A DNA stretch of 64,000 nucleotides from Treponema sp. (GTDB lineage: Bacteria; Spirochaetota; Spirochaetia; Treponematales; Treponemataceae), in assembly GCA_017469785.1 (NCBI GenBank), contig JAFUFU010000008.1:148161-212160 (forward strand). The letters run 5' to 3'. A program made the translations under genes and the position numbers. How positions within the stretch are numbered: position 1 is the stretch's first letter; every line of letters begins with the position of its first letter. This document shows positions 1 through 64,000 of the stretch, piece by piece. A model generated the notes under the pieces. The model made no database searches and was not told the DNA's origin. It worked only from the letters and a program-made list of their open reading frames with translations.

Positions 1-1
1 T

Positions 2-904
2 TTGCGTGATAATCTTTCAGAAAAGGCCCTTCTCCGTTCTACCCTTGTTTCAAAAATCCTTGAAGATTCTGACGGCACGATAAAGCTCCAGATTACTCTG
101 AGCGATGGCCTTGCCGTTGAAACCGTTCTGCTTACTGACCGTGAAAGCAGAAAAACGGCTTGTGTCTCCTGTCAGGTCGGATGCGCCATGAACTGCGCCT
201 TCTGCCAGACCGGTCACTTGGGGCTTGCTCGTAATTTAACAGCCGGCGAAATCGTTGAACAATTCCTTTACCTCGAAAAACATGCGGGGCCTTTGGACAA
301 CATTGTTTTCATGGGTATGGGAGAGCCGATGATGAACCTCGAAAATGTTCGGAAGGCAATTGCAATCCTTACAAACAAGGAAGGTCGTGCTCTTTCAGGC
401 AGGCGAATTACGCTTTCTACGTCAGGCGTTATAAAGGGAATCTATGACCTTGCAGATAACGGTCCTCAAATCAGGCTTGCCGTTTCGCTGACAACAGCTG
501 ACAGTGTTCTCCGTGAAAGGCTCATGCCTATTTGCCGAACAAATCCTCTTTCTGAGCTTCGGAAGGCTATAGACTACTTTGCGCGGAAAACCGGAAAACG
601 AGTTACTCTTGAAGCGGCCTTGCTTCATGACACGAACACGAGCATTGAAAGTGCCACGAACATGATAAATTTCGCCCGGGGGCTTGACGTACATGTCAAT
701 CTCATTCCATGGAATCCGGTTGACGGACTTGAATTCAGCGAGCCCAGTGCTAAGGAATGTAAGAATTTTCTATATCACCTTGAAAAGGCCGGAATTAATG
801 TAACGCTAAGGACTCGAAGAGGGCGTGAAATCGGCGGAGCCTGCGGCCAGCTAGGAAAAACACTGGTTTCAACGCAGGGAAACGGAAAAAAACTGCCTGA
901 ATAA
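2..904 (+). CDS. rlmN: 23S rRNA (adenine2503-C2)/tRNA methyltransferase RlmN, 5'-truncated by window edge
   Basis: Radical-SAM enzyme that methylates C2 of A2503 in 23S rRNA and A37 of some tRNAs. The radical-SAM cluster motif CAMNCAFC lies at about residues 61-68 of the visible part, followed by the SAM-binding GEPMMN block near residue 106. The C-terminal GGACGQL block carries the conserved methyl-carrying cysteine. The visible 300 residues match the family end to end, but the family is normally about 340-370 residues. The N-terminal helical domain therefore lies mostly left of the window, and the TTG at the edge is probably internal. The stop TAA is followed by a well-formed promoter for the next gene, so this is probably the end of a transcript. 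Confidence 0.95.
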   Translation: MRDNLSEKALLRSTLVSKILEDSDGTIKLQITLSDGLAVETVLLTDRESRKTACVSCQVGCAMNCAFCQTGHLGLARNLTAGEIVEQFLYLEKHAGPLDNIVFMGMGEPMMNLENVRKAIAILTNKEGRALSGRRITLSTSGVIKGIYDLADNGPQIRLAVSLTTADSVLRERLMPICRTNPLSELRKAIDYFARKTGKRVTLEAALLHDTNTSIESATNMINFARGLDVHVNLIPWNPVDGLEFSEPSAKECKNFLYHLEKAGINVTLRTRRGREIGGACGQLGKTLVSTQGNGKKLPE

Positions 905-944
905 AAAATTGTGTTCAATATGTTTGCAGCAAAAAAAATATTTG

Positions 945-973
945 TTGAATTTTTTGAACATACCATTTATAAT
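945..973 (+). promoter_or_regulatory. Sigma-70-type promoter for the 69-aa gene
   Basis: TTGAAT (945-950), a 17-nt spacer and TATAAT (968-973) stand 30 nt before the next ATG. The spacer contains TTGAACA (954-960), the inverted copy of TGTTCAA at 912-918. These 7-bp half-sites are 35 nt apart and could be an operator, but this is inference. Confidence 0.65.
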
Positions 974-1003
974 GATTTATCACGCACTTTGGAGAATTCA
1001 TAA

Positions 1004-1213
1004 ATGCAAAAAAAAATTTATGTTGATGGCATGTTTGATCCTGATGTAGCAGCCAAGGTCGACAGCGCTGTCAAAGCAGTTGCCGGTGTTACAGGTTGTA
1101 CTGCAAATCCTGATAAATCGCAGGTTCTTGTAGATTTTGATGAGTCTGTTGGTGGTATCGAAGATGCCATCAATGCCGCGATCTCATCTACGGGAATTGC
1201 GGTTTTGGGATAA
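1004..1213 (+). CDS. Small HMA-fold (heavy-metal-associated-like) protein lacking the CxxC motif
   Basis: A 69-residue protein with the length and beta-alpha-beta-beta-alpha-beta pattern of an Atx1/CopZ-type HMA domain. Where the family has GMxCxxC, this protein has GMFDPDV (about residues 9-15), so both metal-binding cysteines are missing. A single Cys remains near residue 33. A GGAG ribosome site lies 8 nt before the ATG. Known HMA proteins carry Cu(I) or Zn. Without the cysteines this one cannot do so in the usual way and may be a protein-interaction or regulatory version. It is likely co-transcribed with the dehydrogenase 13 nt downstream. Confidence 0.7.
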   Translation: MQKKIYVDGMFDPDVAAKVDSAVKAVAGVTGCTANPDKSQVLVDFDESVGGIEDAINAAISSTGIAVLG

Positions 1214-1226
1214 GAGCAGCATTTAT

Positions 1227-2219
1227 ATGAAAGTAACGGTTCTTGACGGGCACGGTCTTAATCCTGGAGATGTTTCTTGGGAGCCAATAAAAGCCCTTGC
1301 AAGTGATTTTACAGTATATGATCGTTCTCCTCAGGAACTTGTTGCCGAACGAATCGGCGACAGCGAAATCATTCTTTTGAACAAAGTCCGAATCACAAGC
1401 GAAATTATCGAGAAATGTCCGCGTCTTCGCTATGTTGGCGTTCTTGCCACAGGCTACAATGTTGTTGACACAAAGGCTTGCCGCGAGCGCGGAATCACGG
1501 TTACTAATATTCCTTCTTACAGCACAAATGCCGTTGCACAGCATGTTTTTGCTTTTATCCTTCATTTCACAAATCTTGTGGCTTCTCATTCAGTTTCTGT
1601 TCACGAGGGCAAGTGGATTTCAAATCCTGATTTTTGTTACTGGCTCTCCCCTCTCACAGAAATTTTCGGCAAAACCTTAGGCATTTTTGGTTTCGGCCAT
1701 ATCGGTCAGAAGGTGGCAGAAATCGCCCTTTCTTTCGGCATGAAGGTTATCGTACACGCTCATTCTGAGGAATCTTTTAAAAAGGGCTTGGATTGCCTTT
1801 CCCTTCCATCTTCAAAACTTTCAGAAATTTCTTCTGTTTCTCTTGAAGATTTGTTCAGAGAATCAGATTTCTTTTCCCTTCATGCGCCCCTCACTCCTGA
1901 AACAACAGAGCTGGTTAATGAAAACACTCTTTCTCTTATGAAACCTTCCGCAATTCTCATAAACACGGCTCGTGGCGGAATGATTAGCGAAAAAGATGTA
2001 AGGGCAGCTCTTGATTCTAAAAAAATCGCAGCTTATGCGGCGGATGTTCTTTTGGAAGAGCCAATGAGCAAAAATTGTCCGCTCTATAAAGCCCCTAATT
2101 GCCTTATTACGCCCCATTTGGCTTGGGCACCAAAAGAAACCCGGCTTCGCTTGCTTGACATCGCAATCGGGAATATCAAAGCATTCATGGCAGGAAAGCC
2201 AGTTAATGTAGTAAATTAA
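1227..2219 (+). CDS. D-2-hydroxyacid dehydrogenase, glycerate dehydrogenase/hydroxypyruvate reductase type
   Basis: NAD(P)-dependent enzyme of the D-isomer 2-hydroxyacid dehydrogenase family, 330 residues and full length. The N-terminus (VLDGHGLNPGDVSWE) is typical of the glycerate dehydrogenase branch. The dinucleotide motif GFGHIG is near residue 155. The catalytic Arg is in NTARGG (about 245), the Glu in LLEEP (about 277) and the His in TPHLAW (about 296). An upstream in-frame ATG at 1137 would overlap the preceding gene by 77 nt and adds sequence unlike the family, so the start at 1227 was chosen, although its ribosome site is weak. Expected reaction: hydroxypyruvate to D-glycerate. The exact substrate cannot be read from the sequence. 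Confidence 0.88.
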   Translation: MKVTVLDGHGLNPGDVSWEPIKALASDFTVYDRSPQELVAERIGDSEIILLNKVRITSEIIEKCPRLRYVGVLATGYNVVDTKACRERGITVTNIPSYSTNAVAQHVFAFILHFTNLVASHSVSVHEGKWISNPDFCYWLSPLTEIFGKTLGIFGFGHIGQKVAEIALSFGMKVIVHAHSEESFKKGLDCLSLPSSKLSEISSVSLEDLFRESDFFSLHAPLTPETTELVNENTLSLMKPSAILINTARGGMISEKDVRAALDSKKIAAYAADVLLEEPMSKNCPLYKAPNCLITPHLAWAPKETRLRLLDIAIGNIKAFMAGKPVNVVN

Positions 2220-2264
2220 AGATGCTGATTTTTTCGGCATGACATTTATAAAGAGGTATAAAAA

Positions 2265-3551
2265 ATGGGAAAAACAATCGCCCAAAAGATTTTTGAGTCA
2301 CATCTTGTTGACACTCCCTTTCCGGGAACTTATGTTCTCAAACTTGACCGCGTTTTCTGTCATGAAATCACAACGCCTGTCGCAATCAATGACTTGGTTG
2401 AGCGGGGCAAAGACCGTGTTTTCGATGCCACAAAGATTAAGGCTGTCATCGACCATGTAACTCCTTCAAAAGACAGCAAAACTGCAACACAGTCAAAGAT
2501 TTTGCGTGACTGGGCTCACCGCAACAATATCAAAGACTTCTTTGATATCGGCGCAAACGGTGTCTGCCATGCCATTTTCCCGGAAAAAGGCTTTGTCCGA
2601 CCGGGCTATACTGTAATCATGGGTGACAGCCACACTTGTACTCACGGAGCCTTCGGTGCTTTCGCCGCTGGTGTCGGCACGACTGACCTTGAGGTTGGAA
2701 TCCTTAAGGGCGTATGCTCTTTCCGTGAGCCAAAATCAATCAAATTCGTATTGAACGGCAAACTTAAAGAAGGCGTTTACGCAAAAGACGTAATCCTTCA
2801 CCTTATCGGTAAAATCGGCGTAAACGGAGCCACAAACTGCGTTATCGAGTTCACGGGTCCTGTCGTTGACAACATGGATATGGAAGAGCGAATGACTCTC
2901 TGTAACATGGCAATCGAAGCCGGCGGAACCAGTGGAATCTGTTTCCCTGACGCAAAAACCGTGGATTATCTCTGGGAATTCATCAAAGACGAATACAAAT
3001 CAAAGGAAGAGGCAATCGCTGACTACGCAAAATGGCGTGACGATGACGATGCTGTTTACGAAAAAGTAATCACAGAGGATCTGTCAAATCTGGAGCCTGT
3101 ATGTACAATCAACTACAAGCCTGATCAGATTAAGAAAATCTCTGAGATGAAAGGCACGAAGGTTGATCAGGTTTACATTGGTTCATGCACTAACGGCCGA
3201 ATCTCTGACCTCCGCATTGCCGCAAAAGTCCTCAAAGGTCACAAACTTGCAGACGGTGTTCGCGGTATCGTTTCGCCTGCTACACCGAAAATCTACAAGA
3301 TGGCTGTGGACGAGGGAATCATCGACATTTTCCTCGAAGCTGGTTTCTGCGTGACGAACCCGACTTGCGGCGCCTGCCTTGGTATGTCAAACGACGTTCT
3401 TGCTGAGGGTGAGGTCTGCGCTTCAACAACAAACCGCAACTTCAACGGCCGAATGGGTAAAGGCGGCATGGTTCATTTGATGAGCCCTGCATCGGCTGCT
3501 GCAACTGCAATCACAGGAACTATCGCAAATTCAGAACTTTACAAAGGCTAA
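2265..3551 (+). CDS. leuC: 3-isopropylmalate dehydratase large subunit (LeuC, short two-subunit type)
   Basis: Aconitase-superfamily [4Fe-4S] hydro-lyase subunit that isomerises 2- and 3-isopropylmalate in leucine synthesis together with LeuD. The 428-residue length matches the archaeal/anaerobe LeuC-HacA branch rather than the roughly 470-residue proteobacterial form. Cluster-binding cysteines are visible in YIGSCTNGR (about residue 306) and NPTCGACLG (about 365 and 368). The GDSHTCTHGAFGAF block is near residue 120. An AGAGG site precedes the ATG. The short gap to the upstream dehydrogenase suggests co-transcription. leuA and leuB are not in the window, and homologous pairs can also act on citramalate or homoaconitate, so the substrate is inferred. 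Confidence 0.93.
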   Translation: MGKTIAQKIFESHLVDTPFPGTYVLKLDRVFCHEITTPVAINDLVERGKDRVFDATKIKAVIDHVTPSKDSKTATQSKILRDWAHRNNIKDFFDIGANGVCHAIFPEKGFVRPGYTVIMGDSHTCTHGAFGAFAAGVGTTDLEVGILKGVCSFREPKSIKFVLNGKLKEGVYAKDVILHLIGKIGVNGATNCVIEFTGPVVDNMDMEERMTLCNMAIEAGGTSGICFPDAKTVDYLWEFIKDEYKSKEEAIADYAKWRDDDDAVYEKVITEDLSNLEPVCTINYKPDQIKKISEMKGTKVDQVYIGSCTNGRISDLRIAAKVLKGHKLADGVRGIVSPATPKIYKMAVDEGIIDIFLEAGFCVTNPTCGACLGMSNDVLAEGEVCASTTNRNFNGRMGKGGMVHLMSPASAAATAITGTIANSELYKG

Positions 3552-3578
3552 AAAGCCATAACATAAAAAGGAGCATTA

Positions 3579-3614
3579 GATAAAAAACAGCCGATTTGCC
3601 GTCTGTTTTTTATC
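3579..3614 (+). terminator. Hairpin with A6/T6 stem ends after leuC
   Basis: GATAAAAAACAG (3579-3590) pairs perfectly with CTGTTTTTTATC (3603-3614) around a 12-nt loop. The U-run lies inside the stem, as in bidirectional intrinsic terminators. Its place between leuC and leuD suggests attenuation or partial termination rather than a transcript end. Confidence 0.55.
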
Positions 3615-3618
3615 TTGA

Positions 3619-3709
3619 CAAGTTTTCTTACGAAAACTTGCATATCAACTGTTGCTTCTCATTGCATTGCGAAGCAACATAAAAAAGTTATTCGAAAGTT
3701 GAAACTTTC
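3619..3709. repeat. Series of three hairpins in the leuC-leuD gap
   Basis: Three further perfect inverted repeats follow in tandem: CAAGTTTTC/GAAAACTTG (3619-3627 and 3632-3640), GTTGCTTC/GAAGCAAC (3651-3658 and 3671-3678) and GAAAGT/ACTTTC (3694-3699 and 3704-3709). With the terminator-like hairpin just before, four stems occupy about 130 nt ahead of the leuD ribosome site. This could be mRNA processing, subunit-ratio control or an inserted repeat cluster. Confidence 0.6.
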
Positions 3710-3735
3710 TTCATTACTTTTTTTAGGAGAAATAT

Positions 3736-4269
3736 ATGAAAGCTTTTGGTGGAGATGTACTCTTCTTGGATCGCTCAGATATCAATACTGACGAAATCAT
3801 CCCTGCAAAATATCTTACGGAAGTCTCAAAACAGGCACTCAAGCCTTATCTTCTCGAAGACCTTAAACTTGACGGATTTGACGCAAAGCGCGATGTTCCA
3901 AACAAAAAGGTAATCATTACCCGCGAGAATTTCGGCTGCGGTTCAAGCCGTGAGCATGCTCCCTGGGCTTTGGAAGTGAACGGAATCTACACCGTCATCG
4001 CTCCAAACTTTGCACGAATCTTCTATCAGAACATGTACAACTGCGGTCTTTTGGCTCTCAACATGCCCAAAAAAGACATTGATGACATGTTCCGCACTTT
4101 CGGTAACAAGGACTGCGAGTGCAAAATCGAACAGAAAGAAGACGGAACCTGGAAGGTAAAGCTCATCGCAGGAAGCCTTTCAAAGAGCTATCCATTCAAG
4201 CTTGAGGGATTTGAAAAAGCTCTCGTTGAGAACGAGGGATGGATTGGTTTCGCGGATTCGAAATATTAA
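3736..4269 (+). CDS. leuD: 3-isopropylmalate dehydratase small subunit
   Basis: The swivelling small subunit that completes the isopropylmalate isomerase with LeuC. It is 177 residues, slightly longer than the usual archaeal-type LeuD (about 165). Conserved blocks visible are DRSDINTDEIIPAKYL near the N-terminus, FGCGSSREHAPWAL (about residues 67-80), which carries the substrate-recognition loop, and FARIFYQN followed by NCGLL. A good AGGAG site lies 7 nt before the ATG. It sits 184 nt from leuC, an unusually long and hairpin-filled gap for genes whose products form a 1:1 enzyme. Confidence 0.93.
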   Translation: MKAFGGDVLFLDRSDINTDEIIPAKYLTEVSKQALKPYLLEDLKLDGFDAKRDVPNKKVIITRENFGCGSSREHAPWALEVNGIYTVIAPNFARIFYQNMYNCGLLALNMPKKDIDDMFRTFGNKDCECKIEQKEDGTWKVKLIAGSLSKSYPFKLEGFEKALVENEGWIGFADSKY

Positions 4270-4304
4270 TCAATTTGTCTTGTAAAGAAATTACGGGATA
4301 AGCT

Positions 4305-4399
4305 AAAAAAGCGTGCTCCCGTCGAGAACGCGCCATAAAACTCGCGGTGAACAAGTTCAAGCGAGTTTTTGTCGCAACCTCGACTACGCACGCTTTTTT
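4305..4399 (+). terminator. Nested three-helix structure ending in T6, terminator or structured element after leuD
   Basis: AAAAAAGCGTGC (4305-4316) pairs with GCACGCTTTTTT (4388-4399). Inside it GTCGAG (4321-4326) pairs with CTCGAC (4379-4384). Inside that AAAACTCGC (4337-4345) pairs with GCGAGTTTT (4361-4369). The outer stem ends in a T-run on either strand, so it can act as a bidirectional terminator. The nesting is far more elaborate than a simple terminator needs. Confidence 0.65.
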
Positions 4400-4472
4400 G
4401 TTTTTTCTGTTCTTTTTAAGCTTTTTTGATTAGTATTTCTTAACATAGATCTTTTGTTTTCCAGGAATTTTC

Positions 4473-5171
4473 ATGAAAAAAAGTTTTTTTTTCTGGCTAG
4501 TTTTTTTTTATGTGATTCTCTATCTTGTATTTCCGCCGGTTTTTACCCAGTTTTTTGTGGAGCGGAAGGATGAATTTGTCGCAGAATATCCCCTATCCAC
4601 TTTTCTATTGGGAGGTATAGCATTTTTGATATATATTTCTGCGCTTAAGGGGAAGATTTTTGAAGAGGAAGTTTTGTCTGAGAGGCAGCCTTTTTTTCTT
4701 TATTCCAGCAATGCCCTTGTCGCTTTTGGCGCCCTTTGTCTTTCTTCGGTGATTTTTGAGCTGATTGCTTTTTTTACGGGAAGCAAGGCGGGGCTTCATT
4801 CTGTCGTCTTTCCAGCAGGATTTCTCGGAAAAGTTGATTTTGTCTTCGGCGTGATTTTTGCGGCTTTCTTTGAGGAAGTGATTTATCGTTTTTATCTTCT
4901 CAGGGCCTTGAAGGAGCTTTTATTCAAGGTGCGGAAAAATCCTCAGAATGAAAAAATAAACCTAAGGCTTTCGCTTATTGCTGAGACAGCTTCCCTTATC
5001 CTTTTTGCACTTCCCCATTTATACCTGGGCTTTTTCGGATTTTTGAACGCCCTTGTCTGCGGAATCATCCTCCGAGTCTGTATGATAAAAACAAAGACGA
5101 TTTGGATTTCATTCGCGGTTCATGGGCTGTATAATTTTTTGTCTTTTGCAGTGATGGCGGCGATTGCTTAA
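4473..5171 (+). CDS. CPBP-family intramembrane metalloprotease (CAAX-protease/bacteriocin-processing type)
   Basis: Polytopic membrane protein of 232 residues with about six or seven hydrophobic segments. The CPBP (Abi) signature is present: EEVIYR near residue 133 (paired glutamates and arginine), a histidine in ALPHLYLG near 181 and a final motif AVHGLYNF near 216. These residues form the intramembrane active site in the family. Members process or protect against peptides, and some are involved in bacteriocin immunity. The substrate here is unknown. An AGGAAT site precedes the ATG. It overlaps the convergent DUF4340 gene by 4 nt at their stops and stands as its own unit after the leuD terminator. 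Confidence 0.85.
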   Translation: MKKSFFFWLVFFYVILYLVFPPVFTQFFVERKDEFVAEYPLSTFLLGGIAFLIYISALKGKIFEEEVLSERQPFFLYSSNALVAFGALCLSSVIFELIAFFTGSKAGLHSVVFPAGFLGKVDFVFGVIFAAFFEEVIYRFYLLRALKELLFKVRKNPQNEKINLRLSLIAETASLILFALPHLYLGFFGFLNALVCGIILRVCMIKTKTIWISFAVHGLYNFLSFAVMAAIA

Positions 5172-6130
5172 AAAAGCGAGATTATCCGCTTGTAAGTCCA
5201 TTCTGAAATCTCGTACGTCGCGTTTTCTGAATAAAGGGCGAATCTTGTTTCCTGACTGTCGATTTCGCTTGGCGTGACGTTTTTTGTGTAAAAATAGGAG
5301 CCGTCTTGCAATGCGTAGAAAGTCAGCCTGGCGATTCTGCCGTTTCCGTCTTGAATTGTGAGAATTGCCCTGCTTTTTCCAGATTTGCCCGTTTCTTCGA
5401 GAGAGTTGTCTTTTGTCTCGGAAATATTTCCATGTCGTAATGAAAGAAGACTGCCTGTCTTTTGGGTGAAATTCGGGGATTTTTCATCGAGGCTCAGTGT
5501 TTTTTCAGGAGAAACTTCCGAACCTTCGTTTATTTTCAGCGTGATTTTTACTGGATTTTCGATTTCAGGAAAAATTTCTCCTTCCGACCAGTAGTTTGTT
5601 TGAGTCGTCAGGAATTGATGGAAGTCATTTTCGCACTCGTAGGCGGCTTTTGAGCTTTCTGAGCGAAGAAAAATCCTGTTTTTGAGGGAATCTGAATAGC
5701 CAAAGTGCACTTTTGTATACAAGTTGCTGTCATTTTTAAGAAAACTTATGCTTGTGCTTAGGTTTTCCGTTAGACCCAGCCTTTTATAATCAGAAAATTT
5801 CTCTGAGATGGCGTAGAGCTTCCGAATTTTTGCGGCATTCTCAATCAGTGAGTTGATGATTTTTGAGTCCGCTATGGTGCATATTGTCTGTCCCTTTTCG
5901 CCTTCCGTTGAGAGGAGCCAGAAATCTCCCTGTTTTTTTAGCGCGATTGAACCGCTTTCGCCTGTCTCTATCTCAATCAGGCTTACTTCGCTTTTGTGGC
6001 TTGGGTTCAGTATTGCAGATTCAATGGATTTTTGCATGCTTCTCTCCTTTTTTGAAAAAGCAAGGGATAAAGCGAAAATCAAAATTGAGGCGAGAAGAAT
6101 CTTAAAAAGCAGTTTGTTTTGTTTTGTCAT
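5168..6130 (-). CDS. DUF4340-domain exported/membrane-anchored protein, last gene of the ABC operon
   Basis: A 320-residue protein with one N-terminal membrane segment (about residues 8-25) and an extracytoplasmic remainder. The segment with ENAAKIRKLYAISEKFSDYKRLGL (read in two parts around residues 93-117) fits the DUF4340 pattern, in which repeated beta units compare a short-lived threshold and a YGL-like turn. DUF4340 genes commonly sit beside GldG-type ABC permeases, and such a permease is encoded upstream in this same operon, which supports the call. The function is unknown and probably structural or accessory to the transporter. The gene starts 15 nt after the preceding stop with a GGAG ribosome site. 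Confidence 0.75.
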   Translation of the reverse strand: MTKQNKLLFKILLASILIFALSLAFSKKERSMQKSIESAILNPSHKSEVSLIEIETGESGSIALKKQGDFWLLSTEGEKGQTICTIADSKIINSLIENAAKIRKLYAISEKFSDYKRLGLTENLSTSISFLKNDSNLYTKVHFGYSDSLKNRIFLRSESSKAAYECENDFHQFLTTQTNYWSEGEIFPEIENPVKITLKINEGSEVSPEKTLSLDEKSPNFTQKTGSLLSLRHGNISETKDNSLEETGKSGKSRAILTIQDGNGRIARLTFYALQDGSYFYTKNVTPSEIDSQETRFALYSENATYEISEWTYKRIISLF

Positions 6131-6145
6131 TTTCTGCTCCGCGGA

Positions 6146-7156
6146 TTATGCCTGAAGATGAACATTTTGGGCTTCGGTACTGTAAATCAGATAATAGAAC
6201 TGATTCTGTTTTTCATCGATTTTCACTGGAATCTCAAAAAAATCGCCTTTAAGTCCTGTCGTTGAGATTTTCATATTCAAGTAATTATCATATTTTGAAT
6301 CGGCCTTTATTTCAATCAGAAATCCTTCGCCATTTTTTTTGTACGGATATGGATTTTTTTCTTCTATCCATGACTCGATGTTTTTATTTATCATAGCAAT
6401 CTGCTTGATGTCGAGCGAGATGGTCTTTTGATAATCAAGTTTTCCCTTGAAAAATACAAGTGCGGTCACATCGTAACTTGTATTTCCAGTCTGTTTTGTT
6501 ATCCATCGTACATGAGGGGCATTTTTGTCCTCGGGATACTTTGCAATCCATTCTTTATATGATTCGGTGCTTATTTCAATTTCTGTTTTGATTTTTCCAA
6601 GCTGGGGCAGAATGTTTTTTTGCTCTTCTTCTGGAACATATTTTTCAAGCTCCGTTAGAAGAGGCTCAATTGTCTGGATGTAGCCTTCAAAACCGTCTGC
6701 ATGAGGAAGATAAATATTGTTCAAGCGGTCATTTTCCCATGTGGCATACGGAGAAAGTTTTGCGGCAAGCTGGTCAAATTCATCCGATAATATAGTAACT
6801 TCAATTTTAGGTGATGAGCGTTCATAATAATGATTTGAAAAATAGATTGTTATTTCAGAATTTTTTGAATTGAAACTGATATCTCTCGTCCATTCGCCGT
6901 AACCTGAATCATCTGTTCCTCGGTGCAACTCTCTTTTCGGAACTGAGCGGATTGTGTTAATGAAAGGAAGAATCCATTCGTATTTGAAAAATAATCTGTC
7001 AGCTCTTCCAGTTGAAGAGTCTTCATAATGCCATTCTTTTTCCCAAAGTGTAAGAATTATTCCTTCTGGAAGTTTTGTGATTTCATAAGCCAGATATTCT
7101 TCGTAATAAAAACTATTCTGAATTATTGTGCCCCAGTATACTTTTTTATCGCTCAT
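6146..7156 (-). CDS. Hypothetical cytoplasmic protein in the ABC operon
   Basis: 336 residues, not recognised. No signal peptide or membrane segment is seen. The sequence is rich in aromatic and charged residues with many short beta-like stretches (for example EIKADSKYDNYLNMKIS). The AAGGAG site before the ATG and the 21-nt distance from the upstream gene place it firmly in the operon. Being soluble and cytoplasmic among exported neighbours, it may serve the ABC complex, but that is guesswork. Confidence 0.6.
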   Translation of the reverse strand: MSDKKVYWGTIIQNSFYYEEYLAYEITKLPEGIILTLWEKEWHYEDSSTGRADRLFFKYEWILPFINTIRSVPKRELHRGTDDSGYGEWTRDISFNSKNSEITIYFSNHYYERSSPKIEVTILSDEFDQLAAKLSPYATWENDRLNNIYLPHADGFEGYIQTIEPLLTELEKYVPEEEQKNILPQLGKIKTEIEISTESYKEWIAKYPEDKNAPHVRWITKQTGNTSYDVTALVFFKGKLDYQKTISLDIKQIAMINKNIESWIEEKNPYPYKKNGEGFLIEIKADSKYDNYLNMKISTTGLKGDFFEIPVKIDEKQNQFYYLIYSTEAQNVHLQA

Positions 7157-7177
7157 TTTCTGCTCCTTCCTAAAATT

Positions 7178-8920
7178 CTATTTCAAGGACAAGAACTGTC
7201 TTGTCTTTTGAAGAATCGGCTTCTTGAAAAAGTCGTCGTTCAAGATGATATTCCCCGCCTTGTCCTCTATCGGAACGAACCAGACTTCGCCCAAGACCGT
7301 GTCGTCCCATTTTTTGCCTTTGTAGACGCTGTTGATTGTCATTCGATATGTGCCTGTTTTCAAAAGCTGCGGATTTTTTATCGCGCTCTGCCAAATCCAG
7401 TCAGCAGGAGAAGTCAAAACTTCAAGGCATTTGTCCTCAAATTGTAGTTCTGCAATGTTTTTGCCTTCAGACGAAAGAATCATGGATTTTACGCGGTTGT
7501 TGGACTCCCATGAAGAATTAGTTCCGTGAATTGTTTTGTAAACAGACTCGTTTTCATCATAATATTCACTCTTCAAACTGCCTCCAAAACGCCGAAGCCC
7601 GTTCGTCGCAAAAGGTCCGAGAACGTTTTTTGAAAGCGTGAACTCAATCCATTCGCCAATTCCGTCGCCTTTGACACCCTCAACCCATCCGTTCAGAAGA
7701 TTTCCGTCAAAAGAAGTCTTTGCTTCGTAAGTCGAGGGGACAAGATTTCCGTCCTCGCCGTCTTGGTTATCTGATGAAATCTTGTAGGAGCCGGAAAGCT
7801 CTGAGGAAGAGCGGACGCCCGAAACAAAATCCTGCATACTTTTTCTGTTTGAGAGCCACACATCACATTCATAACCATAAGAGTTTAAATCAAATACAAA
7901 ATATTCGTCTTTCTGTGGCTTGTAGTTTTCGGCACAATATAAATATGTTCTTTTCCAGTTGCACATCTCGCCGAGGTCTGTAATCTCGAACTTTGTCTTT
8001 GAGTTTTTGATGTCCATTGAGCTGTCTGTAAGGACAACGAAGGATTTTATATCGCCTTTCCATGTTCCGCCCGTGGAAATGTCGTAAACAAAGCTGTGTC
8101 GGTAGCTCCGTCCGCCTTTAGCTGCGTCTATCGCATATTTTACGCTCAATTTTGAAGAGGCGGCAGGCTTAAAGGTCAGCTCGTGGAAAAAGTGCAGGAC
8201 AACTTTTATCGTGTAAACTTCAACCTGATTGTGTTCTCTATACGCAGTTTCTTTCAGGGATTCTGTGTTTTCATCGTGCTTTTCGATTGCTGTTTCAATT
8301 CCCACTGTCTGCACGGCGATTTTCTTTCCGTCCTGCACAATCTGGCAGGGACTGAGCGTTTCGCTTGCCTTGTAGTTTTTCAGCTCCGAAAGATATTCAG
8401 CTATTGGAACAGTTCTGAGTTTTTTGTCCACAGAAAGCAAATCATTTTTTGTTGCGTCTGTCGTTCCCCAGCGTCGTTCTCCACTTTCCCAGTCAGCTTC
8501 TTTGAACCGTAGCTTTCTGCCTAGCGCAACTTCAAGAACTTCCAGCTTGGAAGAATAGCCGTTTCCAACTTCAATATAATTAGACAAAAAGCCGTCCTTT
8601 TTAACAGCCACCTGTGTTGAAACGACGACAGGAAAGGCACACGGAACGACCACACTTTGAGCTGTCGTGTTCTTGAAGCCAAAAATCGCCTCGACTTCGC
8701 TCCCGTGAAGTTTTGTTCGAGTGTTGGTCTTTTCATCGTAGCTTGATTTTGAAGACTGCTCCACAATCATCAGCTCTTTTTCAAGGGCAATCTTGTCGTT
8801 CGGCTCTTTGACGTAGATGTTGCCGTAAGTCCAGTCCTCAGGATACCAGCTTCCGCCGTCGTCCGAGAACGCAGAAAACGCGCCCCATAATGCCAATACT
8901 GTAAAAATAATCTTTTTCAT
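7178..8920 (-). CDS. Exported protein with DUF4424-like N-half and discoidin/NADase-type glycan-binding-like C-terminal domain
   Basis: 580 residues with a clear Sec signal peptide (cleavage expected after FSAFS, about residue 19). The first half, with alternating beta strands and a CAFPVVV turn near residue 95, resembles DUF4424 proteins. The stretch LLNGWVEGVKGDGIGEWIEF (about residues 407-426) is the hallmark of a discoidin-like domain often annotated as an NADase-type glycan-binding domain. The protein should therefore act in the periplasm or at the cell surface and may bind a carbohydrate. It belongs to the ABC operon, with an AGGAG ribosome site and short gaps on both sides. The assignment of the N-half is weaker than that of the C-terminal domain. 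Confidence 0.65.
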   Translation of the reverse strand: MKKIIFTVLALWGAFSAFSDDGGSWYPEDWTYGNIYVKEPNDKIALEKELMIVEQSSKSSYDEKTNTRTKLHGSEVEAIFGFKNTTAQSVVVPCAFPVVVSTQVAVKKDGFLSNYIEVGNGYSSKLEVLEVALGRKLRFKEADWESGERRWGTTDATKNDLLSVDKKLRTVPIAEYLSELKNYKASETLSPCQIVQDGKKIAVQTVGIETAIEKHDENTESLKETAYREHNQVEVYTIKVVLHFFHELTFKPAASSKLSVKYAIDAAKGGRSYRHSFVYDISTGGTWKGDIKSFVVLTDSSMDIKNSKTKFEITDLGEMCNWKRTYLYCAENYKPQKDEYFVFDLNSYGYECDVWLSNRKSMQDFVSGVRSSSELSGSYKISSDNQDGEDGNLVPSTYEAKTSFDGNLLNGWVEGVKGDGIGEWIEFTLSKNVLGPFATNGLRRFGGSLKSEYYDENESVYKTIHGTNSSWESNNRVKSMILSSEGKNIAELQFEDKCLEVLTSPADWIWQSAIKNPQLLKTGTYRMTINSVYKGKKWDDTVLGEVWFVPIEDKAGNIILNDDFFKKPILQKTRQFLSLK

Positions 8921-8938
8921 TGACTTTTTCTCCTGAAA

Positions 8939-10171
8939 TCAATAAACATACTTGCTTCGGTCCAGCCTTACCACAACATAAGCCGTGCCTGTCTTTTCGT
9001 CGTAAAAGCTTTTCGTCAGCTCATAGGGAATCTGCATTAAAGAAAAAGTTTCTGTAGCACGGAAGAATCTGGATTCGGCTTTTGTTTTGCCATCCCCTTC
9101 CTGTATCATTGATTTTTCTGCATCGGACTTGGAGAGAATTTTCTGGACAAGGCTGGATTTTATCTGCGATACTGCGGTAAGCTCGGCGATTCTGAGGGCG
9201 GTCTCCTTGTCGGCATGAGATTTTCTTGCCGAGCCGTAAAGGAAATCACTGTCGTTGGGGATGAAGTCCGCGTACCATTCAGGCGGATTCTCTTTTTTGG
9301 GAACCTGCGTTTTCCCGCTTGCTTTTGTGAGTGTCTTTTTGATTTTCGAGTCAGTGGATTTTTCTTTTGAAATCTGGCTTAAATTCTCACTTCCTCGGAC
9401 TCCTGAAAAGTCAATCCTTTCTTCTTCCCCACTCTGAGTGCTTCCGTAATTTTTCGTGATTGTCTGAACCTGAATCGTACCGTCAGCTTTGACTTTTCCG
9501 TAAGATTCGCATGTGCTTGAGACGATCATGTCGCTCATATTCTTAACGCCGGAGCGAACGGTCATGTCAAAGCCTGAATGAAATCTTCCGTCAGAAGAGA
9601 CAATAACGGGCCATGTTTCAAAATCGTCTTTCTCTTTTTCCTCGTATTCCCAGAGATAAAGGCCCTTTTCGATTCTGACTTTCTGCTTTCGCTCACTTCC
9701 GTTATCGGTCAGGATAAAGTCGCCGTCAAAATCTTCTGATGCCCGGTCGCTCTCTTTTGTAAGAAGAAGCCTTCCGTTAATGGTGATTTTTGAAATCTGA
9801 GAGTTTTCCTCATAATATCCCTGAAAGAAAAAATCGCCGTTCTTTTTGTAAATTCCCGTGATTGAGGGATTCTGCGGGCTTGTGACTTTCCCGGTCGGTG
9901 AGATTGAAATCAGAATCCTTGTCTCAGGCTCGACGAAAGTTCCGCCCTGCATGAGAACAGCGTTTCCATAAGACTTTTTGAGGATGTTCTGGTAAGCGTC
10001 CATACCGTAGGCTTTGTACATCGCCGTGACCTCGACGCAATCGACATAGCGCTCAAAATCGTAGGAATAAATGCCGTCTGGCGGAAAAACTGTTTTCGGA
10101 ACTGAGGCGCAGGAAAACAAGGCTAAAGCGAAGGCTAGAAACAGTGCTTTAATGTAGAAGTCTCTTTTCAT
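8939..10171 (-). CDS. Lipoprotein with C-terminal LPP20-like domain
   Basis: 410 residues. The signal peptide ends in a lipobox, LFSC with Cys21, so the protein should be lipid-anchored. The middle (about 60-290) is beta-rich and unrecognised. From about residue 300, PEWYADFIPNDSDFLYGSA followed by an alanine-rich helix and a late VVVRLDRSKY strand match the LPP20/FlgP-like fold seen in spirochaete and epsilonproteobacterial lipoproteins. The exact role is unknown. It is encoded 17 nt upstream of a related exported gene set in the same operon, pointing to an envelope assembly served by the ABC transporter. Confidence 0.65.
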   Translation of the reverse strand: MKRDFYIKALFLAFALALFSCASVPKTVFPPDGIYSYDFERYVDCVEVTAMYKAYGMDAYQNILKKSYGNAVLMQGGTFVEPETRILISISPTGKVTSPQNPSITGIYKKNGDFFFQGYYEENSQISKITINGRLLLTKESDRASEDFDGDFILTDNGSERKQKVRIEKGLYLWEYEEKEKDDFETWPVIVSSDGRFHSGFDMTVRSGVKNMSDMIVSSTCESYGKVKADGTIQVQTITKNYGSTQSGEEERIDFSGVRGSENLSQISKEKSTDSKIKKTLTKASGKTQVPKKENPPEWYADFIPNDSDFLYGSARKSHADKETALRIAELTAVSQIKSSLVQKILSKSDAEKSMIQEGDGKTKAESRFFRATETFSLMQIPYELTKSFYDEKTGTAYVVVRLDRSKYVY

Positions 10172-10187
10172 TTTTTCTCTTTAAGAA

Positions 10188-11132
10188 TTACAATAACTGG
10201 TAAACAAAAATACTTCCGATTACCTGCTTGGATTTTGACTCCCTGATAAAAAACTGCGGGTTGTATTCGCTAATGGTGCCTTCTTCAATCTCAAAAACGA
10301 TATTACGCCAGCGGTTTTTCGTGTCTTTATCGATTTTTGATTTATAGTCCTGTCCTTTGTATGAAAGCACTATTTCATCGTTGTCGTATAGGGCATCAAT
10401 TCTGATTATAATCAGGGTTTTGCGGCCTTTTACGGTATTCTTAAGATTGAACTGAAAAAGGGTGTCTGTAAGATTGTAAGTAGTATCATGAATTAAAACT
10501 CCGTCCGGATAATAAAATGCCTGCTTTGTCTTTGAATATTTGCTTATTTTGTTTCCGTTTTCATCTTCTTTTGTGGTAAGGGAGACTTTGTGGGATTCCA
10601 AGGCTTCTTCTGACGCAAAATTAATTTTGTCAACGAGGGTCATACGTTCTGAATCATAGCTGATTATGCGGGATCCTATATTAGAATTCTCTGAAAGATT
10701 TTTTTTCGAATCCGTCGATAAAGCTGCTGAAGTTACCTTTGGCTTTTCTTTTTTGACTACAACCTGAACCTGAACATAAGCCCCGCCATTTTCAAGGGAA
10801 TAATCATAGCTCCAGCCGTACAGTTCATGCTTTCCTTTGAGTGCATCATTTTCTTTGTGGGCCTTAAAATATGAATCGAGTTTTTCCGAAGCGGCTTTTT
10901 CAGCTTTTGAGCGGGCTTCTTCAAGTGACTGGATTTCATCTGTAACACGAACATGCGCGCAGGCAGAAAATGTCCTGTCGATAAAATCAGCATATACGCC
11001 TTCGGAATTCTTGCGCCTGATTTCCATTTCGCTCACCTGCACTTCCTCCGTATACCAGGAAGGCTTTCCGTCCGCAAAGATATTCGCACAGAGAGATGCG
11101 AGCAATGTGATTACTGCAAGTGTTTTTTTCAT
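10188..11132 (-). CDS. Exported protein of unknown function
   Basis: 314 residues with a typical Sec signal peptide ending near IFADG (residue 21). The segment PSWYTEEVQ and the alanine/lysine-rich helix around residues 70-90, followed by a QVQVVVKKE strand, recall the LPP20-like pattern of the next lipoprotein, so the two may be distantly related. The remainder is beta-rich. The ATG overlaps the stop of the upstream gene (ATGA), indicating translational coupling. Not recognised beyond this. Confidence 0.6.
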   Translation of the reverse strand: MKKTLAVITLLASLCANIFADGKPSWYTEEVQVSEMEIRRKNSEGVYADFIDRTFSACAHVRVTDEIQSLEEARSKAEKAASEKLDSYFKAHKENDALKGKHELYGWSYDYSLENGGAYVQVQVVVKKEKPKVTSAALSTDSKKNLSENSNIGSRIISYDSERMTLVDKINFASEEALESHKVSLTTKEDENGNKISKYSKTKQAFYYPDGVLIHDTTYNLTDTLFQFNLKNTVKGRKTLIIIRIDALYDNDEIVLSYKGQDYKSKIDKDTKNRWRNIVFEIEEGTISEYNPQFFIRESKSKQVIGSIFVYQLL

Positions 11133-11875
11133 TCTTCTACTCCTAGATATTTTTCAGCGGCTAGTTCTGATTTGAAGTGCTTTTTTTTCTTTAAAATCGA
11201 ATCTGAAAGCCGGTTTTCTTCTATAAAATCCCTGGCGTCTAAAAGAAAGGCGAGGCAGACTATAAGTCCCGTCTGATCGAATTTTCCGTAAACATCGATA
11301 TGTGCATTTTCGTCCGTCCTATAAACAAAAAATCCATCATCTTTTTTAACGAATCCAATGCGGTTTGGAAAACAAAAGAAAGAGTTCACTTCAACTTTCC
11401 TCAGTAAATCCACATTCAGGGTTTGGCTGATTGAATTCACGAGCGGGAGCATTTCGTGCTTGAAAAAGTTCCTGGAATATTTTCGATTCAAAAAATATTC
11501 TTTTGACTCGATTTCCCGAGAAGACCAGCTTTTCCATTCTGTTGTTTCACCATTTTCATCAAGCAGTTCTGAAAGCCGCGCGGGGATTTTAACATTCTTT
11601 TCAATATCGCCGCAACAATGCTCAACGAGATTCAGAAATTCTTTCTTTGAATATCTGTCGAAAAAATCGCCCTCAATATAAAAATCATCGAAATGAAAAT
11701 CCAGATTGATTGAGTCATCTTGTACATGCTCAAAGCTCAAATGCCAGCAGTCGCCTTCTTTTTTGATAGAAAAATCCGTGTCAAAAATGCCTTCCCGGTC
11801 GCCTGTCCGAATATGCGGAAAGTGGATGAAACTCGGATCGTTTGCGTTCATTCTGCCGTAAATTCCGACTGTCAT
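11129..11875 (-). CDS. Hypothetical cytoplasmic protein in the ABC operon
   Basis: 248 residues from the ATG at 11875. The longer open frame begins 66 nt earlier, but a strong GGAGGGG site sits just before 11875 and the ATG overlaps the permease stop (TAATG), so the shorter form was chosen. No signal peptide. There is an aromatic and acidic N-half (DFHFDDFYIEGDFFD) and a lysine-rich tail. A short stretch, SQTLNVDLLRKVEV, resembles SQFLDADLLEKIEI in the 192-aa protein at 28879-29457, hinting at paralogy that needs an alignment to confirm. Function unknown. Confidence 0.6.
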   Translation of the reverse strand: MTVGIYGRMNANDPSFIHFPHIRTGDREGIFDTDFSIKKEGDCWHLSFEHVQDDSINLDFHFDDFYIEGDFFDRYSKKEFLNLVEHCCGDIEKNVKIPARLSELLDENGETTEWKSWSSREIESKEYFLNRKYSRNFFKHEMLPLVNSISQTLNVDLLRKVEVNSFFCFPNRIGFVKKDDGFFVYRTDENAHIDVYGKFDQTGLIVCLAFLLDARDFIEENRLSDSILKKKKHFKSELAAEKYLGVEE

Positions 11876-14052
11876 TATTTTCCCCTCCTTTTTACCTGCA
11901 CGAAAATAAATATGGCCAGAATCAGAAGCGGGAGAAGGCAAAAATTCAGCGCGATTGTGCCTTTTCTTGCGGAATTGAACTGGGCTTCGTCCGTGATTTT
12001 ATACAAGGCCGTAATCGGGGCGGATTTTTGCATGAGAGCGGAAAGTTCCTCTTCTCCCCGGAGATTCAAAAGTTCCTTTGTAAGATAGTCGTAGTTTCTG
12101 AAATCGCCCGTACTTTCGCCTGAAATGAAGCCTGTCATGAGACTTGAGACGAAAAACTGGTCTGAGACGAGCGAAATATTTCCTTTTTTGGCGGCCACTA
12201 CGAATTGCCCTGTCTGAGAGTCACTTTGGGCTGCTGTTTTGGGGAGCGTGAAGGGATTTGTGAGGAATAAATCTTCGCTTGCGTTTTGAGCGGGCTTTTG
12301 AACCCAGGCAAGATTGGTCGTGAACAAAAGTGGCTCGGCTTCATTGTAAAGAACGAGCGGACTTGCCCAAAAAATTGTCGCGCCCTGCTTCGCTTCTTTT
12401 TGATTTTGCAAGGCCACCCAAAGAGGATAATTGACCGTGGTATATTCGGCTGTGTTCCCCTCGCCGCTTTGCATTGTGAGCGGATAGCAGGAGATGTCTT
12501 CGACAAGCGCGTTTTCAAAGGCGAAACCTTTTCCGTTCAGGTAGGAAATAAGCAGGTCGTTCTTGGGCTTTGAGATTTTCCATTCGTCTTCGATTGTCGT
12601 GTGATACGGGCTTGCCGCAAAAAATGCCCTGCAGCCCTTTTCAATCGCGTTTTGTATAAGAATTGCTTCTTCCTGAGAAAAATCTTTCGTGCCGAAAATG
12701 GCGATTTGGTCGCTAGCGGTCAAATTTCTGAGAACTTCGGTGGCCGTAAAGTCATTAAGGACTTCGACCGTAAAGCCCCGGTTTTCAAGCCAAGCCGGAA
12801 CATACATGTAAGATTCTTCAATCGTGCGCCCGTTACCGCATAAAAGGTAAACTTTTCGCTCTTTCTGGCTGATAAATTGCTGAACTCGCTGACTCAAATC
12901 GTATTCAAGAGTCTGGGTTGAGAGCACAAAGGGAATAATCGAGGACTTTTCGAGATATTGCAGAAGGACAGCCGAATAGACCGTGACGAATTCAGTTTTT
13001 GTGCCGTTGTCGTGCCTTATTTGCTGGCCCTGAATACCCAAGGCCTTGAGTTTTTCTTCATCAGCTTTTTCGAGTGTGAGCGTGATATTTTTCTGGCTCG
13101 AAGCGTAATCCTGTAAGAATTCTAGTACATCTTCAGTCTGTGGGTAAAGATTTTTAAGCTCAGCGGAACGAAAATATGTGATACGAAGGTCACTTTCAAG
13201 AGCGGAAAGAAGATTTTTGCTCGTGCGCGATACCGTGAACTGCTTTTCCCTTGTCAAATCGAATCTGAAATAAAGATTTTTTGAAGAAGCCGAAAGGAAA
13301 AGGAGAATCAGCGTGAAAAGCAGAATCGTGAGCCGGGAAGATTTTTTACCGAGCCGTTTGTATTCAAAATGTGCCGAAAGCAAAAGAAGCACGGACGAGG
13401 CGGCTACATAATAGAAGAAATTGCGGGAATCCAGAATTCCCTTTGAGAAGGAATCGAAATGCCAGGCGAAAGAAAAAGCCTTGCAGAAAAATGCGAGAAG
13501 CGAGCCTGTCTTCACATAAAGAGGCAGAAGATGAAGAAAATTGACGAGAGCAAGAACGACAGCCGAAAAAATCAGCGGAAGTGCCGGTGAAGAATAAAAA
13601 ATCGCAAAGAAAAATGCCGAAAGGGTGCTGGCTGAAAATCCGTAGAGGAAAAGGCCCAGAAAACCTGCGATGCACTGACCAGGCTCCACAGAGCCGAAAC
13701 GCGAAACTGAAAGCGGAATCGAAATCAGAAGAAGAAGCGGAAGAGAAAAAGCCGTAAAAGAGGCCGTGGCGAGCGCGAAAAATCTTTGGAACGGCTTGAC
13801 GGGAATTGAATCGTCGAGAAAAAGACTGCGAAGCCTGAATGTGAGAAGCGGAATCGTGAGGATTGAAATGAGGGGAACTGAATTGAAAAATGGGCGCAAG
13901 TCTGTGGAGCCTAGCCCTGCCACGAAAAATTTTGAAGCGAAGAAAAACCTGAAGGCACAGAAAAGAATCGTGAGCAGGGATGAGACATAAAAAAGCGGGT
14001 CAATCAGGTATGAAAAGAGAGCGGATTTGTAAAGGGGAAGAAATTTTTTCAT
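11875..14052 (-). CDS. GldF-GldG fusion: ABC permease plus GldG-type extracytoplasmic domain
   Basis: 725 residues. Residues 1 to about 250 form a six-segment hydrophobic ABC-2-type permease. After a further membrane segment (about 235-255), an extracytoplasmic domain of about 430 residues begins with NLYFRFDLTREKQFTVS, the usual opening of GldG/DUF4350-like proteins. It contains YLLCGNGRTIEESY and ends in a last membrane helix and a basic tail (VKRRGK). In Bacteroidetes GldF and GldG are separate genes that serve gliding/secretion with GldA. Here they are one chain. It overlaps the ATPase gene by 4 nt (ATGA) and the next gene by 1 nt. The transported substrate is unknown. Confidence 0.85.
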   Translation of the reverse strand: MKKFLPLYKSALFSYLIDPLFYVSSLLTILFCAFRFFFASKFFVAGLGSTDLRPFFNSVPLISILTIPLLTFRLRSLFLDDSIPVKPFQRFFALATASFTAFSLPLLLLISIPLSVSRFGSVEPGQCIAGFLGLFLYGFSASTLSAFFFAIFYSSPALPLIFSAVVLALVNFLHLLPLYVKTGSLLAFFCKAFSFAWHFDSFSKGILDSRNFFYYVAASSVLLLLSAHFEYKRLGKKSSRLTILLFTLILLFLSASSKNLYFRFDLTREKQFTVSRTSKNLLSALESDLRITYFRSAELKNLYPQTEDVLEFLQDYASSQKNITLTLEKADEEKLKALGIQGQQIRHDNGTKTEFVTVYSAVLLQYLEKSSIIPFVLSTQTLEYDLSQRVQQFISQKERKVYLLCGNGRTIEESYMYVPAWLENRGFTVEVLNDFTATEVLRNLTASDQIAIFGTKDFSQEEAILIQNAIEKGCRAFFAASPYHTTIEDEWKISKPKNDLLISYLNGKGFAFENALVEDISCYPLTMQSGEGNTAEYTTVNYPLWVALQNQKEAKQGATIFWASPLVLYNEAEPLLFTTNLAWVQKPAQNASEDLFLTNPFTLPKTAAQSDSQTGQFVVAAKKGNISLVSDQFFVSSLMTGFISGESTGDFRNYDYLTKELLNLRGEEELSALMQKSAPITALYKITDEAQFNSARKGTIALNFCLLPLLILAIFIFVQVKRRGK

Positions 14053-14870
14053 TTTTGCTCCCCTACTATATCACTCGCGCTGGTGATTTTAAAGAAGGCT
14101 TCCTCAAGGTTTTTGCATTTGAATTGGGAAGCGATTTCGTCTGGCCTGCCGCTTGCGGCGATTTTTCCTTCGTGAAGGATGTAAACCTTGTCGCAAAGAG
14201 AATCGACTTCCTGCATGAGATGAGTCGAAAGCAAAATCGTGTGGTCGGCTTTGAGTGACTTTACGAGAGAGCGCATGTTAATGATTTGGGCCGGGTCAAG
14301 ACCAGAGGCTGACTCGTCCAAAACCAAAACCTTTGGGTTATAAATGAGTGCCTGGGCGAAATTGACCCGCTGACGCTGGCCTTTGGAGAGAGTTTTTATC
14401 TTTTTGGGGAGTAAGTCGCTTATAGAAAGAGAGTTTTCATATTGCCACACCGAGCACAATCGTTGGCGTGCTCGTTTGGATTCGATTTTGCTACGCAAAA
14501 TCATTTTTGAATTGGAATTCCGTAGGAATTCCGAATCTGTGTGACTTTCTTTTTCTTGATGTAAGGAAAATACTTGACTGAGGTATTCTTCCACCGTGTA
14601 TTCGCCGGGGAGTTTTGGCTCTTCTTCTACAAAACCTGTGAGATTCCGAACCTGCTCGGCGTTTTCGCCGGCTTCTATTCCTTCGACAAGAACGCTCCCG
14701 CTTGTGGCAAAGTGGCGGGCGGTGATGGCTTTTAGGATTGTGGTTTTGCCCGCTCCGTTAAGGCCAAGAATGCCTGTGATGCTGCCCTTCTCGCAGGTCA
14801 TGTTTATGTCCGATACTGCGAAAGGCGATTTTGAGGAGTAGGATTTGGTGAAGTTTGTTAGTTGGATCAT
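14049..14870 (-). CDS. ABC transporter ATPase (GldA/CcmA-like) carrying an in-frame palindromic-repeat insert
   Basis: 273 residues. Walker A GLNGAGKTT is near residue 37, the signature LSKGQRQRV near 162, Walker B VLVLDESASGLDP near 180 and the H-loop in LLSTHLMQE. It energises the fused permease encoded next, with ATGA coupling. Between the Q-loop region and the signature motif (about residues 109-143) there is a basic, low-similarity stretch encoded by a palindromic element (14442-14544). The insertion lengthens the helical subdomain without breaking the frame. An AGGAGCC site precedes the ATG. The hsdM stop lies only 50 nt upstream. Whether the ATPase tolerates the insert is not known. 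Confidence 0.88.
   Translation of the reverse strand: MIQLTNFTKSYSSKSPFAVSDINMTCEKGSITGILGLNGAGKTTILKAITARHFATSGSVLVEGIEAGENAEQVRNLTGFVEEEPKLPGEYTVEEYLSQVFSLHQEKESHTDSEFLRNSNSKMILRSKIESKRARQRLCSVWQYENSLSISDLLPKKIKTLSKGQRQRVNFAQALIYNPKVLVLDESASGLDPAQIINMRSLVKSLKADHTILLSTHLMQEVDSLCDKVYILHEGKIAASGRPDEIASQFKCKNLEEAFFKITSASDIVGEQK
14442..14544. repeat. Palindromic element inserted in frame in the ABC ATPase gene
   Basis: Stem-loops CGAGCAC...GTGCTCG (14451-14475), GATTTTGC/GCAAAATC and GGAATTCC/GGAATTCC follow one another. The ends read TTGCCACAC and GTGTGAC. The order TTGCCACAC, GGATTCGATTTTGC, GCAAAATCAT recurs on the opposite strand inside the cysteine desulfurase gene near 56.7 kb, with the CGAGCAC hairpin absent there. 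This shows a dispersed, modular element. Confidence 0.8.
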
Positions 14871-14920
14871 AGTATGGCTCCTATAAGTTGGGAATTGAGG
14901 TGTGCAATCTAATAAATGCT

Positions 14921-16348
14921 TTACTTTAACTCTTCCTTCAATTCCCCAATCAGTTCTTCACTCTTCTTAAATGAATCACTCAACATCTGCAAAAGCTCGC
15001 TAGTAGTATGGGTAACTTCTTCTTCCTTCACAAAGGGATTTTTAATATCAAGATTCCAGCCGCTTTCTGCAATCTTTTCTACAGGGACCCGCCAGGACTG
15101 TTCACCTTCTGCACGATTATTCCACCACGCAAGAAGTGACGCAAACTCACTCTTTTGAATCAGCTTTGTTTTTGAATAAGATTTCTGACCTTCCGGCAGC
15201 TTGTGTTCCCAGTACCAGATTTCTTTAGTAGGCTCGCCCTTTGTAAAGAACAAGAGATTTGTAGCAACACTAGCATAAGGTTGGAAAACAGAGTTTGGCA
15301 AACGCACAATAGTATGAACATTACACTGAGTCAAAAACTCTTCGCGGATTCTCTGCTTTACACCGTCGCCAGTTAATGAACCATCAGGTAAAACAATAGC
15401 AGCGCGGCCACCATCACGTAAATATCGAATCATCAAAAGCAAGAATAAATCTGCACTTTCTGTAGTTCTGAATGCAGCAGGATAATTAGTTTCCACTCCA
15501 TCACTAACACTCGCACCAAAAGGCGGATTAGCAAGAATTACATCAACTCGTTCTTTTGCTCCGATGCTTGTATACTCGCGGTTCAGGCTGTCCATGTTCA
15601 TTACATTCGGAACTTCAATATCATGCAGAATAAGGTTTGTAACGCAAAGCATAAATGGAAGCGGCTTAAGCTCCTGTCCGCGAATTGTTTCTTCAAGCAC
15701 CTTCAAATCTTCAACAGAATGGACATCCTGCTTTCTGATATTTTCAATTGCGCTTGTCAAAAATCCGCCGGTACCACAAGCCGGGTCCAGCACCTTTTCG
15801 CCAAGCCGCGGATTAATAATCTCTGTCATAATTTCTGTAACAGCACGCGGAGTATAAAACTCACCGTAGTTACCGGCACTCTGCAAATCACGCAAAAGAC
15901 CTTCGTAAATATCGCCGAACATGTGGCGGTCTTCGCTGGCATTAAAATCAATTTCATTAAGCTTGTTCACAACCTGGCGGATTATAGTTCCGTTTTTCAT
16001 ATAGTTGTTAGTGCCTGCAAAAATATCGCGAATCAAAACAGCGCGCTTATTACCGGTAGAAACATCCAGATTCTGCAAACCGGGAAAAAGCTTATTATCA
16101 ACAAAATCCTTAAGCGCGTCTCCGGTCATGCCTTCACTGTCTGCCGCCCAGTTTCTCCACTGCAGCTCACTCGGAATCACAGAAACATAATCATCGCTGA
16201 TAAGTTCCATTTCAGCTTCCTTATCATCAATGATTTTAAGCGTAATCATCCAGCCCAGCTGCTCTATTCTCTGCGCGTCACCAGAAACTCCCTGGTCCTT
16301 GCGCATTATATTCTGTAATGTTTTTACAATTCCTGATATATTTGGCAT
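14921..16348 (-). CDS. hsdM: Type I restriction-modification DNA methyltransferase subunit HsdM
   Basis: N6-adenine methyltransferase subunit that forms M2S with HsdS. 475 residues. An N-terminal helical domain (HsdM_N-like) precedes SAM motif I DPACGTGGF (about residue 186) and catalytic motif IV NPPFG (about 273). The C-terminal helical tail is lysine/glutamate-rich. AAGGAG lies 8 nt before the ATG. In transcription order it comes last in the island, after hsdR, hsdS and seven intervening genes, which is an unusual spread for hsd genes. It ends 50 nt before the ABC ATPase gene, so the two may share a transcript. Confidence 0.95.
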   Translation of the reverse strand: MPNISGIVKTLQNIMRKDQGVSGDAQRIEQLGWMITLKIIDDKEAEMELISDDYVSVIPSELQWRNWAADSEGMTGDALKDFVDNKLFPGLQNLDVSTGNKRAVLIRDIFAGTNNYMKNGTIIRQVVNKLNEIDFNASEDRHMFGDIYEGLLRDLQSAGNYGEFYTPRAVTEIMTEIINPRLGEKVLDPACGTGGFLTSAIENIRKQDVHSVEDLKVLEETIRGQELKPLPFMLCVTNLILHDIEVPNVMNMDSLNREYTSIGAKERVDVILANPPFGASVSDGVETNYPAAFRTTESADLFLLLMIRYLRDGGRAAIVLPDGSLTGDGVKQRIREEFLTQCNVHTIVRLPNSVFQPYASVATNLLFFTKGEPTKEIWYWEHKLPEGQKSYSKTKLIQKSEFASLLAWWNNRAEGEQSWRVPVEKIAESGWNLDIKNPFVKEEEVTHTTSELLQMLSDSFKKSEELIGELKEELK

Positions 16349-16356
16349 TTTTGCGC

Positions 16357-16482
16357 TCCTTCTTTTCTTTTGGGTGTTCCCCTCACTTTGTTCGGGTCGG
16401 GCTTTTCGGGGTTCCGGCTTTCGCCTTCATTCTTGCTTCGCAAGAACGCTTCGCGCCCCTACAATCCCTAACACTTTTCAAC
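16357..16482. repeat. Intergenic repeat, copy A
   Basis: About 125 bp containing TTGGGTGTTCCCC, GGGTCGGGCTTTTCGGGG, a hairpin (TTCTTGC/GCAAGAA) and CTACAATCCCTAACACTT. The same order of blocks, with variation, is found at 33835-33960 (opposite orientation) and 40548-40682 (same orientation). It fills the gap between the 445-aa gene and hsdM. Confidence 0.8.
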
Positions 16483-16490
16483 TAAAAATT

Positions 16491-17828
16491 TTATGTTCTT
16501 AACATTCTATCTATATCCTCATCGGAATACCCTTCTACTGTATATTTTGGTAAATCAGTTTTCTTTCGAGATTCGTTTACTTCTTTCTGTGTTTTTACAG
16601 GAACACCTACCATTCGGAACGATCCAAAACTAATACAATTTTCAGGTAGACTTGCTGCATATTCAAAAATCTCATCTATCAAGCTAACAAATTCTTCAGG
16701 ACATTTATCCTTATTATCTGAGCACCATAAAGAAACTGAAATAGAGAAATCTACATTTCGATACTCTAAAGCATAAATTTTTCCTGAACCTTTTGAATAT
16801 TTAAAATAATTTGTCAACTTATTAAAGTCTAAAGACTTTGTTCTTTCAACAAACTTTTCCCACCGATTTTTATAAAGTTTTTCTCTAGACATTAATTCTT
16901 GTTTTACATTATAAAACAGTTTCTCAGCTGTATATTCATAATCGCTATTCAGTTTCTTTGCAATTCTCAAAGCTGTTTTTCTTGGCTTTTCGGGTTTGTA
17001 TTCTAAATCTGTAATGGAAACTTCCAAAAACACTGCAGGATTTTCTTCAGAATGAGACTCTTCCTCATCATCTTCTTCTCTGAATGCACACGGCTTTAAA
17101 TGTTCCAAAAGATTATTGAATTGAAAAAAATATACATGATTGTAAACTTCTTCTTCATTATCGCATGGTTCAAGTTGTTTATTCAGAACCATTTCTTCCG
17201 TAATTATTTTGATACCTCGAGGTTTATATTTTTCCAATACTTCAGAAATACTAGTCCACCCTTCTTCCAAGTCCTCATCAATATTTTCCCAATTTATACT
17301 TTGTGTATCACCAACCATTAAAATAGAGTTGGAATTGAAGGCTTTAACAAACGAGTTTATACGATACAGTATTTTTAAATAATCCTCGGTAAAACCTTCT
17401 TCTGGATTTTCGATAGTTTCAATAAATGAAAACATTCTGCCGGGAAAGCATAAAAAATCGCTATGAATCTTTAATGTTTTTGGATAAATATACACTTCTA
17501 TATCATCTAGTACAGAGCGAAGAAATAATCCTATCTGTCTTGTCTTGAATAATTCACTTATATTTTGATTTTCAAAATCCTTTATCTTATTATCCGAATC
17601 AACGATTTCTAAAAAATATTCGCTTTTATTCAGTGCTGCAACACTACATAAAGAAGTATATTTATATTTCCCTGTTTTTGGAAACAAAGAGAACCATTCA
17701 TCAGAATCTCCCTGCATACAAAAAATTGATATTCTACAATCCAGATATCTTTCAAGATGAAATTTCAAATCTTTGATTGTTGAAAAACTAATGTTATTAT
17801 CATACCAATATTGAATATCAACTCCCAT
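16491..17828 (-). CDS. Hypothetical 445-aa protein in the restriction island
   Basis: Not recognised. A soluble, acidic protein with an internal acidic patch (EEDDEEES, about residue 255) and a C-terminal SDEDIDRMLRT. No P-loop, nuclease or membrane motif was seen. Base composition is AT-rich like its island neighbours. A GAGG site precedes the ATG. It lies between rhuM and hsdM on the same strand, within a run of defence-type genes, so a defence or immunity role is possible but unsupported by motifs. Confidence 0.55.
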   Translation of the reverse strand: MGVDIQYWYDNNISFSTIKDLKFHLERYLDCRISIFCMQGDSDEWFSLFPKTGKYKYTSLCSVAALNKSEYFLEIVDSDNKIKDFENQNISELFKTRQIGLFLRSVLDDIEVYIYPKTLKIHSDFLCFPGRMFSFIETIENPEEGFTEDYLKILYRINSFVKAFNSNSILMVGDTQSINWENIDEDLEEGWTSISEVLEKYKPRGIKIITEEMVLNKQLEPCDNEEEVYNHVYFFQFNNLLEHLKPCAFREEDDEEESHSEENPAVFLEVSITDLEYKPEKPRKTALRIAKKLNSDYEYTAEKLFYNVKQELMSREKLYKNRWEKFVERTKSLDFNKLTNYFKYSKGSGKIYALEYRNVDFSISVSLWCSDNKDKCPEEFVSLIDEIFEYAASLPENCISFGSFRMVGVPVKTQKEVNESRKKTDLPKYTVEGYSDEDIDRMLRT

Positions 17829-17848
17829 ACAGTACCTCGTCTATATTC

Positions 17849-17879
17849 TTGAACTTGTTGAAAAATATGGCAAGTTCAA
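17849..17879. repeat. 9-bp inverted repeat between rhuM and the 445-aa gene
   Basis: TTGAACTTG (17849-17857) pairs with CAAGTTCAA (17871-17879) around 13 nt. It stands just upstream of the 445-aa gene's ribosome site, downstream of rhuM. It could be an operator or a weak terminator; no U-run follows. Confidence 0.45.
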
Positions 17880-17904
17880 TCAATTGTTATTCTCAATAAT
17901 TAAA

Positions 17905-18915
17905 TTATTTCTTCTCTACCTTTCTTATCATCTTATCAAAATCAGAATCTATTTTCTGAGTTCTGTTAAAAATCTCATATTCAGCGAAAGCCTTGTTATC
18001 TGCATCATTTCGGAAAATCCTACCATTTCCTTCAAGAATATCGTACTTACGGAATTCAAGAAATTCGTTAATGCTTGCCGCAAACTGTTCCATATTAAAA
18101 GGTATTTCACGCTCAATCAAATCTTCAATATAATCAAAATAACCGCTCACAGCTCTTTCCAGCTGACGGATTTGCTTTTCAGAAAGATAGTTTTTAGCAA
18201 TATTCACATCAGATTTCAAAATACGACCATCCGGAGAATTCTTCCATGTAGTTAAACCCATGTGCTCTTTTTTGTGGTCCGCCTTGTCATAAACAATTTC
18301 GGCTGCAGTCTGCCCTGTAATTGCAAAATGAAACTTATTTTGAACAGTGGCATAAAACTGTTTTGTAATTTCAGAGTTTTTATCATAATCAATGGAACAT
18401 TCCGCAAAAATATCTGTAATCTGCTGCCATATTCTGCGTTCGCTTGCACGGATTGAACGAACTCTTTCCAAAAGTTCGCTGAAATAATCCTTTCCAAAAA
18501 CATTTTCGCCTTGCTTTAAGCGTTCATCATCCAGCACAAAGCCCTTTTTGATGTATTCCTTTAATACATTTGTAGCCCAGATGCGGAACTTTGTTGCTTT
18601 TGCAGAATTCACCCTATAACCTACAGAGATAATGGCGTCGAGATTGTAAAAGGTCATATTTCTTTTTACAGACCGTGAACCTTCTTTTTGAACTACCGAG
18701 ATTTCCTCGGTAGTTCGATTTTTCTCTAACTCTCCGGCTTCAAATACATTTTTGAGATGCAATCCAATATTATCAGGCGAACAATCAAACAATTCTGCCA
18801 TTGCTTTCTGTGTAAGCCAGATAGATTCATCCTTAAGGAGCGCATTAACTTTTACATCTTCTTCATCTGCTTTGTAGAGAATGTACGATATTTGTTTTAC
18901 AAGTTCGTTTGGCAT
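17905..18915 (-). CDS. RhuM-family (virulence-associated, Fic/DOC-linked type) protein
   Basis: 336 residues. The N-terminal half has the RhuM pattern: WLTQKAMAELFDCSPDNI (phage-antirepressor-like winged helix), NLDAIISVGYRVNS and KFRIWATNVLKEYIKKGF. The C-terminal helical half follows. The open frame extends 168 nt upstream through repeat DNA, but an AAGGAG site directly before the ATG at 18915 fixes the start. RhuM genes are frequently embedded in type I hsd loci, as here. Their molecular function is unknown. A second, truncated RhuM gene lies at 31291-31614. Confidence 0.85.
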   Translation of the reverse strand: MPNELVKQISYILYKADEEDVKVNALLKDESIWLTQKAMAELFDCSPDNIGLHLKNVFEAGELEKNRTTEEISVVQKEGSRSVKRNMTFYNLDAIISVGYRVNSAKATKFRIWATNVLKEYIKKGFVLDDERLKQGENVFGKDYFSELLERVRSIRASERRIWQQITDIFAECSIDYDKNSEITKQFYATVQNKFHFAITGQTAAEIVYDKADHKKEHMGLTTWKNSPDGRILKSDVNIAKNYLSEKQIRQLERAVSGYFDYIEDLIEREIPFNMEQFAASINEFLEFRKYDILEGNGRIFRNDADNKAFAEYEIFNRTQKIDSDFDKMIRKVEKK

Positions 18916-18941
18916 TTGTTTTGCTCCTTTTGGTTTATATT

Positions 18942-19066
18942 GAGGAGGGGAAAGCCTTTCCCTCGCTTCCAAGCAAGTCGTTCCACGAATCGCACCTGCA
19001 AGCAGTGCCGATTCTCTCCGCTTTGTTGCTTGTCCGCTACCCCTTCTGCGGGGATACCCCGCAACG
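18942..19066. repeat. Dispersed 120-bp repeat, copy 1 (between KAP and rhuM genes)
   Basis: Contains GGAAAGcCTTTCC, the block GAATCGCACCTGCAAGCAG, CTCTCCGCTTTGTTGCTTG and the hairpin TGCGGGG/CCCCGCA. The same blocks occur in inverted orientation at about 23625-23745 inside hsdS. This copy supplies the last codons and the TAG stop of the KAP gene. Confidence 0.8.
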
Positions 19067-20938
19067 CTCCATGTGCTTTTCAAAATAAGTAACTAATTCT
19101 TCTAATTCCTTTGTAATATTCTTTTCAAATAACATCTGTGGATTATATGTTATCGGCTTTTCATCTGCTTTAAATTTATCTCTTAATTTTTTTAGATTTT
19201 CGTAGTCTGGAATATATTCTTTTGTGAATGGTTCATTCCCATATGTTTTTCCATATCTTTCAGAAAAAGCATTAATTATTTTTTCTCGTGTTGAAATATC
19301 GATTTTTTGTAATTCTTTATAAAATTCCTCTATATCAATGAAACTTAGAATAGGTTGCTTGTAGTATTTATAAGTTCCATTTACATGAATTATATTTTTA
19401 ATGAATTCATCAATATTCTTCGATATATTTGTAATATCATTTATAAAATCTATTTTTGCATGTCTATTTACATTATTCTCATTAAATTCTTTTAGTTGCT
19501 TTCGTACAAGGGAAAGTTCCTCAATATCAGTTGAATACGCATAACCGCCATATCCAATTTCAATTGAGCCCCAATCTGGGAGAGGAATTATTGATTCTTT
19601 TTTTTCTTTCAAAAGATTATTAATAATTGAGATAATTGAATCAACACTATCAGGAATTAATTCCCATTTTGAAAAAATAATCATATAATTTGCAAAAAGG
19701 AGAATCTCGCCAGGATGAACATATTTCCCTTCTTCAAATTCTGAAAAAACCTTTTTAACAAGTGGTTCGAATTCAACATTAGAAAAACTTCGCCAATCAT
19801 TTATAAGTTTAAATAAATTTGAAATTTCTTTTGATTCATTCTGTTGTTTTCGTATAGAGAGTTCATCTTCATACTTTTTATTTAACCATTCTTTATTGTA
19901 GTAGCCTTCGAAAATCAGTTTATTCCAAGCATCTAACAAAGGTATATGTGTTAAATAACTTTCGAAAAAATATGAATCCTTTTTTTGATTCTGTTGTTCA
20001 TTTAGCCATTCAGTATATTCTTTATATGACTTATGATATTTATAATAGCCTGTCAAAATGGAATTTATATCATCGCCTTTGTGAATTTCTTCTAAATTTC
20101 TTTGAATATATAAAATAAGGAATATTTCAAAAATGTATTCTTTATCATTCTCTTCAAGGGAATTTTCAATTAAAGATATAAAAATATTTAGATTATATAA
20201 AGCTTGCCATATAGTTCGTAAATTATTGCACTTTAAGATTTCTGATATTTCAAATGTTTTTGCGGAGAAAAACTTTTTCTCTTGTAAAGATAACTCTGAA
20301 AGGAAAGAATCTATAGCATTTTTCTTATCTGGTTCAAGTTCAAATTCTACACCTATAGTTTTTTCTTTTATTCTTAAATATTCTTTTTTCTTCTCATCAT
20401 CTTTATCATATATGTTTTCTTCATTTCCTATAAAAATAATTCTAGTATCGGATTCTGTGATAATTTCAGAAAAATAACCAAAAATTTGATTTGGAGTAAG
20501 AATAGCGCGTTCAAAATCATCAACAATAATCAGTTTCTTTGAAATAGAATTTACTTTATCACCTGATTTTAATTCAAAAAGACCATCAGAAGATAAAGAA
20601 ATATCATCCTTGCTGTCTCCATTCAAATCTATTGTTGTTCCTAATTTTATAGCAGACTTTACAACTGCACCAAATAACTTAACGGCTTTAGAAGATAAAA
20701 TCGGATGAATAGCTTGATATATTTTCATATCGATTTCATCTGTAGATTTTACTCCGAATAAGGATATTTTGATAATATCATTACTCTTAACATCTGTATC
20801 ATCAGTATATTCTTCCAACAATTTATTTATAAAATATGTTTTCCCAGTTCCCCATTTTCCATTAAGAAAAACTGCATAATGAGGATTTTCTTGTGATTCA
20901 ATAAATTTCTTGCAATAATCGCGAATATGTTCATTCAT
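19037..20938 (-). CDS. KAP-family P-loop NTPase
   Basis: 633 residues. Walker A FLNGKWGTGKTYF lies at about residues 23-35 and Walker B LIIVDDFERA near 140. The layout fits KAP/STAND-like NTPases, several of which are known in antiphage systems. A long helical C-terminal region follows without recognisable membrane segments. An AGAGGAAG site precedes the ATG at 20938; the open frame starts 8 codons earlier. The last nine residues and the stop come from repeat DNA, so the native C-terminus may be altered. It lies 33 nt after the DUF4062 gene and may form a two- or three-gene sensor-effector unit with it. Confidence 0.82.
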   Translation of the reverse strand: MNEHIRDYCKKFIESQENPHYAVFLNGKWGTGKTYFINKLLEEYTDDTDVKSNDIIKISLFGVKSTDEIDMKIYQAIHPILSSKAVKLFGAVVKSAIKLGTTIDLNGDSKDDISLSSDGLFELKSGDKVNSISKKLIIVDDFERAILTPNQIFGYFSEIITESDTRIIFIGNEENIYDKDDEKKKEYLRIKEKTIGVEFELEPDKKNAIDSFLSELSLQEKKFFSAKTFEISEILKCNNLRTIWQALYNLNIFISLIENSLEENDKEYIFEIFLILYIQRNLEEIHKGDDINSILTGYYKYHKSYKEYTEWLNEQQNQKKDSYFFESYLTHIPLLDAWNKLIFEGYYNKEWLNKKYEDELSIRKQQNESKEISNLFKLINDWRSFSNVEFEPLVKKVFSEFEEGKYVHPGEILLFANYMIIFSKWELIPDSVDSIISIINNLLKEKKESIIPLPDWGSIEIGYGGYAYSTDIEELSLVRKQLKEFNENNVNRHAKIDFINDITNISKNIDEFIKNIIHVNGTYKYYKQPILSFIDIEEFYKELQKIDISTREKIINAFSERYGKTYGNEPFTKEYIPDYENLKKLRDKFKADEKPITYNPQMLFEKNITKELEELVTYFEKHMERCGVSPQKG

Positions 20939-20971
20939 AATACTTCCTCTTATAATGACCATTTTATAATT

Positions 20972-21760
20972 CTAATTTTGTATTAATTGATCTATAGCCC
21001 TAAAACCTTTTGCACTCATATCAAATATTTCTCTTTTTGAACTTCTTGAAACAATCAATCCTTTTTCCTCTAAAGAATCTACTGCTTCCTTAATAAAGGC
21101 TATTGTTTTTAAATCATTAATTAATTCTCCATTAAGATTTATACCGTTAATTAATCTTACGTAATATAAATAACCATTCTTTTGTATTGACAATAATATA
21201 TTTTTTTCAATTTCAGAAATATCATGATTGATTGGCTGAAAAGAAGAGTTTCCTTGTGTTAATTCATTAGCAATTAATTGGATTTCATCATTCAATAAAC
21301 TCTTAAACTCGTCTTCTGATGAAAAATCTTTATAAAATGCACTCCCTTGAATAGATTTCTTATAATCTTGAAGTTTTTGATATTGATCTGAATTAAATTT
21401 GTCTGGAGAAACTTGCTTATTGCTAAAATATATTAAGGCTCTTTTACCTTGTTGAATATGCTTTGTTATTTCTTCAACAGAACCGCTTGAGTATTCTGTT
21501 GTTGGTGTTCCTAGTTTTGTCCAGAAAATCGCGATAATTAAATCTGCTTGTTCTAATAATTGATGATTCAAACTTTCTTGTGGATGGACACCCGAATCAG
21601 CATGAGCATTAATATCATATCCTAAAACTGAGAAAACAATATTATGAAATCGGGAGTTTAATTCATTCCATCTGTAAAGGACATTTTTCGCTATTTCTCT
21701 TTCCTCTGATATATCAGAAGGTGAAACTATCATTACATTAAAACAATTTGCTTGATACAT
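20972..21760 (-). CDS. DUF4062/TIR-like protein with C-terminal winged-helix-like domain
   Basis: 262 residues. The N-terminal FNVMIVSPSDISEEREIAK, the central FWTKLGTPTTEYSSGSVEEI and the following ALIYFSNK strand are typical of the DUF4062 family, whose fold is related to TIR and nucleoside deoxyribosyltransferase domains. A TIR-like NAD-targeting or signalling role is suggested by analogy only. The last 70 residues (with SLEEKGLIVSRSSKR) look like a winged helix. A GGAGGAAT site precedes the ATG. It sits between an unknown gene and the KAP NTPase on the same strand. Confidence 0.75.
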   Translation of the reverse strand: MYQANCFNVMIVSPSDISEEREIAKNVLYRWNELNSRFHNIVFSVLGYDINAHADSGVHPQESLNHQLLEQADLIIAIFWTKLGTPTTEYSSGSVEEITKHIQQGKRALIYFSNKQVSPDKFNSDQYQKLQDYKKSIQGSAFYKDFSSEDEFKSLLNDEIQLIANELTQGNSSFQPINHDISEIEKNILLSIQKNGYLYYVRLINGINLNGELINDLKTIAFIKEAVDSLEEKGLIVSRSSKREIFDMSAKGFRAIDQLIQN

Positions 21761-21779
21761 TTTATTCCTCCATAATTGT

Positions 21780-22949
21780 TTAATTATATTTTACATTACC
21801 TTTATCAATAACCAATTCACAATAACCTTCATTAAAAGATTTCGAAAATTTTAATCCTTCAAATCGTTGTTCCAATTCCATTCCTGCCAAATCCCCTGCC
21901 AAATCAATTTCAGACTGGATATTATCTTCTGTTATTTCATTTTTTGATTTATGCTTATTTTTTAATCTGATTTGCCCATTAAACTCATTGCTTTCAACAA
22001 ATAATTTTTTTCTTAATTCAAAAGGTAATGTTGCAGGTATTCTTTTATTTATACGATATCTACAAAGTTCCCAAGAGAGAATCATTCTGTGGTGTTTATT
22101 TGTTTTTTCTTTTTCTAAAGACTTATTTAATTGTTGTATAAAAGCTGGTTCTTGAAATTCTGGTTGAGAATTTATATATTCCTGTCTCATTTCATCAGCT
22201 CTCTTGTTTGCATCTAGAATTTGATTATATGAAGAATCTGTATATTTAAAAATGTATGGAGAGTCATCAGATTCTAAGTTTCCCGTTATTGCTTTCCCGT
22301 TTACAACATCAACAGTATATTTATTTATATCTGGCTTTTTTAATGAAAAAACTTTAGAGCCAAAAGAAAAGTCTAACTTGTTTGTTTCTAAAAACTTTAT
22401 ATTAATTCTTTCGTTTTTATAATTTATATTCAGTAAATATAAAGCTCCTAAGGCATGAATAAAATTCTTGACTGTACCATTACAAATAGATGAATATCTA
22501 TCATGCTTCACAGCTTGATATGCTTTTTCCCAATCTGTACCTTGACGTTTGTGAGCTTCTTTTAATGGTTTAAATACTCGATACTGATCATCTGTTAAAT
22601 TAAAAGCTGGGCAAGTAATCAATACAGCTTTTTTTGATGATTTACACTTTATATCTAATTGTTTTAAGCAATCTTCATCAAAAAATAAATCTTTATCACC
22701 TCTTGCTTTTGTTCCACCTAATTCAAAATATAATTCTTTGGAAATAGCTTCAATTTCTACGCAAGTTCTGACAATCAAATCTGCAATATGTGGAGAAAAA
22801 ACTTCAAGTTGTTTAGTATAGCTTTCGCTTTTTAATGAACCTTTACTATATATTAATTTTTCATCCGTGATATAAATATATTTGGATAACTCAAGCAATT
22901 CTTTTTCGAGATTAAGATAAGTTTGCCAAAACATTTCTGCCTTATTCAT
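21780..22949 (-). CDS. Hypothetical 389-aa protein next to hsdS, possibly HEPN-like
   Basis: Not firmly recognised. The segment WEKAYQAVKHDRYSSI (about 140-155) followed by ALGALYLLN resembles helical HEPN/Abi-like arrangements, in which a KHxR-type motif can be catalytic or structural. This is a weak inference. No other motif is seen. The ATG directly abuts the hsdS stop (TAAATG), so it is translationally linked to hsdS and may be part of a defence cassette with the DUF4062 and KAP genes that follow. Confidence 0.55.
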   Translation of the reverse strand: MNKAEMFWQTYLNLEKELLELSKYIYITDEKLIYSKGSLKSESYTKQLEVFSPHIADLIVRTCVEIEAISKELYFELGGTKARGDKDLFFDEDCLKQLDIKCKSSKKAVLITCPAFNLTDDQYRVFKPLKEAHKRQGTDWEKAYQAVKHDRYSSICNGTVKNFIHALGALYLLNINYKNERINIKFLETNKLDFSFGSKVFSLKKPDINKYTVDVVNGKAITGNLESDDSPYIFKYTDSSYNQILDANKRADEMRQEYINSQPEFQEPAFIQQLNKSLEKEKTNKHHRMILSWELCRYRINKRIPATLPFELRKKLFVESNEFNGQIRLKNKHKSKNEITEDNIQSEIDLAGDLAGMELEQRFEGLKFSKSFNEGYCELVIDKGNVKYN

Positions 22950-24383
22950 TTACCCCTCCAGATTTTCTTTTATTATACCAAAGATAAGTTTATCAGACAG
23001 TAATTTGCGGTCTTGGATTTGATTTTCTAGGGGTGTTACTTTTGCGAGTAGTGTTTCTACTTTGTTTACTATTTCATCTTGTTCTTTTAATGGAGGAAGT
23101 GGAACTGGGATTTTATTCATATTTGCTTGATTCATTTTTGGCTGAGCAGTTCCTGTTATATAGTCTTCAAGACTTATTGCATTGATAAAATACATAACAT
23201 ATTTCATAACAATAAAATGCTCATCAAAATCAATAACATGAGCATGATTATTAACCCAGAATTTTCCACTCGCAATAAATGCAATTGGTGTACTTCGATT
23301 AATTAAATTTGCACCATCTTCACCAATTAAAAGTAAAGTATCATCAAAAATATATTTATCAACTTTATCAATTACTCCAGAGGCTCCGTAATAATCATAT
23401 ATCTTATTTAAATTTTCACGTTCTTCTAGAGATAAAGGAATTCTTTCAGAATCTCTGTTTATTGATATTTCTCCGAAATGTACCCATTTCCAGCCTTCAG
23501 GAATTTCAAATGGTTTTTCGTCATCTGTAATTGGAGTAAGTGATTTTGAGCGGGCGTTGTTCGTTCGCTTGCGCTCACTATCGAGTTTTTCTTCGAAAAA
23601 CTCGCGGGAATTATCTGGGGTTTTAGGGGCTTTGCCCCTAGGAGAGGGGGTAGCGGACAAGCCAACAAAGCGGAGAGAATCGGCACTGCTTGCAGTGGCG
23701 ATTCGTGGAGCGACTTGGCTTGGGAGCGAGGGGGAGACTTCCCCCTTCTGTATCTGCTCAAACAATGCTTCGGCATCGTAGTCGGGATTGCCTTTTTGGA
23801 CTGGATTTTGTTTGCGCCAATCGGCGGTGAGTTTTCCTTCTATGGCTTGTTGCAGGATGTTCTGGCGGAGAAGTTTTGCGTATTCGGTCTGCTTTTCATA
23901 TTCGGCGGAGAGTTCTTTTTGCTTTTCCTGGAGCGAGACAAAAAGATTTGAAAGTTCCCTCTGGCGTTCTATTGGTGGCAGGGGAAATTCTACGGTTGCG
24001 ATATCTTTCATTGAAAGAGAAACATTTGCAGCGCCTTTCATCAGAGGAACGAGAATTATGTCTTTGTAAAATTGAAGATACTGATGGAGATAACGTGCAT
24101 CCAGTTCCTGCGGATTGTTTGGGATTACGGCACAGAGAATTGTTCCAAGCGCAAACTTTCCGCTTTGATAATGTACATTTTTGAGCGACTTTTTGCCATG
24201 ACCGCTGGAGCTTACAAGCGGAATGCATACGGCTTCGCAATCAAACTGATATGTTGAACAAGTTTTTCTTTCTTCGGCAGTAACTACAAGTGGATATTCT
24301 CCTGGCTCTGCACTTGCGATTCCGGTTGTGCCTTTTACGATTTTGCAGATGTCACCAATTTTTACTTTTTTCCATTCGCTCAT
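22950..24383 (-). CDS. hsdS: Type I restriction-modification specificity subunit HsdS with a repeat-encoded linker
   Basis: 477 residues, with two target-recognition domains each followed by a long helix. TRD1 ends near residue 150 and is followed by a helix (KEYEKQTEYAKLLRQ-like, about 160-190). TRD2 begins at EIPEGWKWV near 290 and ends in the helix with NQIQDRKLLSDKL. Between them about 70 residues (about 208-279), rich in Ser, Pro and Arg, are encoded by palindromic repeat DNA. The start is at 24383, where an AGAGGAAT site precedes ATG. The longer open frame overlaps the PIN gene. Partner of HsdM; it sets the recognised sequence. Confidence 0.9.
   Translation of the reverse strand: MSEWKKVKIGDICKIVKGTTGIASAEPGEYPLVVTAEERKTCSTYQFDCEAVCIPLVSSSGHGKKSLKNVHYQSGKFALGTILCAVIPNNPQELDARYLHQYLQFYKDIILVPLMKGAANVSLSMKDIATVEFPLPPIERQRELSNLFVSLQEKQKELSAEYEKQTEYAKLLRQNILQQAIEGKLTADWRKQNPVQKGNPDYDAEALFEQIQKGEVSPSLPSQVAPRIATASSADSLRFVGLSATPSPRGKAPKTPDNSREFFEEKLDSERKRTNNARSKSLTPITDDEKPFEIPEGWKWVHFGEISINRDSERIPLSLEERENLNKIYDYYGASGVIDKVDKYIFDDTLLLIGEDGANLINRSTPIAFIASGKFWVNNHAHVIDFDEHFIVMKYVMYFINAISLEDYITGTAQPKMNQANMNKIPVPLPPLKEQDEIVNKVETLLAKVTPLENQIQDRKLLSDKLIFGIIKENLEG
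23545..23752. repeat. Repeat DNA inserted in frame in hsdS (includes copy 2 of the 120-bp repeat)
   Basis: Contains hairpins CGAGTTTTT/AAAAACTCG (23582-23604), TAGGGGC/GCCCCTA (23624-23640) and GGGGGA..TCCCCC (about 23730-23745). Blocks GGGGGTAGCGGACAAG, AAAGCGGAGAGAATCGGCAC and TGCTTGCAGTGG match copy 1 at 18942-19066 in reverse orientation. The open frame continues through all of it. Confidence 0.85.
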
Positions 24384-24387
24384 TATG

Positions 24388-25014
24388 TTATTCCTCTTCA
24401 CCCAAGAATTCAGCAAGTGTTTTCGGAATAACACCTTGTCTTATTTTTAGAGCGCAGAATTCTTTATATAAAGCTTTGAGAGCTTTTCGTTTTTCTTTGT
24501 TGCCGCCGGATTTGTAGGCTATTCCGAGGATTGTTTCAAAACCTACTACAATAATATCTTTCAAATCTTCTATTTCGTTGCAGACATCGCAGGCATCTGA
24601 ATCTTTTGAAGAAAAATAAGGAATGGCATAATAGCAGGCATAAGCTAAAGAATGGACTTCGCCTTGATTCTTTGTTTTTGAAAAAGGCGCATACATTAAT
24701 TCATGGTCGTGAATTTCGTTGAATATGCGCATGAATTCCGGATCTTTATCGAACAAATCTTTGTCTGAAACTATTTCAATATTTTTACCAATGTGCTCGT
24801 CTATTATCTTTTTTGTATCTGAATCAAGTTCTTTATACACAACTTCATGCAGTTTTATGTTTTCAAAATAAGAAAGTACGTCATTCATCCAGTTTTTTTC
24901 CATATTATCAAGAGAATATTCTGGATTTGTCTGACGCTTTTCAATTCCCACCATGAAGATACATGTATCAATTATGATAGGCGAATCTTTCTTTATTTCG
25001 GAAAACTTATTCAT
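24388..25014 (-). CDS. PIN-like domain protein, third gene of the XRE/ImmA module
   Basis: 208 residues. The opening PIIIDTCIFM (first acidic residue), a later VYKELD and GEVHSLAYACYYA followed by FSSKDSDACD supply the spaced acidic residues expected of a PIN-fold ribonuclease. The similarity is by pattern only. It overlaps the ImmA/IrrE-type gene by 8 nt and ends 4 nt before hsdS. XRE plus ImmA/IrrE plus PIN-type genes form known toxin-antitoxin-like modules, in which the PIN protein would be the toxin. Confidence 0.65.
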   Translation of the reverse strand: MNKFSEIKKDSPIIIDTCIFMVGIEKRQTNPEYSLDNMEKNWMNDVLSYFENIKLHEVVYKELDSDTKKIIDEHIGKNIEIVSDKDLFDKDPEFMRIFNEIHDHELMYAPFSKTKNQGEVHSLAYACYYAIPYFSSKDSDACDVCNEIEDLKDIIVVGFETILGIAYKSGGNKEKRKALKALYKEFCALKIRQGVIPKTLAEFLGEEE

Positions 25015-25870
25015 CGGTTACCAGACCCTCGTTTATTTTAGATTCTGACAAACCGAATTTCTTTATGATTTCATTCAAGGTAGAATCGTCTAGCCTTCCT
25101 TTGTTATACAAAAGAGGAACTAAATCATAGAGCTGTTCGTTGATATAAACATTCTTGTTTGAATACAACTCCTTTACACGGACATTTTCTTCTGCAAATT
25201 CGAGAAGAATCTTTTTTACTTCATCATAATGTTTAAGTAAATAATCTGTATTTGAAATGTCCTCTTCTTTTAGTCTATATAAAACTGCTTTCAAAGGAAT
25301 GCAATATTTAGCTACTAATACAAAACAGAATGCAATTTGTTTATAAAGAGGAGTTGTAGGAAATTTTCCTTCTGCAAATTGTAAAAATGATTTTAACTCA
25401 TTTCGCAAAGCTTCTTCAGGCAAAAGGAATTCTGCTGCAAATCGATTTGCTTTTATTTCTTCTTTATCATTTTTACTGAATGAACATACAAATGAGTCCA
25501 GAGAACTTTCTATAAAACTGTAAGAATAATGATATAACTCGTGCGCAGCTGCGAATACTTGATTTATAAGAGGTTTGTCAGAATTTATAACGATATATTT
25601 TTTTAATGATTTAGCTGAATATTTTATAATCATTGCATCTAAATCTGATTTCTTGAAATCCTGAAGCTGAAAAACAATATCACCCTTCTGTTCAAGAAAT
25701 GAAAAAATATTAGTACCTATTGGTGTATTTAATCCGTATATGGCCCTTGAATCTCTTGCTCTGTTTTTCAGAAGTTCAATTTCATCTTTTACAAGAAGAT
25801 TTTCATCAAAGGTATAATTGTTTTGAGACAAATTATTAATTATAGAATCGATGTCGTTTTTTGAACTCAT
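25007..25870 (-). CDS. ImmA/IrrE-family metallopeptidase
   Basis: 287 residues. The zinc-binding HELYH motif lies near residue 108 (AAHELYHYSY), with the third ligand region EIKANRFAAEFLLPEE downstream, the standard ImmA/IrrE arrangement. Such enzymes cleave an XRE-type repressor to switch on neighbouring genes. The cognate repressor is encoded just upstream, with an ATGA overlap. The C-terminal 90 residues are an unassigned helical extension that probably contacts the partner. Confidence 0.82.
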   Translation of the reverse strand: MSSKNDIDSIINNLSQNNYTFDENLLVKDEIELLKNRARDSRAIYGLNTPIGTNIFSFLEQKGDIVFQLQDFKKSDLDAMIIKYSAKSLKKYIVINSDKPLINQVFAAAHELYHYSYSFIESSLDSFVCSFSKNDKEEIKANRFAAEFLLPEEALRNELKSFLQFAEGKFPTTPLYKQIAFCFVLVAKYCIPLKAVLYRLKEEDISNTDYLLKHYDEVKKILLEFAEENVRVKELYSNKNVYINEQLYDLVPLLYNKGRLDDSTLNEIIKKFGLSESKINEGLVTDE

Positions 25871-26208
25871 TTATTCACCCTATCATAAAGCGCAAACAGA
25901 TATTCACGCATACCGATTTTTTCAAGAACAGATTCCAGCGCTTTTTTATCTGTTGGCTGAATCTTTCCCATCAGATAAGCCGATGGCATTTCATTTGTTG
26001 CTTCCCAGTATTCTTCTGAACGGCGGCCTGTAATTCTGCAATAATTTGCAAACACTTCTTTTGAAGGGGCCCTTTTTCCCTGTTCAAAAAGTGAAACTAA
26101 AGTGTGGTTGTCTAATTCCAATTTACTAGCAAACTCTGACTGTGTCAGATTATTTGCCTTGCGGAATTCTTTGACATCAGCTGAAAATTTCTGTAAATTA
26201 AAATTCAT
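25867..26208 (-). CDS. XRE-family HTH repressor/antitoxin
   Basis: 113 residues. A classic lambda-repressor-like helix-turn-helix lies at residues 12-60 (FRKANNLTQSEFASKLELDN and the following FEQGKRAPS). It is the first gene of the XRE/ImmA/PIN transcription unit. A 15-bp inverted repeat, GTTACAA/TTGTAAC (26257-26271), lies about 50 nt upstream and is the likely autoregulatory site. Confidence 0.85.
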   Translation of the reverse strand: MNFNLQKFSADVKEFRKANNLTQSEFASKLELDNHTLVSLFEQGKRAPSKEVFANYCRITGRRSEEYWEATNEMPSAYLMGKIQPTDKKALESVLEKIGMREYLFALYDRVNK

Positions 26209-26256
26209 AGTTTATCCTTCCTTAATAGATATTATATCATATAAATCGTCAAAAAT

Positions 26257-26271
26257 GTTACAAATTGTAAC
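26257..26271. promoter_or_regulatory. Candidate operator of the XRE repressor
   Basis: GTTACAA-A-TTGTAAC, 7-bp arms around one base, lies in the AT-rich 228-nt leader between the XRE gene and hsdR. The size suits a dimeric XRE protein. The rest of the leader (26272-26436) is AT-rich with no gene. Confidence 0.5.
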
Positions 26272-26436
26272 AAAATTTATTATAAAATTCAAGAATCTGT
26301 TTATTACCAAAAATTGCGTATTTTTACCGTTTTAGGTAATTAGATACCCTATATTTCAAGAACATGTCCCAATTTCTTGATTGTTGGGATATATAAACAT
26401 TATCATGTACTTTTTTTTTGTTTTTTTGGTACACGT

Positions 26437-28779
26437 TTATGCAACTCGATAGATTTCTGTTTCCAGTTCCCTGATAGCTTTAAGATACTGCGCTTTTCCG
26501 CCGAACAATTTTACGATTTCTGCCGGAGTTCCGATTTCTTTGATTGGGTCTACGGTGAGGACTTTCATATCTTCTATTTCTTCGATTCCAGTCTGGGCGT
26601 ATTTGTCTAACAGGGCATCCAAAACTGCGCGAGCCTTGTCACCATATTTAGTCCAGTAGTTTCGTTTGCGGACATTTTCGGCTCTTTCGCGGCGGGTAAG
26701 GGCTGGGGCATCCCAGGCGATGTGGCAGATTAGGTCAAAAATATCGAGGTCATTTTTAATTTCGTCTTTCAGTTCTTCAAAGATAATTCCCTGATTTTCC
26801 AGCTCTTCTATAATGGCGCGCTTCTTTTCTGCATCGTTCCAGGTCTGTAAGAAATTGTCGAGTGAGCGGTAATAAGTGAGGATTCCTGTTTTGCAGTATT
26901 CTTTGAGGCTTGTAGTTATAAGCTTCCCGCTTGCGTCCAGAAATTCCTTGCGTTCGCTTAAGATGTGAACATCAACGCCTGCGATTCGGACTTTCTCTCG
27001 CCTTTCGAATTTTTGCGGCTTAGGTTCCGCAACGGCAATATTTCCGAATTCGTCATTGATGCGGTATTCAGGAAAAGCAATCTCTTTGCCTGTCACAGGA
27101 TCAATCTGAGTTTCCTCTTCGCCTTCGTCTATAGTTTGTTCAGAAATCTCTTCGTCTTGAGACGCTTCTTTTATGCGGACTGGCGCTCCGTCAAAGTCCT
27201 TGTCTGCGAATTTGTCGGTGACATTGCGAAAGTCGATGATGGTAAAATAGCGTTTCCCAAAATCTTCCTCGACTCTTGTTCCTCGGCCGATTATCTGTTT
27301 GAATTCTGTCATGCTGCCGATGTTGGAATCCAGGCAAATCAGTTTGCAGGTCTTCGCATCCGTTCCTGTGGTCATCAGTTTTGAAGTTGTGGCAATAACT
27401 GGATAGGTTTCTTCTGGATTGATGAAATCTTCCAGATAGCGTTTAGCGTCTTTGTCATCGCCTGTGATTCTCACGATGTATTTGTCTGTCTTTGCAGTGA
27501 TTTCGCGCGGCGCATATTTTAACAAAGCCCGCCGCATTCGTTCTGCGTGCTCGATATCAACACAGAATACGATTGTTTTATCGTAGGGATTCGTATTCTT
27601 TAGATATTCCATTATCTTGCGGGCAACCAAATACGTTCGTTCATCTATGATTATTGTGCGGTCGTAATCTTTGGTGTTGTAAAGCCTGTCTTCTATTAAT
27701 TCTCCATCAATGTCGGTTTTGTTGCGTTCCGGTCTGTAGCCTTCCAAATCCACATTCATTCCAACGCGAAGAACTTTGTAAGGGGCTAGGAATCCGTCAT
27801 CAATTCCCTGTTTGAGAGAATATGTGTAAATCGGCTCGCCAAAATATTCGATATTCGAAAGCGCCTTTGTTTCTTTTGGGGTTGCGGTCATGCCGATTTG
27901 GGTTGCATTTGAAAAATACGTGAGGATTTTATGCCAGGCTTTGTCCTCGTCAACTGAACCGCGGTGACATTCATCAACTATAATCAAGTCGAAAAACTCA
28001 GGGCTGAATTTTCTGAACGCGTCCGTTTCTTCATTGTAATTCGTAAGTCCCTGATACAATGCAAGGTAAATTTCATAAGACTTGTCGATTTTCTTGTTTT
28101 TGATGATAGTGAGCTTATCTTTGAAATGCTTAAAGTCGCCTTTCCTTGTCTGGGTGATAAGATTGTTGCGGTCTGCTAAATAAAGGATTCGCTTTTTACA
28201 GCCGGATTTCCAGAGACGGTAGATGATTTGAAAAGCAGTGAATGTTTTTCCTGTGCCTGTCGCCATAACAAGAAGAATGCGTTTTTGTCCGCGCGCAATT
28301 GCTTCTACCGCGCGGTTGACGGCGATTCTCTGATAGTAGCGTGGCGGGTAGCAATCATTCCCGAAAAAATACTGGGAAAGAGCCGTCTGTTCGCTTTTAT
28401 CGTCCAATCCGTTATAGCGTTTGTAACAAGCCCAGAATTCTTCTGGTGTCGGAAAATCGTTTAAATCCAGCTCTTGCGTGATAATCGCTTGCTGATTTGA
28501 ATCTAAGTTCCCGCAGTTTTTACGATATTGAATTATAAATCCGTCTCCGTTAGAACTGATTGCGACAGGAATATCAAGAGTTTCTGCATAGCCCAATGCC
28601 TGCTGCAAGCCGGAACCGACGGAATGCGTGTTATCCTTTGCTTCAATTACAGCGACAGGAATGTTAGGTTTGTAATAAAGAATTATGTCAGCCCGCTTCT
28701 TTTCCTTCGATAAGGACGCTTCCCCGGCTGGCAAAATGCCGGGCGGGGATTGCCTTGAGGATTGTGGTCTTCCCCTCAC
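26437..28779 (-). pseudogene. hsdR: Type I restriction subunit HsdR, 5'-truncated by fusion to an ABC ATPase fragment
   Basis: The frame encodes an HsdR from just before the nuclease core: VAVIEAKD (ExK, about residue 46 of the open frame), Walker A MATGTGKTF (about 173), DECHRG (about 270), TATPKET, motif VI IGRGTRVEED and the C-terminal helical region. HsdR and related R subunits carry another 50-80 residues before this point. Here the upstream 70 nt belong to an ABC ATPase gene read in another frame, giving a nonsense N-terminus from a GTG at 28779. The junction lies near 28695-28710 in the sequence GAAAAGAAGCGGGC. Restriction activity is doubtful. The helicase part could still be translated. 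Confidence 0.85.
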
Positions 28780-28882
28780 CGTTAAGGCCTAAAAGCCCGG
28801 TGATTTCGCCTTCTTTGCACTCCAGGGAAAAATCTTCCACGGCAAAGGCATCTTTTTTTGAAAAATCAATCAGCTGAATCAT
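28688..28882 (-). pseudogene. 5' fragment of a second ABC ATPase gene (codons 1 to about 64)
   Basis: Encodes MIQLIDFSKKDAFAV through Walker A GLNGEGKTTILKAI to VLIEGKEAG. It aligns without gaps to the first 68 residues of the intact ATPase at 14049-14870 except for a 4-residue gap, but with many substitutions. It stops where the hsdR sequence begins. Its start overlaps the 192-aa gene upstream (ATGA), as in an intact operon. Confidence 0.85.
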
Positions 28883-29457
28883 ATTTGCATAATCGGGAAA
28901 ATGATTTCCTTTCCTTCCTTTTTGGTTCTCAGTTCATTCAGTGAAAAAAGTTCACCCGATGTGATTTCTATTTTTTCAAGCAAATCCGCATCGAGGAATT
29001 GGGAAATTTTTTCCTTGAAGAAGATAGAATCCTGATTCTTGACGGTACAGGAGATTTTAGAAAGGGAATTGACATCAGATAGCTGTCCGTCAAAAATAAA
29101 GAAAAAATTTCCATGGTTTTCTTCATCGTTTTCCATCAAAAGATATTCTGTACCTTCGTCATCGAGTTTCCCTTTCTCAATCTTGAAGGCTTTGCCCGCT
29201 CTTTTAACGAATCTTGTCCAATTTTCCTTATTTTTTGTTGTCAAGCCGATTTCAAAATCACCGTCTTTGTGAAAGTCATTGCAGGGTAAAAGAAGAATCT
29301 TGATTCCCCCGGCATCAATTTGATTGCCTTTTCCACTTTCGCCTGTCTGATCGGTTATTTGCAATTCTTTGCAGGAAAGTCCGTTTTCCATGCTGAATTT
29401 TATGAGCTTTGAGATTTTGGCTTTCTCTAAAAAAAGGCTTATGCAATATAGGGTCAT
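28879..29457 (-). CDS. Hypothetical 192-aa protein upstream of the broken ATPase gene
   Basis: Not recognised. A soluble, charged protein; the N-terminus MTLYCISLFLEKAKISKLIKF shows no cleavable signal (20-residue limit: described from residues 1-20). It begins 3 nt after the RNase Z stop and ends in ATGA overlap with the ATPase fragment, so the ancestral operon was RNase Z, this gene, ABC ATPase and probably the permease now at 11.9-14 kb. A C-terminal stretch resembles part of the 248-aa protein at 11129-11875. Confidence 0.6.
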   Translation of the reverse strand: MTLYCISLFLEKAKISKLIKFSMENGLSCKELQITDQTGESGKGNQIDAGGIKILLLPCNDFHKDGDFEIGLTTKNKENWTRFVKRAGKAFKIEKGKLDDEGTEYLLMENDEENHGNFFFIFDGQLSDVNSLSKISCTVKNQDSIFFKEKISQFLDADLLEKIEITSGELFSLNELRTKKEGKEIIFPIMQI

Positions 29458-29460
29458 TTT

Positions 29461-30387
29461 TTAATCAATATACGGAATATCAAAAATCATCCTGTCTTTT
29501 GTGAGCTCGGCCTTGGGGTAGACTTCCTGCGCCTGCTTCAAAAGCACGTCCAGCTCGCGGTCGGTGTAGCGTGGTGAATAGTGAATCATTGCCATGCGGC
29601 TTGAGGCAGAGTCACGCGCGATTGTGGCGGCCTGGCGGGCGGTCATGTGCTTTTTTTCTTTGGCCTGGTCTTCGCAGTCGTCGGCGAACATTCCCTCGCA
29701 AATCAGAAGGTCGCTCCCCTCAACTTCACGGGCGATACTCGGAAGATACTGGGTGTCGGTCACGAAAGAGAATTTGCGGCCGCTTCGTTTTTCGCCCATC
29801 ACGTCGCTCGGCTTGACGATTTTTCCGTCCGCCGAAGTGACTTCCTCGCCACGCTGGAGTTTCCCCCACAAGGGGCCGCGCGGGATTCCAATAGACTCTG
29901 CCTTTTCGGGATTGAATTCGCCCGGGCGGTCAAGTTCTTCGAGCGTGTAGCCTACGCAGGTCTTTGTGTGCGAAAGCGGAAAGGCTCGGATGTAACAGTC
30001 TTTGCCCTCATGCACGACGCAAGGAGCCGTAATTTCTTTTATTATAATGGGATAATTGATGTACATGTCAAGAACCTGCCGGCTGGTCTCGACATATTCA
30101 CGAACTTTGGGCGGACCGTAGATGTAAAGCGGCTCGGTGCGGTCAACCTGGGCCGAGAGCATGAGCATTCCGGGAAGCCCCGTAACATGGTCGGCGTGTG
30201 TGTGGGATATAAAAATCGCATCGATTTTCTTCCATTTGAGGTTGAGTCGTTTGAGTGAAACCTGAGTGCCCTCGCCGCAGTCAAAAAGGAACAAATCTCC
30301 GTCACGGCGGAGCAAAACTGATGTAAGATGTCTGTAAGGAAGGGGCATCATGCCGCCACAGCCCAAAACAAATGCTTCAAGGTTCAT
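29461..30387 (-). CDS. rnz: Ribonuclease Z (tRNA 3' endonuclease)
   Basis: 308-residue metallo-beta-lactamase-fold nuclease that trims the 3' trailer from tRNA precursors. The zinc motif HTHADH is near residue 62, later ligand histidines occur in PLSHTKT and MIHYSPRY, an Asp ligand in FVTDTQY, and a KKHMTARQAA block corresponds to the His-containing HST loop region. Full length for the short RNase Z form. Divergent from the macrodomain gene with a 70-nt gap. Confidence 0.93.
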   Translation of the reverse strand: MNLEAFVLGCGGMMPLPYRHLTSVLLRRDGDLFLFDCGEGTQVSLKRLNLKWKKIDAIFISHTHADHVTGLPGMLMLSAQVDRTEPLYIYGPPKVREYVETSRQVLDMYINYPIIIKEITAPCVVHEGKDCYIRAFPLSHTKTCVGYTLEELDRPGEFNPEKAESIGIPRGPLWGKLQRGEEVTSADGKIVKPSDVMGEKRSGRKFSFVTDTQYLPSIAREVEGSDLLICEGMFADDCEDQAKEKKHMTARQAATIARDSASSRMAMIHYSPRYTDRELDVLLKQAQEVYPKAELTKDRMIFDIPYID

Positions 30388-30421
30388 GTCTGTATTTTAC
30401 ATAATTTCCGGGGATTTGGGA

Positions 30422-30450
30422 ATGACTTTTGTTTTTTCTTCTTTTATACT
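30422..30450 (+). promoter_or_regulatory. Promoter immediately before the macrodomain gene; predicted leaderless start
   Basis: ATGACT (30422-30427), a 17-nt spacer and TATACT (30445-30450). Only seven bases separate the -10 box from the ATG at 30458, and no ribosome site is present. Transcription would therefore begin at or beside the start codon. Confidence 0.5.
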
Positions 30451-30457
30451 GTTGAAT

Positions 30458-31231
30458 ATGACACAAGCAGAAAGACGAATCTTTTTAATCGAATATCTTT
30501 TGGCTGAACATCCTGAATGGCGAAAGAGGCCTCTGCCTCAAACAGAAGCTGAGCAGAAATATCTTTTACGCTCACTGGTGAATGTGAGGGAGAGTCTGCC
30601 TGTAAGCCAAGAATTTTTGCGCATTCAGGATGAATATTTAACAGAAGAAAACAAAGCCCGTGGAATCACCGACATTGAAAGCCTGAAGCCAATCGAAAAT
30701 GAAGTATATCTTTGGCGGGGCGACATCACCACACTTAAAGTTGGCGCAATAGTAAATGCTGCCAACAGCGGAATGACTGGTTGCTGGCAACCCTGTCACG
30801 CCTGCATCGATAATTGCATTCACACTTTTGCGGGAATCCAGCTGCGGGCTGTCTGTGCCGACATTATGGAAAAGCAGGGACATGAGGAGCCAACCGGACA
30901 GGCAAAAATCACCAGGGCTTTTAATCTGCCCTGCGATTATGTGATTCACACTGTGGGACCAATCGTGGGTAATCATCTTACCGAGGAAGACTGCCAGCTT
31001 CTTGCAAGCTGCTACAAATCCTGCCTTAATGCGGCTAAGGAAAATAAAATCGACTCCATCGCCTTTTGCTGCATTTCCACCGGGGTCTTTCATTTTCCCC
31101 AAGAAAAAGCCGCCCGAATCGCCGTAGACACCGTGCGGAATTGGAAGACAGTAAATGAGAGCGACATCAAAGTGATTTTCAATGTCTTCGGCGAAAAGGA
31201 CGAGAAAATATATCGGGAAATTTTTTCCTGA
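30458..31231 (+). CDS. Zinc-containing macrodomain protein, ADP-ribosyl hydrolase (Zn-Macro type)
   Basis: 257 residues. The macrodomain proper begins at VYLWRGDITTLKVGAIVNAAN (opening at about residue 84). The Zn-Macro signature GCWQPCHACIDNCIHTFAG (about 107-125) supplies the Cys/His zinc ligands, and VIHTVGP and CCISTGVFHFP are the later substrate loops. Such enzymes remove ADP-ribose added by SirTM sirtuins, usually from lipoylated GcvH-L proteins encoded in the same operon. The SirTM gene is present but 2.7 kb away (33976-34914), and no GcvH-L or LplA gene is in the window. ATG at 30458 is preferred over an upstream frame that overlaps RNase Z. Confidence 0.88.
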   Translation: MTQAERRIFLIEYLLAEHPEWRKRPLPQTEAEQKYLLRSLVNVRESLPVSQEFLRIQDEYLTEENKARGITDIESLKPIENEVYLWRGDITTLKVGAIVNAANSGMTGCWQPCHACIDNCIHTFAGIQLRAVCADIMEKQGHEEPTGQAKITRAFNLPCDYVIHTVGPIVGNHLTEEDCQLLASCYKSCLNAAKENKIDSIAFCCISTGVFHFPQEKAARIAVDTVRNWKTVNESDIKVIFNVFGEKDEKIYREIFS

Positions 31232-31290
31232 TAAACTGTGATTCGCCATCCGAAAAAGAAAAGAGTCTGTAGGATTTGCAGGAGGCATTT

Positions 31291-31614
31291 ATGGCAGAAA
31301 AAGAAATCATCTTGTTTGAAAGTGCAGACAAATCTGTAAGTCTTTCGGTTCCATTTGAGAATGAAACAGTTTGGTTGAATCGTCAGCAGATGGCTTCACT
31401 CTTTGACCGTGATGTAAAGACGATTGGAAAACATGTAAATAATGCGATTGAGGAAGAACTGGAAGGACTTCCAATTGTCGCAAATTTTGCGACAGTTCAA
31501 AGGGAGGGTGGAAGAAGCGTTGAACGTGAAATAGAATACTATAATCTCGATGTTATCATCTCCGTGGGCTACCGCGTAAAGTCCCAGCCCACCCGATTGA
31601 GGGCTACGAAATGA
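31291..31614 (+). pseudogene. RhuM-family gene, 3'-truncated remnant
   Basis: A good GGAGG site and ATG open a typical RhuM N-terminus: VWLNRQQMASLFDRDVKTIG, then ATVQREGGRSVEREIEYYNL and ISVGYRVKS. After this the match ends abruptly and nine unrelated codons lead to a stop. Over 200 residues are missing compared with the intact copy at 17905-18915. The DUF5680 gene starts at the break (ATGA overlap), so a deletion or insertion removed the rest. Confidence 0.85.
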
Positions 31615-32066
31615 TATTTTTAGAAAAACTTGATACGCTGATTCAATTTCGCCTTGAAGCAAATGTAAACACTTACGCGGCCTTTATGAACGAAGTTGAA
31701 TCGACACGCCTCGATTCTCACGATTTTTGCTACCAAAAGGACGACTGGACTTACCACGACACTTATGTTGGAGGAGCGCAGTTTGCGGGAGAAGAAGCTA
31801 TCTGGAAAGACGGAAAATCTGTTTACGCCATGAACTATATGGGACGGGTTCTTTCTAAAGATTTCAGCGGAAAATTCTTAAAAGCTGCCCTGCGTCATGC
31901 GGACAAAAAAATGCCCTACAGAGGTCCTAAGCATTACGAAGACGGCGTGTTTACATACAAGTGCAGCGTCAACGGCGATTTTACTTGGTTTCAAGGCTAC
32001 GAAGAAATTTTCTTCCACGACAAAAAAGTCTATGAGTGCTACTTTCACGGCGGTCTTATATCTTAA
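31611..32066 (+). CDS. DUF5680-domain protein
   Basis: 151 residues matching the small DUF5680 family: SHDFCYQKDDWTYHDTYVGG, FAGEEAIWKDGKSVYAMNY and a C-terminal WFQGYEEIFFHDKKVYECYF. Function unknown; soluble. The family is about 110-150 residues, so it looks complete, although its ATG overlaps the truncated RhuM frame and has no good ribosome site. It may depend on translation of the remnant. Confidence 0.7.
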   Translation: MIFLEKLDTLIQFRLEANVNTYAAFMNEVESTRLDSHDFCYQKDDWTYHDTYVGGAQFAGEEAIWKDGKSVYAMNYMGRVLSKDFSGKFLKAALRHADKKMPYRGPKHYEDGVFTYKCSVNGDFTWFQGYEEIFFHDKKVYECYFHGGLIS

Positions 32067-32089
32067 TCAGTTGAAATTATGAAGTTCTA

Positions 32090-32118
32090 TTGACATTACA
32101 GCAAACCTGCACTATATT
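32090..32118 (+). promoter_or_regulatory. Near-consensus sigma-70 promoter
   Basis: TTGACA (32090-32095), 17-nt spacer, TATATT (32113-32118). It points at the broken oxidoreductase gene and probably drives the following PNPOx-like, acetyltransferase and Rrf2 genes. Confidence 0.75.
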
Positions 32119-32161
32119 ATTTATTGTAAGTTGAAAAGAACAACATCAACTTAATATCACA

Positions 32162-32380
32162 TTGGCTGATAAAAATAGGCAGTGGACTTACATCAGCCCG
32201 GCCGGGGACTTCCAGGCAGACGGCGCGAAAAGTGGCAAATGGCTCTGGGGCGGCGAGGAACTTACCCTCAACGCAAAAGGCGAGAGCATAATCAGCTATG
32301 CCGACTATGCGGCGGCTCTGGTGGAGGAAATCACCAAGGGAAATCACATTAAGCAGAGAATCTCTTTGGTGAGAGAATAA
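32162..32380 (+). pseudogene. C-terminal fragment of an NAD(P)H-binding (COG2910-like) oxidoreductase
   Basis: The 72 codons from 32162 match the end of atypical short-chain, NmrA-like NAD(P)-binding proteins: WTYISPAGDFQADG, GGEELTLNAKGESIISYAD and the final KGNHIKQRISLV. The family is about 210 residues, and the dinucleotide-binding N-terminal two thirds are absent. The only start available is a TTG without ribosome site. A promoter survives upstream, so the remnant may still be transcribed. Confidence 0.8.
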
Positions 32381-32449
32381 AAATTCAGGCGCAAGTTGCA
32401 GGCTGTGAAAATCGTTCGTTTTTTTGGTATTATAAGAGTGAGGTTGCTT

Positions 32450-32920
32450 ATGGAAAAAGAAGTTACAGTAGAAGATGTGGCAGAATGCCTTGACCGCATG
32501 GGATTGCAGTACCTGGCCACGGTCGGCTTGGACGGCAAGCCTAAGGTTCGTCCAGTCCAATACATGGTTTTGAGTGAGGGAAAAATGTGGTTCTGCACCA
32601 ACAGCGAAAAAGACATGTACGCTGAGCTTCAAGAATTTCCTTTCATTGATTTGTGCGCAAGTCGTCTTGAAAAAGATGAAATCAACACTTCATGGATTCG
32701 ATTCAGCGCAGAAGCCGTCTTTGAAGAAAACAGTGCGGTCAAGGAGGCTATTATGCAAAAGAGCGCGATTGTTCACGAGCTTTATAAAAACAATCCCGAC
32801 CATCCTCTTTTTAAGGTCTTTTATCTGAAAAATATTCGAGGAAGCATGAACAATCTGGGGCATGTAAAAGGACTTGAAGAGCGGGCGGATTTTGTCAAAC
32901 CAAAGGAGTTTTCATTATGA
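32450..32920 (+). CDS. Pyridoxamine 5'-phosphate oxidase-related flavin/haem-binding protein
   Basis: 156 residues with the split-barrel PNPOx-like fold: YLATVGLDGKPKVRPVQY (about 20-37), MWFCTNSEKDMYAEL and CASRLEKDE-like strand. These proteins bind FMN, F420 or haem and often act in small-molecule detoxification. The specific reaction is unknown. The start at 32450 follows an AGG site; 18 earlier codons in the open frame lack one. It overlaps the next gene by 4 nt. Confidence 0.8.
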   Translation: MEKEVTVEDVAECLDRMGLQYLATVGLDGKPKVRPVQYMVLSEGKMWFCTNSEKDMYAELQEFPFIDLCASRLEKDEINTSWIRFSAEAVFEENSAVKEAIMQKSAIVHELYKNNPDHPLFKVFYLKNIRGSMNNLGHVKGLEERADFVKPKEFSL

Positions 32921-33396
32921 CTATAAGACCTTATAACGAAAAAGACCTTCCGGCAATGATTGCAATCTGGAACGAAGTCGTTGAAGAAGGAAATGCATTT
33001 CCACAGGAAGAGACACTGACAGAAGAAAGCGGGCGGGATTTTTTTGCTTCCCAGTCCCTGAGCACGGTTGCGGAAGAAAACGGCAGGATTTTGGGGCTTT
33101 ATATCCTGCATCCCAACAATGTGGGCCGTTGCGGTCACATTGCAAACGCAAGCTACGCCGTATCGTCTGAGTCAAGGGGAAGGCACATCGGCGAAATGCT
33201 GGTGAAGGACTGCCTTTTTCAGGCTAAGAAGTGCGGCTTTGGCCTGCTCCAGTTCAATGCAGTGGTGGAAAGCAATGTGCATGCCAGGCACTTGTACCAG
33301 CGGCTTGGCTTTGTTCAGCTGGGAACCATTCCCCGGGGCTTTAGAATGAAGGACGGGCATTTTGAAAACATCTGCCCTTATTATCACGAGTTGTAA
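32917..33396 (+). CDS. GNAT-family N-acetyltransferase
   Basis: 159 residues. The acetyl-CoA-binding loop is in SSESRGRHIGEMLVKDCL (about 88-105), preceded by HIANASYAV and followed by NVHARHLYQRLGFVQLG, the usual GNAT end. Related to phosphinothricin-type acetyltransferases, but the substrate is not predictable. ATGA-coupled to the PNPOx-like gene. Confidence 0.88.
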   Translation: MTIRPYNEKDLPAMIAIWNEVVEEGNAFPQEETLTEESGRDFFASQSLSTVAEENGRILGLYILHPNNVGRCGHIANASYAVSSESRGRHIGEMLVKDCLFQAKKCGFGLLQFNAVVESNVHARHLYQRLGFVQLGTIPRGFRMKDGHFENICPYYHEL

Positions 33397-33407
33397 GGGA
33401 GGGTATT

Positions 33408-33830
33408 ATGCGGATAAGCGTGCGGTTTACGGCGGCAGTGCACACAATCCTCTGCATCCAGTATTTTGAAAAGGACAATCGCGTCACTTCGGACTTTATC
33501 GCGGCCAGCACCGGCGTGAATGCGGTTATCATCAGGAAGATTCTCTTGCAGTTGCAGAAGGCTGGACTTGTGGAAACTAAGGCTGGCGTGGGCGGCTCTC
33601 ATCTTGCGAAAAAGGCGGAGGAAATCACGCTGCTTTCCATATATAATGCCATAAACGAGGGCGAAGACGAGCGGGATGTCTTTAACTTTCACCCCAATCC
33701 CAACGAAAAATGCCCGGTAGGAAGAAATATTCACCGGGCGCTGGATCCTGCGCTTGAAAGAGCGCAAAAGGCTCTGGAAGCGGAACTTTCAAAAACGACG
33801 ATTGCCGACTTGCTTTCGGAACTGCCGTAA
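33408..33830 (+). CDS. Rrf2-family transcriptional regulator
   Basis: 140 residues. N-terminal winged helix with RISVRFTAAVHTILCIQYF, SDFIAASTGVNAVIIRKIL and GLVETKAGVGGS (the Rrf2 wing). The usual three-cysteine Fe-S motif is reduced to one Cys (NEKCPVGRN), so an Fe-S cluster of the IscR/NsrR type is unlikely. It may regulate the preceding redox-type genes. Ribosome site GAGGG before the ATG. Confidence 0.85.
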   Translation: MRISVRFTAAVHTILCIQYFEKDNRVTSDFIAASTGVNAVIIRKILLQLQKAGLVETKAGVGGSHLAKKAEEITLLSIYNAINEGEDERDVFNFHPNPNEKCPVGRNIHRALDPALERAQKALEAELSKTTIADLLSELP

Positions 33831-33834
33831 GTGC

Positions 33835-33960
33835 TAGGGATTGTAGCACCGCCGAAGGCGTTCGGTAGCGACCTCAGAGAGCGGACGAATGGAGCGAAAA
33901 GCGGAAGTGCGCAAAGCCCGACCTGTAGCGGCTTGCCGCGGAAGGGAGCACCCAAAAAAA
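33835..33960. repeat. Intergenic repeat, copy B
   Basis: Read on the - strand it gives TTTTGGGTGCTCCC, AGGTCGGGCTTTGCG, TTCCGCTTTTCGC, GAACGCCTTCGGCGG and CTACAATCCCTAGCACTT, in the same order as copies A and C. It fills the gap between the Rrf2 and SirTM genes. Confidence 0.8.
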
Positions 33961-33975
33961 AGAGGATAAAAAATC

Positions 33976-34914
33976 ATGACAGAACTCATCACACAACTGA
34001 AAAAAGCACTTGATTCTGCGGATGCTGTAATCATCGGTTCTGGAGCCGGGCTTTCCACTTCGGCGGGATTCACCTACTCTGGAGAGCGATTTGAAAAATA
34101 TTTTTCTGACTTTGCCGCCCGCTATGGCTTTAAGGACATGTATTCTGGCGGCTTTTACCCCTACGAGAGTCTTGAAGAACATTGGGCTTACTGGAGCCGC
34201 TACATTATGATTAACCGCTACATGACGGCTCCCAAGCCGGTTTACGAGGATTTGCTTTCCCTTGTGGACGGCAAGGACTATTTTGTGATTACCACGAATG
34301 TTGACCATTGCTTTCAGAAAGCAGGCTTTGACAAAAAGCGGCTCTACTACACTCAAGGCGACTACGGCCTTTTTCAGTGCTCAAAGCCTTGCCACCAGAA
34401 GACTTACGACAACGAAGAGAGTGTCCGTGCCATGTGGGAGGCTCAAGGTTTTTCTGTTCAATGTCATGCTGAGCTTGATTCAGCATCTATTAAGAGTGGG
34501 GAAAAGATTCCGAATCAGGTTCGGAATGACAGCGAAAAGATTCCGGCAATGACAATTCCATCTGAGCTCATTCCCCGCTGCCCCGTCTGCGGTAAGCCCA
34601 TGAGCATGAATCTTCGGGCGGACGACACTTTCGTGCAGGATGAGGGCTGGTACAAGGCGGCGGAGAGCTACGAGGATTTTCTGACCACGCGGAAAGCGGC
34701 TGACGGCGGGCGCGTGCTCTTTTTGGAACTGGGTGTGGGCGGGAACACGCCGGGCATCATCAAGTATCCTTTCTGGCAGATGACGGCGCAAAATCCTAAT
34801 GCTACCTACGCCTGTATCAATTTTGGCGAGGCTGCGGTTCCAAAGGAAATAGCTGATAACTCAATCTGCATAAATGCTGACATCGGACAAGTGCTAAAAG
34901 AGTTAGCGGAGTAA
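33976..34914 (+). CDS. SirTM-type (class M) sirtuin, protein ADP-ribosyltransferase, with in-frame repeat insert
   Basis: 312 residues. NAD-binding GSGAGLSTSAGF is near residue 22, ITTNVDHCF near 108, zinc cysteines in CSKPCHQ (about 136-140) and CPVCGKPM (about 201-206), and GVGGNTPGIIKYPF late. Class M sirtuins ADP-ribosylate rather than deacylate, and their modification is removed by Zn-macrodomain proteins such as that at 30458-31231. Between the zinc pairs (about residues 157-193) lies a stretch encoded by a palindromic element (AELDSASIKS, IPNQVRND). AGAGGAT lies before the ATG. Twelve nt overlap the convergent membrane-protein gene. Confidence 0.88.
   Translation: MTELITQLKKALDSADAVIIGSGAGLSTSAGFTYSGERFEKYFSDFAARYGFKDMYSGGFYPYESLEEHWAYWSRYIMINRYMTAPKPVYEDLLSLVDGKDYFVITTNVDHCFQKAGFDKKRLYYTQGDYGLFQCSKPCHQKTYDNEESVRAMWEAQGFSVQCHAELDSASIKSGEKIPNQVRNDSEKIPAMTIPSELIPRCPVCGKPMSMNLRADDTFVQDEGWYKAAESYEDFLTTRKAADGGRVLFLELGVGGNTPGIIKYPFWQMTAQNPNATYACINFGEAAVPKEIADNSICINADIGQVLKELAE
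34462..34553. repeat. Palindromic element inserted in frame in the SirTM gene
   Basis: TGTCATGCTGAGCTTG followed by ATTCAGCATC, then GATTCCGAATCAGG and TTCGGAATGACA, with a partial repeat GAAAAGATTCCGGCAATGAC. This is the 'GTCATGCTGAAC...GGAATGACA' type of bacterial palindrome. The frame stays open through it. Confidence 0.8.
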
Positions 34915-35544
34915 CTTTCCCAATAAATTCGAGAGTGTCGCAAGCAGCACGAGGATTGAAAGATAGTCCGCCGCAAAAAGAAGGTAGCCCCGCTCCAAAT
35001 CCAAAAAGAAAAATTGCTGGCGCAGGAACATGTATTTTGCGATTCCCCGGATTATAAAGGCATACACTCCGTAGAGGCTTATAATGGCAATAATGATACG
35101 GGGAATAATCGGCATGGGGCGGCCTTTTAAGATTTTCCCAAGAATCATGCTTGCGTGCATTCCCAAGTGGGCGCACATAAAAATATAATACCAGTGGGAA
35201 GAGACAAGATGAGCCGTGCGGGCAAATCCCAAAGCACCTCCAACAAATTCTGACGGAACAAACCATGCCATCATCATGCCGCTCACCATGAGAAGAGCCG
35301 CGCACACAGAAAGGGCCAAATTCACCACAATCTGCATGAGGCGGTAGGGCTGGTACTTTCCCCGCAAAAGAGAGCCGTACCAGCGGTGGTTTAAGATTGT
35401 GTGGCAAATCCAAAGAAGAAGAAGTGCCATTCCCAAAATCTGATGCACTTTGTCGTCCGGGAAAAGAACGCTGCCGCCCATGAGGACTATTGAAAGAATG
35501 GTCATCGTGATGTCGATTGGCATTCTGAGCTTTTGTGTGTTCAT
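34903..35544 (-). CDS. DUF4405-like four-to-six-helix membrane protein
   Basis: 213 residues with about six hydrophobic segments. Histidines in VHQILGM, LLLWICHTILNHRW and CAHLGMHASM sit in membrane segments, as in DUF4405/cytochrome b-like proteins, so haem binding is possible. It is 22 nt downstream of the DXS-like gene on the same strand, likely one transcript. No function can be assigned. Confidence 0.65.
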   Translation of the reverse strand: MNTQKLRMPIDITMTILSIVLMGGSVLFPDDKVHQILGMALLLLWICHTILNHRWYGSLLRGKYQPYRLMQIVVNLALSVCAALLMVSGMMMAWFVPSEFVGGALGFARTAHLVSSHWYYIFMCAHLGMHASMILGKILKGRPMPIIPRIIIAIISLYGVYAFIIRGIAKYMFLRQQFFFLDLERGYLLFAADYLSILVLLATLSNLLGKLLR

Positions 35545-35565
35545 AAAGATTTATGTTCTCGTTTT

Positions 35566-37317
35566 TTAAAGTGCCTTGACATCTTCAACAATCTGCTCTG
35601 TCGTCATGCCGCAATCACGCAGAAGTTCAGCCGGATTGTAGCGGTCGTAGAATTTCTTTCCAAGGCCGTAATTTTTCACCAGCATTTTGCTTGAGCCGTA
35701 GAAGGAAGCGATTTTCTGGCCGAAGCCGCCTTCAAGGATTCCGTCTTCAATGGTGATTACGAGCTGATGATTCTTTTCAAGCTCCCGCAAGAGTTTTTCG
35801 TCAAGACCAGAAGCGAAGCGCGGGTTTATCAATGTTGGCGTAAATCCGCATTTTTCCTTGATTGCGGCGGCAACTTCTTCTCCTTTCTGGTAAAAATCCC
35901 CCAAAGCGATGACGGCAACTTTTTCGCCATTCTGCTCAATCTTGAAGCGGTTCAAATCATCATAATTTTTGTCTGCCGGGCGGTGGGTCACCTGGTTTCC
36001 CGGAATCAGAATCAAAACTGGATTATCTTTTTGGTCAATGCTCCAGTCCAGCATGGAAATATATTCTTCCGCACTGGAAGGGCAAAGGACCACAAGATTC
36101 GGGATATTTGTAAAAGCCGCGAGACCGAAAATGCCCAGATGAGTCACATCTGTAAGTCCGTCAAACGAAGAATAATTCATGAGCATGGTGACGGGAGTTT
36201 TGTTGATGCAGACATCCTGGGAAATCTGGTCGTAGGCTCTCTGCAGGAAAGTCATGTTCGTGACCACGAGAGGCTTTGCTCCGTTCTTTGCGATTCCAGA
36301 AGCAATCGCTACGGCCGCTTCTTCCGCAATTCCCGTGTCGATGTACTGATTTCCGAGAATTTTCCGCTCTTTTGGGCCAAGTCCCACAGCCATTGGCATT
36401 GCGGGCGTGACTACGACAAAATCCTTATCTTTTTTTGCTTTTTCTACTATATATTGGCTGGTCATTCCGAAATAAGACTCGCCGCCTCCAAAATTCACCG
36501 TGGGCTTTCCCGTAGAGCGGTCGAATGGCATGCACCAGTGCCAGCTTTCCTTGTCTTTTTCTGCAAGCTCGTAGCCTTTGCCTTTTTGGGTGTGAATGTG
36601 GACAACCACAGGATGATTTGAATCCTTAACTTGCTGGAAGACTTTGATGAGGGAAGCAATGTCGTTGCCCTTTTCCTCGTAGACATAATCAAGCCCAAAG
36701 GCAGTGAACCAGTTATTTTCTGCCTTGCCCTTTGAATCGCGGAGGGCTTTGAGATTTTTGTAGATTCCTCCGTGTGTCTCCGCGATTGCCATTTCGTTGT
36801 CGTTCACTACGATGATGAAATTTGAGTTGAGCTCGCTTCCCGCAACGCTCAGGGCTTCCATTGCTTCTCCGCCAGAAAGGGAGCCGTCACCGATAATCGC
36901 CACGATGTTTTCTTTTTTGCCCAAAATGTCACGGCCTTTTGCCAGTCCCAAAGCCAGTGCGATTGAAGTGGAAGTGTGCCCGATATTGAAAAAATCATGC
37001 TCGCTTTCATCAGGATTTGTGTAGCCTGAATCTTCCGAAAAACGCTTGTCGTCAAAGTAGCCGGCTTTTCTTCCCGTGAGCATTTTGTGGGCGTAGGCCT
37101 GATGGGAAACATCGAAGACGAATTTGTCCTTTGGAGAGTCAAAAACATAATGAAGCGCGATTGTTGCTTCCACAAAGCCAAAGTTGGGGCCAAAGTGTCC
37201 GCCGATTTTCGTAAGGCGGTTAAAGAGTCCCTCGCGGATTTCGCCTGCGATTGTCTCAAGCTCAGGAACAGAATATTTTTTTAAGTCTTTTGGTGAATTG
37301 ATGCCATCTAAAATCAT
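35566..37317 (-). CDS. Divergent 1-deoxyxylulose-5-phosphate synthase-like transketolase
   Basis: 583 residues, shorter than DXS (about 620-640). The thiamine-diphosphate features are present: GGHFGPNFGFVEATIAL, GDGSLSGGEAM (about 143) and VNDNEMAIAETHGG. The pyrimidine-domain motif reads DTGIAEEAAVAIASG, where DXS has DVGIAEQHAV, so Gln-His is replaced by Glu-Ala. Transketolase C-terminal domain follows. The substitutions suggest a paralogue with altered substrate rather than the housekeeping DXS. AGGAG site before ATG and a promoter at 37341-37370. Confidence 0.82.
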   Translation of the reverse strand: MILDGINSPKDLKKYSVPELETIAGEIREGLFNRLTKIGGHFGPNFGFVEATIALHYVFDSPKDKFVFDVSHQAYAHKMLTGRKAGYFDDKRFSEDSGYTNPDESEHDFFNIGHTSTSIALALGLAKGRDILGKKENIVAIIGDGSLSGGEAMEALSVAGSELNSNFIIVVNDNEMAIAETHGGIYKNLKALRDSKGKAENNWFTAFGLDYVYEEKGNDIASLIKVFQQVKDSNHPVVVHIHTQKGKGYELAEKDKESWHWCMPFDRSTGKPTVNFGGGESYFGMTSQYIVEKAKKDKDFVVVTPAMPMAVGLGPKERKILGNQYIDTGIAEEAAVAIASGIAKNGAKPLVVTNMTFLQRAYDQISQDVCINKTPVTMLMNYSSFDGLTDVTHLGIFGLAAFTNIPNLVVLCPSSAEEYISMLDWSIDQKDNPVLILIPGNQVTHRPADKNYDDLNRFKIEQNGEKVAVIALGDFYQKGEEVAAAIKEKCGFTPTLINPRFASGLDEKLLRELEKNHQLVITIEDGILEGGFGQKIASFYGSSKMLVKNYGLGKKFYDRYNPAELLRDCGMTTEQIVEDVKAL

Positions 37318-37340
37318 ATAAATCTCCTATATTCTATTTC

Positions 37341-37370
37341 ATTTTATTTGTTTTTATGAAAAAAGTACAA
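37341..37370 (-). promoter_or_regulatory. Promoter of the DXS-like gene
   Basis: On the - strand TTGTAC (37370-37365), 18-nt spacer, TAAAAT (37346-37341), 24 nt before the ATG. Confidence 0.5.
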
Positions 37371-37441
37371 TGCTAAATTTGAATATGACTATACGCAAAA
37401 AGCATACTGTGAAAAGTTTTATCATTTTTACGATATTGCTC

Positions 37442-38284
37442 CTACTCTTTCTCAAATTCTGGCTTCCAGGCGGCGAACTGCACGAGCTGCTCGTCGGTGC
37501 GGTGGTAGTAGCGTTCGCCCTTGTCCAGTTTTGCGATTCCAGCCATTTCCTCGGCAGTGAGAGTAAAGTTCATGATGTCAAAATTGTCCTTGATGTGCTC
37601 AACATTCTTGCTTCCGGGAATGACCACGAAGCCCATTTGTGTGTGCCAGCGGAGAATAATCTGGGCGGAAGACTTCCCGTATTTTTTCCCCAGCTCAGAA
37701 AAAATCGGTTCTTCAATCAGGCTTTTATCGCCGTGGCCAAGAGGGTACCAGCTCATAAGGCGGATGCCGTACTTGTCCAGCGTGACCCTTAAATCCTTCT
37801 GGGTAAAATAGGGATGAGCCTCCACCTGAATGAACTGAGGCACAATTTCCCATTTTTTTTCAAGTTCTTCTATATATTTGCCCTCGAAATTGGAAATACC
37901 GATGGCGCGGGCCTTTCCATCGCGGTAAGCTTTTTCCAACTGACGGTAGCCGGAAAGCCAGTTTCCCGCCGGCTGATGAATGTAGAGCAGATCAACATAA
38001 TCTACCCCAAGCCGTTCCAGAGTTTCGTCCACCGCGTCCGGGTTTTCGTATTCCGACGGCCAGAGTTTTGTGGAAAGGTAGATTTCTTCCCGCGCCACGC
38101 TGCTTTCTTTGATTCCCCGGCCAACAGCCCTCTCGTTCACATAAGCGTTTGCCGTATCAACAAGCCGGTAGCCCATCTTCAAAGCCTCCCTCACGCTGTT
38201 TTCTGCCTCTGCGGGAGAAAGCATAAAAGTTCCGATTCCCACCACCGGGCAGGTCTCTTTGTTGTTCAATGTGATTGTCTGCAT
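37442..38284 (-). CDS. Aldo/keto reductase (2,5-diketogluconate reductase-like)
   Basis: 280 residues, NADPH-dependent TIM-barrel reductase. Visible family motifs are MGYRLVDTANAYVNERAVG (catalytic Asp and Tyr, about 40-58), STKLWPSEY (Lys), LLYIHQP (His) and the C-terminal IPGSKNVEHIKDN NADP-binding block. Start at 38284 after AAGGAG; eight earlier codons lack a ribosome site. It follows a DUF362 gene and precedes the DXS-like gene on the same strand. Substrate unknown. Confidence 0.92.
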   Translation of the reverse strand: MQTITLNNKETCPVVGIGTFMLSPAEAENSVREALKMGYRLVDTANAYVNERAVGRGIKESSVAREEIYLSTKLWPSEYENPDAVDETLERLGVDYVDLLYIHQPAGNWLSGYRQLEKAYRDGKARAIGISNFEGKYIEELEKKWEIVPQFIQVEAHPYFTQKDLRVTLDKYGIRLMSWYPLGHGDKSLIEEPIFSELGKKYGKSSAQIILRWHTQMGFVVIPGSKNVEHIKDNFDIMNFTLTAEEMAGIAKLDKGERYYHRTDEQLVQFAAWKPEFEKE

Positions 38285-38309
38285 AATTTTACTCCTTCTT
38301 TCACTCATT

Positions 38310-39329
38310 TCACTTAATTTCTACCAGCTTGTAATTTCTTGAGCCGAAACCGATTTTCTCTGCGTGTTCCAAAGTGTGAATTCCGTTGAGACTTTCAATG
38401 CGTTCTACAACGCTGCCGCCGTCCTTTGCCTTGTAGATTAAATCTACACAAGCCTGATCAAGGGCAACCGGGTCGAGAGAAGCCAAGATTCCTATATCGT
38501 GCATGTCAGGCTCAGCGGGATTTGAATCGCAGTCGCAGTCCACGCTCAAACGGTTCATTACATTCACACAGACGATTCCCTTTCCGTTTTGCATGTAGTC
38601 GCACACAGATTTTGCCGCTTCTGCCATACTTTCCAAAAATTCATTCTGGGGGCAGCTTGTCCAGCTTGTGACGGAACGGCCTGCACTGTGAATGTTAAGT
38701 TTTCCTGATTTTTTCACGCTCATTCCTGAAGCGAAACCAATTGAAAGATTTTTGATTGCGCCGCCGAATCCGCCCATTGCGTGCCCCTTAAAATGAGATA
38801 GAATCAAATATGTGTCGTAGTCCTTGAAATGAGAACCTACATAGTTTTCCTTAATCCTAAGGCCGCTCTTTACGGGAAGAGTCATGTAGCCGTCCGCATC
38901 CTGCAGATCAAATCCGTTGGCAACATCAAGAAAACCGTGCTCTTTTGCAATTTTCATGTGATTTATGTTATTGCTCCGGCCGCCGCCATAAGCCGTATTA
39001 CATTCCACAATCGTTGCGTTCAATTCATCTTTTACAAGATTTTTGATGAGGGCTGGGCGCAGATAGTTCGTATTTTCGCTTTCTCCTGTGCTGACCTTTA
39101 CGCCAATTTTGCCACTGGCTTTGTATCCGGTAGCCTTGTAGACCTTGACCAATGCTTCAGGAGTAATGTCGCGGATAAAGTAGACCGTCGGCACGTCCTT
39201 GTCATTCGCCGAAACTTCATGGCTCTTGTAAGTAGCTGCTTTTGGATTATCTTTTGCAAAAAGCCCAAGCCCCCCAAAAATGAAAAAAATGGCAAGAGTC
39301 ATTGTAATTCTTGAAATTGTTTTTTTCAT
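38310..39329 (-). CDS. Exported DUF362-domain protein
   Basis: 339 residues with an N-terminal signal peptide (cleavage near GLFAKD). DUF362 features are ALIKNLVKDELNATIVECNT, LSHFKGHAMGGFGGAIKNLS and CVNVMNRLSVDCDCDSNP. DUF362 proteins are often fused to or found with 4Fe-4S domains; none is present here. The ATG at 39329 is preceded by GGAGGAAAAT, which overlaps an alternative ATG at 39341. Part of a run of co-oriented redox genes. Function unknown. Confidence 0.85.
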   Translation of the reverse strand: MKKTISRITMTLAIFFIFGGLGLFAKDNPKAATYKSHEVSANDKDVPTVYFIRDITPEALVKVYKATGYKASGKIGVKVSTGESENTNYLRPALIKNLVKDELNATIVECNTAYGGGRSNNINHMKIAKEHGFLDVANGFDLQDADGYMTLPVKSGLRIKENYVGSHFKDYDTYLILSHFKGHAMGGFGGAIKNLSIGFASGMSVKKSGKLNIHSAGRSVTSWTSCPQNEFLESMAEAAKSVCDYMQNGKGIVCVNVMNRLSVDCDCDSNPAEPDMHDIGILASLDPVALDQACVDLIYKAKDGGSVVERIESLNGIHTLEHAEKIGFGSRNYKLVEIK

Positions 39330-39349
39330 ATTTTCCTCCATAATCCAAC

Positions 39350-39934
39350 TTATTCCTTCTGCTCATCTGGATTCTGCATCTTAATCACCTTTGCAGGGCA
39401 TCCGCCCACCACAGCGTAGTCAGGCACATCCTTCGTTACCACCGCGCCCGCCGCAACTACCGCATAAGCTCCAATCGTCACGCCGGGACAAATCGTCACG
39501 TTCATTCCAATCCATGCGTTCTTTTTTATCGTCACCTTGCCGTAGGTGTATTTTGTGTGCCGCTCGTTGAAGTCGTGGTTGATTGTGGCGATGCGCACAC
39601 CCGGCGCGACCGAGACGCCGTCCTCAAACTCGATTCCGCCCGACGCGCTCAAAATGGCCGAATGGTTGATGAAGACATTCGTCCCGAACTTGACCCGGTT
39701 CCCGAAGTCACAGATGAAGGGAGTGAGAATCCGCACATCGTCCAGCTTGCGGCCGAAAAGCTCCTCCAAGTCCTCGATGTGGCTGGGGGCGTCGGGCATC
39801 TTGGCGTTGGCCTTTGCACAGAGAACGCGGGCTCTCATCATCTCGTCCACTGCTTCCTTGAAATACGGCTCCCTCACATCGGTGGGGCCACCTTTGTCCA
39901 TCAGGCTGTAAACATATCCTTTTTCGTAGTTCAT
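39350..39934 (-). CDS. Hexapeptide-repeat acetyltransferase (maltose/galactoside O-acetyltransferase type)
   Basis: 194 residues. N-terminal Mac helix region (DEMMRARVLCAKANAKM), then left-handed beta-helix repeats, with the catalytic region TINHDFNERHT and the terminal GAVVTKDVPDYAVVGGCPA typical of LacA/Maa/NodL. AAGGAG precedes the ATG at 39934. Acetyl-CoA-dependent sugar O-acetylation is expected; the acceptor is unknown. Confidence 0.92.
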   Translation of the reverse strand: MNYEKGYVYSLMDKGGPTDVREPYFKEAVDEMMRARVLCAKANAKMPDAPSHIEDLEELFGRKLDDVRILTPFICDFGNRVKFGTNVFINHSAILSASGGIEFEDGVSVAPGVRIATINHDFNERHTKYTYGKVTIKKNAWIGMNVTICPGVTIGAYAVVAAGAVVTKDVPDYAVVGGCPAKVIKMQNPDEQKE

Positions 39935-39951
39935 TTGATTCTCCTTATAGT

Positions 39952-40530
39952 CTACTTTCCGCTCTTCTTCACCCACTCGTCCACGACTTTTTCTGCTTCC
40001 TCACGCTCATTCTGGGCGGTGGCTCCACGGACGGCAAGGGCTTGTTTTACCGTGGCGTTTTTGTAGAGCCGCTTGATTTTTCCGTCGGTGCCGCTCACTC
40101 CGCTTCCCTCTTGGGTACAGAATGGCAGGATTGTCTTTCCGCCCAGGTCGTGCTTTTCAAGGAAGGTGTAGACCACCATGGGCAGGTCTCCCCACCAGAT
40201 GGGGTAGCCGATGTAGATTGTATCGTAGCCGCTCGTGTCCACTTCCTCCTTGTAGGCCGGGCGGGCCTTTTGCTTCTGTTCGTCTTTTGCCACATCGGTG
40301 CAGGCCTTGTAGGAAGCGGGATAGTCCTTTTCAGGGATGATTTCAAAAATGTCCGAGCCTGTTTTTTCCGCAATCATCTTTGCGATAATGGCCGTGTTTC
40401 CCTCGCTGATATTTCCGACAGCATAATTTTCGCCAGTGTGGGAAAAATAGACCACCAGAGATTTTGCCGAAGCTGTGCTCAAAGTCAAAAATCCGACCAA
40501 AGCCGCCAAAAAAAGTGATTTGATTTTCAT
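39952..40530 (-). CDS. Exported flavodoxin
   Basis: 192 residues from the ATG at 40530, with a signal peptide (MKIKSLFLAALVGFL onwards, cleavage near STASA). The mature part is a flavodoxin: FMN phosphate loop YFSHTGENY, PIWWGDLPMVVYTFL and ILPFCTQEGSG with the second FMN loop. Flavodoxins are usually cytoplasmic, so an exported version is noteworthy, though similar forms exist in anaerobes with redox-active lipoproteins. AGGAG site present. The adjacent decayed gene at 40684-40970 is a paralogue. Confidence 0.88.
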   Translation of the reverse strand: MKIKSLFLAALVGFLTLSTASAKSLVVYFSHTGENYAVGNISEGNTAIIAKMIAEKTGSDIFEIIPEKDYPASYKACTDVAKDEQKQKARPAYKEEVDTSGYDTIYIGYPIWWGDLPMVVYTFLEKHDLGGKTILPFCTQEGSGVSGTDGKIKRLYKNATVKQALAVRGATAQNEREEAEKVVDEWVKKSGK

Positions 40531-40547
40531 AAAAATTTTCTCCTGAT

Positions 40548-40682
40548 ATTTTGGGCGCATCCCTTGCCTGGTTCGACTTCGCTCACCAGGCAAGGGTCGG
40601 GCTATCCGCCGTTCCGCTATCGCTCATTCCTCACCTTGTTCGGAACGCTTCGCGCGGCTACTATCCCTTGCGCTTTTCAACT
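40548..40682. repeat. Intergenic repeat, copy C
   Basis: Begins with TTTTGGGCGC and a strong hairpin CCTTGCCTGG/CCAGGCAAGG (about 40562-40591), then GGGTCGGGCTATCCG, GTTCCGCTATCGCTCATTC, GGAACGCTTCGCGCGG and CTACTATCCCTTGCGC. Same block order as copies A and B. Confidence 0.8.
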
Positions 40683-40683
40683 T

Positions 40684-40970
40684 TCAATTTGCTTCAAGCC
40701 ATTTTCTCACGCTGGCTTCCGCGTTATGGCAGCTGGAACCGCTGACCGCCAGTCCTTTTGCAACAATCGCCTTGGGACATAGTTTTTTGATGTCGCTTTC
40801 GCTCCTTCCCATGCCGCTTCCTGACGCCTTCGCAGCACAGCTGCTCGGAGAGTCGCTCAAAATGCTCCACCGGAGCATTTTGCCGGCTTACAGCCGTCGC
40901 TCCCTACGTGGGTACAGAATGGCAGGATTTTTTTGCCAGAATGGGAAAAATATGCGATGAGAGTTTTCAT
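40684..40970 (-). pseudogene. Flavodoxin pseudogene with internal deletion and repeat insertion
   Basis: A perfect ribosome site (GGAGGAAG) and ATG at 40970 open MKTLIAYFSHSGKKILPFC, in which the FMN loop is joined directly to the ILPFCT block that normally lies about 100 residues later. Palindromic DNA (about 40840-40915) then shifts the frame to a stop. A second frame ending at 40684 encodes the remaining flavodoxin C-terminus (SESDIKKLCPKAIV, GLAVSGSS, RKWLEAN). Deletion, insertion and frameshift make it non-functional. Confidence 0.88.
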
Positions 40971-41067
40971 GTCTTCCTCCATGATTTAATTCTAAAAAAG
41001 AAAGGAAGATTTGTACAATATAACTTTTGCAAGCCAGTATGTGTCTGGTGCATTGTGGAACAGAAGT

Positions 41068-41289
41068 TTACAGAGGGCGGATGTGAAGTTCGCGGTGTCC
41101 TGCCCAATTTCCTTCAAGATTGTGGTCGTGGTAGCGATCTTCCAGAGCTTCATCGTTGGCAAGTTTAAAAATTATCCCTGCAATTTCTTTCATATCGTAA
41201 CCACGTTTTTCGGCTCGTTTTAAGTCTTTTTTCATTGCAGACGTGTAATTGATGTTATACTTTGTATTAGGCATATTGAGTTTTATCAT
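41068..41289 (-). CDS. YafQ/RelE-type toxin, C-terminally truncated
   Basis: 73 residues matching YafQ-like mRNA interferases up to YHDHNLEGNWAGHRELHIRP. Family members are about 90 residues and end with a strand bearing the catalytic GSHSxLF histidine. Here a stop follows HIRPL, so that strand is missing and the toxin is probably inactive. ATGA overlap with its antitoxin gene. Confidence 0.8.
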   Translation of the reverse strand: MIKLNMPNTKYNINYTSAMKKDLKRAEKRGYDMKEIAGIIFKLANDEALEDRYHDHNLEGNWAGHRELHIRPL

Positions 41290-41567
41290 TTAAGCATAGC
41301 CTCCATCAATTCATCAACATTGTTATATGTTTTCACCGACTTTGGGTCTTTTCTGTATTTTTCGATGAGTTTGTCGCCTTCTTTCATTGCCTTGATTGTC
41401 TTGCGGTTTGGCTTTTCAATTCCAATCTCAAAGGGGATTCGTCCTTCCCGCAAAACAGTTTTTGTGAACACATTGTAAAGCCCTGAAACCGTCATGCCGA
41501 TGTAATCACAGAATTCAGAGATTCCTTTTTTATCTTCATCGTCCAGAGTGATTGTTAAATTTGCCAT
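41286..41567 (-). CDS. RelB/DinJ-family antitoxin
   Basis: 93 residues. Ribbon-helix-helix N-terminus (NLTITLDDEDKKGISEFCD, then GMTVSGLYNVFTKTV) typical of DinJ/RelB antitoxins, with an acidic/charged C-terminal toxin-binding tail. GAGG site before ATG. Palindromes upstream (41583-41599) are the expected autoregulatory operator. Confidence 0.88.
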   Translation of the reverse strand: MANLTITLDDEDKKGISEFCDYIGMTVSGLYNVFTKTVLREGRIPFEIGIEKPNRKTIKAMKEGDKLIEKYRKDPKSVKTYNNVDELMEAMLK

Positions 41568-41582
41568 AATATACCTCGCTTA

Positions 41583-41628
41583 TATGTGAATTACACATAA
41601 TTATCACATGTTTTTCACATAAAAACAA
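41583..41628 (-). promoter_or_regulatory. Autoregulated promoter of the antitoxin-toxin pair
   Basis: On the - strand TTGTTT (41628-41623), 17-nt spacer, GATAAT (41605-41600). Directly downstream lies the palindrome TATGTG-N5-CACATA (41583-41599), and further CACAT/ATGTG half-sites lie in the spacer. The arrangement fits repression by a ribbon-helix-helix antitoxin. 41640-41754 holds no gene, only short inverted repeats (GCGGAG/CTCCGC; CCACAAT/ATTGTGG). Confidence 0.7.
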
Positions 41629-41754
41629 GTGTTAGGAGAAATGATTAGTGCGTATATCCGCCACAATAAGGGGCAGCAATTGTGGGAGCGGAGAAGCACT
41701 CCGCGGCATTGTGGATTTTTCGGTCAAGAGAGCAAGGGGCTAGTAATTTTTCCC

Positions 41755-42804
41755 CTATCTTCCCCTAATCTTTTTCATAATTTTTTTGTGCCAGAAGGCG
41801 CGGGCATTTTCTGCCAGAGTGTAAAGCGAATACATAGACGAGAGCGGAATGTCAAAGCTGCCAGGCCTGTGCACATGAGCGCCGCCGAATCCAGTCTTAA
41901 AGAGATAAAGGCCGTGCATGGGGTGATTTTCATCGTCCGTGGGCGGCATGCCGTAAAAGTCGTAAATTCTGCTTCCGAAAGCTTTTGCGTCCTTTATGGC
42001 TGTCCACTGAACAAGGTAGGCCGGCATGAGGTTTCGCTTGTTGTTGCCGGAGCAGCCGTAAAGGTAGATGGCCTCGCTGGAATTAAAAAGGGTGATGATT
42101 GCCGCCAAGTCCTCGCCCTCGTGGCTTGCTATGTAGAGGGTGATTTTTGTTTTTCCCTGACCGTCAGATTTTTCGGATTCTGCCCCCCGCTCAAGCAGGT
42201 CTTTGTAGTAGCTTTTGGGATGCAAGCCGATTCCGTCCCGACTGGCCGTGGTCTTGTAAAGCTCGTAGAATGAGTCCAAGTCTTTCTCAAAATCAAGGGA
42301 ATCTGCCGTGACAGAGCGAACCTGAACTTCGTGCTTTGCGGCGTAGCGAACATTGTATCTCCACTTGTTTTTCATGGAGGCCAGCAAATCTTCCTCGCTT
42401 TTTGAAAGGTCAAGGAAGGTAGAATCCGGCGGCTGAATGTCAACTTTATTTTTTTTGATGTTGACTTTCGTGTTTTTTGAAAGAAGTGGCAGATTTTTTA
42501 CGAATGAATCCCTCTCCTCGCAGGTTGAAAAATCCAGAGGAAGGTCGTAGCGCAGGCAGAGGGTGTTTTTGGGAAGAAGGCCTTTTATCTTGGAAGAAAG
42601 CTTCCCCACCCGCCTAATATATGACTCATCGCTTTCGCCCGCTTCCTTTTCAGGAGCCATTGGAATATAGGCAAGGGAAAAAGAGACAAATGCTTTTTTA
42701 AAGGTGCGTACAAGAATATTCACGTCGCCACAACTGACTTTCTGCCAGCCGTGGGCGCACTTAAAATCACACCAAAAATCCGATTGCTGAAAACGCTTTT
42801 TCAT
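41755..42804 (-). CDS. FemAB-family (peptidoglycan-bridge type) aminoacyl/acyl transferase
   Basis: 349 residues. Two GNAT-like halves with the FemX pattern: SKNTKVNIKKNK, LLASMKNKWRYNVRYAAKHE and SSEAIYLYGCSGNNKRNLMPAYLVQWTAI (described in parts), ending with YDFYGMPP and GLYLFKTGFGG. Known members add amino acids to peptidoglycan or lipid II using aminoacyl-tRNA. The substrate here is unknown. Cytoplasmic, full length. Confidence 0.85.
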   Translation of the reverse strand: MKKRFQQSDFWCDFKCAHGWQKVSCGDVNILVRTFKKAFVSFSLAYIPMAPEKEAGESDESYIRRVGKLSSKIKGLLPKNTLCLRYDLPLDFSTCEERDSFVKNLPLLSKNTKVNIKKNKVDIQPPDSTFLDLSKSEEDLLASMKNKWRYNVRYAAKHEVQVRSVTADSLDFEKDLDSFYELYKTTASRDGIGLHPKSYYKDLLERGAESEKSDGQGKTKITLYIASHEGEDLAAIITLFNSSEAIYLYGCSGNNKRNLMPAYLVQWTAIKDAKAFGSRIYDFYGMPPTDDENHPMHGLYLFKTGFGGAHVHRPGSFDIPLSSMYSLYTLAENARAFWHKKIMKKIRGR

Positions 42805-42863
42805 AATATGGAAAGCATTTTATCAGAAATGAAAGATTTTGGGTATACTTGCGTCTGTAAATG

Positions 42864-44135
42864 TCATTTTGTCAAAAGATTTACTGTCTCCATAAAGGCC
42901 TTTGAAGCCTCTTCCTTTGATTCTTGGCCATTTATGTAGGCAAATGCGTTGTCTGCAAAGCCCAGAATCAGGGCGTTGTCGTCCATAATCGGAAGCATTT
43001 TGTTTATGGAGCCTGAATTGAACCTGATTTTCATGAGGGCCGTGTACTGCATGGATTCAAGGCTCTGGTTTTTCATGAGGGCCGTAAGGCTTCTGTTGCT
43101 GATAGGAACTCCCTTATCGTTTTTCTGCAAAAGCGCGAAATCATGATTGTTAAGAAGATAGTTTACCAGCATAGCCGCTTCTTTTGGATTCTTGCAGTCT
43201 TTTTTAATCGCATACATTGAGGCGGGCTTTAAGTACCAGCCCGATTCTTTTGCCCCCGGCGTGGAGATGAAATTCCCCAGAACGGCTTTTCCGCCGAGTT
43301 TTTCTACTTCCGAGATGAATATTGAAGTCTCGTTGCACCATAAGACCGCGCCTGCTACTTTTTTTTCTCTCAGGGCGTGGAGACTGAAACCTTCATTAAT
43401 AGAATAAATCACGTTTTCCTTAACAAGACTCTTTACGAAGTCAAAAATCACTCCGATTTCTTCTGTATTGACTTTCAGAGTGCCGTCTTCAGAAAAGACT
43501 TTTTTGGAATAATTCTGCTCGAACCATGAAAGGGCCAAAAAGAAAAGATGCCGCTTGCTGATTGTAAAGACATGCATACCTTTTTGTTTGAGGACTTTTG
43601 CCATAGAAAAAAGCTCGTCCCATGTGGACGGAAGGGAAAGATTGTCCCTTTTCAGCTCAGTCATGTTATAGACCGGAATAGCCGTGTTGAAGGCGATGGG
43701 AATTGCGTTCAGCTTGCCATTCATTGTGCCGTATGACAAATCATCCAGCGTGAAATTGTAAAGTTCCAGGTAGTCCGAAATCTCGTGCATGTCGTAAAAA
43801 CCGTTGCCGTCCGGCGAATATTTGTAGAGCCAGTCAAAATTTATCAGCATTACGTCGGCACAATTTCCAGAAAGCAGCCTTTCCCCGAATTTTTTTTCGT
43901 AATCAATCCATGAACTGTACTCAGGATTCACTTTAATAGAAGGATTTAAGGACTCGAAATGGCTGATTCCGTTCAGAGTATATTCTGCCCGATCTTCCTT
44001 TCCCCACCAAGAAAAACGGATTTCCTTTTTCTGTGTCGCGTTGCCCTTGCCTGAGCAAGAGAAAAAAATGAAAGTAAAAATCATTAGAAATGGCAAGATT
44101 GCCTGTAAAAATCTATCTTTCTGCAAAAATCTCAT
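42864..44135 (-). CDS. Extracellular solute-binding lipoprotein (ABC sugar-binding family 1)
   Basis: 423 residues. Signal peptide with lipobox FFSC (Cys27), then FSWWGKEDRAEYTLNGI and the sugar-binding family 1 course (INFDWLYKYSPDG, PIAFNTAIPVYN, ALSWFEQNY). It starts inside the end of the HD-GYP gene (23-nt overlap), and no permease or ATPase gene is nearby. This suggests a receptor role with the membrane HD-GYP protein rather than uptake. Confidence 0.85.
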   Translation of the reverse strand: MRFLQKDRFLQAILPFLMIFTFIFFSCSGKGNATQKKEIRFSWWGKEDRAEYTLNGISHFESLNPSIKVNPEYSSWIDYEKKFGERLLSGNCADVMLINFDWLYKYSPDGNGFYDMHEISDYLELYNFTLDDLSYGTMNGKLNAIPIAFNTAIPVYNMTELKRDNLSLPSTWDELFSMAKVLKQKGMHVFTISKRHLFFLALSWFEQNYSKKVFSEDGTLKVNTEEIGVIFDFVKSLVKENVIYSINEGFSLHALREKKVAGAVLWCNETSIFISEVEKLGGKAVLGNFISTPGAKESGWYLKPASMYAIKKDCKNPKEAAMLVNYLLNNHDFALLQKNDKGVPISNRSLTALMKNQSLESMQYTALMKIRFNSGSINKMLPIMDDNALILGFADNAFAYINGQESKEEASKAFMETVNLLTK

Positions 44136-45435
44136 CTTTTAACTCCAGGAATAATTCTACGACATCAGGATCAAAGTGCTCCCCTGCCTCCCGCTCAATC
44201 AGGGCAAAGGCATCCTCGTAGCTCATGGGCTTTTTGTAGCAGCGTTCGGCAATCAGCGCGTCAAAAACATCGGCGACGGCCATGATCCTGGCGCACAGAG
44301 GAATTTCCTCGCCTTTTTTGCCTGTGGGATAGCCCTTTCCGTTCCATTTTTCGTGGTGGTAATTGGCGATATCGGAGGCGATGTCCACATATTTTTTATC
44401 CTCAATGCCGCCGATTATATCGTGGACAATTTTTCCGCCGGCCGCAGCGTGGGTCTTCATGATTTCAAATTCTTCGGGAGTGAGCTTTCCGGGTTTGTTC
44501 AGTATTGCGTCGGGAATGATGATTTTCCCTAAATCGTGCATTGGGGCAGCCCTTGTCACGCAGTCGATGAAACTTTCTGTAAGGACATCGGCCCACATTC
44601 CCTTCTTTTTGGCCTGCATGAGAATCTTATTCACGAGATGGCTGGTGCGCTTTACGTGCTGGCCTGTCTCTCCGCTGCGGCTTTCAACCAAATCAGCGAT
44701 GCCCATAATCGTGTTGTACTGGATTTCCGAAATGCGCATCTCGCTGGACTCGGATTTTGACTTGAAGAACTTGTTTTTTTCTTCCAAATCTTTAAGAACC
44801 CTGTAGCTGTAGATTATGCTGGTGAAAATGGAAATGATGATGATGATAAAGCCGATGAATGAAATGAGCTGGGATTTCTTTGAATACAGAGCCGTATCTG
44901 CCTTTGACTTTTCGATATAGGATTTCGTGAGTTTTGAGAGTCTGTGAATGCTCGAATTTACATTTGTCATGAGAGGGAAAATATAGCTGGTCGTGAATTC
45001 GGCTATTGCCTCAGGACTCTCTGAATCTTTCATGGAAAGCAGGACCACGTTGAAGTTCAGGTATTTGAGAAGGTCATCATTCACGCTCCTGAACAGGACT
45101 TCTTTTTCAGAACCGGCTTCCAGATTTTTCAGGATTTCCCCGTGGACAAGAAGCTGGTCCCTTATTTCAAGTTCTGTTTTCGACAGTTCCTCCAGAGTCT
45201 CGCTTTGCGTTGCCTTGGAAGAAGTCAGGACGGAAGTCATGTTGTACTCATACTTGTAGAGAAGGCTCTGGATTTGCTCCACGTCGCTTTCAACTTCAAA
45301 AACCTGCCCTATTACGGAATTGAACAGAGTGGACTGAAAATCAAGGCAGTGTCGGAGATATATGATTCCGATTATGCCGGCTAATTCTGCGAGAAAAATG
45401 ACGAACAAGGCACTTACAGAAAGACTTTTTTTCAC
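44113..45435 (-). CDS. Membrane-bound HD-GYP c-di-GMP phosphodiesterase with periplasmic four-helix sensor
   Basis: 440 residues from a GTG at 45435 (447 if the ATG at 45456 is used). A membrane helix near the N-terminus, a helical periplasmic domain of about 160 residues and a second helix (FIGFIIIIISIFTSIIY) precede the HD-GYP domain: HVKRTSHLV, APMHDLGKI (about 296-304) and HHEKWNGKGYP (about 358-368). All metal ligands and the GYP motif are intact, so hydrolysis of c-di-GMP is expected. A TGGTATAAT extended -10 box (45443-45448) lies between the two possible starts, which favours a leaderless GTG start. Confidence 0.9.
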   Translation of the reverse strand: MKKSLSVSALFVIFLAELAGIIGIIYLRHCLDFQSTLFNSVIGQVFEVESDVEQIQSLLYKYEYNMTSVLTSSKATQSETLEELSKTELEIRDQLLVHGEILKNLEAGSEKEVLFRSVNDDLLKYLNFNVVLLSMKDSESPEAIAEFTTSYIFPLMTNVNSSIHRLSKLTKSYIEKSKADTALYSKKSQLISFIGFIIIIISIFTSIIYSYRVLKDLEEKNKFFKSKSESSEMRISEIQYNTIMGIADLVESRSGETGQHVKRTSHLVNKILMQAKKKGMWADVLTESFIDCVTRAAPMHDLGKIIIPDAILNKPGKLTPEEFEIMKTHAAAGGKIVHDIIGGIEDKKYVDIASDIANYHHEKWNGKGYPTGKKGEEIPLCARIMAVADVFDALIAERCYKKPMSYEDAFALIEREAGEHFDPDVVELFLELKDEIFAER

Positions 45436-45477
45436 GGTGAGAATTATACCACACATTCCGGAAATAAACCATTATTT

Positions 45478-46794
45478 TTAAGATTCTGAGGATTTACGCC
45501 TGCTCACCGAAATCCCGTCTCCCCTCCTGATGAATTCCGTGTCGAATTCTCTGTTTGCCTTTAGGAATTCGATGTACTTGCGGATTTTTTTTACCAGTTT
45601 TTTCGTGGAATAATTGTGGGTCAGGCTCAAATCCTCAACCATGCCGTGAAATGAAAGGTTGTCCGTGATGATTACGCCATTCTCGCTTAAGTTTTCCTTG
45701 TATTTCTCGAAGAATTTCTGATACTGGGCCTTTGCCGCGTCGATGAAAATCAAGTCGAAGAGGCCGGAAATTTCAGCCGTGAGGGCGTCTCCGTGAATCA
45801 GGGTGATTCTTTCTGAAAGCCCCTGCTCTTCAACATTCTTGACCGCCGCCTTGTAGCGTTCTTCGTCAAGCTCAATGGTGGTCACTCTGATTTGGGGCGA
45901 GAGTTTTGCAAAGCGCACGGTGGAATAGCCAATTGCCGTTCCGATTTCAAGGACGCTTTTTACCCCGTGACTGGTGATGTAGCCGCAGATGAAGTCGCTC
46001 CCCTCGTCCTGCATGATGGGAACTTCGTTTTTCATGGCGAAATTCTTGATAAAATCGTCGCATTTTTCCTGAGAGAGAATGTCGATGAATTTTTCGATTT
46101 CGCTGGCCACGGAAAAGCTCAAATCAGGATTTTCGGCCAGCATTTTTTCCCTGTTTGCGATTCCGCCCCGGCAGCCCACGGTCATGCAGCCGAATTTTTT
46201 CCCGGCTATGATGTCCACATCGCTGTCGCCAATCATGACGAAATTTTCTTTTGTGTAAGAGGCCTTGTATTTTTCGTTCAAAAAAGCCATAGCGTGATAA
46301 AGGCCGTCGGTTTCTGGCTTAAGCTTGATAGAATTTCCATCATGGTCTTTTGTTTCGGGGCCTACGAGAAGGTCAAAATAGCCATAAATGCCCAGCTTCT
46401 CAAAAATCAGTCTGGCTATGCTTTCGGGCTTGTTGGTAAAAAGCACTACTTTCTTGTCTTTTTCTTTTAGAACCCGAAGAAGCTCCTTGATTCCTGCATA
46501 AAGATGAGTCTTCACCACCGGATTTGAGTGATAAAGCTCCAGATAATAGTTAAAAACCGAGTCAAACTGATTTTTGTTGTATTCGCTCTCAAGGTTAAAG
46601 CGGTTTTTGGTAGAACGGCTGAGGGCGCGGAGAACAAGTTTTTTAGCCCCGTCCCCTGTGAAGGAGATGAGCTCTTTTTCATCCACCGGCCAGTAACCGA
46701 ATTTCTGGAGGGAGGCGTTCACGCAGGAAGCGATGTCTTCCCCTGAATCAATAATCGTACCGTCGCAATCAAAGACATAGACTTGGATAGACAT
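45478..46794 (-). CDS. Fusion of HAD phosphatase (Gph-like) and class I O-methyltransferase
   Basis: 438 residues. Residues 1 to about 225 are a HAD hydrolase: VFDCDGTIIDS, FTNKPES and MIGDSDVDIIAGKKFG. From about 240 an O-methyltransferase follows: PIMQDEGSDFICGY, VLEIGTAIGYSTVR (SAM motif I), TTIELDEERYKAA, LIFIDAAKAQY and VIITDNL, related to TrmR/YrrM and caffeoyl-CoA type enzymes. The frame is continuous without repeat DNA at the junction. TrmR methylates 5-hydroxyuridine in tRNA; whether this chain does is unknown. Divergent from the adenylate cyclase gene. Confidence 0.88.
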   Translation of the reverse strand: MSIQVYVFDCDGTIIDSGEDIASCVNASLQKFGYWPVDEKELISFTGDGAKKLVLRALSRSTKNRFNLESEYNKNQFDSVFNYYLELYHSNPVVKTHLYAGIKELLRVLKEKDKKVVLFTNKPESIARLIFEKLGIYGYFDLLVGPETKDHDGNSIKLKPETDGLYHAMAFLNEKYKASYTKENFVMIGDSDVDIIAGKKFGCMTVGCRGGIANREKMLAENPDLSFSVASEIEKFIDILSQEKCDDFIKNFAMKNEVPIMQDEGSDFICGYITSHGVKSVLEIGTAIGYSTVRFAKLSPQIRVTTIELDEERYKAAVKNVEEQGLSERITLIHGDALTAEISGLFDLIFIDAAKAQYQKFFEKYKENLSENGVIITDNLSFHGMVEDLSLTHNYSTKKLVKKIRKYIEFLKANREFDTEFIRRGDGISVSRRKSSES

Positions 46795-46828
46795 AATGAG
46801 ATAATTCTAGAGTTTTTTCACAATCTGT

Positions 46829-46836
46829 GCTACAAT
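46829..46836 (+). promoter_or_regulatory. Extended -10 promoter of the adenylate cyclase gene
   Basis: TGCTACAAT: TG one base before TACAAT (46831-46836), 26 nt ahead of the ATG. No good -35 box was seen, as is usual for extended -10 promoters. Confidence 0.5.
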
Positions 46837-46861
46837 AATTCGTAAATTAGGAATCTATCAA

Positions 46862-48973
46862 ATGACTGACTTCACAAGAGTTCTCAGCGTTTCATCTCTT
46901 GTTTTTCTCTCTTTTTTTTGTTTTCAGACTGGCATTTTTTTGAGCACTGGTTTCAAGCTAAAGCAAAACGGCAGGCGTACTCTCATTCTCATTGAATTCT
47001 TTACGGGCTTCCTCCTTCTCTCTGATGCCCTCGCCTACTTTTACCGTGGAAACACCAGCGTGACAGGCTACTACATGGTGCGTATCAGTAATCTTTTTGT
47101 TTTTCTCTGTAATTTTTCGGCCTCATTTTTCTTTTGCTTTTATGTCTGTGAGCTCATAAAGCAGTCCCGCCTGAATTTTTCCATTGTTTTCCATCCGAAA
47201 GCTTCTATAGCGGACGGAATCCCAGTTCAGCTTTTTATTGTCCTGTATTTTTGCCTCACAGGGATTCTTCTCACGGTTATCAGTCAGTTCACAGGTATTT
47301 TCTATTATTTTGATGAAAAGAATTTCTACCACAGGAGCACTTTTTATCCCCTTAGCGTTGCATTAGGTCTTTTGCCCGGACTCATTACCCTTACCATGTT
47401 GCTCCAGAATAGGATAAAACTTGCTAAAAATGTCTTTATTTCCCTTTTGTTCTATTTTTCCCTGCCCATAATCGGCGTGGTTTTGATTCTTTTTTTCTAC
47501 GGGATCTCTTGGATAAATATCTCTCTTGGACTTGGCTCCCTGCATCTTTTCTTTTCTTCCCTAAAAATGGTAGAGCTTGAATTGTATTCCGGGGCGCGAG
47601 AATCTTCATTTTTAAGCCCCGTATACAAAGGTCTGGCTGCTTCAAACTCTCGCAGTATAGTCACAAGAAATCATTTTTGGCAGACACTCTCTGTAAGTGT
47701 GGCAGGAATCCTCTTGGTGCTAGTCATCATTTCAATCACCGGAGTTTCCCTTCCAGACAGAACGCTGGAAATCGAAAATCCGTATTCTGAAAACGACCCT
47801 TCAAATCCTGTTTGCGTAACTTTTATAAGAAATGCGGAAAAACACTGGGTCGATGACGGGGATCCTGAGAGAACTGGCGCTCAGTACGATGGCACTATTT
47901 TCAACAACATGAAAAGCTCTGTCATCACAAACTGGCATTTCTCGATTTTAATCCCTGATGGTTGTTCTGTAGACCCTGGTCCATGGAACGGAAGCTTCTC
48001 ACTTTCAGACGGGACATTAAATGTCAGAAAGCCCCATGACGGTGACAAGGAAAACATTCACGGGACAGATTTTTACAGCATAACGCCGCTAAAGACCCTG
48101 GGCTTCGGCTGCATTATGTACACGCCCCATAGATATCAGCCTCTTTCCCAAAAAATTATATTTTCTTACTCAAGCGTTTTAAAACCGCTTACAAGCGTTA
48201 TTTTCGATGTCTTTCTCAGCCTGCTTTTTGTCGTATTCATCATCTCCACGACAATCACGTTTCTTGAAAGAAAACTCATTCGCGTTGAAGAAGAAAACAA
48301 AAAACTTGAGACTACGGTAAAAGAGCGAACAAAGGAACTTGAAGATGAAAAGAATCGCTCAGAAAGTCTTCTGCTGAATATTCTGCCGAAAGAAATCGCG
48401 AAAGAGCTTACGGCTCACCCGAATCATACGATAGCAAGAGAATATTCCAATGTTACCGTTCTTTTTACCGACATCGTGGGCTTCACTAAGATAAGCGGAG
48501 AAATGAGTGCAGAAGAAGTCGTCACCATGCTTAATAAAATGTTTACTCTTTTTGATGAACGCGCTCAACGAGAAGGAATCGAGAAAATCAAGACAATCGG
48601 TGACGCTTACATGGCCGCGACAGGCCTTACCCAAGAACATTACAATAATGGTGCGGTCAAAATGATAAACTTCGCAAAAGGTCTCTTGAAAGACGTAGAG
48701 GATTTCAACAAAACTTCACCTATTAAGCTCCTTATCAGGCTTGGGATTAATTCCGGACCTGTCGTTGCAGGCGTAATCGGTAAAACGAAGTTCATCTACG
48801 ATATTTGGGGAGATACCGTGAATGTGGCAAGCCGCATGGAAAGTACAGGCTCTCCAATGAAAATTCATGTCACAGAATCTACATGGGAACAAACAAAAAA
48901 ACTTTTCCCCTACAGTGAAAATACAGAGATTGACGTAAAAGGAAAAGGACTGATGAAGACATATTTTTTGTAG
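46862..48973 (+). CDS. Class III adenylate/guanylate cyclase with multi-helix membrane region and CBM2-like periplasmic domain
   Basis: 703 residues. An N-terminal region of about seven membrane helices (1-235) and a further helix (about 277-296) lead to an extracytoplasmic domain (about 300-440). A last helix (about 444-465), a short coiled coil and the cyclase domain (about 515-703) follow. The cyclase has VLFTDIVGFTKIS (metal Asp), IKTIGDAYM (Lys for adenine), DIWGDTVNVASRME and the transition-state Asn/Arg, so it should be active; Lys and Asp favour ATP. The extracytoplasmic domain, with NWHFSILIPDG, PWNGSFSLSDGTLNV and GFGCIMYTP, follows the course of family 2 cellulose-binding modules. 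Confidence 0.88.
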   Translation: MTDFTRVLSVSSLVFLSFFCFQTGIFLSTGFKLKQNGRRTLILIEFFTGFLLLSDALAYFYRGNTSVTGYYMVRISNLFVFLCNFSASFFFCFYVCELIKQSRLNFSIVFHPKASIADGIPVQLFIVLYFCLTGILLTVISQFTGIFYYFDEKNFYHRSTFYPLSVALGLLPGLITLTMLLQNRIKLAKNVFISLLFYFSLPIIGVVLILFFYGISWINISLGLGSLHLFFSSLKMVELELYSGARESSFLSPVYKGLAASNSRSIVTRNHFWQTLSVSVAGILLVLVIISITGVSLPDRTLEIENPYSENDPSNPVCVTFIRNAEKHWVDDGDPERTGAQYDGTIFNNMKSSVITNWHFSILIPDGCSVDPGPWNGSFSLSDGTLNVRKPHDGDKENIHGTDFYSITPLKTLGFGCIMYTPHRYQPLSQKIIFSYSSVLKPLTSVIFDVFLSLLFVVFIISTTITFLERKLIRVEEENKKLETTVKERTKELEDEKNRSESLLLNILPKEIAKELTAHPNHTIAREYSNVTVLFTDIVGFTKISGEMSAEEVVTMLNKMFTLFDERAQREGIEKIKTIGDAYMAATGLTQEHYNNGAVKMINFAKGLLKDVEDFNKTSPIKLLIRLGINSGPVVAGVIGKTKFIYDIWGDTVNVASRMESTGSPMKIHVTESTWEQTKKLFPYSENTEIDVKGKGLMKTYFL

Positions 48974-49021
48974 GGAGCGATATGCCCTAGTCTTCACGAT
49001 AAAGCGAGCTTATCCGCGAAG

Positions 49022-49170
49022 TTACGAATTTCTTTGTTTTGATGGCATTGCTGATTTTTGTGCATATAAGCCCTTTTTCACACGGTCGTATTTAATTGGC
49101 GCATTGTAGTAGATTTTACGCCCGTCTATATCACGAAGGATTGTACGCCGCGACAAAAACGCTGTTATTA
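49022..49170 (-). pseudogene. Fragment of a WYL/DeoR-type HTH regulator
   Basis: The - strand frame reads SRRTILRDIDGRKIYYNAPI and KYDRVKKGLY before running out at a stop at 49022. This is the recognition-helix region of HTH_11/WYL regulators (SRRTIxRDI ... YDxxxxGY). No start and no WYL domain remain. It faces the acidic fragment on the other strand, so two broken genes meet here. Confidence 0.6.
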
Positions 49171-49342
49171 CTACGATGAAATTGATGATTATGATGATGA
49201 TTTCAGCCCCGCCCGTTTTGACGATACAGCGTCTTATGATTCTGGAAGCTCAGACAGCACCCTTTATGGCGGACTTCCGTATGGGGACGGCGAGCTTTTT
49301 CTTGTGGATAATGAAGATTTAATCGACCAGATGGATTTTTAA
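49170..49342 (+). pseudogene. C-terminal fragment of an acidic protein
   Basis: An open frame rich in Asp and Tyr (DEIDDYDDDFSPARF, later LYGGLPYGDGELFLV) ends at 49342, 18 nt before the next gene's ATG and without a start codon of its own. It looks like the tail of a truncated gene once upstream of the 230-aa gene. The family is not recognised. Apart from the two fragments, 48974-49360 holds nothing I can identify. Confidence 0.5.
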
Positions 49343-49360
49343 CTTTTTACAGGAGAAGCC

Positions 49361-50053
49361 ATGCTTTTAAAAACACGCGACAGAGATGAATATCTTTCAG
49401 GGCATGTCGTTTATTATTTTGACCACGACATTCCGATTAAAAATGCCGCACAATTCCTTAATGAAATTGAAAAACGCGCAAAACCTGGAGAAATTACAAT
49501 TCTTCAGCAAATAAAAGGCCGCCATGTGAAATTCGAGGATAAATGGATTCATGACGGCTGGAGATTGTTCTGTTATGACGACTATAAAACTTCTTTTGAA
49601 TATAATCTGGACATCCGTTTTGAGCGTCTTGTTGACGGACATTTCAGGCAATGGTTTATCTTTATGAAGGAAAAATCCCTGGAATTACACATTAGGGATA
49701 CCTTCCATAATCAGCCCAAAAACAACTGGGGTGAGTTCATAAAAAACGAGGATTCAGAGCATATTCAAAAAGGCCTGGGGCAAATACTCGTAGAAGCAGC
49801 AGAATATATCGTACCCTTTTTTCATTCAACGAAAATCATTGCCGCCACCGACAAGGCTGAATATCAGCTGCTGGAAACTCTACTGGATAGAGGATGGAAG
49901 CTTGATGATGCAGCCAGCCTTTTTTATGAATATTGCGGTCTGCTGCTTTGGATTTGTGATTTTAAGACGGAGAAGGACTTGGAAGAAGGAACGCTTTTTG
50001 ACACATACATTTTAAATGGTGTGACGGGGGAAGAAAAGTGGAATGAAAAATAA
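49361..50053 (+). CDS. Hypothetical 230-aa protein
   Basis: Not recognised. Soluble, aromatic-rich; no motif, signal or membrane segment. AGGAG lies 6 nt before the ATG, so translation is likely. The upstream partner is truncated (49170-49342). The gene sits between the cyclase and the sulphur-defence operon and may be part of a small phage- or toxin-related cassette, but this is speculation. Confidence 0.6.
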   Translation: MLLKTRDRDEYLSGHVVYYFDHDIPIKNAAQFLNEIEKRAKPGEITILQQIKGRHVKFEDKWIHDGWRLFCYDDYKTSFEYNLDIRFERLVDGHFRQWFIFMKEKSLELHIRDTFHNQPKNNWGEFIKNEDSEHIQKGLGQILVEAAEYIVPFFHSTKIIAATDKAEYQLLETLLDRGWKLDDAASLFYEYCGLLLWICDFKTEKDLEEGTLFDTYILNGVTGEEKWNEK

Positions 50054-50117
50054 ACCAAAAGTAAAATTCTGTTATACAATCAAATTATAAAGTATTCCAA
50101 ATCAGGAGGATAATTTT

Positions 50118-50234
50118 ATGGCATACATCAGCAGTAAAGAATTCAAAGTTTTGTTGGAAGAAATTGTAAAAATGCTTAAAGAAGGAAAATCAGATGAAGT
50201 TATCAAGATGCTAGAAGAAAAGATAAAACGCTAA
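50118..50234 (+). CDS. Small 38-aa helical protein
   Basis: A strong AGGAGG site precedes ATG; the product is 38 residues, Lys/Glu-rich (KVLLEEIVKMLKEGKSD), predicted as two short amphipathic helices. The A/T-rich leader has TTATACAAT about 35 nt upstream as a possible -10 box. Its 3' end overlaps antisense an ORF that belongs to the opposing operon. Function unknown. Confidence 0.55.
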   Translation: MAYISSKEFKVLLEEIVKMLKEGKSDEVIKMLEEKIKR

Positions 50235-50319
50235 GCATCTGCAGGAATCCCATATCATCGGTCATAACAAGTCCGGCAATTGTCGGTCTGATGTTTTTTA
50301 ATAATTCATCACGGGGCAT
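50203..50319 (-). pseudogene. Truncated gene after the sigma-factor gene
   Basis: ATG at 50319, 15 nt after the sigma-factor stop, with AGGAG upstream. The first 28 codons look like real protein (MPRDELLKNIRPTIAGLVM), then the frame runs antisense to the 38-aa gene and stops. Probably the 5' remnant of a further gene of the defence operon, cut at about 50234. Family not recognised. The rest of 50235-50333 contains only this. Confidence 0.45.
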
Positions 50320-50333
50320 AGAATTATGTACTC

Positions 50334-51509
50334 CTAATAAGATTCTGTTTCACCAAATGATTTAAGTTTTTCTCTAAGTTTCTTTAGACCTTTATTTTCA
50401 ATTTGTCTTATTCGTTCTCTTGTAACTCCATATAAACAACCGATTTCTTCTAAAGTCAAGGAAATTCCATAACCATAATGTTCAGAATCTTTATAAAGTT
50501 TATTTTCAACTAGTTTTACGGCAGCCTTATAATCAAAATCAGATTCATTCCATAGACCAAACCGAAATTTAATTACGGCTCGTTCTTTTTCTTTTAGAGA
50601 ATCAACTTTTTTGTTCAATTTTTCACAAAAAAGCTTATTGCAGATTTCTTCGTCAAATGTGTTATATGATAAGAAATTACAGTTAGCTTCAGTCATTTCA
50701 TCAAGACTTTCAAATGGAATAAACGCAAGTAAAATCTCTTTTGCGGCATTTTCAGATATGCATAGTAATTTAGCAATTTTACTGATATTGAACTTGTCAA
50801 CAATTAGGCAGTCATTGTCTATTTTCAGATAATCTAAATATTTGTATAATTTGAAATAAGCGTTCAGCGGTTGAGTAGGATAATAAACGAGAGGTCTCTT
50901 TGTTTGCATATTCCGCATGAATACTTGCATTATCCAATAAGATGCATATCCTGAAAATTTCCCATTTTCATCAGGCTTAAAACTATCTGCAGCTTTGCAT
51001 ATCCCCTCATAGGCTAACGAAATCATTTCAGAAATATCATTTTCGTATCGTTCTGAGTATTGCAATGCAAGTTTTAATCCCAAGCGAAGGTGCATTTCAA
51101 TAACTCTTTTTCTTGCAAACTGATTTCCCTCCAACATCTGATATTGAAGCTGTTGCATTTCTCTTCTTTGTGGCGGTACAGTTTTTCGCACATAATCCAC
51201 GAAAAATTTTAGGCTCGAATCCAAAGCTACAATTTTCAAATATATCGGTTCATAATCATTATGTGCCCAATCATCAAACTCCTCGTTTTGTAATTCAGAA
51301 TCTATTTTTTTGACAGCAGGCTTTTTCTCATATAAGATAATTCCATTATCCAACAATTTTGAAGTTAACCGGTCTATATCCTGAATATCTAAATTATACT
51401 TATCGGAACAAGGAAAAATATCATCAAACAATAAATATCCTTGTTCCATCGATAGACTTAAGAGAAAATCAAATGCTTGTAAAAATCCAGATTTATTTTC
51501 TGACACCAT
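50334..51509 (-). CDS. RpoD-like sigma-70 factor, last full gene of the sulphur-defence operon
   Basis: 391 residues. The N-terminus (GYLLFDDIFPCSDKYNLD, LLDNGIILYE) resembles region 1.1 of primary sigma factors. Region 2 is LAYEGICKAADSFKPDENG and FSGYASYWIMQVF; region 3 follows. Region 4 is LTLEEIGCLYGVTRERIRQI, with the RpoD-type RERIRQIE helix. Residues 100-135 are unusual. Its ATG overlaps the preceding stop by 1 nt (TAATG) with no ribosome site, so it is translationally coupled to the defence genes. It may direct RNA polymerase to this operon or to modified DNA; that is inference. Confidence 0.88.
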   Translation of the reverse strand: MVSENKSGFLQAFDFLLSLSMEQGYLLFDDIFPCSDKYNLDIQDIDRLTSKLLDNGIILYEKKPAVKKIDSELQNEEFDDWAHNDYEPIYLKIVALDSSLKFFVDYVRKTVPPQRREMQQLQYQMLEGNQFARKRVIEMHLRLGLKLALQYSERYENDISEMISLAYEGICKAADSFKPDENGKFSGYASYWIMQVFMRNMQTKRPLVYYPTQPLNAYFKLYKYLDYLKIDNDCLIVDKFNISKIAKLLCISENAAKEILLAFIPFESLDEMTEANCNFLSYNTFDEEICNKLFCEKLNKKVDSLKEKERAVIKFRFGLWNESDFDYKAAVKLVENKLYKDSEHYGYGISLTLEEIGCLYGVTRERIRQIENKGLKKLREKLKSFGETESY

Positions 51510-52036
51510 TATTTTAGCAATGAAATAAGCTGGTCCTTGTCAATGTTATCAATGAATAAATGTGATATGTCGTCAGAAAATATCGTAAGATTCTCAATAA
51601 AATTATCTGGCTTAGAAGCTCCCTGTATCAGTTTTTCATATAAAACTTCAATTCCACCTCTAGCATATGAATTAAATAACTCTAAGTCGTTTTCATCCTT
51701 TCCGAAATTTCTGAATGCCTTATCTATGCGCTTTTTCTCATCAGATTCATGTTCTTCATCCAACAGCAATATCAACTGCATATTAAAAGTAAGATTATCC
51801 TGTGATGTAATCATTTGGTCTTTTAATATATGGGCATCAAACAACTTTCCACTATTATCTTTTGTTGTCATATCCTTGTCGGCTTTTCTCTGAAATAAAA
51901 AACCGACGAGTGGAGCCTGTACATAAACATCGATATTTCTGTTAAAAAGTTTCGCACCAGTTTCACCAAAATTATTTGAAAGCATATTCATATATTGACC
52001 GTGCTTTCCAGTAATTCTTATTTCCTTGTCGAACAT
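51509..52036 (-). CDS. 175-aa protein following the DndD-like gene
   Basis: Not named. A soluble protein beginning EIRITGKHGQYMNML, with RNIDVYVQAPLVGFLFQRKA in the first third and a helical C-terminal half. I recall similar small proteins next to DndD-type ATPases, but cannot confirm. It does not look like the DndE family, which is about 110 residues. A TAGGAGGAAG site, formed by the end of the ATPase gene, lies 9 nt before the ATG. Confidence 0.6.
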   Translation of the reverse strand: MFDKEIRITGKHGQYMNMLSNNFGETGAKLFNRNIDVYVQAPLVGFLFQRKADKDMTTKDNSGKLFDAHILKDQMITSQDNLTFNMQLILLLDEEHESDEKKRIDKAFRNFGKDENDLELFNSYARGGIEVLYEKLIQGASKPDNFIENLTIFSDDISHLFIDNIDKDQLISLLK

Positions 52037-52048
52037 ATTTACTTCCTC

Positions 52049-54049
52049 CTATTCCAAAACCGTTTCAGTCTCTGTTATTTTTCTGAAACGATGGCTTTTT
52101 CCGATTTTTTCTGACATATATTCTTTTGCCAAATCACCATCCGTATCTTTAATAAATATAATGACTTGTTCGGTAAGATGCGGAATAGTTTCACAAACAG
52201 ATTTTATATGTTTTCTGTCAAATTTTGACAGCGGAGCATCCATAACAAGCGGGTAAATATCCGAAGATAATTCCTGCTTGTCTCTGTCAGTAGAATTTCT
52301 GTTTTCTTTGGACATTTTTATCATGCTGGTTATAAATGAGAAAATAACTGAAATGCTTTGACCTTCCGATGTCTCAACTTTGTCATTGATATTGTTAGCA
52401 AGAACATCAATTTGATACTTTTCATTTATATGAACAGATAGATCTCCGCTATTGATTTTAGAGAAAATCTGGTTCATATTGTCCTCAAGCCTAGTTCTCA
52501 CTTCTTTTTCACTTGAAGCATACTTCTGGGAAAGTAAATCATAGATTTTTTTTGCATAAGCCTTGTAAATCTCAATTTGTCTGTTTGTTGAATTTTTTAA
52601 GGCTAGTTCCTTCCGCTTTGTTTCAGCGCTTTCTCTTTCTTGTTTTTTCGCTCCGATTTTCTGGTCTATTTCACGCCGTTCTTGATTGTTTTTGCTTACA
52701 GTATGCTCACAATCAGCAATTTTTGAAGAAATCGTTCTTACGATTTCCTCTACATCTGTTCCGTTAAGTTTTGGGTCAATGTGATTATGAATATAATCTT
52801 CTGCATTTGTTATTTCATCATCACATTCACTTATTTTGGCAAGTTTTTCATCTCTAACCGAAATAAAGTCATTTTCCGAGTTCAGTCTGCTTCGTGCAGT
52901 TGTTTTAAAATCATTTACCATATTGCCAATTGACTTTGGAGGCAAAACATCAAACCACTTGTTCAATTCTTCTAGTTCCTTAGAATTCTCTTGTATGCAA
53001 GTTCCACAAAGGCATCGTTTATGGTCAATGAGATATTGAATCGTTTTATCCGTGATATTTGGAATATCACTTCCAGAAAGTTTGAGTTTAACAAGGATGT
53101 CATAGGCTGGCTTTATTAAGCCAACTGATAAAAATAATGAAATCTGTTTGTTGAATTCCCGGCAGATATCTTTTTGAAATTCTGTCTTCCTTGCTGCCTG
53201 TTCTTTTATCCTTTTTTCGAGCTTCTCTTTTTCTTCCTGCAGATCCTTACTTGATTGATAGTCTTTCAATTCTTCCTGTTTTTTGGATTTCAAATCATCG
53301 GCTTTTCTGTTTTCATCCTCTATCTCTGCAATGCGATTTTCCATCTTTTCGATTTCGGAATCACAGTCGTTGATAATATCAGTCTGTTTTTTTACTTCCA
53401 AATCACTAGACGAATCATATTGCTGATTGTACTTTCCGATTACAGAATTTTTCGGTCCGCCATTTAAATGTTCCAATGCTTTCTGCATCGCCTTCAAGCC
53501 TAAAAGCCCTTCAACAGCTTCTGCAAATTCCGCGGTCTTCTTGTACCCGGAAATATCTTTTCCCATTGCTTCAATTCTTTCTCCGTCAAAGAAGAAATAT
53601 CTTGAAAGTTCTTTTGGCAAAATGGAATTGATAGTTGCATCTCGTTTTGTTGCTTCAATAAATTTTGTGTTTCCAGCACTATCTTTTTGCTGAATTTCAA
53701 GAACAGAATTTCCTTCTGCTTTAACAGAATTTGAATTATCTTTTTTGAAATTCTGAGTTCGAGTAATCGTATACTGGTTATCGCCGTGCTTCAGTTTTAA
53801 TTGAACATAAACAGTCTCTGGCGTAGCAGGAGTCATTGCATTTGCAACATCTTTATTCCAGACAATTGAATCCTTAAAATAAGTAATTCCATACAGACAC
53901 CAGAAAAAGCTTTGCAAAAATGTTGTCTTTCCGCTACCATTTTCACCAATTATTATTGTGACATTCTTTCCTTGAATATCTTGAGCAAAATCTAGTGAAG
54001 CATCCTTATATTGCCTGAAATTGTGCAATTTTATTGATTCGAGTAACAT
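52049..54049 (-). CDS. DndD-like SMC/Rad50-type ATPase with zinc-hook
   Basis: 666 residues. Walker A IGENGSGKTT at 34-43 is preceded by the N-terminal LHNFRQYKDASLDF. Long coiled coils flank a CLCGTC hook near residue 346. The C-terminus has the signature region (SEGQSISVIFSF), and Walker B/D-loop is VMDAPLSKFDRKH near 604. This is the arrangement of DndD of the DNA-phosphorothioation system and relatives. Its start lies within the 57-aa gene (19-nt overlap). It would act as the DNA-scanning motor of the system. Confidence 0.85.
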   Translation of the reverse strand: MLLESIKLHNFRQYKDASLDFAQDIQGKNVTIIIGENGSGKTTFLQSFFWCLYGITYFKDSIVWNKDVANAMTPATPETVYVQLKLKHGDNQYTITRTQNFKKDNSNSVKAEGNSVLEIQQKDSAGNTKFIEATKRDATINSILPKELSRYFFFDGERIEAMGKDISGYKKTAEFAEAVEGLLGLKAMQKALEHLNGGPKNSVIGKYNQQYDSSSDLEVKKQTDIINDCDSEIEKMENRIAEIEDENRKADDLKSKKQEELKDYQSSKDLQEEKEKLEKRIKEQAARKTEFQKDICREFNKQISLFLSVGLIKPAYDILVKLKLSGSDIPNITDKTIQYLIDHKRCLCGTCIQENSKELEELNKWFDVLPPKSIGNMVNDFKTTARSRLNSENDFISVRDEKLAKISECDDEITNAEDYIHNHIDPKLNGTDVEEIVRTISSKIADCEHTVSKNNQERREIDQKIGAKKQERESAETKRKELALKNSTNRQIEIYKAYAKKIYDLLSQKYASSEKEVRTRLEDNMNQIFSKINSGDLSVHINEKYQIDVLANNINDKVETSEGQSISVIFSFITSMIKMSKENRNSTDRDKQELSSDIYPLVMDAPLSKFDRKHIKSVCETIPHLTEQVIIFIKDTDGDLAKEYMSEKIGKSHRFRKITETETVLE

Positions 54050-54204
54050 TTTACAGCCTCCTCTATTGATTTCTGAATTTTCTCAATCATCTGAATATCA
54101 TTAGAATTGTGAGTTTTCAGATTTTGATTTTCTAAAAACACAATCTTACTCATCAAAACATTAAGTTTTGATTCATCGATTTCAATTTCATTTTGTTCAT
54201 TCAT
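54031..54204 (-). CDS. Small 57-aa coiled-coil protein between helicase and DndD-like genes
   Basis: ATG at 54204 overlaps the helicase stop (ATGAATGA), and the stop at 54031 lies inside the ATPase gene. The product begins MNEQNEIEIDESKLNVLM and continues with a heptad-like helix (IQMIEKIQKSIEEAV). Overlap on both sides argues that it is translated, as in phage and defence operons. Function unknown. Confidence 0.65.
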   Translation of the reverse strand: MNEQNEIEIDESKLNVLMSKIVFLENQNLKTHNSNDIQMIEKIQKSIEEAVKCYSNQ

Positions 54205-56431
54205 TTATACTTTCCTCCTGTGAATTATTTTCAAACAAGTCTTTATCTGATATTTGATAAACGGTCTGTATTTCGTCAATCAAATTCAAACTCGTCATCT
54301 CATTCATTGATATGTGAGAGAATTCCTTTATTCTACGAAGTTCATTTTTTACCAATGTTGAATCACCTTGCAGTTCTTCTTTTGTGTAGTTTTGTACCGA
54401 TGCAAGTTCTCTTGGTAAAGTTACAAAATCATATATTTCTGCATAATCTTTTCCATCAAACTTTCGTAAAACACGACCACGCCGCTGAATATATTCTTTT
54501 GGATTTGTAGTGCTAGCCAAAATAAATGCCGTTTTGATGGAAGGAATATTTACACCTTCATCGAGACACTTGATTGCTACAATTGCTTGAATCTTTTCTT
54601 CTTTAAATTTTTGAGTAATGATTTTTCGAGTTTCAATATCTTCTTCTGAGGTAAATTTTGAAACTGTCATTCCCATTTCGTTTCCAAGAATTTTTGTGAC
54701 AGCGGTTATTTGTCTTTCTCCAACTTCTGATTTATCAAAATCATTCAAAAGTTCATCTTTATCATTTTCAGGAATAACAGTTGTTGCTCCACAATAAACA
54801 AGAAGATTATTTTGATTTTTGTACGCTTTAATTTGTTCCCGCAATGCGTCAAGTTTGTTTTGAGCACCAGCTACAATCCTAGAACGTTTTATCGCAAGCA
54901 TTTCTCCATAAGAATCCAGAACCATCTTTCCAGACTTATTTTTCCGCAAGTGTTGACTCATTTCCCTTGAAATATGCTTGTATTCATCAAGTTCGTCTTC
55001 AGTAAGATAGACAAGAACAGGAAAATATTTGTATCGCGTTAATTTTTTTTCATCGATAGCCCTTTCCAAATCATAGTGAATGCATACATTCTCAAAATAG
55101 CCATGAAGAAATGCTGTGCCCTCTTCATCATTATGTCGGTCTAGGGTTGCCGAAAGTGCTAGACGATATATAAATCTTGAATCAAGATACTTCTTAAAAT
55201 TTCCAGCCCCAGCATTATGAGCTTCATCTATCATTAATAAGATATCTGCTGAAATATTATTTATTTGCTCTTGAACAAATTTACTCTTGAAAGTTACGTT
55301 TGTTATTACAAGACAAGAAAATCTCTTATCTTTTGGACGCAATTTCATATCTAAGATAGCTTTCTTTAATCTTGTTTTCCAATCTTTCTGTGGCGAACTC
55401 GAATATCCAATAATCGGTTGGATATTGAACTTTACAATATCTTCTACCCACTGTTCTACCAAATGCTGATAAGGACAAACGATAATTGCAAAGAGTTTTT
55501 CTGGAAATCTATCAGAAAACAATCTTGTTAAAGCCGACAAGCCCGTTAGAGTTTTTCCTGTTCCCGTTGCCATATCAAAAATGCCACGGTAATTTTGTTT
55601 TTGCCAGTTTTCTATTGCCTCATTTTGATAGTCGTGAAGCTGTAACCATTCTGGCATTGTCGGAATATTAGGTGGAAGAGCTTTTTCGATTTCAACATCT
55701 TCATCAGAATTAATAGAAAAGGATTTTTCAATTAATTCACTTTTCGAAAAGCTTTTATTCTTATACTTTTGTATAAAGGCTGTTGGCAGTTCAGGAAAGT
55801 CAAAAACTTCCAGTGCATTTTGCTTGTTCTGCCACATTGCATTAAAATCATCTTCACATATTTTTACCCGTTCCGCGTCTCCTTCATACCAGCCACAGAA
55901 AACCTGAAATGACTCAAAGTTTTCAGAAATAGCCGTTTCAGACTCATTCATGCTTCCCGAAATTGCAACTTTATTTCCATCGTCATCAACAAAAAGACCA
56001 ATCTTTTCATGGTACATGCTAAATTCAGGATTCTTTGTGACAGCAATTTTTATTTCTAAGATTCCCATCTCAATTAGATTTGCTAGAATATTTAATCTGT
56101 TTTGCTCGTTGATTGTTTTGGGCAGCGTCATCTCGCGTGCAAAAGCCCTAAGATAAATATTTTCTCTTGATTCATAGCCCTTTTTGATTGCAGCAACATC
56201 ATCTTCGTTTAATCGAGGCGAGGTTATTAACTGCATTTTTCCATCATTCTTCACAAGAGACAAAATTCCGTAAGAGATTTCTAAAAAACTTGTAGAAGAA
56301 AAAAAGCCTACCGCTCTTCTGTAGAGTTTTGTGCAAGGCAAAACCTGATTATAAAATTCACGAGGTTTAGCGTAAGCATCTCCTGAGCGGTAACGGGTTT
56401 GGAATGTTATGTCTATAAATCTTTCTTTCAT
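54197..56431 (-). CDS. PLD-nuclease/SF2 helicase fusion
   Basis: 744 residues from ATG at 56431 (a TTG two codons earlier has better spacing to AGGAGG). The N-terminal domain (about 25-200) is phospholipase D-like: MYHEKIGLFVDDDGNK (HxK) and SGSMNESETA. Then a DEAD/DEAH-type helicase: MATGTGKTLTG (about 288), MIDEAHNAG (about 400), ALSATLDRH, YIQRRGRVLRK (motif VI). Such PLD-SF2 proteins are restriction effectors in several defence systems. Probably the DNA-cleaving arm here. The 3' end overlaps the 57-aa gene. Confidence 0.88.
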   Translation of the reverse strand: MKERFIDITFQTRYRSGDAYAKPREFYNQVLPCTKLYRRAVGFFSSTSFLEISYGILSLVKNDGKMQLITSPRLNEDDVAAIKKGYESRENIYLRAFAREMTLPKTINEQNRLNILANLIEMGILEIKIAVTKNPEFSMYHEKIGLFVDDDGNKVAISGSMNESETAISENFESFQVFCGWYEGDAERVKICEDDFNAMWQNKQNALEVFDFPELPTAFIQKYKNKSFSKSELIEKSFSINSDEDVEIEKALPPNIPTMPEWLQLHDYQNEAIENWQKQNYRGIFDMATGTGKTLTGLSALTRLFSDRFPEKLFAIIVCPYQHLVEQWVEDIVKFNIQPIIGYSSSPQKDWKTRLKKAILDMKLRPKDKRFSCLVITNVTFKSKFVQEQINNISADILLMIDEAHNAGAGNFKKYLDSRFIYRLALSATLDRHNDEEGTAFLHGYFENVCIHYDLERAIDEKKLTRYKYFPVLVYLTEDELDEYKHISREMSQHLRKNKSGKMVLDSYGEMLAIKRSRIVAGAQNKLDALREQIKAYKNQNNLLVYCGATTVIPENDKDELLNDFDKSEVGERQITAVTKILGNEMGMTVSKFTSEEDIETRKIITQKFKEEKIQAIVAIKCLDEGVNIPSIKTAFILASTTNPKEYIQRRGRVLRKFDGKDYAEIYDFVTLPRELASVQNYTKEELQGDSTLVKNELRRIKEFSHISMNEMTSLNLIDEIQTVYQISDKDLFENNSQEESINE

Positions 56432-56446
56432 TTTCAAATTTTCCTC

Positions 56447-57715
56447 CTACAAATTCCCCTTCAAAAACTCCATCGCCTCTTCCAGCTCCGCAAAATCTTC
56501 CTCGCCGGTAAAATAGCTGGTGCTAAACCTCACCGTGCCCGCGGGGAAAGTCCCCAGCGTTTTGTGGGCAAGCGGAGCACACTGTAAGCCAGACCGCACG
56601 GCGATATTCTGCTCGGAAAAAACGCTTGCCGCCGTGTCGCTTGGAAGCCCTTCTATCAAAACCGACACAATGCCTACATATTGAGATTTTGAATTCTGTC
56701 TGCCGACAGGCATGGTGAGTTCAGAATGCCCCATCCCACCATGATTTTGCGTTAGCAAAATCGAATCCGTGTGGCAATTTCCAACAACCTTCACAAAATC
56801 GTACTTTCTCAAAATCTCAAGCAGGCATTTTCTGTGCTCCTGTTCCTTCATCCAGATTGATTCAATGCCAGTTTCCAAAATCCAGCCGGTTGAGGCATAT
56901 AAACCTGCGACTCCAGAGATATTGAGCGTTCCCATTTCGTATCGCTGGGGGATTTCTTTTGGCATGTCCTGATTTGCGCTTTCATAGCCTGTTCCTCCGA
57001 ACAAAACTGGAGATAAATCAAAACCAGCTTTCATGGCAAAGCCGCTTATTCCTGTAGGTCCGTAAAGAGTTTTATGTCCGGCAAAAACTGCAAAATCGAT
57101 TGTTTCAAGCCCCACATTCAAATCAACCAGGCCTGCCGTCTGAGCCATGTCGAGCACAGTCAGGCAGTCAAACTTTTTTGCAAGCAGGCACAGTTTTTCC
57201 ACAGGCTGAATTAGGCCTGTTACATTACTTGCATGGCTTATAACGAGTAAGTCTGGCTCATCCTTTTTGAAAAGGTTTTCTATTTCTGTGAAGTCGTAAG
57301 AAAGATTTTCCAGAATAGGAAGAACCTTTACTTTTATCATTCCCATCAATTCAAAATGATGAAGAACTCTTGTCACCGCATTGTGCTCAAAAGGGCTGAT
57401 GTAAACGGTGGCTCGACGATTCGCCAGGCTCTGTTCACCGCTGCGGTTGGTGAGCGTAGCCGAACCAATCACTCCCTGCAAAATCATATTGAGGGCAATA
57501 GTGGCCGTGGGTGTAAAAATAATCTGCTTATTCTGGCAGTGTAAAATCTTCTGAAGGCGTCCTCTTGTGTCAGAAATCAACTTGCCTGCCGTTAGCGAAA
57601 GTTCATGATTTCCTCTTCCGGCATTTCCGCCATGTTCCCGATAAAATTTGTCCATAAAGTCGTAGACACAATCAGGCTTTGGGAAGGTGGTCGCCGCATT
57701 ATCAAAATATGCCAT
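56447..57715 (-). CDS. Cysteine desulfurase (IscS/DndA/SufS-type) with two repeat-derived inserts
   Basis: 422 residues. PLP lysine in FAGHKTLYGPTG (about 210), SHASNVTGLIQP, ESANQDMPKEIPQRYEMGT and the catalytic cysteine in RSGLQCAPLAH (about 376). The enzyme takes sulphur from cysteine, as DndA/IscS does for DNA phosphorothioation. Two stretches (about 82-103 and 311-344) do not fit the family and are encoded by palindromic repeats. Its start overlaps the ATPase stop by one base. The inserts lie before the substrate histidine region and before the VSVLIEG strand. Confidence 0.88.
   Translation of the reverse strand: MAYFDNAATTFPKPDCVYDFMDKFYREHGGNAGRGNHELSLTAGKLISDTRGRLQKILHCQNKQIIFTPTATIALNMILQGVIGSATLTNRSGEQSLANRRATVYISPFEHNAVTRVLHHFELMGMIKVKVLPILENLSYDFTEIENLFKKDEPDLLVISHASNVTGLIQPVEKLCLLAKKFDCLTVLDMAQTAGLVDLNVGLETIDFAVFAGHKTLYGPTGISGFAMKAGFDLSPVLFGGTGYESANQDMPKEIPQRYEMGTLNISGVAGLYASTGWILETGIESIWMKEQEHRKCLLEILRKYDFVKVVGNCHTDSILLTQNHGGMGHSELTMPVGRQNSKSQYVGIVSVLIEGLPSDTAASVFSEQNIAVRSGLQCAPLAHKTLGTFPAGTVRFSTSYFTGEEDFAELEEAMEFLKGNL
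56683..56782. repeat. Palindromic element inserted in frame in the desulfurase gene (insert 2)
   Basis: Includes GATTTTGC-gtta-GCAAAATC and a GAATCCGTGTGGCAA end that match the ABC-ATPase insert in reverse orientation, plus GAATTCTG...CAGAAT and CTGTCTGCCGACAG hairpins. The frame stays open. Confidence 0.8.
57407..57470. repeat. Palindromic element inserted in frame in the desulfurase gene (insert 1)
   Basis: GGTGGCTCGACG...CGTAGCCGAACCA with an inner TTCACC/GGTGA hairpin. Encodes about 21 residues (GSATLTNRSGEQSLANRR) between NMILQG and VYISPFEHN of the desulfurase. Confidence 0.75.
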
Positions 57716-60700
57716 CAGTCCTCACCTCCGCATAAAGTTTCAAGCACACGCATCAGAACCTGCCTTTTTTCAGCCTGATTCAATGACTGTCCCATCGTGT
57801 CCAACGCATCGGTTACTTTGTTGAACAGAAGACGGGCGCGGGGACTCTCATTTACTTTTTCAAAATATTTTGTCATCACCTTTCCGTCTTCCTTTGGAAA
57901 AGAAACCGCATAAGATTTTGCAGATTTGGAATTTTCGCCAAGTGTAGTTTTTTCTGAATCAGATTGAAGAGAAAAGTTTTCCGCACTTTTTTTCCATGTC
58001 TTTATCTGCGAAATAAATTTTTCTTTTGTGCTTTCTTCCCAATCTTCAAGCCGCAATCCAGTTGCGGCAAAAGCTAAATCAGGAATCAAATCTTCATCTG
58101 ATGCATAGTTCTTTTTCAGAGCTGCAAAAAGTCTTTCTGTTCCGTCTGTAAAAAGATGATTAAGGGAAGATTCTGGCAGAGAAGACAGCCAGAGAGAATA
58201 AGAACTTTGGCTGAAAATCTCTTTGACTTCAAAGGCAAGCTCATCACTTAAATTCCCTAGCAGACCGTCATAAGTTTCTTTTATAATTTTGATTTTACGG
58301 GCAGTCTCAAGGGAACAGACTCCTTCTGATAATGCGTCAGGAATGGATGTAAAAAGAAGTTCCTGAGCGCCTTTTTCATTTTTGATTGCCTTAATAATAG
58401 AAGCAAATGGTGTTCTTGCCTCGCGGGAAAATTTTGGAAGAGAAAGATACCATTCGTGAATTGCAGAGGCAATTTCTTCTGCACTCTCACCTTTTGATGA
58501 AAAAATGTTTTTAAGTTCCGCAAGGTATGCTTTTTTATTTTCATCTAAATTAAATCTCAAAATGCTGAAGTTTTCAGGATGTTCGTTTATTTCAGAAAGT
58601 GTGTCCGCATTCAAAGATGTTTGCTGTTGGTCTGAATACAAAACCAGCTGATTTTTAATTCGTCCCAAAACAAGAGCTATATAAATCGGAATAATTCCCT
58701 TGCGAACTGCTATGCCATATTTTGCGGATGTAAGTTTTTCGTAAATCAAGGAGAATGAAACTTTTTCCTGTGCTGCCATTTCTGCAAACTCTTTAATCGT
58801 CTGTAACATTGGAGCCAACAGATATTTATCATCGGCTAAATCAAAATTCAGCTTTGCAATTTCGCTTTTCCCTCCACCATTTTCTAGCAGTCCTACATGA
58901 ATAAGAGTGCTCCGCATGATTGCTACATCCTGCCCGCTTCCTGTTAGCCCCAGATTTTTTTCAATTGGATTTCTAAGAAGACCAGCCAGAATTTTCCTTC
59001 GGCTATTAAAAGCCATTTGGGTAATTTCATTTTTATTAATCGCTTCATTGTTTATGACTGGTGTTTTTGAAAAATTCTTATCACATATTTTTGAAAGCAG
59101 TTCTGTAAGCTCTGTCCTGCGTTTAAGAGCAATTTCCTTTCCTGCATAGAAATACAGGCAGGCATTGTTTTCTGGATGCGTGTATTTTTTTATGTAAGTT
59201 GAAACAACTTCAAAAAGATCTTCCTGTATAACGCCGTATTCAGACATAAGAATTTCATCGCCCGCAGCTTTTTTACAAAGCTCATTTACGCTGGAAAGTT
59301 CTGCAGCGGCTTTTTCCACGGAAGAAAACTTTTTTAAGGCAATGCAGACAATTTGTTTATTTTTTGAAGTTATAGTTTTACACAACTGTTTTGCTTCTTC
59401 TATCTGATTTTTTGATTTACAAAGGAGTGCTATAATTTTTCCGTCAGAATTTATGTCTATCTGAATGTCCTTTCCTTGACTGCCATATTCCACAAATTCA
59501 AAATCAAAAAAGCGAGTCATCTCTTTTTTATCGTTGTAACGGTATGGATAAAAATATTTTTCCGTGTTAGTTTCATTTAACACTTTGCTCAAAAGAAAAC
59601 TCTTTTTCTCCCGCTCAATTTCGTCGTGTATCGCTTTTTTAATATCAATTCCGCTTGTTTCTTTTAGCTTTAGATAAGAATTACTTTGGCGAAGATAAAT
59701 CACAAATTCTTTTTCAATTAAGTTTTTTAAGGCTTCTTCAATCTGTTCTTTTGAATATGAAAAACTGTAGATTTTTACAATCTCTTCGGTCAAAGGCTTG
59801 AGTTTTTCAAACTGTGCAAGAATATATATAAGTGAAATTGTCTTTATGATTTTCTTTTCCAGCTCACCTTCATTTTTATTTTCTGCATCAAGTTTTTCTA
59901 AAATTGCTCTGGTAAGACGATAGGTTTCAAAAAGTTCTCCATTGTAGATTTCCTTTTTTAAAAGAGGCTCAAAATAATCAAATATCAAATCGGGAGTTAC
60001 AAGGGAAAAATCTTTATCGTTAAATCCTTTCAAAAATTGTGAAAGGGTATAAGCTGAATCAGCAGACAAAAATGTAAAAAGAGTACGCTCGTTCTGGGCA
60101 ATTCGCTCGGAAAGTCGTGGAAGAATGAATGTGCTTACAGGATGCAAAGGAAAGGTTGTAGTAAAAAGATTTTCTATTCCGCTATTTTCCTTGACTTCTG
60201 AAAAAAGTTCGTGCTTCTTGTAATTATCTTCAAGGGCATCAAAATCGCTTTTGTGAGAAATTTTGTAATCGTTCCATAGTTTTTTATCTTTTTGAATGAC
60301 TGTAGAAATAATTTCGTATACTTGAGAGAAATTATTGTTCAGCAGGATATGTTCAAATCTCTCGCTAATTCCCCGCCAGCCATCAGTTTTCTGTTTAGAA
60401 AGTTTATCAATATAATTTGCAATTTCCTTATGAGAAATCAAAAGCAGATGAAGCTGATTTTCTCCGGAGCGAGAGGCCTTTTCTGCAAAGTCCTGTAGCA
60501 TTTTTGTGTCGCTTACACTTGCCGTTTCTATGTTTGATTCAAGATATTTTGAAAACTCATCATATACTACATAAAGACCATCATACAACTTTTGGCGGCG
60601 CAGTTCCTTTGCAACACTTTCATACATTTCAACCACATCAAAGCTCAAAAATGGATTAAAGCTGCTTCCCGATGTCAGCTCAGGATATATTTTTTCAAAG

Positions 60701-61290
60701 TCCCTGTAAGTTTCAAGATTAAAATCCTTAAGGCGGGAAATTACAATTTCAGAAGGACAATCTGCTTTTTCTTCAAAAGTCCTTAAAGTTTCAGGATATT
60801 TTTCCTTCCAATTCTCCAGTGTTCTGATTGCCGCCAGGTAATTACTCTCTGGCATAAAGTCGGTAAGATTATTTTCGCTCAAAGTATGTTTCAATGAAAG
60901 TAAAAAGCTTTGAGTTAAACTTGCCGTACTTCCTGTAATCAAAACTGGAAGCAGTTTCTTCCCGCTTTCATAATAATTTTTTACAAGCTGTCCCAGTCTT
61001 TTATTTTCAGCAAGCTTTTTATTCAGATGAACAAAGTCTGAAATTGGTTCATGATGTTTTAATATAGAAAGGATTGTAAGAACAATGTGACTTTTTCCTT
61101 TTCCATAAGAGCCTATGAGAATCCGCGCTCTTTTTGTGCTGTTTTCCTGAGTGCTCAAAAGAATTTCTTCAAGCAAGTCCAGACTGGATTTTGTGGGAAT
61201 AAAGCCTTTCAGCTTTTCTGTATTTTCAAGGTCATAGGCAATGTTCACCGAATATTGAAAGTTGCCTGCTGTATGTATCATCTTACTCAT
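57715..61290 (-). CDS. Large P-loop ATPase of BrxC/PglY-like type
   Basis: 1191 residues. Walker A IGSYGKGKSHIVL (about 59-71), acidic Walker-B-like VVYDEFSKYLES (about 243-254) and a third motif LLLISHKEIANYID. This GSYGKGKSH form occurs in the ATPases of BREX-type systems. The C-terminal 700 residues are helical and unassigned. ATGA overlap with DUF4007 upstream and 1-nt overlap with the desulfurase downstream. Likely a core component of the system. Confidence 0.75.
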   Translation of the reverse strand: MSKMIHTAGNFQYSVNIAYDLENTEKLKGFIPTKSSLDLLEEILLSTQENSTKRARILIGSYGKGKSHIVLTILSILKHHEPISDFVHLNKKLAENKRLGQLVKNYYESGKKLLPVLITGSTASLTQSFLLSLKHTLSENNLTDFMPESNYLAAIRTLENWKEKYPETLRTFEEKADCPSEIVISRLKDFNLETYRDFEKIYPELTSGSSFNPFLSFDVVEMYESVAKELRRQKLYDGLYVVYDEFSKYLESNIETASVSDTKMLQDFAEKASRSGENQLHLLLISHKEIANYIDKLSKQKTDGWRGISERFEHILLNNNFSQVYEIISTVIQKDKKLWNDYKISHKSDFDALEDNYKKHELFSEVKENSGIENLFTTTFPLHPVSTFILPRLSERIAQNERTLFTFLSADSAYTLSQFLKGFNDKDFSLVTPDLIFDYFEPLLKKEIYNGELFETYRLTRAILEKLDAENKNEGELEKKIIKTISLIYILAQFEKLKPLTEEIVKIYSFSYSKEQIEEALKNLIEKEFVIYLRQSNSYLKLKETSGIDIKKAIHDEIEREKKSFLLSKVLNETNTEKYFYPYRYNDKKEMTRFFDFEFVEYGSQGKDIQIDINSDGKIIALLCKSKNQIEEAKQLCKTITSKNKQIVCIALKKFSSVEKAAAELSSVNELCKKAAGDEILMSEYGVIQEDLFEVVSTYIKKYTHPENNACLYFYAGKEIALKRRTELTELLSKICDKNFSKTPVINNEAINKNEITQMAFNSRRKILAGLLRNPIEKNLGLTGSGQDVAIMRSTLIHVGLLENGGGKSEIAKLNFDLADDKYLLAPMLQTIKEFAEMAAQEKVSFSLIYEKLTSAKYGIAVRKGIIPIYIALVLGRIKNQLVLYSDQQQTSLNADTLSEINEHPENFSILRFNLDENKKAYLAELKNIFSSKGESAEEIASAIHEWYLSLPKFSREARTPFASIIKAIKNEKGAQELLFTSIPDALSEGVCSLETARKIKIIKETYDGLLGNLSDELAFEVKEIFSQSSYSLWLSSLPESSLNHLFTDGTERLFAALKKNYASDEDLIPDLAFAATGLRLEDWEESTKEKFISQIKTWKKSAENFSLQSDSEKTTLGENSKSAKSYAVSFPKEDGKVMTKYFEKVNESPRARLLFNKVTDALDTMGQSLNQAEKRQVLMRVLETLCGGED

Positions 61291-62186
61291 TTTGTGCTTC
61301 CATTTAGTGATTCATAAAACTTTTTTGCATAATCCAGGAAAGTCAATTCTGGATGAGCACGGCGGATTACATCCAAACCTGCTGTTCGGATGATTTTTAC
61401 TTCTCCTGTTTTTTCAGCTTCCCGTAAAATTTCAAGCATGGTAATTGTGTCAAGGTTAAAAGTTCGTCCTATGTTTTTACCGGAAGTCAAAAGGTCGTTC
61501 AGTTTGATTTCTGCAGATCCTAGTGCCCTGTCTGCAATCACCGCTAAAATGATAAAAGGATTAAAGAGCGAGCTTTGTGGGATTGATTTTCTGTATATTC
61601 CCCTTTTTGAATCTAAAATCGTTAAAAGCCCGAGTTCTGTAAAAGGGCAGGAAATATTATTTTCTGGAGAAAAAGCTTCGCTTCCTTTTTTTGAAAAATA
61701 TGTATTTATTATGCAGGAAAAATCATCACTTAAGGTGCGGTCTGTGCCGGATGCCTTTTCTCCAGTGGAGTTCATTCTGATATAATTCTTTATGGAAGTG
61801 AGAAAATCTTCCTGAGTAAACTCAAAAAGGTTAAATTCATTGAAAAAGAAATACCAGCTTGTTGCGTTTTCTTCATTTGATGAAAGCTTGTAATGAAGAA
61901 GCAGCAGGGTACCGCTTTCTTCCATGTAGCGATCGCTTTCATAAACAAGTTTTCCAAGAGGAGTAAAAGTCTGAATCCTCTTTCCGCTTGTATTTTCCTC
62001 GGTCAGCCCGGTTGCCAAAAGCCAGTAGCGCAAAGATTTTACCATGTTGCTTCCAATGCCAAGAGTATCCATAGGATTGTTTTCCCTGTCGATAAAAACC
62101 ATACCGTCCGTCTGCTTTACATATTTCATGCCTTTAGACAGCCAGCCTTTTCGTATAAAAAAAGTCTCATGTGCCCTGAATTTCAT
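61287..62186 (-). CDS. DUF4007-domain protein
   Basis: 299 residues. The opening FRAHETFFIRKGWLSKGMKY and GIGSNMVKSLRYWLLATGL are diagnostic of DUF4007, a family known next to DndC-like PAPS-reductase genes. The C-terminal part contains an HTH-like helical region. ATG at 62186 is preferred over GTG at 62198 because it begins the family match right after the upstream stop (62188). Function unknown, presumably DNA-binding or adaptor. Confidence 0.88.
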   Translation of the reverse strand: MKFRAHETFFIRKGWLSKGMKYVKQTDGMVFIDRENNPMDTLGIGSNMVKSLRYWLLATGLTEENTSGKRIQTFTPLGKLVYESDRYMEESGTLLLLHYKLSSNEENATSWYFFFNEFNLFEFTQEDFLTSIKNYIRMNSTGEKASGTDRTLSDDFSCIINTYFSKKGSEAFSPENNISCPFTELGLLTILDSKRGIYRKSIPQSSLFNPFIILAVIADRALGSAEIKLNDLLTSGKNIGRTFNLDTITMLEILREAEKTGEVKIIRTAGLDVIRRAHPELTFLDYAKKFYESLNGSTK

Positions 62187-62187
62187 T

Positions 62188-63810
62188 TTATATTCCACCC
62201 TTTGTTCTTAAATATTTTGCCATGAGGCAGCCGTTTGCCAGGACTGCCTGATTTACACACATCTTGCAGTGAACGCATTTTTCTTCATCTATATGGTAGC
62301 CCTCTGTCGTAATGCTGATTGCGCCTGCCTTACACACGCTCTCGCATTTGAGGCATTTTCTGCACGCATTAAATTTTCTGATTTGATATGCAATCTGCCG
62401 CTGCAAGTCCTCGTGGTCAGCCACATTCATAGTTTTGACTTTTACCGCGTATTCAAATCCGTCTACCGTAAATGGCTGAATGGAAATAATCGGGACATTC
62501 GTGCGAACATCAAGAACCAGAACCTCATGCAAAAGCTTTCGCCCCAGCTCCCGGCTCACCTTTCCGAAAGGAACGAAAAAATTTACAAGTTCATCGCTAA
62601 AGGGGTGAACAAGCGCATAATTTTTTGCGTGTTCTTCTGCCGTACAATTCGTAAAACGGATTTTTACATCATTGCTGGAAGCAAGTCCGTTTCCGCCCTG
62701 ACGGGCTTTCCAGGCTCCTGAATCCACATAAACTTCAGGGTCAGGCTTTCCAATCTTTTTTGCAAAATCTATCAGAAAGGCACGCCACTTTTCGCTTCGT
62801 TCTTTCATGTATATGCGGCTTAAAAATTGCGCCCGCTGATTGTTATTAGGACAGCACCAGCAGCCAACTCTGTCATAACCCAATCGGTAGGCATCGTTAA
62901 AATCAACTTTTTCCCCCAGAAGATAAAGCCACACGTCTATGTCCTTCCAGTCGATTATGGGGCTTGCCACAGTCTGCTTCTGGATTTTTACCGATTCTTT
63001 GTCGTCCTCCACACGATTGTATTTTGAACGGCTTACACTTTCGGCATGACGGATTCCGTAGAATGTGAGAATTTGCTGATTTCTATAAAGGGCGTTCAAA
63101 GTGCGGGTAATGGGACCGGTCTTGAACATGGAGCAGCACCACCTCATCATGCGGGCTGGAGGACCTATGTCGTCACAAACCTTCATAAAATCCTGCTCGT
63201 CGTTTATGGCTGTCTCAAAAATCGCAAAAGGATGATTTCGCCGGAAGCGTTCTGCATATTCAAGCGTGGTCGGAAATTCCAATGTGGTGTTTCCGAAAAT
63301 GTGAACAAAGCTGGGATTCGCAAGAGCTTTTGTTACGATATCTGCCGTTACGCTGGAATCTTTTCCTCCACTAAAAGAAAGAACAATATTTTCTGTAGGA
63401 AATTTTGCCGCCTCTTCTTTTATAAAGCGATGAGCTTCTTCTATAAGAGCATTAAGACGGGGCCTGTTTGCCAGAATGAACCGTTCAATATGAGCTTCAA
63501 AAAGACTGGTGATTTCGTCCTTTTCGTTCAGAGCTTTTAATTCTTCAAGCCGCTTTGAAAGAGCATTTGTGTCCGCCTGTAAAAAAGTCTTTGAAGAAAT
63601 TGATTTTGCTTTTCCTCCAATGTAGTAGCGGCTGTTTTCGCACCATACTGATTTTTTTGCGAAACTTAAAGGCTCAGCATCAAGTAAAAGTTCGAGCAGA
63701 AGCCGCTCCTGGGGAAAAACAGGCCTCAAGTCCGTAGAAAGATAGGCTGTTTCTCCACCGCATAAAGGACAAGAAGATTTTCCGCTTACTTCGTCAATAT
63801 CAGAAAGCAA
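62188..63810 (-). CDS. DndC-like PAPS-reductase/ATP-pyrophosphatase with C-terminal ferredoxin domain
   Basis: 540 residues from a TTG start. PP-loop SFSGGKDSSVT (about 142) and MRWCCSMFKTGPI, YGIRHAES and WCCPNNNQR are typical PAPS-reductase/DndC features. The last 60 residues bear two 4Fe-4S sites (CRKCLKCESVCK and CVHCKMCVNQA). The N-terminus has CPLCGG, half of a zinc ribbon. The other half, FYCTHC, lies upstream in the same frame, which stays open to 63912 without ATG, GTG or TTG. So the true start is probably further upstream, perhaps ATT at 63849. It would activate or transfer sulphur from the desulfurase. Confidence 0.88.
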   Translation of the reverse strand: MLSDIDEVSGKSSCPLCGGETAYLSTDLRPVFPQERLLLELLLDAEPLSFAKKSVWCENSRYYIGGKAKSISSKTFLQADTNALSKRLEELKALNEKDEITSLFEAHIERFILANRPRLNALIEEAHRFIKEEAAKFPTENIVLSFSGGKDSSVTADIVTKALANPSFVHIFGNTTLEFPTTLEYAERFRRNHPFAIFETAINDEQDFMKVCDDIGPPARMMRWCCSMFKTGPITRTLNALYRNQQILTFYGIRHAESVSRSKYNRVEDDKESVKIQKQTVASPIIDWKDIDVWLYLLGEKVDFNDAYRLGYDRVGCWCCPNNNQRAQFLSRIYMKERSEKWRAFLIDFAKKIGKPDPEVYVDSGAWKARQGGNGLASSNDVKIRFTNCTAEEHAKNYALVHPFSDELVNFFVPFGKVSRELGRKLLHEVLVLDVRTNVPIISIQPFTVDGFEYAVKVKTMNVADHEDLQRQIAYQIRKFNACRKCLKCESVCKAGAISITTEGYHIDEEKCVHCKMCVNQAVLANGCLMAKYLRTKGGI

Positions 63811-63917
63811 GGTGATTACGGGAATGTCACAATGGGTGCAGTAGAAAATATGTGCAGAAAAAGGAAGGTTTTTTGTGCTGGAAAATCTGCTTGATTTTTT
63901 AGAGGAAAGGGCTTACT

Positions 63918-64000
63918 ATGGAGATGATGGGATTGCCCACCAAGGAGAAAACGATGCCTTTTTCTGCAGTTCGAACATACGACACGAAAATAGATATGAA
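63918..64000 (+). CDS. Divergent partial gene at window end
   Basis: ATG at 63918 follows a good GAGGAAAGG site, and the frame is open for 27 codons to the window edge (MEMMGLPTKEKTMPFSAV). Too short to identify. It runs divergently from the sulphur-defence operon, leaving about 70-107 nt for both promoters. Confidence 0.4.
   Translation, partial: MEMMGLPTKEKTMPFSAVRTYDTKIDM

Follow-up and report, generated by a model that had tools for sequence, protein, structure and literature searches.

Three described types of system come closest to the locus considered here. In the available portion of PMC8092258, SspABCD loci encode SspB, SspC, the PAPS-reductase SspD and a desulfurase beside an effector, SspE or SspFGH; arithmetic on its figures gives 2247 of 2678 sspBCD loci with neither SspE nor SspFGH beside them. 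DndCDEA-PbeABCD systems, as outlined in parts of PMC6459918 and PMC10853773, carry pbeA, B, C and D in this order with phosphorothioation (PT) genes and a cysteine desulfurase adjacent, and in the excerpt of PMC6459918 Pbe is reported to stop viruses from replicating while leaving their DNA uncut. Type 4 BREX, in the consulted sections of PMC12839542, includes a BrxP-like reductase, a DUF4007 protein, a BrxC-like ATPase and a desulfurase, and the same sections record the BrxP arrangement in some SspD proteins as well.

The window, by which we mean the whole 64-kb stretch of the Treponema contig that was analyzed, contains nine co-directional ORFs on the minus strand (50334-63810) that form one operon, with all reading frames intact, overlaps of 1-19 nt and gaps of 9-12 nt (Table 1). 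The first-pass annotation was thus right about the nine-gene operon and its close packing, and profile searches recovered every domain that it had named; its spacing figures (1-23 and 1-15 nt) need correction, and its right edge at 63849 is no ordinary gene start, as the codon there is ATT and the first ATG, GTG or TTG is the TTG at 63810. We consider it fairly probable that the operon is a composite PT-based phage defense system, probably phase-variable in this genus, its PT chemistry and defensive role being suggested by the sequences of its components.

Table 1. Features of the operon and of its 5' boundary in the window
Feature	Position	Strand	Basis or remark
SspD, BrxP-like PAPS-reductase with ferredoxin region	62188..63810	-	profiles; frame open to 63912
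SspB (DUF4007)	61287..62198	-	profiles
SspC ATPase, 1191 aa	57715..61290	-	profiles
SspA-like cysteine desulfurase	56447..57715	-	profiles and context
PbeA, HKD (PLD) domain and SF2 helicase	54197..56437	-	profiles, HKD residues
PbeB, 57-aa small protein	54031..54204	-	position and homologues
PbeC, DndD-like ABC ATPase with CxC hook	52049..54049	-	profiles, hook residues
PbeD, 175 aa, DndE-like predicted fold	51509..52036	-	structure match
Sigma-70-like protein with regions 2 and 4 (region 1.1 weak)	50334..51509	-	Pfam
Repeat arm abutting SspD	63851..63875	-	partner arm absent from assembly
Presumed invertible-cassette end, cut by contig end	63876..64000		cassette nature suggested by relatives

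On their profile matches the first four genes are a predicted Ssp-type PT module, comprising a BrxP-like SspD, SspB, SspC and SspA, with SspB (DUF4007), SspC, SspD and the desulfurase encoded side by side. The reductase scores 268.8 bits with BrxP, above DndC (45) and the SspD model (43.6), and the ATPase 437.6 bits with the SspC model against 166 with BrxC. The desulfurase scores 123.7 with the SspA model against 119 with DndA, and since these are nearly tied it is named SspA-like because of its context. A Dnd-type writer was rejected in view of the DndC score (45 against 269 bits for BrxP) and the CxC hook of the DndD-like ATPase. Hence the families listed earlier stand, but their assignment to DndC and type 4 BREX does not: together the PAPS reductase, the DUF4007 protein, the BrxC-like ATPase and the desulfurase make up the Ssp set.

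That the operon is a variant of type 4 BREX is highly improbable, and we rejected this assignment. SspD does score best with BrxP, and its four-gene complement is made of parts of type 4 BREX in the available sections of PMC12839542; however, neither PglZ nor BrxL had a match in the 63 contigs of the 97% complete genome, which extends to the genome an absence previously claimed for the visible part, the ATPase prefers the SspC models to BrxC, and the BrxP arrangement is the one also noted above for some SspD proteins.

Behind the Ssp genes, homology, position and predicted structure indicate a complete Pbe effector module. PbeA has an HKD nuclease and an SF2 helicase, with the HKD residues kept in 8/8 PbeA proteins, and scores 494 bits with NCBIfam dnd_restrict_1, under the 600-bit cut-off of that model. 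Relatives encode homologues of the 57-aa ORF in the corresponding position, and these together with its location between PbeA and PbeC identify it as PbeB, the libraries used containing no PbeB profile. The CxC hook of PbeC (C346 and C348 in the window protein) is kept in at least 90% of 15 aligned rows and is missing from the one DndD row in the alignment. The 175-aa protein occupies the position of PbeD, and its predicted fold, which matches DndE, makes it a putative DndE cognate; profile comparison with a single DndE gave no match. The 57-aa homologues and the DndE-like fold led us to reject the notion that these two small ORFs are spurious. The earlier reading of a sulfur-modifying hybrid with a PLD-helicase therefore keeps its hybrid nature, its expected sulfur modification and its helicase and loses the Dnd and type 4 BREX identities of its parts: the PLD-helicase, 57-aa, DndD-like and 175-aa proteins are the PbeABCD set, an effector module already described, and DndE is not simply absent as had been stated. 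The last gene encodes a sigma-70 family protein (Pfam region 2, E 1.5e-5; region 4, E 1e-13; region 1.1 weak), probably a regulator or DNA-binding accessory.

Unlike the SspABCD-SspE and SspABCD-SspFGH systems in the accessible part of PMC8092258, the window has a BrxP-like SspD with a ferredoxin region, Pbe as effector and no SspE; unlike DndCDEA-PbeABCD in the excerpts of PMC6459918 and PMC10853773, its writer is Ssp rather than Dnd and there is a sigma-like gene after PbeD. Known profiles match both halves; the literature searched gave no description of Ssp plus Pbe in one operon, of the sigma gene or of the invertible 5' start.

A search for the same gene order in other genomes, as the first-pass annotation had suggested, placed SspD in 15 of 200 genomes of the genus and Ssp with Pbe in 7 of those 15, five of which (5/7) also have the sigma gene. 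Elsewhere, two alphaproteobacterial plasmids and two human-faecal scaffolds account for four further Ssp-Pbe loci. Three gene orders occur across the 11 loci. G313, with Ssp and Pbe on separate contigs, was excluded as a hybrid, and in G429 PbeA lies on a 7.2-kb contig with no SspD match. A genome-contig search for relatives gave a single 4.6-kb Treponema contig, and a search of viral contigs with PbeA found no relative. As to other effectors, a GmrSD_N (DUF262) protein also occurs in G351, G153 and L060, and the "SspFGH-like" genes of G335 and G469 were assigned by size and order. It is quite unlikely that Ssp and Pbe are independent systems, neighbors by chance in a defense island. The sets behind Ssp have indeed been exchanged, as G157 and G153 are 81-98% identical in Ssp and only 24-32% in PbeA, C and D, and Pbe is also found with Dnd, with methylases or alone among the loci surveyed and in the available text of PMC10853773. 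Against this stand the single gapless operon of the window, the three gene orders in 11 loci and the co-occurrence itself (7/200 genomes, the single counts being 15 and 8; Fisher 2.2e-8 with relatedness ignored).

The 5' end of SspD is peculiar. Upstream of the zinc ribbon its frame is open but lacks any ATG, GTG or TTG codon; the ATT at 63849 lies directly ahead of the ribbon, and the TTG at 63810, the first usual start codon, lies behind the first Cys pair. This end adjoins one arm of an inverted repeat, and about 120 nt past the arm the contig ends (212160); because the window edge is the contig end, sequence to its right is unreadable. The arm is unique, and the genome gave no partner arm within 2-3 mismatches apart from one 2-mismatch site elsewhere on C2. 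Neither an HNH gene nor a second cassette end was found in this genome, and a promoter scan of the window did no better than shuffles.

Where the window shows one arm before the contig ends, seven distinct relatives have two arms flanking a cassette, G191 and T. saccharophilum pTS1 being counted once for their shared locus DNA. In all seven (7/7) the ATG of SspD is supplied by one cassette orientation only, three loci being on and four off. Just inside the arm is a start codon that SspD shares with an opposing gene; SspD and the HNH protein usually encoded by this gene also have their first residues in common. Two genome pairs carry homologous cassettes in opposite orientations, with the crossovers located in the arms. 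A serine recombinase lies beside the HNH gene in 3/7 loci, none being recognized in the flanks examined at the other four, and consensus promoters pointing out of the cassette occur in only 3/7. G469, whose arms have another core, was excluded from the flip test, and G444, whose assembly lacks the SspD 5' end, was left out at this end. Five of the 14 readable SspD loci of the genus (G346, G273, G517, G422 and the visibly decayed G439) have their own ATG; four of the five were scored, and none had repeats beyond shuffles (2-nt blocks moved, 40 per locus); the G351 arms by themselves are not beyond the shuffles of G351 either. The cassettes carry cargo, namely BrnT/BrnA in G157 and G153 and a 191-aa ORF in G404 and G496, and the Ssp locus of the cultured Treponema saccharophilum carries a cassette.

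In known invertible promoters and phase-variable restriction-modification systems, inverted repeats likewise flank a segment from which either of two genes is started, with a serine recombinase nearby. The segment described here differs in also giving the first residues of a protein and in having a PT operon as its target; the literature searched yielded neither an inversion switch on a PT operon nor a segment supplying the first residues of a PT-operon protein. The cassette probably flips within a population. Alternatively, the repeats could mark insertion of a mobile cassette whose position and orientation change rarely in evolution, which we hold to be unlikely: the cargo and the assemblies, the source of all orientation data, in which mixed orientation was not seen, fit such insertion, but the crossovers in the arms, the shared start codon just inside the arm and the adjacent recombinase in 3/7 loci do not.

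Given a flipping cassette, the window copy was presumably caught in the start-less, off orientation. It is somewhat doubtful, though a little less so than rare insertion, that the copy is instead decaying, or that SspD starts at ATT 63849 or else at TTG 63810, which would leave out the first Cys pair, with the arm a relic. The lone arm, the lack of partner and HNH gene in the genome, the ATT just ahead of the zinc ribbon and the decay of G439 favor this; on the other hand, the nine frames are intact, relatives with the same arm have the same start-less SspD frame and a start in the other orientation, and with the contig ending so close the partner may simply be missing.

The gene on the far side encodes an HNH nuclease in 6/7 distinct relatives. 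Its product shows a weak structural match to sulfur-binding domains (SBD) in its predicted N-terminal fold, followed by the HNH domain, which alone is recognized by Pfam and PDB sequence searches. This resembles the SBD-HNH PT-dependent nucleases SprMcrA and EcoWI as portrayed in portions of PMC7461809 and PMC6224610, one of which found under 3.6% of such enzymes near dnd. Unlike them, the match is weak, the pocket residues were not located, the HNH domain is closest to that of Cas9, and the gene adjoins PT writer genes. By eye, rather than in a computed alignment, an invariant W-N-L (residues 80-82 in T. saccharophilum) may occupy the place of F-W-A-L in ScoMcrA; the key Pro would then be replaced by Ile or Cys, which speaks against PT binding.

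In the mechanism that we propose, SspA would free sulfur from cysteine, SspD would activate and transfer it, and SspB with SspC would find and open the target site, leaving PT marks on host DNA, which for an SspABCD module would be single-stranded and in a CCA context. PbeC with PbeD would scan DNA and, where it is unmarked, license the nuclease-helicase PbeA to act on it, PbeB having a tuning role, and the antiviral activity of a PbeABCD module would depend on PT, although the absence of viral DNA cutting in the excerpt of PMC6459918 argues against nuclease action of Pbe. Depending on its orientation, the cassette would provide leader and start codon either to SspD or to the opposing gene, which is usually HNH, and a serine recombinase would presumably flip it. 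It is conceivable, albeit as a tentative extension that we would sooner doubt than accept, that the invertible segment makes PT writing and PT cutting mutually exclusive: on-cells would mark their DNA and turn Pbe on unmarked DNA, and off-cells would cease marking while the SBD-fold HNH protein attacks marked DNA. The HNH gene lies on the strand of SspD in G469 and G439 and occurs in 19/185 genomes of the genus without SspD, both of which count against mutual exclusion.

The operon makes Pbe a candidate effector for part of the sspBCD loci that lack SspE and SspFGH, and with an orientation-dependent start codon a PT system would be controlled by inversion. Such control is relevant to the question of how PT-dependent nucleases and PT writers keep clear of each other. 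If the toggle between writing and cutting is real, cells of one population would define self in opposite ways, and phages that had acquired marks in on-cells would encounter cutting enzymes in off-cells.

The nine-gene operon proposed in the first-pass annotation was recovered as nine minus-strand ORFs, whose neighbors overlap by 1-19 nt or are separated by gaps of 9-12 nt, and its G+C content (0.32-0.44 per 2 kb) lies against 0.41-0.49 at 26-48 kb of the window. PADLOC, Pfam and NCBIfam together name seven of the nine products: SspD (BrxP-like), SspB, SspC, a cysteine desulfurase, PbeA, PbeC and a sigma-70-like protein. PADLOC leaves the ORFs of 57 and 175 aa (PbeB and PbeD) unmatched. Type 4 BREX includes PglZ and BrxL among its parts, whereas neither is matched anywhere in the window's genome, which extends their earlier reported absence. 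The DUF4007 protein matches SspB models, and the ATPase, initially called BrxC-like, scores 437.6 bits with SspC models versus 166 with BrxC. Likewise, the reductase, initially called DndC-like, is best matched by BrxP (268.8 bits), with DndC (45.3) and SspD (43.6) far below, while the desulfurase call stands, SspA and DndA models scoring alike. According to an excerpt of PMC12839542, the BrxP arrangement is also found in a subset of SspD proteins. Judged by these profile scores, the modification half is Ssp, a phosphorothioation writer module. A second low G+C stretch of the window (0.27-0.34) contains a further run of minus-strand ORFs (see table).

Coordinates of the features discussed (G, genome compared; L, record fetched)
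Feature	Source	Positions	Remark
Ssp-Pbe operon	window	63810 to 50334	minus strand
Arm motif	window	63851-63875	
Presumed cassette end	window	63876-64000	
Cassette end	L098 (G444 HNH contig)	6677-6805	
Low G+C stretch	window	16001-26000	
ORF run	window	16491 to 26208	minus strand
Helicase-GHKL-PLD set	L041 (G346)	4341-8796	
Helicase-GHKL-PLD set	L042	5172-9751	
Helicase-GHKL-PLD set	L055	19794-24226	
GmrSD_N protein	L038 (G351)	10719-12914	
GmrSD_N protein	L040 (G153)	6292-8484	
GmrSD_N protein	L060	19829-21976	
ORF6N-domain gene	L041 (G346)	14672-15565	297 aa
SIR2-like protein	L086 (G422)	1-3051	at least 1016 aa
Sigma-like gene by Pbe	L062	6885-9938	Pfam
Sigma-like gene by Pbe	L057	9776-11974	Pfam
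Sigma-like gene by Pbe	L094	2753-6001	annotation
Sigma-like gene by Pbe	L095	12603-13916	annotation
BrnT/BrnA pair	L037 (G157)	16445-17042	Pfam
BrnT/BrnA pair	L040 (G153)	16372-16936	similarity

A survey of 392 genomes of the phylum found DUF4007 in 16 and PbeA in 14, six of the latter above 100 bits. Among 200 genomes of the genus SspD occurs in 15 and PbeA (matches counted at E up to 1e-30) in eight, with both at one place in seven, a co-occurrence with a Fisher probability of 2.2e-8 when kinship of the genomes is ignored. The seven hybrids are the window, G157, G273, G351, G153, G422 and G444, no SspA being recognised in the last. The remaining SspD loci are accompanied by a helicase-GHKL-PLD set (G346 and G191, the latter of the window's genus and sharing its locus DNA with the Treponema saccharophilum plasmid pTS1, which points to Treponema as the host genus) or a three-gene set resembling SspFGH in size and order (G469), are decayed (G439), or are cut by contig ends (G404, G496, G517, G518). 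Outside the genus there are at least four Ssp-Pbe loci: an sspABCD-pbeABCD set on a Sphingomonadaceae plasmid, a Rhizobium plasmid on which sspABCD and a pbe set face each other, and complete SspDBCA-PbeABCD sets on two scaffolds from human faeces whose deposits label them unverified phage (L060, MT835506.1; L061, MT835493.1). Further such loci may exist because only 40 of 77 DUF4007 and 60 of 81 SspD plasmid records were among the matches listed. The faecal scaffolds also carry genes such as an FtsX permease, a GHKL kinase, PcfJ and a flavin oxidoreductase, and may be of bacterial origin.

Comparisons of protein identity show that Ssp and effector modules are exchanged. Between G157 and G153 the four Ssp proteins are 81-98% identical and PbeA, C and D 24-32%; the Ssp proteins of the window are 58-85% identical to those of G191, yet the effector sets of the two differ. 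The alternative set, seen in three records representing two distinct loci, follows the Ssp core and comprises an SF2 helicase, a GHKL ATPase with a weak MzaB match and a PLD protein with a weak DrmC match. Three Ssp-Pbe loci have, inside or beside them, a gene for a 715-731-aa protein with a GmrSD_N (DUF262) domain, which, by analogy with SspE, is perhaps a second effector. G346 has an ORF6N-domain gene between SspD and SspB, a position occupied in G439 by a 297-aa ORF, and in G422 a SIR2-like protein follows the Pbe genes on the same strand.

The window's sigma-like protein has regions 2 and 4 and resembles SigA chains; no target promoter was found for it. Its gene is the last in five of the seven genus hybrids. 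Outside the genus, a sigma-region-4 or sigma-annotated gene adjoins Pbe in 4 of 13 loci examined, none of them among the four Ssp hybrids; in these the Pbe context is Dnd, methylase or solitary, and two of the four proteins combine region 4 with an RNA polymerase alpha-CTD-like match.

The SspD frame of the window is open for 574 codons but offers no in-frame ATG, GTG or TTG ahead of the zinc ribbon, only ATT. Positions 63851-63875 hold the window's only occurrence of a motif, seen in 0 of 100 shuffles, and align with both inverted-repeat arms of relatives. Seven distinct relatives have a cassette between two arms, the cores of which are 134-966 nt apart. Over 24 nt the arm pairs match at 20-23 positions, against maxima of 18-21 in shuffled copies and 17-19 in four feature-less loci; the 20 matches of G351 fall within its own shuffle maximum (21). 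Computational inversion of each cassette between its cores showed that, in all seven, one of the two orientations and not the other gives SspD an ATG; this ATG is present as found in G351, G157 and G404 (on) and lacking in G153, G191/T. saccharophilum, G496 and G518 (off). For G157 and G153 this ATG was taken from translation, with a Cys upstream of it. In G346, G273, G517 and the decayed G439, SspD has a complete N-terminus of its own, beginning MWC or MYC, G422 has a different ATG start, and G469 has arms with a different core and no SspD ATG as found. The window's contig and the G444 HNH contig both stop about 120-130 nt into the cassette, which in the window is presumed, and mixed orientations might have broken these assemblies.

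Alignments of on with off loci speak for inversion. Between G157 and G153 the cassette aligns in minus orientation (702 nt at 86%, 105 nt at 90%) and the SspD side in plus (247 nt at 89%); between G404 and G496, 895 nt align at 93.7% in minus and the flanks in plus (508 nt at 90.7%, 245 nt at 79.6%). SspD of G404 opens with MQQEDSTKNVRFSAH and the HNH protein of G496 with MQQEDSTKNVRLNEQ: both genes use a single start. The opposing gene encodes an HNH nuclease in six of the seven relatives and an SF2 helicase in G157. A PF00239 serine recombinase adjoins the HNH gene in G404, G496 and G518, and none was recognised within the flanks examined of the other four cassette loci. Contig C50 of the window's genome encodes a recombinase at 52-62% identity, and the 20 kb examined around that gene contain no arm-like site. 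G444, nearest to the window by PbeC (91%), has a contig ending within a cassette that reads into its HNH gene. BrnT/BrnA toxin-antitoxin pairs lie between the arms of the G157 and G153 cassettes. An invertible SspD start is well supported in the relatives, and we infer it for the window.

The excerpted text of PMC6459918 has Pbe stopping replication without cleavage of viral DNA, whereas that of PMC10853773 argues for cleavage. Titles and abstract openings among the open-access search results yielded no description of an Ssp-Pbe union or of an inversion switch of a phosphorothioation system, though a gut BREX type 4 paper may hold one. That the operon joins a known writer to a known effector in a union for which no description was found is well supported; a sigma-like gene accompanies this union, as does, in the relatives, the invertible start. 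On a bold reading, the switch would toggle between the phosphorothioation writer and an HNH cutter.
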